Positions 1 to 21,203 of a stretch of DNA of 21,203 bases are shown here, piece by piece (the stretch's first letter is position 1; each line of letters starts with the position of its first letter). The notes below the pieces were generated by a model, which was not told where the DNA came from, did not search any database, and saw only the letters and a program-made list of their open reading frames with translations. Location of the stretch: IMG/VR virus record IMGVR_UViG_3300007512_001563, positions 1 to 21,203 of that record; one strand, given 5' to 3'. Origin of the DNA: a virus. The translations under genes and the position numbers were made by a program.

Positions 1-1581
1 AATTTGGGAGAAACGGCCGTCCAATTTACTATTAGTGAGGAACCGACTGGTGATCAGGATCTGATTGCCGAGATCCATGACGCGGCAGCCGCACGCGAAT
101 CCGGAGACGAATTGGGGGAGCCTCAATGGAGCACGGAGCGAATCAACGATGTTCTCAATAGCACCGAAAAACAACAATTACCTTATTTCTATGTTTTCAA
201 TTTGGTTGATGAAATCTTGGCAGGCATTGAAAACTATTTAACAGAGATGCCTTCTACAATTGACACCCTTGAAGAACAAGGAACTATCAATGCAGAAGAG
301 GAAGAGGCAGAAAAGAAAAAGATCGAAAAGTTTAAACAACACTTTAAAAACTTCCGCGCCGTCTTGGGGCCTATAGAGATTGTGTCTCCCAAAGACCCCT
401 CCCAAAAATATCTTATCTCATTGGGAGACCTCCCGGTGTCAGTGAAATTTTTTATTGATTGGCTCACTGAAAAGCTTTTGCAAAAAGAAGAATCCGTATA
501 CCCGCTCCCCATGTTTTTAAATGATTTCTTTAATGTCTTGATTCGCAACTACCTGAATGATGATACCTGTTTCAAGGTACCTATCAAACAACGCGTGCGC
601 ATGTCCCAGACATCCTTGACTGATTATGCGTCCGCAGACTTCAGGGAGGGCATAGATACATTGACGGCACATACTTGGACGGCCCGAGCAGCAGCTAAAA
701 AGAAAGATTGGCCATTGATTGTTTCTGATGGAGGTGCAGGCGCCTATCTTCTCCCCGAAAATGCTTCGCCCTCACAATATTTGAGTTTTCCCGTCTTAAA
801 CATAGCGGGACCAGAAGGGTCGCGAGGCTTCAATGCCAATGCAGAACCCCCCCCCACAGAAACTAATTACCTTATTTACTATGGCGGGCGCACCACACCC
901 AAAGAAGCAATGAATGGAGATGTTGAAGAGGACCATCGCCGCGGCATCATGCACTATATCATGGGGGAAGACGTGGGAATTGTGAAGAAGATCGATCTTA
1001 AAAAGACCTCCTCCCCGGGCCTTAAAGAGGTGAGATTCGAACAAGAGGGCTACGATGGCTTAAAGCAATTGAGAGAAGTTTATGATGCCGACATCACCAC
1101 CTTCGCAGATGTAGGAGCCTTCCCGGGCAAATACATCTTCGTTGACCCACGCGGCTTTGCCCCACAGACTGCCGGCGTAGGAGATGACAAGCGCATGGAT
1201 TTAACTGAGTTTGGTGTGGGAGGGTATTATATGATATATCGTTCCGAACATTCTTTCGGGCCCGGCAAAGCTGAGAGTCGCGTAAGTGCCAAATGGGTTG
1301 CCGAAAGAACTGGTACCACTCGCACCGCAGAAGAGCAAGAAGCCTATAATGAGGAATATGCGATCAACCGTCCCCGTCCCTCCAAGTGTGACCCCCACGC
1401 TGGCGGCGCGCCAGCCGGACCGGCCGTACTGGGACAAGGAGATCCCACAAATCTTACTGGTGATCGTACTGCGGCAGACACCGTTTCGCTACCCAACGAA
1501 GATATTTACGCCAGCCGCGCCGGGACTGCTGCAGGGCCGTCTGGTGCCGATGTCATTCCTAGATCTGGGACGGAGAAGTGA
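1..1581 (+). CDS. Putative baseplate/tail-hub-like virion structural protein (5' partial)
   Basis: The frame is open from the first base of the window, so the N-terminus is missing; the TTG at 4 is unlikely to be the true start. At least 526 codons are visible. There is an acidic/lysine-rich helical stretch around residues 88-115. A C-terminal domain (about 310-440) has the pattern GEDVGIV, then LREVYDA, then FPGKYIFVDP, then GVGGYYMIYRSEHSFGPGK. A glycine-tyrosine turn followed by H-x-x-x-P-G and a beta strand recalls hub and late-control-like baseplate proteins of large phages, but this is pattern resemblance only. The last 70 residues are Pro/Gly/Ala-rich and probably disordered. The next gene follows after 6 bases, so the two are probably cotranscribed late genes. 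No catalytic motif was seen. Confidence 0.45.
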   Translation, partial: NLGETAVQFTISEEPTGDQDLIAEIHDAAAARESGDELGEPQWSTERINDVLNSTEKQQLPYFYVFNLVDEILAGIENYLTEMPSTIDTLEEQGTINAEEEEAEKKKIEKFKQHFKNFRAVLGPIEIVSPKDPSQKYLISLGDLPVSVKFFIDWLTEKLLQKEESVYPLPMFLNDFFNVLIRNYLNDDTCFKVPIKQRVRMSQTSLTDYASADFREGIDTLTAHTWTARAAAKKKDWPLIVSDGGAGAYLLPENASPSQYLSFPVLNIAGPEGSRGFNANAEPPPTETNYLIYYGGRTTPKEAMNGDVEEDHRRGIMHYIMGEDVGIVKKIDLKKTSSPGLKEVRFEQEGYDGLKQLREVYDADITTFADVGAFPGKYIFVDPRGFAPQTAGVGDDKRMDLTEFGVGGYYMIYRSEHSFGPGKAESRVSAKWVAERTGTTRTAEEQEAYNEEYAINRPRPSKCDPHAGGAPAGPAVLGQGDPTNLTGDRTAADTVSLPNEDIYASRAGTAAGPSGADVIPRSGTEK

Positions 1582-1587
1582 TAATTT

Positions 1588-2808
1588 ATGTCAACTTTTT
1601 ATACCAACACAAACCACGAACCAACCAGAACATTATTCATGAAGCGTTTAATGTATAGAATGCAGTTAGCGGGACAGGCCCGGAATCTTGTGGATTTCAA
1701 CTTAGGAGAGAAGTATCTCTTTGGCCGCGTCGACCGATTCTTTGTTCCCATTCAAACCCGCAATCCCCGCGAAGCCGCTTTGTTCGCCGGCTTTAAAGGC
1801 TTTCGTTCTAGCGCCGGCGCTTCGCAGAGTTATGAAGCTCTTTCCTTCGTGGTAGATGCTTTTGAACAAATGGCGTTGGAGTTTGAGAAATGCGCCGCCA
1901 AGGGCATTATTGACACGCAGGATTCTTTCTTGAGCAGCCTGCAGGTTCACAAAGCACACGTTAGTCATGAGTCTTTGTACGCCGATTACTTAGATATTTA
2001 TTTAAACACCTTGAAAGATCTCTTCGATGCTGATAAGATCAAGGTAAGAGACTTTAAAGAGTTCATGCAACATCTGGTGGTATATCTTGAAAGAACATTG
2101 CACACGATCCCCTTCACCAAGCCTGCATATATCAAGAGCCGACGCTGCAGCATTATGACGAGTGGTTTGGCTATTGAGATAGCAGATCTGGATCCTGTCA
2201 ACGACGATGAAAAGATAAATCAATTTGTGAACAGCAAGAACTGGGCTTTTTATGTTAACGCATGCAACGACTACGGCTTTATGGTAGATCAATTCGTCCC
2301 TTGGCGCATTGTATGTGATATTGATGCGCCTGGAATGTTAGAACTCTCGGCTAAATATTATTCTCCTACAACCGCCGCAGTCCTTCACAATAATTATGAA
2401 CATTCGCACAATAAATATTTTGAAAACTTTAGTTCGATTCTCCTCCGTTTATATAACATGGTAAAGTACGGCTCGTTTTATAGCTATGAAGAGTGTAATG
2501 GAAAAGTCCGTCGCAAAATGGTTATTCCCTTGTCTTATACATTAGAAGAGATACAAGCAGAATTTAATGAAGCTTATTTTTTACGCATATATTGTCATCT
2601 CCGTTTTCTTGAGGAAGAATCTGAATTTTCTATCAATGAGCGCGAGATGCTTATCAACGATTGCTTGCGGGCTGCCGAACAGATAGGAGTACGAGCCTCG
2701 TTGCTAATATTTGAAAGAATTTTAAATAAAACATTTGACTATCGGGGCTCAGCGAGTTATATTGAAAGATATAGACGTTTGGTGCGGGATGATATTTCAG
2801 GCTATTGA
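1588..2808 (+). CDS. Probable phage structural protein, unknown function
   Basis: A 406-residue soluble protein with no signal peptide or membrane segment. The ATG at 1588 has a GGAGAAG ribosome site at 1572-1578 that overlaps the end of the upstream structural gene, which suggests translational coupling. It is rich in aromatic and charged residues, with long helices around 115-165 and 285-385. A segment near residues 220-250 (NSKNWAFYVNACNDYGFMVD, then a PWRIVCDID stretch) looks like a conserved core. I recognise no enzyme motif and no exonuclease residues, which matters because a polymerase follows directly. Its last 20 bases overlap the polymerase gene. The virion-protein assignment rests mainly on its position behind the hub-like gene. 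Confidence 0.5.
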   Translation: MSTFYTNTNHEPTRTLFMKRLMYRMQLAGQARNLVDFNLGEKYLFGRVDRFFVPIQTRNPREAALFAGFKGFRSSAGASQSYEALSFVVDAFEQMALEFEKCAAKGIIDTQDSFLSSLQVHKAHVSHESLYADYLDIYLNTLKDLFDADKIKVRDFKEFMQHLVVYLERTLHTIPFTKPAYIKSRRCSIMTSGLAIEIADLDPVNDDEKINQFVNSKNWAFYVNACNDYGFMVDQFVPWRIVCDIDAPGMLELSAKYYSPTTAAVLHNNYEHSHNKYFENFSSILLRLYNMVKYGSFYSYEECNGKVRRKMVIPLSYTLEEIQAEFNEAYFLRIYCHLRFLEEESEFSINEREMLINDCLRAAEQIGVRASLLIFERILNKTFDYRGSASYIERYRRLVRDDISGY

Positions 2809-3973
2809 TGACAAATCTGAATGCATAGGCATTTATACAGACGGGAAACTTTATTATGAAAACTTTCCGGAGAATCTAACCAAGACTTGGAAATATTCTG
2901 GGTCGTTGGTCGACACCACCACAGACTACGCATGGTTGTACGCAGAGGGGCTAGCATTGAATCAGGTATGCCCGCCGGAACTCCAAGACGTTCTCAAGAG
3001 AGCACAAAAACGGTTGAGGGCTTACATTAAATCTTTTCAGATTGCCAAAGTAAGCATGCGAGACCACTGCATTTTTGATCTGGTCCCGGAAGATTTTCTT
3101 AAAGAGTTTTGCGAGATCAAAAACAAAATTACGGAGTATGTTTTTGAGACGCACACAAAACCTGAATGCTACGAACACTTGCACAATATTGAAAAGCTTT
3201 TATATAAGATACGCTATCAGCCTTTGAACTTAAACAACGAGGGGTGTAAAAATCTACACTTATCCTCTCGTGATTCTAGAAGAGCCAAGCTGTTGTTAAG
3301 TGGGCCCAATTATATAGATTATAATTTATTTGGAACTGTTACAGGAAGGCTCACCACCTATTCACAAAGTTTTCCGGTACTCACTACGCAAAAAGAATTT
3401 AGAAAATTGTTAAAACCTCACAATGACTGGTTTTTGTCATTGGATTATAACGCTGCGGAAGTACGAACCTTTATCGCGTTGGCTGGAGAGAAACAACCAC
3501 AAGAAGACGTGCACGAGTGGCATATCAAAAACCTTATTCAAGGAGAGATAGATCGTGACGACGCCAAGACTCAATTTTTTGCATGGCTTTACAACCCGGA
3601 TGCAGCGAACAGTGAATTTAGTATTTATCATCGCGAAAAAGTTCTTGACAAATGGTATGATAAAGGGTATATTAAGACAGTGTTTAAGCGCCGTATACAA
3701 GTTGAACCGCGCAAGGCTTTAAACTATTTGATTCAAAGCACTACAGCCGATTTAGTCCTGGAACGTGCCTGCGCAGTAGACGTATTCTTAGAAGGAAAGA
3801 AGTCGTTTATCTCTCACATTGTGCATGATGAAGTGGTGATCGATCTCGCAGACGAAGACCGCCCACTAGTCCCCCAGCTAAAAGAAATTTTTGCTAATAA
3901 TCTTTTGGACACCTTTATGGTTAACTTAAATTGTGGAAAGAATTATTATGAACTTCAAGAGTTAAAGATATGA
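2789..3973 (+). CDS. polA: Family A DNA polymerase, short form without a 3'-5' exonuclease domain
   Basis: Template-directed DNA synthesis. All three palm/finger motifs are present. Motif A is DYNAAE (D219, E224). The O-helix keeps R256, K260, F264 and Y268 in the canonical R-x3-K-x3-F-x3-Y spacing, with Asn instead of the usual Gly after the Tyr. Motif C is HDE at 346-348. TVTGRLTT before motif A and NYLIQSTTADL before motif C also match the family. The protein is only 394 residues. The roughly 170 residues before the polymerase core are too short for, and show no motifs of, a DEDD exonuclease or 5' nuclease. I chose the ATG at 2789; an upstream in-frame TTG at 2735 would lengthen the overlap with the preceding gene and has no clear ribosome site. 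The stop overlaps the next start as ATGA. It shares the window with a complete DnaE, so it may act in repair, gap filling or primer processing rather than bulk replication. Confidence 0.9.
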   Translation: MIFQAIDDKSECIGIYTDGKLYYENFPENLTKTWKYSGSLVDTTTDYAWLYAEGLALNQVCPPELQDVLKRAQKRLRAYIKSFQIAKVSMRDHCIFDLVPEDFLKEFCEIKNKITEYVFETHTKPECYEHLHNIEKLLYKIRYQPLNLNNEGCKNLHLSSRDSRRAKLLLSGPNYIDYNLFGTVTGRLTTYSQSFPVLTTQKEFRKLLKPHNDWFLSLDYNAAEVRTFIALAGEKQPQEDVHEWHIKNLIQGEIDRDDAKTQFFAWLYNPDAANSEFSIYHREKVLDKWYDKGYIKTVFKRRIQVEPRKALNYLIQSTTADLVLERACAVDVFLEGKKSFISHIVHDEVVIDLADEDRPLVPQLKEIFANNLLDTFMVNLNCGKNYYELQELKI

Positions 3974-4830
3974 TTTCAGTAATTGGAATAGGGAATGCCG
4001 CATCGGCTATTGCAGAAAAGTTTTCTGGTATGGAGAACTATGAAGTTTATTCGCTAAACACCAACGTGGCCCGCAATAGTAAATTTAAAATTAAGCTCAA
4101 GAGGCTTGGCGACCCCGAAGCTTATGAGGAAAACATTCCTAATTTAGAGAAAGTGTTCGCCAATATAAGAGAACGCGTCCAGGTATTTGTTATGGGCTCA
4201 TCGATGAGTTCTAATTATACCCTAGGAATTCTAGAGCAGATCAAAGATAAAAAAATAGATTTATTTTATATCCGCCCCGACATCGAGTTATTGACCGGGA
4301 CTCCCCAGCTTTTAGAACGCGTCACTTTCGGGGTGCTCCAGGAGTATGCACGTTCGGGATTGTTTAGTTCGATTACGTTAATATCTAATCTAAAACTAGA
4401 AGAAGCCTTGGGCGAAGTGCCTATTAAAAACTATTATGAAATGCTGAATGAGTTTATCTTTTCCACTATTCATTATTTAAACTACTTTGAATTTAGCGAG
4501 CCAGAAATTGGCCAAGTCTCCAAGCCGGCAGCTATCCATCGCATTAGAACCTTGGGAATGTTGGACGTTAATTCTTTAGAAGAAAAATGGCTTTTTGACC
4601 TTGACAACCCCCGTGAGTTGTGTTATTATATATGTATAAACGAAGAGAGATTGGCCACCGAAGGCGGCTTACACAAACAGTTGGTTGATAAGCTTAAAGA
4701 AAAGCCTAAAAATACTTTTCGCAAGATTTCTTATGCAATTTATGAAACAGAACATGATGACTTTGGGTTCTGCGTTGCCCACACTAACGCAATACAAGAA
4801 AATACTCTTGACAAAGAAGAGCAAGAGTGA
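3970..4830 (+). CDS. Divergent FtsZ/tubulin-like protein lacking the GTPase signature
   Basis: The 286-residue protein follows the FtsZ fold order. It starts with a Rossmann-like VIGIGNAASAIAEKF segment, then YSLNTN where FtsZ has AVNTD. Later comes VQVFVMGSSMSSNYT where FtsZ has the GGGTGTG phosphate loop. IDLFYIRPDIELL and then LISNLKLEEALG match the FtsZ stretch ending IPNDKLLKVLG, followed by a helix like the FtsZ core helix H7 region. The glycine-rich signature loop is replaced by GSSMSSN, and the synergy-loop N-x-D catalytic residues are not evident, so GTP hydrolysis is doubtful. The C-terminal third is unlike FtsZ. It overlaps the polymerase stop by 4 bases and precedes ssb, so it is expressed with replication genes. 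A role as scaffold, partner of host FtsZ, or DNA-positioning factor is inference. An unrelated dinucleotide-binding protein is the main alternative. Confidence 0.5.
   Translation: MISVIGIGNAASAIAEKFSGMENYEVYSLNTNVARNSKFKIKLKRLGDPEAYEENIPNLEKVFANIRERVQVFVMGSSMSSNYTLGILEQIKDKKIDLFYIRPDIELLTGTPQLLERVTFGVLQEYARSGLFSSITLISNLKLEEALGEVPIKNYYEMLNEFIFSTIHYLNYFEFSEPEIGQVSKPAAIHRIRTLGMLDVNSLEEKWLFDLDNPRELCYYICINEERLATEGGLHKQLVDKLKEKPKNTFRKISYAIYETEHDDFGFCVAHTNAIQENTLDKEEQE
4601..4629 (+). promoter_or_regulatory. Candidate extended -10 sigma-70 promoter inside the FtsZ-like gene
   Basis: TTGACA at 4601-4606, a 17-base spacer, and TATTAT at 4624-4629 preceded by TGT. It lies about 235 bases upstream of the ssb start and would add a second promoter for ssb. 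Being inside a coding region it could be coincidental, but it matches the other promoters of the window in spacing and in the TGN element. Confidence 0.45.
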
Positions 4831-4836
4831 TATACT
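4808..4836 (+). promoter_or_regulatory. Strong sigma-70-type promoter for ssb
   Basis: TTGACA at 4808-4813, an exact 17-base spacer, and TATACT at 4831-4836 with an upstream TGA (extended -10). It sits at the 3' end of the FtsZ-like gene, 27 bases before the ssb start. A ribosome site AAGGAG follows at 4847-4852, so the leader would be short. This fits the high expression expected of a single-strand binding protein. Confidence 0.75.
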
Positions 4837-4862
4837 TTATTCACACAAGGAGAAATTGAATA

Positions 4863-5630
4863 ATGTCAATTGATATGGAGCTTATGCGCCGCAAGCTCGC
4901 AACTTTGCGCGGCGAAAACAAGGGTGATACTAACTCTGTTTGGTTTAAACCAGACGAGGGAGACACCGACATTCGGATCATTCCAACTAACGACGGAGAT
5001 CCTTTGAAGGAAATGTTCTTTCACTATAACGTTGGCGAACACCGAGGAGGAATCCTCTGTCCCAAGCGCAACTATGGAGAAGAATGTCCTATTTGTGAAT
5101 TCGCTTCTTCGCTTTGGCGAGAAGGAAGTGATAGCAACGATGAGGAAAGCAAGAAGCTTGCAAAGGCACTCTTTGTACGCACTCGCTACTTCTCTCCCGT
5201 TGTGGTTCGTGGTCGAGAAGATGAGGGAATCAAGGTGTACGGTTATGGTAAGACCGCATACGAACTTCTTCTTGGCTACATTTTAGACCCGGAATATGGG
5301 GACGTCACAGACGTTACGGAGGGTACAGATATTACTCTTACCTACACCAAGCCCACCAAGCCCGGTGCCTATCCCCAGACGAGCCTGAAAATGCGTCGTA
5401 ATACCTCAACATTGCTTGAGGATACTGAGGCCATCCCCGCCCTCCTTGATGGCATGCCGGAATTTGACGGTCTATTCGAACGTCTTAGCCCGGAGCAGGT
5501 CGGCGCTATTCTCGATGAACAACTTGCCGGAGACGGATCCGCTGAGTCACGTTCACGCGAGACTACCAAGTATAGTACGACTGAAACTACTGACGTGGAT
5601 CGTGCATTTAATGAACTGGTAGCAGGCTAG
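4863..5630 (+). CDS. ssb: T4 gp32-like single-stranded DNA-binding protein
   Basis: Coats and protects single-stranded DNA at the fork and organises replication and recombination proteins. The 255-residue protein has the gp32 layout. A basic N-terminal segment (RRKLATLR, about 9-16) corresponds to the cooperativity region. It is followed by an OB-fold core with a zinc site: H54, C66, C75 and C78 (the last two in CPIC) reproduce the His-Cys-Cys-Cys order of T4 gp32. A Ser/Thr-rich linker leads to a C-terminal tail containing DVDRAFNELV, like the partner-binding tail of gp32 relatives although only mildly acidic. The start has an AAGGAG site 10 bases upstream and its own strong promoter. A hairpin follows the stop, so it may also be made as a monocistronic message. 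Confidence 0.9.
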   Translation: MSIDMELMRRKLATLRGENKGDTNSVWFKPDEGDTDIRIIPTNDGDPLKEMFFHYNVGEHRGGILCPKRNYGEECPICEFASSLWREGSDSNDEESKKLAKALFVRTRYFSPVVVRGREDEGIKVYGYGKTAYELLLGYILDPEYGDVTDVTEGTDITLTYTKPTKPGAYPQTSLKMRRNTSTLLEDTEAIPALLDGMPEFDGLFERLSPEQVGAILDEQLAGDGSAESRSRETTKYSTTETTDVDRAFNELVAG

Positions 5631-5641
5631 GCTCGCCCCGC

Positions 5642-5675
5642 TGGCAGACCGGGAAATGTCTGCCACTTTAAATTT
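5642..5675 (+). terminator. Likely intrinsic terminator after ssb
   Basis: An 8-bp perfect stem TGGCAGAC (5642-5649) and GTCTGCCA (5658-5665) with an 8-base loop, followed by an AT-rich run containing TTTAAATTTT. It starts 11 bases after the ssb stop codon. The U tract is not pure, so termination may be partial and let some transcripts reach the next gene. Confidence 0.55.
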
Positions 5676-5695
5676 TATATATTTACGGAGTTAAA

Positions 5696-6880
5696 ATGGG
5701 TACCAATGTTATACCTTTAAAGAAAAATGATGATGTTGCTGGTTTGATTAGTAATGAAGACACAATCGTTCGCAAAGCAATGTCCCTAGGCCATAAAGAT
5801 CCGAGAGTGGATGAGAAATGTCACGCAAAACTGTTACTCGTCCCAATCGGAGATAAAATCTATCGAAGATTTATAACTGGCATGATTGAGTTATCACAGG
5901 ATGACATTAGCGAGGCGCAAATACGACTTAAGGTGTCTGATGAAAAATATTGTAGAGAAGAACTAGGCCCATTAATTGAGAAAAATGGACTCGAATATCT
6001 TCCATTTGTTAGCCATGGCACCCAGAATATTTGGAACATGGAGACAGGTCATCACCGAAGTTTTTATTTGCTGCATCAGCGACGTGATGAAAGCTTTTTT
6101 GCATTTGTGGTTAGTAATGAATTTTATGAAGCTCTAAAGGATGGCACGTATGGCAAGCCAGTGTCGAATAGTTATGCTAAGGTAAAGGGCCGTATTCAAT
6201 GTAACCCCCCACCCGCAGGAAACTTCTACAAGCTCACTGATATTTTTATCCAGCTAGCCGGCCTAAGAAAGGCGGACCCAACTTTTGGAGGCTTGGTTCC
6301 ATCCGGCGAGTTTCCAACAAGAGAAGAATTCGATGATATTATGAACGATATTCATCCCAAGCAATTTCTCTATAAGGCAACCAGAACAAAGATTCGTAAC
6401 CAATGGATAAGAAGTGGAACAGATGCAAACTCAAAAGTCAAACCAGTTACATTTGCTGATAAGACTAATGATTTGGTTAAAAATGGATATGATCCTGGCG
6501 TTACTATGGGCCGAAAAAATAAGCAAAAAAGAAAGAAATTTTTAGAGCATTTTGACGAGGATAAGAAAACATATCTTGCTTTTACATCCACTAACGGCAA
6601 TAACTTTAGAGCAAATATTATTACTTCTTTAATTGAAAGTCACCACGATGGAACTCTCGTAGGCGACTCCTCTTACGAGATAGTTGTTTATTGTGACATA
6701 TATAATGTTAAAGAGAGTTTGACCTTGTTAGAGCAAGACAGAAATAGTTTTGTTGAAGAGGTAAAAAAGTGGAATGATATCTTGAAAAATACTTGTCGAT
6801 TGAAGTTTGGTTTTTCTAAGATTATTTTTCCAAAACAGTTGACGATTCCGTCTGATACTGGTAAAGTTATAAAGCTTTAA
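5696..6880 (+). CDS. Protein with a ParB/sulfiredoxin-like GHHR motif, unknown function
   Basis: A 394-residue soluble protein. Residues about 85-140 resemble the N-terminal ParB/Srx fold: REELGPLIEKNGLEYLPFVS, then an ETGHHR motif (G118-R121), then a strand ending FFAFVV. This matches the ParB plan of a helix, 'sI..nGl..P..V', a G-x-R nucleotide-binding turn, and a second strand. The C-terminal part has a very basic segment (RKNKQKRKKF, about 272-281) that could bind nucleic acid. The gene looks more AT-rich in synonymous positions than its neighbours and stands between a terminator and recA, so it may be a later insertion. The start is ATG at 5696 with GGAG at 5687-5690. Chromosome-partition ParB function is not implied. 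The assignment is by motif reading only. Confidence 0.4.
   Translation: MGTNVIPLKKNDDVAGLISNEDTIVRKAMSLGHKDPRVDEKCHAKLLLVPIGDKIYRRFITGMIELSQDDISEAQIRLKVSDEKYCREELGPLIEKNGLEYLPFVSHGTQNIWNMETGHHRSFYLLHQRRDESFFAFVVSNEFYEALKDGTYGKPVSNSYAKVKGRIQCNPPPAGNFYKLTDIFIQLAGLRKADPTFGGLVPSGEFPTREEFDDIMNDIHPKQFLYKATRTKIRNQWIRSGTDANSKVKPVTFADKTNDLVKNGYDPGVTMGRKNKQKRKKFLEHFDEDKKTYLAFTSTNGNNFRANIITSLIESHHDGTLVGDSSYEIVVYCDIYNVKESLTLLEQDRNSFVEEVKKWNDILKNTCRLKFGFSKIIFPKQLTIPSDTGKVIKL
6839..6867 (+). promoter_or_regulatory. Candidate promoter for recA
   Basis: TTGACG at 6839-6844, a 17-base spacer, and TAAAGT at 6862-6867 preceded by TGG. It ends 32 bases before the recA start. The hexamers are weaker than those before ssb, but spacing and the TGN element are the same. 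Confidence 0.4.
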
Positions 6881-6899
6881 ATTAAAACAGGAGGGCAGT

Positions 6900-8048
6900 A
6901 TGCCAAGAAAGGCAAAACAAACCAAGGCTGGTCGTGTATCTATGCAAGATCTCATGACCTTGGTAAATAAAAAAGCGGGACGTAATGTTGCGCACGATTT
7001 AACGGGTGAGAATCCCACCGAAGTCAAAGAATGGATCCCCACAGGATCGCGTTGGCTTGATAGTATTATATGCAAGGGACACATCGGCGGCATTCCTGTC
7101 GGCAAGGTTACAGAGATTGCAGGACTCACCTCCACAGGGAAGTCTTACATGGCCGCACAGATTGCAGCCAACGCCCAGAAAATGGATAAGCTCGTCGTAT
7201 ATTTTGATTCCGAGTCAGCCATCGACCCTGCTTTTTTGGAGGCAGCAGGCTGCGACCTAGAGCGCTTAATGTACGTTCAGGCATCGTCTGTCGAGTTTGT
7301 TCTTGAGACAATTGAAGAACTTCTAGGAGCAACCGACGAGAAGCTGCTATTGATTTGGGATTCTCTCGCGTTCACTCCCGCAGTGTCGGATGTGGAAGGC
7401 GACTTTAATCCGCAATCCTCGATGGCAATGAAGGCGCGCATCCTTGCGAAGGGAATGTCAAAGCTGACCCTTCCTATCGCAGACAAGCAGGCAACCTTCT
7501 TGGTTCTTAACCAGCTTAAGACTAACATTACTAGTGGGCCCATGGCTCATATCACTGCCATGACTACACCCTACATGACACCCGGCGGAAAAGCAATGCA
7601 CTATTCTTATTCGCTGCGCATCTGGCTCACCGGACGCAAGGCCAAGAGTGCTTTCGTGATGGATGATAAAGGTTTCCGTATTGGATCTGAAGTTAAAGTT
7701 AGACTAGAGAAGTCTAGGTTCGGAACCCAAGGAAGAAACTGTGCCTTCCGTATTATGTGGGGTACCGATGAGGTTGGCATCCGCGATGAAGAAAGCTGGT
7801 TCGATGCTATCAAGACATCCGAATACTTGACTTCCAAGGGTGCATGGTATACTTTAGAGACTGCAGACGGCTACACAAAAAAGTTCCAGCCCTCTAAGTG
7901 GTCCGAGATTATTAAATCAGATAATGAATTTAGAGAACAGGTCATACGTCTGATGGATGAAGAAGTCATTCAACGATTTGATCGGCGCGAAGGAACTGCC
8001 GACGATTTTTACGAACCTTATGAAGAACAGGAGATTTCAAATGAATAA
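6900..8048 (+). CDS. recA: RecA/UvsX-like recombinase
   Basis: ATP-dependent strand-exchange protein for recombination-dependent replication and double-strand-break repair. The 382 residues include a Walker A loop GLTSTGKS (75-82), a probable catalytic glutamate in FDSES (E105), Walker B LLLIWDS (149-155) and a loop segment around FLVLNQLKTNI where RecA family members sense ATP. The order and size are closer to phage UvsX proteins than to host RecA. The Lys/Arg-rich N-terminus and acidic C-terminus (YEPYEEQEISNE) are typical of filament regulation by charge. A strong AGGAGGG site at 6889-6895 fixes the start. The last 8 bases overlap the next gene. It works with the gp32-like SSB two genes upstream. 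Confidence 0.9.
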   Translation: MPRKAKQTKAGRVSMQDLMTLVNKKAGRNVAHDLTGENPTEVKEWIPTGSRWLDSIICKGHIGGIPVGKVTEIAGLTSTGKSYMAAQIAANAQKMDKLVVYFDSESAIDPAFLEAAGCDLERLMYVQASSVEFVLETIEELLGATDEKLLLIWDSLAFTPAVSDVEGDFNPQSSMAMKARILAKGMSKLTLPIADKQATFLVLNQLKTNITSGPMAHITAMTTPYMTPGGKAMHYSYSLRIWLTGRKAKSAFVMDDKGFRIGSEVKVRLEKSRFGTQGRNCAFRIMWGTDEVGIRDEESWFDAIKTSEYLTSKGAWYTLETADGYTKKFQPSKWSEIIKSDNEFREQVIRLMDEEVIQRFDRREGTADDFYEPYEEQEISNE

Positions 8049-8361
8049 GATTATAATGGCGAGCATTGCATTGCTGACGAGTGCTTGCACCGTACATGCG
8101 CATCCTCACACAGCCCCGCCACCGGCAGCAGTCCATCGCCCACCGCCCCCACGCCCAGCACCCCAAGCACACCCTCAACCAGTTAAGGTTAAAGCCTGGG
8201 TTTGGGTTCAAGGCCATTACAACCCCCGAGGCGTTTGGATTCATGGGTCATGGGAATTGCGTACCGTACCTCGTCATATGATTAATCGACATCCGCATAC
8301 TTACGTGCGCCATGTCCGAGGCCGCGGCCGACCGGCACCACCTCCACGCAGATATCGTTAA
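8041..8361 (+). CDS. Small exported proline-rich WXXGXW protein, possible lipoprotein
   Basis: The 106-residue protein starts at ATG 8041 with a CAGGAGA site just upstream; longer in-frame readings would run back inside recA. It has a typical signal peptide (MNKIIMASIALLTSA, then C15). LLTSAC can act as a lipobox, or cleavage could follow VHA at 20. A Pro/His-rich linker (about 21-50) leads to two aromatic repeats, WVQGHY and WIHGSW, the WXXGXW type of small bacterial periplasmic proteins, then a basic His/Arg-rich tail. It overlaps recA by 8 bases (ATGAATAA). An exported protein inside a replication operon is out of place. A role at the host envelope, such as superinfection exclusion, is a guess from context. 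Confidence 0.65.
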   Translation: MNKIIMASIALLTSACTVHAHPHTAPPPAAVHRPPPPRPAPQAHPQPVKVKAWVWVQGHYNPRGVWIHGSWELRTVPRHMINRHPHTYVRHVRGRGRPAPPPRRYR

Positions 8362-8368
8362 AAACTGC

Positions 8369-8397
8369 TTGACATTGAGGCCCTGCTATGTTATATT
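8369..8397 (+). promoter_or_regulatory. Strong extended -10 promoter for the flap nuclease gene
   Basis: TTGACA at 8369-8374, a 17-base spacer, and TATATT at 8392-8397 with a TGT directly before it. Transcription would start near 8404, about 20 bases before the nuclease ATG. The -10 lies inside the left arm of the hairpin at 8380-8415. Confidence 0.75.
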
Positions 8398-8419
8398 ATA
8401 TATAACAGGCGGGGCTTTT
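8380..8419 (+). terminator. Terminator-like hairpin overlapping a promoter and a ribosome site
   Basis: The outer stem pairs GCCCTGC (8380-8386) with GCGGGGC (8409-8415), with one G-U pair. The inner stem pairs TGTTATAT (8389-8396) with ATATAACA (8400-8407) around a 3-base loop. TTTT follows at 8416-8419. The right arm contains the GGCGGGG ribosome site of the flap nuclease. RNA that reads through from recA can fold the whole hairpin, while RNA started at the local promoter (near 8404) lacks the left arm. Confidence 0.55.
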
Positions 8420-8422
8420 GCT

Positions 8423-9394
8423 ATGAAACGAGTATTGATCGTAGATGCGTTGAATGCGTATCTTAGGGCCTACATTGTAGACCCATCTATTTCCTCTAAC
8501 GGGGATCCTATCGGAGGATTAAAGGGATTCATTAAGATCCTTCAACGACATGTCCGAGAGACAAAGCCAGATCAGATCATAGTAGTGTGGGATGGTCCTA
8601 ACGGATCACGAAAGCGCAAGAGTATCGACAAAAACTATAAGGCAGGCAGAAAGCCGATTCGATTAAATCGCGCATTCCACAACCTTACTGATGACGAAGA
8701 GTTGCACAACAAAATGTGGCAGCAAAGTCGCGTCATTGAATATATGAACAACATGCCTATCGTTCAGTTTATGATTCCAGAGATCGAAGCGGATGATGTG
8801 ATTGCATATATTACACAGATGGATTACTATAAGGGATGGCAAAAAATTATTATCTCTAATGACCGCGATTTCATGCAGGTGTGTGATGAGGAGACTGTAT
8901 TGTTGCGTCCCACCAAAAACGAATTACTTAACAAGAAACGAATCATTGAACAAACTGGAGTCCATCCGACCAACATGGCTCTCGCTAGAGCTATTGTAGG
9001 AGACACCTCCGACAATCTTCCAGGCATTAAAGGCGCCGGCTTTGCGACTGTGAGTAAAAGATTAAACTTTCTAAGCGACAGTAAATCTTATACCATTGAT
9101 GAAGTGGTAGATTTCTGTGAGAATACGAAAAGTACGCTCAAGTTTTTTACCAATATCGCGGAGAACAAGAAGCTCATCGAACATAACTATCGCCTGATGC
9201 AATTGTATGCTCCACAGATGTCTTTTCAGTCTAAAGCACACGTCAAAGAATCAATCGAAAATTTTGAGTGCGACTTTAACAAGACCGAGATTATTGGGAT
9301 GATGCGCGATGATGGTTTTGGTGAATTAAATTGGGAAGATTTGAGAACATCGTTAAACAAAATCGCGAGGGAATGTCTTGACAATCCAAGCTAA
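8423..9394 (+). CDS. 5'-3' exonuclease / flap endonuclease (T4 RNase H-like)
   Basis: Removes RNA primers and 5' flaps during lagging-strand processing. The 323-residue protein has the metal-binding acids of the FEN family in order: D8 in IVDALNAY; D57 in VWDGPNG followed by the basic KRKSIDKNYKAGR arch segment; E120-D125 in PEIEADD; D147 and D149 in SNDRDF; and D194 and D197 in VGDTSDNLPGIKGAG, the helix-hairpin-helix region. The length fits T4 RNase H (about 305 residues) and shows no fused polymerase. The start at ATG 8423 follows a GGCGGGG site; an upstream in-frame start would lie inside the preceding gene and the promoter. Own promoter and hairpin lie directly upstream. It could supply the 5' nuclease missing from the short PolA. 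Confidence 0.9.
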   Translation: MKRVLIVDALNAYLRAYIVDPSISSNGDPIGGLKGFIKILQRHVRETKPDQIIVVWDGPNGSRKRKSIDKNYKAGRKPIRLNRAFHNLTDDEELHNKMWQQSRVIEYMNNMPIVQFMIPEIEADDVIAYITQMDYYKGWQKIIISNDRDFMQVCDEETVLLRPTKNELLNKKRIIEQTGVHPTNMALARAIVGDTSDNLPGIKGAGFATVSKRLNFLSDSKSYTIDEVVDFCENTKSTLKFFTNIAENKKLIEHNYRLMQLYAPQMSFQSKAHVKESIENFECDFNKTEIIGMMRDDGFGELNWEDLRTSLNKIARECLDNPS

Positions 9395-9411
9395 ATTTAG
9401 TCGATTTTTAA

Positions 9412-9439
9412 TTGACTTTAGCTCCAGCCATGTTATATA
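9412..9439 (+). promoter_or_regulatory. Extended -10 promoter for the helicase gene
   Basis: TTGACT at 9412-9417, a 16-base spacer, and TATATA at 9434-9439 with TGT before it. It lies in the 70-base gap upstream of the helicase, 25 bases before the start codon, and is followed by a TAAGAGGG ribosome site at 9453-9460. The -10 context (ATGTTATAT) is the same as at 8388. Confidence 0.65.
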
Positions 9440-9464
9440 TATAGTACACAGTTAAGAGGGATTT

Positions 9465-10841
9465 ATGCTATCTAAAAATGCACACTTTGGAAGGTATGGA
9501 AAGGCCTTCCAAGAGGGCTTAGTGCAGTTGATTTTTGAAGACCGGCCTTTCGCCGATCAAATCACCGAAGTGTTAGATACTCAGTTTTTAGAGCTAGAAT
9601 ATCTTAGGGTTTTTGTTAATAAGATTACCGACTATCGCGATAAGTATAATACTCATCCTTCTGTAGAGGCGATGATTACTATTCTGCGTACTGAGCTAGA
9701 CAACGATGATGAGGTAACGCAAAATCAAGTTAGAGAATATTTTGCTCGCATTCATGCGCAGGAGCTTACAGATACAGAATACATTAAAGATGTCTCCTTG
9801 GAATTTTGTCGCAAACAGAATCTTAAAGAAGCCATGATGCATTCGGTAGGACTTCTTCAGAATTGTTCTTTCGATGAGATCTCTACGGTCATTAATGATG
9901 CGCTCAAGCTTGGATCTGACAACAATTTTGGATATGATTATGTTGCTGATTTTGAAATAAGATTTCAACCTAAGCACCGCAAGCCGGTATCCACAGGATG
10001 GACAGAAATTGATGCTCTTTGTGGTGGAGGCCTGGGTAAAGGGGAACTCGGAGTGGTGATTGCCCCTACGGGCGCGGGCAAATCAATGGCCCTGGTTCAC
10101 TTGGGAACGCAGGCGCTCAAGCAAGAGAAGACGGTTATCCACTATACTCTTGAGCTACAAGATACAGTCATTGCTAATCGTTATGACAGTTGTTTGACTG
10201 GCTACCCTCTTTCTGATATTATTACTTTTAAGCAAGAAGTGTACGAGGCGATCAAAGATATTGACGGCTCTCTTATTGTTAAAGAGTACCCCACCAAGTC
10301 GGCTACCACCAACACCATCCGCTCCCACTTGTCTCGCTTGATTAAGCGGGGCATTAATCCTGGGCTTGTGATTGTGGACTACGCAGATCTTTTAAAGCCC
10401 GTTACCGTAAGAAAAGAGAAGAGAAACGAACTCGAATCTATTTATGAGGAGCTTCGTGCTTTATCTACTGAGTTCAAATGCCCTATTTGGACCGCATCCC
10501 AAACAAATCGTTCTGGCTTAAACGCAGAAGTGATTACGATGGAGCAAATCTCCGAAGCCTTTAACAAGTGTTTCGTGGCAGACTTTATTTTTTCTGTCTC
10601 GCGCACCATTGAAGACAAACAAAACAACCAAGGAAAGATTTTTATTGCTAAGAATAGGAACGGTCCGGATGGGATCATCTATCCTATCTTTATGGATACG
10701 TCGTATGTAAAGATTAAAATCCTTCCCAAGGCGCCGATGCCTAATGGTGTTAGTTCAATTGCAACCACACCAGTAGCACTCGGAACCAAACAACAACAAG
10801 AATTATTGCGAGAGAAATACTCCAAACTAAAAAGGAAATAA
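9465..10841 (+). CDS. Replicative DNA helicase (DnaB / T4 gp41-like)
   Basis: Hexameric 5'-3' helicase that unwinds the fork. The 458 residues divide into an N-terminal helical domain (about 1-160) and a RecA-fold motor. Walker A is APTGAGKS (200-207), the catalytic-glutamate region is HYTLE (E230), Walker B is LVIVDYADLL (301-310), the sensor glutamine is in TASQTNR (Q346), and the arginine-finger region is KNRNGPDG (396-403). The length fits gp41/DnaB. The basic C-terminal tail (LREKYSKLKRK) may contact partners. No primase gene is visible in this window and the helicase has no fused primase domain. Five bases separate it from the reductase gene. It has its own promoter. Confidence 0.92.
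   Translation: MLSKNAHFGRYGKAFQEGLVQLIFEDRPFADQITEVLDTQFLELEYLRVFVNKITDYRDKYNTHPSVEAMITILRTELDNDDEVTQNQVREYFARIHAQELTDTEYIKDVSLEFCRKQNLKEAMMHSVGLLQNCSFDEISTVINDALKLGSDNNFGYDYVADFEIRFQPKHRKPVSTGWTEIDALCGGGLGKGELGVVIAPTGAGKSMALVHLGTQALKQEKTVIHYTLELQDTVIANRYDSCLTGYPLSDIITFKQEVYEAIKDIDGSLIVKEYPTKSATTNTIRSHLSRLIKRGINPGLVIVDYADLLKPVTVRKEKRNELESIYEELRALSTEFKCPIWTASQTNRSGLNAEVITMEQISEAFNKCFVADFIFSVSRTIEDKQNNQGKIFIAKNRNGPDGIIYPIFMDTSYVKIKILPKAPMPNGVSSIATTPVALGTKQQQELLREKYSKLKRK
10194..10222 (+). promoter_or_regulatory. Candidate promoter inside the helicase gene
   Basis: TTGACT at 10194-10199, a 17-base spacer, and TATTAT at 10217-10222 preceded by TGA. It would add transcripts for the ribonucleotide reductase about 620 bases downstream. 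It is inside a coding region, so chance cannot be excluded. Confidence 0.35.
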
Positions 10842-10846
10842 GCAGC

Positions 10847-12814
10847 ATGAGAACATTAGACAACATTCGTAGATTCAGATTATCCGACACCTTCTTGGAG
10901 CCTTATAAAATTAAAGAAGTTCCCTGGGGTCCGTTGGGATATGTCACCTTTAAGCGCACGTACTCGCGTCGTCTTAGCGAATTCGATTCTGATGCCACAG
11001 GATCCGAGGAGTGGTGGCAGACATGTAAACGTGTCATTGAAGGAATGTTTGATATGCAGAAGGCCCATGTGTTCCACCTAGGTCTCGAATGGAATGATGC
11101 AAAGGCCCAACGTACAGCCAAAGAAGCCTATGATCGTTTGTTCAACCTCAAGTGGACACCCCCTGGCCGCGGCTTGTGGATGATGGGTACGAAGTTTGTA
11201 GAAGAAAGAACCGCCGCAGGATTATTTAATTGTGCTTTTCGATCCACTAAAGATTTGTCCACCAAGGGGGGATATTTGTTTGCATGGATGATGGATGCTT
11301 TGATGTTGGGGATTGGAGTAGGGTTTGATACCGAAGGCGCCGGCACCCTAACTATTAAAGAGCCCCAGTATACCAACGACACTCTCGTTATTGATGACTC
11401 TCGGGAAGGATGGGTAGATTCTGTACACCTTCTTTTAGATGGCTTTTTCTTTGGAGGAAAGGTGCCTAAGTTTGATTATTCTATTATTCGTGCCGAGGGA
11501 GCACCCATTCATGGGTTTGGTGGTACATCGAGTGGAGCAGGCCCGCTTAAAGAGTTGCATAAGAATTTAATTGCTCTCTATGGAGAGCGCTTGGATGAGA
11601 CTATCACATCCGTAGATATTGTAGATACTGAAAATCTTATTGGTCGCTGTGTGGTGGCTGGTAATGTGCGGCGCTCCGCTGCGTTGGCTATGGGGCGCCA
11701 CGATGATAAACATTATCTCGAAATGAAAAACGATGATGAAAGGCTGTACCACCACAGGTGGGGCTCCAACAACTCCTTTAATGCGGTCGTGGGAATGGAC
11801 TATGCATGGCATGCCCAGCAGAGCCAGAAGAAAGGAGAGCCGGGGTACATTTGGTTAGAAAATGCGCGCACTCGTGGGCGCTTTAAGGATGGCGTGCGTT
11901 TAGACGATGTTAGTGTCGCCGGTTTCAATCCGTGCGTGGAGCAGCAGCTAGAAGACGCAGAGCTTTGTTGTCTTGTAGAGACTTTCCCTGCCAAGCATGA
12001 AAATCTCGATGATTATTTGAGAACATTAAAGATCGCCTACCTCTATGGCAAGACAATTACTCTTTCCAACACTCACTGGCCCGAAACAAACGCCAAGATG
12101 CTTAAGAACCGACGTATTGGATTGTCCCAGTCGGGCGTTGTCCAGGCCTTCACTAAGCATGGCCGCCGCCAGATGTATCAATGGAGCGACACGGCCTACC
12201 AGACTATTAATGAACTAGATGAAGAATATTCTAACTGGCTATGCATTCCGAAATCTGTACGCACCACATCCATTAAGCCCTCGGGGACGGTCTCGCTTCT
12301 TAATGGATCAACTCCAGGTATTCATTTTCCGGAAGCCGAATATTATATTCGCCGTATTCGTTTCTCTCAAGACTCTAAAATTCTTGACACACTTAAGAAG
12401 TCAGGCTATAATGTAGAAAAGGATAAGTATTCTCCGCGCACGATGGTGGTAGAGTTTCCTGTATACGAACGCCACTTTACTAAAGGAAAACAAGACGTGG
12501 GAATGTGGGAGCAACTAGAAATCGCCGCGCAGTATCAACACTACTGGGCAGACAATTCGGTTTCCATTACAGTGACTTTCAAAGAAGAAGAGGCGTCCCA
12601 AATTAAAGATGCTCTCGAAATGTATGAAACGCGCTTGAAGGCTGTCTCTTTCCTCAAGTATGAGGAAACAGGGTATGAACAGGCCCCCTATGAGGCTATT
12701 AGCCAAGAGACTTATGAAAAAATGATAAGTGCCATCACTCCGATTAGTCGCATTCATGACGAACAGGGTGGAAACGGCACCAAATTCTGTACAAATGACA
12801 CATGCACAATTTAG
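10847..12814 (+). CDS. nrdJ: Adenosylcobalamin-dependent class II ribonucleotide reductase, monomeric RTPR type
   Basis: Reduces ribonucleotides, probably triphosphates, to deoxyribonucleotides using a cobalamin-generated thiyl radical, without needing oxygen. Key residues are C129 in GLFNCAF (half of the redox pair), C363 and E365 in FNPCVEQQLE (thiyl radical site), and C374 in ELCCLVE (the other redox cysteine). IKPSGTVSLL and PGIHF also match the active site. The C-terminus CTNDTC (C648 and C653) is the thioredoxin-reducible cysteine pair. The 655 residues compare with 739 in the Lactobacillus enzyme; no ATP cone is evident. It follows the helicase after 5 bases and feeds the replisome. 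B12 must come from the host. The ribosome site is AAGGAA at 10831-10836. Confidence 0.9.
   Translation: MRTLDNIRRFRLSDTFLEPYKIKEVPWGPLGYVTFKRTYSRRLSEFDSDATGSEEWWQTCKRVIEGMFDMQKAHVFHLGLEWNDAKAQRTAKEAYDRLFNLKWTPPGRGLWMMGTKFVEERTAAGLFNCAFRSTKDLSTKGGYLFAWMMDALMLGIGVGFDTEGAGTLTIKEPQYTNDTLVIDDSREGWVDSVHLLLDGFFFGGKVPKFDYSIIRAEGAPIHGFGGTSSGAGPLKELHKNLIALYGERLDETITSVDIVDTENLIGRCVVAGNVRRSAALAMGRHDDKHYLEMKNDDERLYHHRWGSNNSFNAVVGMDYAWHAQQSQKKGEPGYIWLENARTRGRFKDGVRLDDVSVAGFNPCVEQQLEDAELCCLVETFPAKHENLDDYLRTLKIAYLYGKTITLSNTHWPETNAKMLKNRRIGLSQSGVVQAFTKHGRRQMYQWSDTAYQTINELDEEYSNWLCIPKSVRTTSIKPSGTVSLLNGSTPGIHFPEAEYYIRRIRFSQDSKILDTLKKSGYNVEKDKYSPRTMVVEFPVYERHFTKGKQDVGMWEQLEIAAQYQHYWADNSVSITVTFKEEEASQIKDALEMYETRLKAVSFLKYEETGYEQAPYEAISQETYEKMISAITPISRIHDEQGGNGTKFCTNDTCTI
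12384..12412 (+). promoter_or_regulatory. Perfect-consensus sigma-70 promoter inside nrdJ
   Basis: TTGACA at 12384-12389, exactly 17 bases, then TATAAT at 12407-12412. No TGN is present. It lies 412 bases upstream of the groES-like start and could drive the groES-endolysin segment. It is intragenic, but a full 12-base consensus at ideal spacing is unlikely by chance in 21 kb. Confidence 0.5.
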
Positions 12815-12820
12815 GAGGTG
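12813..12820 (+). promoter_or_regulatory. Near-perfect Shine-Dalgarno deciding a TTG start
   Basis: AGGAGGTG at 12813-12820 overlaps the nrdJ stop codon and stands just upstream of the TTG at 12825. It is the best ribosome site in the window and supports the non-ATG start of the co-chaperonin. Confidence 0.75.
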
Positions 12821-12824
12821 ATAT

Positions 12825-13109
12825 TTGTTTAACCCAGTGAATCGATATGTTTCCATTCGACTCCCCGCACCCCCCGAGAACATGACTGAAAGTGGTATCA
12901 TGTTGCCGGCCGACTTTAAGCCCAAAGAAGAGCGTTATATTACAGCGGAAATTATTAGTTGGGCTAGCGATGTACGCTTCAAGGAAAATCTAGAAGTGGG
13001 GAGCCAAATCGTAGTAGATAAAACAATGGTTGAGGAAATTAATATTAAAAACCAGACGATTAATGTTGTGTTAGATAATTATATTATAGGAATTGTCGGG
13101 AAAGAATAG
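12825..13109 (+). CDS. GroES / T4 gp31-like co-chaperonin
   Basis: A lid for the host GroEL cage, used by phages to fold large virion proteins. The 94-residue product starts VNRYVSIRLP, matching the first GroES strand. A flexible loop follows, PPENMTESGIMLP (about 16-28), equivalent to the GroEL-binding mobile loop that ends in a hydrophobic Gly-Ile-X-Leu tripeptide. After that come TAEIISWA and LEVGSQIVVDK, like the GroES V-G-D-x-V strand, and a last strand NYIIGIV. The length is that of GroES (97) rather than the slightly longer gp31 (111). It uses TTG as start, supported by AGGAGGTG. It directly follows the reductase gene. Confidence 0.75.
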   Translation: MFNPVNRYVSIRLPAPPENMTESGIMLPADFKPKEERYITAEIISWASDVRFKENLEVGSQIVVDKTMVEEINIKNQTINVVLDNYIIGIVGKE

Positions 13110-13124
13110 CGAGGTCGGAATGGG

Positions 13125-14081
13125 ATGCCAATCGATAAAAACTTTTATAATGAATCGTCTGCAGCTAATTTAGGCTGGGATCCAACATGGTTTGGTGAGA
13201 AATTTTATGATGATAAGTTGATCAGAGCAGTGAAGAAGTGGCAACGTGATCATTCTCTTACTCCCGATGGTCTCGTAGGGCCCATGACTTTTCGTCGCAT
13301 TTGGACCGAGCGTCAAGTAGACATTGATGAACACAAGCCCGACACCCCTACTTATTCCAATTATATCGTTTTTAATGGCAACTTTATTCCTATTGAGTGG
13401 GACAAGGTAGTGCTTTGGTCGGAGAGCGGTGGCCTTAAAGCAAATCCAGGAACACACTATGATTACAGCGGCCGGCCAGCACGCGCCATTCGCTACTTTG
13501 TAAATCACTGGGACGTGTGCCTCAGTTCCGCCTCCTGTCAAAAAGTTTTAAACAATCGCGGTATTTCGGTGCACTTTCTCATCGATAATGATGGAACAAT
13601 CTACCAAACCATTGATATGCAGCATGGCTGCTGGCACGCAGGCAGCGAGCGCGCAAATCGTGCTTCGGTGGGAGTGGAAATTTCAAATGCATATTATCCT
13701 AAATATCAAGAGTGGTATGTAAGAAACGGTCATGGAGAGAGGCCCATCTTAGAAGGGGTACGGTGCCAAAGCCAGGAACTCGAATCTTTTTTGGGGTTCT
13801 ATCCGGTACAAATCCGAGCGCTCAAACAATTGTGGAAAGCTATTCATAATGGCTTAGACATTCCCTATGCGGCCCCCCTCAATCAATTTGGTAATACCGA
13901 CAACAACTATGCCCAGCATGTGAAGTACGGAGATTTCAAAGGCTTTGCCAGTCACTATCATGTGTCCAAAACCAAGAAAGACTGCGCGGGACTAGACATT
14001 AAAGCGCTTCTAGAAGAAGTAGAAGAAGAGGAGGCTAGTGGATACAGTAGCGCGAGCGAAGTCTGCGCAGATGATTCATGA
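13125..14081 (+). CDS. Endolysin: peptidoglycan-binding domain plus zinc N-acetylmuramoyl-L-alanine amidase
   Basis: Cuts the bond between muramic acid and the peptide stem to lyse the host. Residues about 28-60 (KLIRAVKKWQRDHSL, then PDGLVGPMTF) form a type 1 peptidoglycan-binding domain at the N-terminus. The amidase_2/PGRP-type domain covers about 120-290, with zinc ligands H128 (FVNHWD), H279 (SHYHV) and C287 (KKDC). The 8-residue H-C spacing matches T7 lysozyme. VGVEIS (E185) and HFLIDNDGTIYQ are also family features. No signal peptide is seen, so a holin from elsewhere is probably needed. The tail (EEVEEEE, then Ser-rich) is very acidic. An endolysin among replication genes is unusual. 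It ends overlapping the next gene. Confidence 0.88.
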   Translation: MPIDKNFYNESSAANLGWDPTWFGEKFYDDKLIRAVKKWQRDHSLTPDGLVGPMTFRRIWTERQVDIDEHKPDTPTYSNYIVFNGNFIPIEWDKVVLWSESGGLKANPGTHYDYSGRPARAIRYFVNHWDVCLSSASCQKVLNNRGISVHFLIDNDGTIYQTIDMQHGCWHAGSERANRASVGVEISNAYYPKYQEWYVRNGHGERPILEGVRCQSQELESFLGFYPVQIRALKQLWKAIHNGLDIPYAAPLNQFGNTDNNYAQHVKYGDFKGFASHYHVSKTKKDCAGLDIKALLEEVEEEEASGYSSASEVCADDS

Positions 14082-14952
14082 GTATGAAGAGATAGTAATC
14101 GGGAGTACTCTAACGGCAGTTTTATACGCCTTCCATAATAAACTCCCCATTTTTTTTACCGATCCCGAGCCGCCCTTTCGGTTTGATTATCTGAACCCCG
14201 ACTTAGATATGTCCTGTATTCATTTGGATAACAGCGCACGCCGTCTCACCACTCACAACGGAAACATTAACGTTGCAGCTCCCAAAATGTTAGTGTGGGA
14301 GAGGTTATTATTTCTTACAGCACTCGCCGGCCGCGCCCCTCTGAGTACCCTCTGCGAGAGTTTGCGATACAACGGAGAAACCTTAGTCTGCTCTAATGAA
14401 TACTCAAAAATAGCCGAGATCAAATTTGAAAAGGCGTTTTATTTTGGTGACCCCCATTGCACAGGATTGGTAAAGCAAAAAAGAGTTGCCAACCCCCTAT
14501 ACATATGTTATGATTGGATAGCGTTCAATCGCGGAGGCAAGCATGAAATCGATTTCATTGAAACACCCGATGATTTTGTCAAACACATCTGGTTTTATCC
14601 TACAGATCGCATTGACGGGAATTCTCTGGTCAAGGATGCTTGTGTAGTCTCCCATCTCACTGAAGCCGAACTTTTAGAATTTGACCATAGTCAAACGATG
14701 GTACGCTTTAAAATGCTGGCTGAGATGGAGAGCCGAGGAATGAAAGGACTGTTTAATGGCTACTCGCCCACGGGTACCCCCAAATATTACAAATTTAGAA
14801 CGACTATCATTGGCCGCGAGAGAAGCCCGCAACTGGCACGCCCACAGCCATCAGTCGAAGCGGTCGAGGTGCCGGAGATTGATGAAGAAGATTTACTCCA
14901 GACTTTACCGTCAGCTTGCTTGGGATACAATAGATTTTTAGATAACTTATGA
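14071..14952 (+). CDS. Unknown protein, possible Rossmann-like N-terminus
   Basis: A 293-residue protein that I do not recognise. The start chosen is ATG 14071, 11 bases inside the endolysin gene; a GTG at 14038 would add 11 residues. The N-terminus EYEEIVIGSTLTAVLYAFH followed by a hydrophobic strand (LPIFFTD) resembles the first beta-alpha-beta of flavin- or nucleotide-binding proteins, but the glycine pattern is incomplete. The middle is rich in aromatic residues and cysteines (for example C46, C95, C106), and an acidic segment (VPEIDEEDLLQ) lies near the C-terminus. The stop overlaps the next start as ATGA, so this and the nucleotidyltransferase-like gene are translationally coupled and probably act together. 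Confidence 0.6.
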   Translation: MIHEYEEIVIGSTLTAVLYAFHNKLPIFFTDPEPPFRFDYLNPDLDMSCIHLDNSARRLTTHNGNINVAAPKMLVWERLLFLTALAGRAPLSTLCESLRYNGETLVCSNEYSKIAEIKFEKAFYFGDPHCTGLVKQKRVANPLYICYDWIAFNRGGKHEIDFIETPDDFVKHIWFYPTDRIDGNSLVKDACVVSHLTEAELLEFDHSQTMVRFKMLAEMESRGMKGLFNGYSPTGTPKYYKFRTTIIGRERSPQLARPQPSVEAVEVPEIDEEDLLQTLPSACLGYNRFLDNL

Positions 14953-15851
14953 GTGATGGCAGACACATCCACTTGGCAGGTATCATCCCACTCGCTGGCC
15001 TCCAAACTGATTTTGATTTACAGATACCGTCTTGTTTGATGCCGGTGGACCCCGGTTTCACGGCTGTACAAAAAGCCGTGTTCGAGTGTGCAGTAGCGGG
15101 ATGTCAAACCATTTGGATTGTGGCTAACGATGACCTTGCGCCCATCATTAAAAAGGTAGTAGGGGAGTGGACCTATGACCCCGTGTATTTTTATCGTCAG
15201 CATAGCGTTTTCCCTAGTGAACATCGCAAAGAGATTCCTATATATTATGTGCCTATCCACCCCAAAGATCGTGACCGCCGAGACTCATATGGCTGGTCTG
15301 CGCTATACGGCGTCTATTCAGCCTGGAGAGTGGCCAACATGATATCTAAATGGGTGATACCGCATAAGTATTTTGTCACATTTCCGATGAATGCCTATAA
15401 TGTGTATTCGCTGAGAAATTTCCGCGGCAAAATTTCAGATTTTGAAAATAACTTTTTTTTAACCCACGAAGGGAAAACCGTCAAAGATAATGTTCCTCTT
15501 CCTTTCACCATGTTCGGTGACGACTATATTCATTGTCGACGACATGTCAATCAAACTACTACCCGCGAATATATAAACCCCGGTCCTGATGAAAAATATC
15601 CACAAAAAAAATTGCCACTTTTAGAAAGGTGGTCTGCACGCCACTTTGCTTTTGATACCATCTTTGCGAAAGTGGGTGATCAAGGGGCCCACAGAGAGGA
15701 GCTTGATTGGTACTATGATATCTCAAAATGGCAACAATATCAACTATTTATGGGTTCTGAAAACTTTATACAAAAACCATCAAATAGCTTGACAAAGGCC
15801 CATAAACATGTTAAATTACCATATAGAGAGGGAGAATTAGATGACGATTAA
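14949..15851 (+). CDS. Nucleotidyltransferase-like (GT-A / NDP-sugar pyrophosphorylase fold) protein
   Basis: The 300-residue product opens with IIPLAGLQTDF, where sugar-nucleotide pyrophosphorylases have their glycine-rich nucleotide loop, then LMPVDPGFTAVQKAVFECAV and AGCQTIWIVANDD (about 30-62). This is the classic order of 'K-P-l-x-x-i-g', a helix ending in 'AG', and a 'i-V' strand. GWSALYGVYSAWRV (115-128) corresponds in position to the G-x-x-x-A-l helix of this fold. The arginine of a typical GxGxR loop is missing, so the chemistry is uncertain. Possible roles are sugar-nucleotide synthesis or modification of DNA or virion glycans, all inferred. It is coupled to the gene before it (ATGA), and its last 11 bases overlap dnaE, whose promoter lies within it. 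Confidence 0.5.
   Translation: MSDGRHIHLAGIIPLAGLQTDFDLQIPSCLMPVDPGFTAVQKAVFECAVAGCQTIWIVANDDLAPIIKKVVGEWTYDPVYFYRQHSVFPSEHRKEIPIYYVPIHPKDRDRRDSYGWSALYGVYSAWRVANMISKWVIPHKYFVTFPMNAYNVYSLRNFRGKISDFENNFFLTHEGKTVKDNVPLPFTMFGDDYIHCRRHVNQTTTREYINPGPDEKYPQKKLPLLERWSARHFAFDTIFAKVGDQGAHREELDWYYDISKWQQYQLFMGSENFIQKPSNSLTKAHKHVKLPYREGELDDD
15789..15817 (+). promoter_or_regulatory. Extended -10 promoter for dnaE
   Basis: TTGACA at 15789-15794, a 17-base spacer, and TAAATT at 15812-15817 with TGT before it. It lies at the 3' end of the preceding gene and 23 bases before the dnaE start, followed by a GAGGGAG ribosome site at 15828-15834. Confidence 0.7.
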
Positions 15852-18800
15852 ATTCGTAGGGCTACACGCCCACAGTGTAGCAGGATCCATTTTTGATGCA
15901 ATCGGGTATCCCGATGCGCATATGGACTTTGCTTTTGAGAACGGGAGCGATGCGTTAGCGCTCACCGACCATGGAAACATGAACGGACTAGCGGGACAGG
16001 TTCTGCACGCCAAGAAGATGCAGGCAGAGGGGAAGGACTTTAAACCGATTTTCGGCGTCGAGGCCTACTTTATTCCTTCCATTGAGGAGTGGCGAGAGGA
16101 ATATGAAAGAGCCATGGCAGACAAGAAGCGCGCCCGCAGCGCCAAGAAGGACGCCGCTTCAGGCGCCACTGTCGAAGACGAAACAGACAGCAAGAAGGTA
16201 CAAGGCCTTCTGCGCCGGCGCCGACACCTTATTCTGTTGGCACAAAACCAAACAGGGCTGAACAACCTTTTCAAACTCGTTTCGGAGAGTTATCAAAGTG
16301 AGAATTTCTATCGCTATCCTCGCATGGACTATGCACTGCTTGAGAAGTATGGCGAAGGAGTCATCGCTGCATCCGCCTGTCTAGGCGGAGTCTATGCTGG
16401 GAACTACTGGGAGAACGGTACTTACGACGAAGAAGGCAACCGCACCGGTGTTGATCGTGAAGCGGCCCTCGATGATATGCGGGAGACAACACGTCGCATG
16501 CAAGCAGTCTTTGGAGATCGCTGGTATGGCGAGCTACAGTGGAACAACATTAAAGAGCAACACGAACTTAACCAGCTCATTATTCAAATTTCTGAAGAGT
16601 TTAATATGAAGCTGATTTCCACAGCCGACAGTCACTACCCGAACCAGACCGCATGGAAGGATAGAGAGCTATACAAACGCCTAGGATGGCTTGGAAAAGG
16701 AACTCCATCCTGGGGTGAGGGTGCAGAATTTCCCGAGGGTGTAGAGGAGATAGGATACGAATTGTATCCCAAGAACGGCGACCAAATGTGGGAGAGTTAT
16801 CAGAATTACTGCGAAACTGCTGGTTTTGATTATGATGACGAATTGGTGATGAACAGCATTACCGAAACCTATCACATCGCACACCAACGCATCGAAAGCT
16901 TTTTTCCCGATACCACGGTGCGTCTCCCTGATTTTGTGGTGCCCGCCGGCACAACCGCCACGCAAGCATTAGTTAACTATGCACTCGAAGGCCTGCGCCA
17001 AAAAGGGCTTAACGAAAACCCAGAATACTTGGCGAGACTAAAGCGAGAACTAGATGTAATTGATGATCGTGGGTTTTCCAAGTATTTCTTGACCATGAAG
17101 GCTATTGCTGACGAAGCCACCAAAGGAATGCTCGCTGGCCCGGGCCGAGGGTCAGCCGCGGGTTCTCTTGTGGCCTATACACTGGGCATCACTCAAGTCG
17201 ACCCCATTAAGTACGGCTTGCTGTTTTCACGCTTTCTGCGCTCCGACGCAACCGACTATCCGGATATCGATTATGATGTATCCGATAGTATGGAACTCAA
17301 AGAGAAGTTGGTGGAGATGTGGGGAGAAGATTGCGTAGCTCCCATTTCTAACTGGAACACCTTGCAATTGAGATCGCTCATCAAAGACATCTCAAAGCTT
17401 TATGGTATCCCCTTTACAGAGGTCAATAACGTAACAAGCGTTATGATTCGAGAGGCTACGCCAGAGGCTAAAAAGAAGCACGGGATTAAAGCCGGCGTCT
17501 ACGCACCCACCTGGGAAGAGGTGATGGAGTATTCGGTCACCCTCCAGAAGTTTTTGCAGACTTACCCCGAAGTCAAAGCCCGCGTTGAAGGGCTGGTCGG
17601 ACAGGTGCGGTCGTGCAGCCGTCATGCAGGCGGCGTTGTGATTGCAGAAGATCTAGATCGTCATATGCCTCTCATTAATTCGGGAGGGGTACGCCAGTCG
17701 CCATGGAGCGAAGGACAGAACGTGCGTCACTTGGAGCCCATGGGCTTCATTAAGTTTGATCTATTGGGACTCTCGACCTTAAAGATGATGGAAGGGTGCA
17801 TTGAGCATATCTTGCGCCGTCATCATGGCATCGAGAATCCTACGTTCGAAGATGTACTGACATTTTACAATGAACACATCCATCCAGATGTCTTGGATTT
17901 TGATGATCAAGAGGTATATGAGAATGTCTTTCATGAGGGCAAGTGGGCCGGCGTCTTCCAGTTTACTGAACAGGGGGCCCAAGGCTTTTGTACCAGAGCC
18001 AAGCCGACAAGCCTTATCGATATCTCAGCGGTAACTTCAATCTTCCGTCCTGGTCCCCTTTCGGCTGGAGTCGATGCTGACTATGTAGAAGCAAAGAACC
18101 ATCCGCAATATGTATCGTATTTGTCGGAAGAAGCGAGAGAAATTACCGAAGAAACATTTGGCTTTCTCATCTTCCAAGAGCAGATCGCACTCCTGGCACA
18201 CAAGCTAGGCGCGCTGACTCTTGACGAGGGCAACATGCTCCGCAAGGTTTTGACCAAGAAAGGTACAGGCAAAGGCGGCATTAAGACTAAGCTTCGTGTT
18301 AAATTTGTTGATGGGTGTGTTTCCAACGGGATCGCTCGGGATGCAGCCGAAGCGCTGTGGGATAAGTTTGAATATTTCTCCGGCTATGGCTTTAACAAGT
18401 CGCATGCCGTTAGCTATAGTATTATCTCTTATCAGTGTGCGTGGCTATGGAATTATTATCCTTCTGAGTGGATGGCCGCCTTCTTGGACAAAGAGCCCGA
18501 GAGCAGAAAAGAAAAAGCCATCAACATCGCAAAGAAGTACGGCTTTCAAATTGAGCCATTGGATATCAACAAGTCAGGCACCGTCTGGGAGATTAGTGCC
18601 GATGGCAAGACCCTTATTCAGCCGCTGACTTCTATTAAGGGACTCGGGATGGCCGCAATCGAACAGATTCTAAACCATCGACCTTTTAAGAACGCAGAAG
18701 ACTTGTTATTTCGAGAGGGAGTCTCCTACAGCAAGTTTAACAAGAAGGCGCTGGACGCGCTGTGTCGTGGTGGTGCCTTGGACGGCATCATGGATGATCG

Positions 18801-19281
18801 CTTTACCGGCCGAAAGCATTTCTGGTCAGCGTGTGTGGTGGACCGACCCAAGACCTTGAAGAAGTTGGTCGAGAACATGGAGAAATATAAGCCCGAAGGA
18901 GACTTTACTGAAGAAGAGATCATTCAATTTAAGACAGATCTCACCGGAATCTTTCCTATCAATCTTGTTATCAATACAGAGACGATTGAGAAGCTACAAG
19001 ACAAGCTCGTGCCTCCCATCTCTGAATTTGATCCGCATATTCAATTGTGTTGGTTTATCCCCAGAAAGATTGTTCCACGCAAAACTAAGAATGGAAAACT
19101 CTATTGGATTATAGAAGTAATTGATAGTAATAATGAACTGACGCGCATTCGCTGTTGGGGAGTCCGACCGGATAGGGATACGATTTTTGTTAATCGACCC
19201 TATATGTCTCGGTTAGAATATGATCCCGACTGGGGCTTTTCAACTCGATCTATTCGGCACAATTTTCGATTGCTGGGGTAA
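15841..19281 (+). CDS. dnaE: DNA polymerase III alpha subunit (family C, DnaE)
   Basis: Replicative polymerase of bacterial type, 1146 residues, essentially full length against E. coli DnaE (1160). The N-terminal PHP domain (about 1-270) keeps all nine metal ligands of proofreading-active DnaE proteins: H9, H11, D19, H44, E74, H129, C180, D263 and H265. A charged low-complexity insert lies at about 92-122. The polymerase core has GPGRGSAAGSLVAY, catalytic D475 and D477 (PDIDYD) and D640 (IKFDLLGL). FRPGPLSAG and GYGFNKSHAVSYS follow, then a helix-hairpin-helix region near IKGLGMAAIEQIL and an OB fold near the C-terminus (about 1060-1105). No clear QADMF-like clamp motif was seen, and no clamp, loader or epsilon gene is in the window. 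It has its own promoter and is in one run with the clpP-like gene. Confidence 0.95.
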   Translation: MTIKFVGLHAHSVAGSIFDAIGYPDAHMDFAFENGSDALALTDHGNMNGLAGQVLHAKKMQAEGKDFKPIFGVEAYFIPSIEEWREEYERAMADKKRARSAKKDAASGATVEDETDSKKVQGLLRRRRHLILLAQNQTGLNNLFKLVSESYQSENFYRYPRMDYALLEKYGEGVIAASACLGGVYAGNYWENGTYDEEGNRTGVDREAALDDMRETTRRMQAVFGDRWYGELQWNNIKEQHELNQLIIQISEEFNMKLISTADSHYPNQTAWKDRELYKRLGWLGKGTPSWGEGAEFPEGVEEIGYELYPKNGDQMWESYQNYCETAGFDYDDELVMNSITETYHIAHQRIESFFPDTTVRLPDFVVPAGTTATQALVNYALEGLRQKGLNENPEYLARLKRELDVIDDRGFSKYFLTMKAIADEATKGMLAGPGRGSAAGSLVAYTLGITQVDPIKYGLLFSRFLRSDATDYPDIDYDVSDSMELKEKLVEMWGEDCVAPISNWNTLQLRSLIKDISKLYGIPFTEVNNVTSVMIREATPEAKKKHGIKAGVYAPTWEEVMEYSVTLQKFLQTYPEVKARVEGLVGQVRSCSRHAGGVVIAEDLDRHMPLINSGGVRQSPWSEGQNVRHLEPMGFIKFDLLGLSTLKMMEGCIEHILRRHHGIENPTFEDVLTFYNEHIHPDVLDFDDQEVYENVFHEGKWAGVFQFTEQGAQGFCTRAKPTSLIDISAVTSIFRPGPLSAGVDADYVEAKNHPQYVSYLSEEAREITEETFGFLIFQEQIALLAHKLGALTLDEGNMLRKVLTKKGTGKGGIKTKLRVKFVDGCVSNGIARDAAEALWDKFEYFSGYGFNKSHAVSYSIISYQCAWLWNYYPSEWMAAFLDKEPESRKEKAINIAKKYGFQIEPLDINKSGTVWEISADGKTLIQPLTSIKGLGMAAIEQILNHRPFKNAEDLLFREGVSYSKFNKKALDALCRGGALDGIMDDRFTGRKHFWSACVVDRPKTLKKLVENMEKYKPEGDFTEEEIIQFKTDLTGIFPINLVINTETIEKLQDKLVPPISEFDPHIQLCWFIPRKIVPRKTKNGKLYWIIEVIDSNNELTRIRCWGVRPDRDTIFVNRPYMSRLEYDPDWGFSTRSIRHNFRLLG

Positions 19282-19289
19282 TTAGTAAT

Positions 19290-19895
19290 ATGAACATCAT
19301 CACCAACTTCAGCCCCTTGTTAAAAGACAAAGAATTTGTTGATGATTTGCCTATTGTCATTCGGGTTAAAAAGTTTGATGAGGTTGCAGCCAAAGACTTC
19401 TCAGAGAAAATGAGCAAAGCCCACAATACGGGCCAACCCGTAGTGCCTATCATCATTGATAGCTACGGAGGGCAAGTCTATAGTTTGATGTCGATGATTT
19501 CCGACATCACTCATGCACGCATTTCCGTCGCCACCATAGTGCAAGGAAAGGCCATGTCATGCGGCGCCATCCTTTTTAGTTTCGGCAAAGACGGAATGCG
19601 ATACATGGACCCAGACGCAACTTTAATGATTCATGATGTATCTTCCATGACTATTGGAAAAGTAGAAGAGATTAAAGCAGACGCAGAAGAGACCGAGAGA
19701 TTAAATCAAAAAGTTTATAAGATGATGGCCAAAAACTGTGGCCATCACGAAGATTATTTTTTGGATATCATTCATGAAAAAGGCCACGCCGACTGGTTTT
19801 TAGAAGGTGACGAGTGCTTAAAGCACAATCTCACCAACCACCTACACATCCCTACATTAAAGATCGAAGCTCGCGTTAAGTTTGATTTTAAGTAG
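19290..19895 (+). CDS. ClpP-like serine protease (family S14)
   Basis: The 201-residue protein has the ClpP fold signatures: IIIDSYGGQVYS (about 54-65, the D/N-S-x-G-G oxyanion strand), nucleophile S90 in GKAMSCGA, H115 in DATLMIHDVSS, and D168 in HADWFLEGDE, where ClpP has its third catalytic residue. The length matches ClpP. The hydrophobic ATPase-docking residues cannot be judged by eye. It could plug into host ClpX/ClpA-type unfoldases, act alone, or mature a capsid as some phage S14 proteases do; the distance from head genes in this window argues against the last but does not exclude it. It begins 8 bases after dnaE with only a weak GGGG site, so translation is probably coupled. Confidence 0.8.
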   Translation: MNIITNFSPLLKDKEFVDDLPIVIRVKKFDEVAAKDFSEKMSKAHNTGQPVVPIIIDSYGGQVYSLMSMISDITHARISVATIVQGKAMSCGAILFSFGKDGMRYMDPDATLMIHDVSSMTIGKVEEIKADAEETERLNQKVYKMMAKNCGHHEDYFLDIIHEKGHADWFLEGDECLKHNLTNHLHIPTLKIEARVKFDFK

Positions 19896-19900
19896 AGAGG
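19894..19900 (+). promoter_or_regulatory. Ribosome site deciding a GTG start
   Basis: AGAGAGG overlaps the clpP-like stop codon and stands 7 bases before the GTG at 19908. An ATG two bases earlier (19906) is in another frame that stops after 11 codons, so the GTG is the working start. Confidence 0.6.
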
Positions 19901-19907
19901 ATAAAAT

Positions 19908-20597
19908 GTGTCTACAATTCGGCTTCGATGGCAAAAGATAGTAAACGAGTTACGTTATCTATATGGGGAACTTGACTTGACCCACCAGATAACTAAAACG
20001 ACTGCCCCTGAATTCCAACAATACTATGAAGAGTATTGCCAGCGCAACAATATTGACTTGGCGGCTTTGACGGCTGCTCATTATGAAAGGCTCGGTTTGG
20101 ACAATCCCAGCAACGCCTTCAAGGAGTCTAGTAGTGAAACAAGTTTGTGCCAGAACGATGAGCTTCTAGAAGATAATGAAGAGTTTGCGAACATGATGGA
20201 GGAAGTGGAAGATTTTGAACGAGAAACCGAAGTGCATAAAGCATTTGTTCGGGTGTTCAAAAAATTGGCTATGCATTTTCATCCTGACCGTCTTTCCAAA
20301 GATTTAAGCCCCGAAGAGAGAGAGCATAAGATGCAGACGTTCAAGAAGGCGCTGAAAGCATTAGAGGAGCGCCGTTATTTTGTCCTCTTAGATCTCGCGG
20401 ATCAATATGGGGTTGAGACCCCTACCAACTATAAAGAGCAAGTACGGTGGATGCGCAAAGAGGCCGGCACTGTTAACCAGAACATTATAAGCGAGAAACA
20501 GACTTACAATTATATGTTTGCAGAATGCGAGACTGCAGATGAAAAAGATGATTTAATGCGAAGATACTTGCATCAACTTTTTGGATTTATAGAATAA
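19908..20597 (+). CDS. J-domain (DnaJ-like) protein
   Basis: The 229-residue protein has a C-terminally placed J domain. A helix (KAFVRVFKKLAMHF, about 111-124) leads directly into the HPD tripeptide at 125-127, followed by the loop and a long third helix (EREHKMQTFKKALKALEERRY). HPD stimulates the ATPase of DnaK-type Hsp70. There is no Gly/Phe region and no zinc-finger or client domain of true DnaJ. Instead an N-terminal helical region of about 75 residues and a very acidic linker (DELLEDNEEFANMMEEVEDFERE, 84-106) come first. The role, such as recruiting host DnaK to a phage protein, as lambda P does by other means, is inferred. It starts with GTG, 12 bases after the protease gene. Confidence 0.75.
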   Translation: MSTIRLRWQKIVNELRYLYGELDLTHQITKTTAPEFQQYYEEYCQRNNIDLAALTAAHYERLGLDNPSNAFKESSSETSLCQNDELLEDNEEFANMMEEVEDFERETEVHKAFVRVFKKLAMHFHPDRLSKDLSPEEREHKMQTFKKALKALEERRYFVLLDLADQYGVETPTNYKEQVRWMRKEAGTVNQNIISEKQTYNYMFAECETADEKDDLMRRYLHQLFGFIE

Positions 20598-20603
20598 AAC
20601 TAC

Positions 20604-20632
20604 TTGACATCCACCGAATTATTTGTTATATT
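20604..20632 (+). promoter_or_regulatory. Extended -10 promoter upstream of the small helical gene and dut
   Basis: TTGACA at 20604-20609, a 17-base spacer, and TATATT at 20627-20632 preceded by TGT. It starts 6 bases after the J-protein stop, and the GTG start follows at 20657. It is nearly the same as the promoter at 8369. Confidence 0.75.
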
Positions 20633-20646
20633 AATAGAGTAACAAA
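20622..20646 (+). repeat. Inverted repeat spanning the -10 box
   Basis: TTTGTTA at 20622-20628 and TAACAAA at 20640-20646, a perfect 7-bp dyad with an 11-base loop. The left arm overlaps the -10; the right arm touches the AAGGAGG ribosome site. It could be an operator or an RNA hairpin in read-through transcripts. Confidence 0.45.
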
Positions 20647-20651
20647 GGAGG
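20645..20651 (+). promoter_or_regulatory. Strong Shine-Dalgarno supporting a GTG start
   Basis: AAGGAGG stands 5 bases before the GTG at 20657, good spacing for the small gene. The GTG at 20655 is in another frame and is not used here. Confidence 0.65.
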
Positions 20652-20656
20652 CAAGT

Positions 20657-20911
20657 GTGGCCAATTCACACGAAGAGAAAAAGAGATATGTCAAGGAGTA
20701 TATTCGCTCACTGGCAGCAATTGAAGAGGCGATGGAACCCTATAAGGATCAACGTCGCGACCTGCGGTCAGAGTACCGCGAGAATAGCTGGCTCAATACG
20801 GATGAGATTAGAGCAGCAGTAAAGGCATATCGTCTTTACAAAGGAAAGTTTAACATTGATGAAGTGGTGGAGAATTTTGAAATGATTAGCGGAGGAAAGC
20901 CTACCCCATGA
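20657..20911 (+). CDS. Small charged helical protein, perhaps GapR/DUF2312-like
   Basis: The 84-residue product is almost wholly helical and highly charged. Residues about 10-38 form a coiled-coil-like helix (YIRSLAAIEEAMEPYKDQRR), followed by SEYRENSWLNTDEIRAAVKA and YRLYKG. That order, a long helix then a short turn then a basic helix, recalls the GapR/DUF2312 DNA-associated proteins with their YAEAKGNGFD-x-K-x-L pattern, but identity is low and the key glycines are absent. It could equally be an unrelated small phage protein. Its own strong promoter and ribosome site suggest high expression. It overlaps the dUTPase start as ATGA. Confidence 0.6.
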   Translation: MANSHEEKKRYVKEYIRSLAAIEEAMEPYKDQRRDLRSEYRENSWLNTDEIRAAVKAYRLYKGKFNIDEVVENFEMISGGKPTP

Positions 20912-21203
20912 TTATACGATACTCAAAGGTGCGGGAAGGGGTTACGACCCCAACCCGCGCAAACCCCTCGGATGCGGGTTTAGACGTTTATTACTGTCCC
21001 GAGAATACCGAGGATAAATGTCGTCTCCAACCAGGAGACAGCCGGATTTTATCCACAGGTTTAAAGTTTGAAGTACCCCACGGGTATATGCTTGAAGTGA
21101 AGAATCGATCTGGAATGGCTGCAAAGCGCAGCCTTGTTGTAGGGGCATGCGTGGTTGATTCAGGCTACGAAGGAGAGGTGTTTATTAACCTTCACAATGT
21201 GGG
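20908..21203 (+). CDS. dut: dUTPase (3' partial, cut by the window edge)
   Basis: Hydrolyses dUTP to dUMP and pyrophosphate, keeping uracil out of phage DNA and feeding dTMP synthesis. The frame from ATG 20908 stays open to the last base (98 complete codons). Trimeric dUTPase motifs are visible in order: DAGLDVY (motif I, about 22-28), KNRSGMA (motif II, with the Arg-Ser-Gly core), and GACVVDSGYEGEV (motif III, with the catalytic Asp and Tyr). Motifs IV and V lie past the edge. The start overlaps the upstream stop as ATGA, so expression is coupled to the small helical gene and its promoter. With the class II reductase it forms the nucleotide-supply part of the region. Confidence 0.9.
   Translation, partial: MIIRYSKVREGVTTPTRANPSDAGLDVYYCPENTEDKCRLQPGDSRILSTGLKFEVPHGYMLEVKNRSGMAAKRSLVVGACVVDSGYEGEVFINLHNV

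Follow-up and report, generated by a model that had tools for sequence, protein, structure and literature searches.

Proteins of the tubulin/FtsZ superfamily are known as GTP-driven filaments, and in FtsZ the guanine base is contacted by N165, F182, and N186, the tubulin equivalents being N206, Y224, and N228. The GTP-binding motif of FtsZ is GGGTG[T/S]G and its hydrolysis motif is NxDxx[D/E] (PMC12583498), and the docking contacts described for a staphylococcal FtsZ include Asn166, Phe183, and Asp187 (PMC10020519). In phages, the PhuZ of phiKZ assembles into canonical protofilaments and still has the catalytic aspartate of T7 (PMC3678025). Surveys of huge and jumbo phages take up homologues of tubulin, FtsZ, or PhuZ (PMC7824862, PMC7162821), and the passages found there describe no degenerate tubulin family linked to replication. 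In archaea, FtsZ from Nitrosopumilus maritimus (Nmar_1262) lacks the T4 motif, reading AGKAGSA there, has no T7 loop, and did not polymerize in fission yeast (PMC3684127).

The window analyzed here, that is, the whole stretch of DNA under study, is a 21.2-kb virus fragment that carries on its plus strand, at 3970..4830, an ORF beginning with ATG and encoding a 286-aa protein (P0001). It is referred to as pseudo-tubulin, a provisional name for a frequent, unannotated gene of uncultured large phages. HMMER searches gave no significant match to this protein in Pfam, PHROGs, or PDB sequences, and no convincing match in Pfam or PHROGs for the more than 450 family members from IMG/VR. The relatives retrieved from IMG/VR amounted to 66 with a one-sequence query and 456 with an alignment query, and to 52 in one scan and at least 587 in another when divergent members were used as seeds, with members as low as ~30% identity to the window protein. 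By contrast, tblastn with three members, divergent ones included, returned no relative from 50,697 phage records; none was found either among prokaryotes sampled at one genome per species (84,980 species), and therefore no host link can be drawn for pseudo-tubulin. The family is not reported in the open-licence literature searched. Pseudo-tubulin founds a family not described before, present in hundreds of uncultured phages, and is under strong purifying selection, with dN/dS of ~0.06 (0.061, 0.069, and 0.067 in the three closest usable pairs, and 0.17 in a fourth).

An earlier interpretation of this stretch, based on its letters and reading frames (the sequence-only reading), had recognized the FtsZ core motifs in their usual order, and this is borne out, with VIGIG, LNTN, GSSMSSN, and LISNLKLEEALG all in register with E. 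coli FtsZ. It had also proposed that a high-probability match to the tubulin fold, with the T4 loop in register, would favor homology, and that a dinucleotide-binding fold or the lack of any tubulin match would speak against it; the former was obtained with AlphaFold models, Foldseek, and HHalign, and the latter was not seen among the matches listed. The first AlphaFold model, computed from 22 close sequences (pLDDT 75), had only FtsZ and TubZ among the 50 PDB matches listed by Foldseek, together with three significant viral matches, some of them annotated as FtsZ and cell-division protein. The second model (m083180e7bfe1), computed from an alignment of 88 sequences across the whole family (A5), reached a pLDDT of 93.9 and a pTM of 0.91, and all 50 of its listed PDB matches are FtsZ, TubZ, or CetZ aligned over their full length, the best being TubZ 4ei7 (E 1.5e-13), followed by FtsZ structures with TM of 0.65-0.72 and by CetZ. 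This model has the layout of the superfamily, with an N-terminal nucleotide-binding domain, the core helix H7, and a C-terminal domain, although AlphaFold cannot report on ligand binding or assembly of pseudo-tubulin.

Profile comparisons point in the same direction. Against an FtsZ profile made of E. coli FtsZ, 10 FtsZ genes from plasmid records, 59 phage FtsZ-like sequences, and PhuZ, HHalign aligned the pseudo-tubulin family over residues 2-167, from S1/T1 to H7, with a probability of 91% and P 9e-7 (P 1e-4 with an earlier, less diverse family alignment). The reversed FtsZ profile gave P 0.19-0.42 and eight unrelated families from the same loci P 0.09-0.89, and since these controls remain at 0.09-0.9 against 9e-7, the similarity to FtsZ is not due to chance. 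Among single members, the commonest Pfam family is PF00091 (Tubulin), weakly matched, in 6 of the 88 and below the cut-off (best E 0.019). The spacing of the N...[YF]...N positions is 16/20 residues in pseudo-tubulin and 17/21 in E. coli FtsZ. Pseudo-tubulin is a member of the tubulin/FtsZ superfamily by fold and descent.

The nucleotide site is altered in a particular manner throughout the family, as judged from motif counts over the 88 representatives. In the T1-loop region (residues 5-14, IGIGNAASAI; 3982..4011, plus strand), G6 and G8, corresponding to G17 and G19 of E. coli FtsZ, are invariant (88/88), while the remainder of the loop reads NAAS in the window protein and QAGCN in divergent members, whose T1, GLGQAGCNIAD, recalls that of CetZ and tubulin. 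N30 is aligned to N43 of E. coli FtsZ in the profile-profile comparison, and the T3 gamma-phosphate loop is shortened. The T4 loop (residues 75-82; 4192..4215, plus strand) reads MGSSMSSN where FtsZ has GGGTG[T/S]G, with the register to E. coli FtsZ in the profile alignment being G76=G105, S77=G106, S78=G107, M79=T108, S80=G109, and S81=T110. The replacement of GGGTGTG by GSSMSSN was already pointed out in the sequence-only reading, and loss of the canonical loop extends to the whole family, as it occurs in 0/88 representatives; divergent members retain up to five glycines. Helix H7 occupies residues ~152-175 in the AlphaFold secondary structure (4423..4494, plus strand), and the segment where the catalytic T7 loop would lie (residues 176-192; 4495..4545, plus strand) is assigned by position after H7 only, since the profile alignment stops at that helix. 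The earlier remark that the catalytic N-x-D was not evident is correct, with N.[DE]..[DE] found after H7 in none of the 88 representatives; R191 is conserved at the expected T7 place in 83 of them.

The positions facing the guanine base are kept, a feature overlooked in the sequence-only reading. N140 (4387..4389, plus strand), equivalent to the guanine-contacting N165 of FtsZ, is N in 86/88; position 156 (Y156, equivalent to F182) is aromatic (Y, F, H, or W) in 88/88; and N160 (equivalent to N186) is N in 87/88, the last two residues being located in H7. The phosphate and catalytic sides are thus lost and the guanine-base side retained, family-wide. Pseudo-tubulin is probably a pseudo-GTPase that may still bind a guanine ligand, because the T4 and T7 motifs are lost and N140, Y156, and N160 are nearly invariant. 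By analogy with PhuZ from phiKZ, which has GGASGS instead of GGGTGTG at this place, a T4 loop rich in Ser and Asn might have kept the ability to bind phosphates. The previous description of an inactive-looking FtsZ/tubulin homologue tied to a DNA polymerase therefore stands as regards degeneracy and the link to polA, but "inactive" is too strong a term, because the N/aromatic/N set for base binding is kept in nearly all 88 representatives and ligand binding may persist.

The genomic context of pseudo-tubulin is conserved as well. Upstream lies a family-A DNA polymerase gene, polA (2789..3973, plus strand; PF00476, E 8.7e-13), whose ORF is open from a TTG at 2735, the ATG at 2789 being the likelier start; downstream is the gene of a gp32-like single-strand DNA-binding protein, ssb (4863..5630, plus strand; PF08804, E 6.2e-16; phrog_1192, E 4e-21). 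The polA stop and the pseudo-tubulin start share an ATGA at 3970..3973 (plus strand), an overlap kept in 151 of 182 distinct pairs and likely to represent translational coupling of pseudo-tubulin to polA. In all the loci with both flanks (289/289), the nearest recognizable neighbors are polA upstream and ssb downstream, so that the overlap and the position before ssb noted in the sequence-only reading prove to be conserved features. The order polA, pseudo-tubulin, ssb persists at 30-40% identity, with additional genes between polA and pseudo-tubulin in some divergent loci (e.g., L378, L345), and it is followed after ssb by uvsX, a 5'-3' exonuclease, and a DnaB helicase. Gene order of this kind points to co-expression and not to contact, as unrelated genes also occur in phage operons.

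Other genes of the window deserve mention in their own right. Two proteins without Pfam match, orfA (1-1581) and orfB (1588-2808), lie upstream of polA here and in most relatives, and likely belong to the same replication module. Besides the short family-A polymerase (~395-412 aa), the window encodes a second DNA polymerase, a DnaE-type Pol III alpha (15841-19281, 1146 aa) whose nearest counterpart in phage records is just ~30% identical, preceded by two consecutive 300-aa proteins without significant family match (14038-15851). Between ssb and uvsX, orfC (5696-6880) is missing in most relatives, yet two loci (L010 and L018) carry it at 99% identity while their polA and pseudo-tubulin are just 74-77% identical to those of the window; it looks like a recently exchanged segment. 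A small ORF rich in His and Pro, with a stretch resembling a signal peptide (7957-8361), overlaps uvsX at its end in a different reading frame. A 655-aa ribonucleotide reductase with an insertion domain of the B12-dependent type is encoded at 10847-12814, and host-like proteostasis genes, for a GroES-like co-chaperonin, a ClpP-like protease, and a protein with a weak DnaJ match, are found at 12825-13109, 19290-19895, and 19908-20597, respectively.

Some of these phages also possess, apart from pseudo-tubulin, a gene for an FtsZ-like protein. In the 203-kb record G001 this protein is 375 aa long, exceeds the cut-off of Pfam Tubulin (PF00091), and retains GVGGGGGK and GGGGGTGS. It belongs to a family of ~340-380 aa from large uncultured phages (L068:1318-2442, L195-L199, L208-L285), for which tblastn gave no match in phage records. 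Both this gene and pseudo-tubulin are present in nine records (G001, G002, G003, G005, G016, G026, G028, G029, and G049), the FtsZ-like gene being found by profile searches in G026, G028, G029, and G049. In five others, G050 (187 kb), G051 (159 kb), G052 (155 kb), G053, and G054, pseudo-tubulin is present and the FtsZ-like gene was not found, and the reverse is seen in G027 (235 kb), with the FtsZ-like gene and no detectable pseudo-tubulin, although the absence of either gene is weak evidence because the records may be incomplete. The PolA of G027 is only distantly similar, and other genes precede its ssb; in the place of pseudo-tubulin, near 147-149 kb (L438), two proteins of 200 and 242 aa are encoded before ssb. 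It follows from G027 that phage replication does not generally require pseudo-tubulin, and, because G050-G052 and G027 split the two genes, that pseudo-tubulin tracks this PolA/Ssb module and not the FtsZ-like gene. Tens of kb separate the two genes (at 112 kb and 155 kb in G001), and their families are similar by HHalign in the T1 region only (P 0.004). With similarity at the T1 level only, pseudo-tubulin as a recent degenerate copy of the phage FtsZ-like gene is rejected, and an obligatory pairing of the two is unsupported, given that no FtsZ-like gene was found in G050-G052.

Taken together, these data suggest that a tubulin relative was co-opted as a fixed component of viral DNA replication, and the explanation preferred here, with a probability of roughly one in two, is that pseudo-tubulin serves the phage replisome as a non-hydrolysing scaffold or adaptor with the tubulin fold. 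Under this explanation, pseudo-tubulin would no longer run an assembly cycle driven by GTP hydrolysis, because the interfacial GTPase site appears lost in both its halves. It would bind GDP, GTP, or another guanine ligand without turnover, or the pocket may serve as a structural core, while surfaces of the tubulin type would hold pseudo-tubulin, its partners, or both together in a fixed arrangement of scaffold or adaptor type. Produced along with PolA and Ssb, pseudo-tubulin would position the polymerase where the phage replicates, or tether it there; a role in the replisome is suggested because it is probably translated together with PolA and is encoded next to ssb. The link to replication is independent of the FtsZ-like gene, since none was found in G050, G051, and G052. 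The fuller version, in which a guanine-ligand-binding, non-hydrolysing scaffold is a constitutive component of the viral replisome, co-translated with polymerase and SSB and tethering them, is advanced only tentatively.

Among the alternatives, the most radical is that the protein is not a tubulin at all, but a Rossmann dinucleotide-binding or Rossmann-like protein resembling FtsZ in its N-terminal half only. The scattered weak Pfam matches of single members to Rossmann families (F420_oxidored, TrkA_N, ApbA; best E ~0.002) would fit this idea, which is nevertheless extremely improbable: no Rossmann oxidoreductase occurs among the top 50 PDB matches of either model, those listed being full-length alignments to FtsZ, TubZ, or CetZ, Tubulin is the Pfam family hit most often by single members, though weakly, the FtsZ profile gives P 9e-7, and the N...[YF]...N spacing is tubulin-like. 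A Rossmann enzyme is thus rejected by the fold searches of both models. That pseudo-tubulin is a working, if unusual, GTPase cytoskeleton of the PhuZ/TubZ type, with rebuilt loops that still turn over GTP and filaments that position phage DNA, is a doubtful proposition; the retained guanine-base positions, the resemblance of the divergent T1 to the functional tubulin/CetZ loop, and the glycines left in divergent T4 loops speak for it, but neither the catalytic acid motif nor a canonical T4 occurs in any of the 88 representatives, and the gamma-phosphate loop is shortened.

Two further possibilities involve a partner FtsZ. Several phages encode small FtsZ inhibitors, unrelated in fold, and with this precedent pseudo-tubulin may be imagined as a poison of host FtsZ, a degenerate subunit that joins or caps host protofilaments by its one intact face and, through the missing catalytic loop, stops Z-ring turnover and blocks host division during replication. 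An FtsZ fold whose interfacial GTPase site is altered in each half speaks for such a poison, but host-takeover genes are usually variable and located elsewhere, whereas pseudo-tubulin is locked to polA and ssb in every locus with both flanks, is probably coupled to polA in translation, and is strongly conserved, and the inhibitors mentioned above are small and of another fold. Because its linkage to polA and ssb is fixed, the replication scaffold is favored over this poison, which is judged unlikely. The other possibility is a mixed filament with the phage FtsZ-like protein, comparable to alpha/beta tubulin, with pseudo-tubulin as the non-hydrolysing subunit. Nine records hold both proteins, and the GGGGGTGS of the 340-380-aa partner is intact; nevertheless, no FtsZ-like gene was found in G050-G054, which may be incomplete records, G027 shows the converse, and the two genes are distant and share little similarity, so that such a filament appears quite improbable. 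If the replication scaffold is the true role, it would represent the recruitment of a tubulin fold into DNA replication, outside the cytoskeleton and division, and a natural tubulin in which base binding is separated from GTP hydrolysis.

In comparison with known systems, pseudo-tubulin resembles FtsZ in fold over its whole length (TM 0.65-0.72) and in the alignment of the T1 glycines, N30, N140, Y156, and N160, but it lacks GGGTG[T/S]G and NxDxx[D/E], shares only 10-18% identity, is shorter, and resides in a replication operon. With PhuZ and the TubZ proteins of phages and plasmids it has in common the membership of the superfamily in a large phage, TubZ 4ei7 being its top structural match, and a weak profile match to PhuZ extends across T1-T4 in register; the window protein, however, has no match to any PHROG, the one of PhuZ included, and no PhuZ family appears among the 25 PHROG entries listed for the 88 members. 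The family also differs from PhuZ in having no T7 motif (0/88), and hence not its catalytic aspartate, and from PhuZ and TubZ in its location between polA and ssb instead of a partition or spindle context. Catalytically, then, pseudo-tubulin is not an FtsZ, a PhuZ, or a TubZ, because neither of the two defining motifs is found in it. The FtsZ-like protein of the same group of phages (L068:1318-2442) belongs to the same superfamily and is present in several of the same genomes, but it is the product of a separate gene with intact GVGGGGGK and GGGGGTGS and is similar to pseudo-tubulin in the T1 region only. A parallel in motif loss, as compared through its published description, is Nmar_1262, likewise a natural FtsZ homologue without both motifs, which differs in being a cellular archaeal gene.
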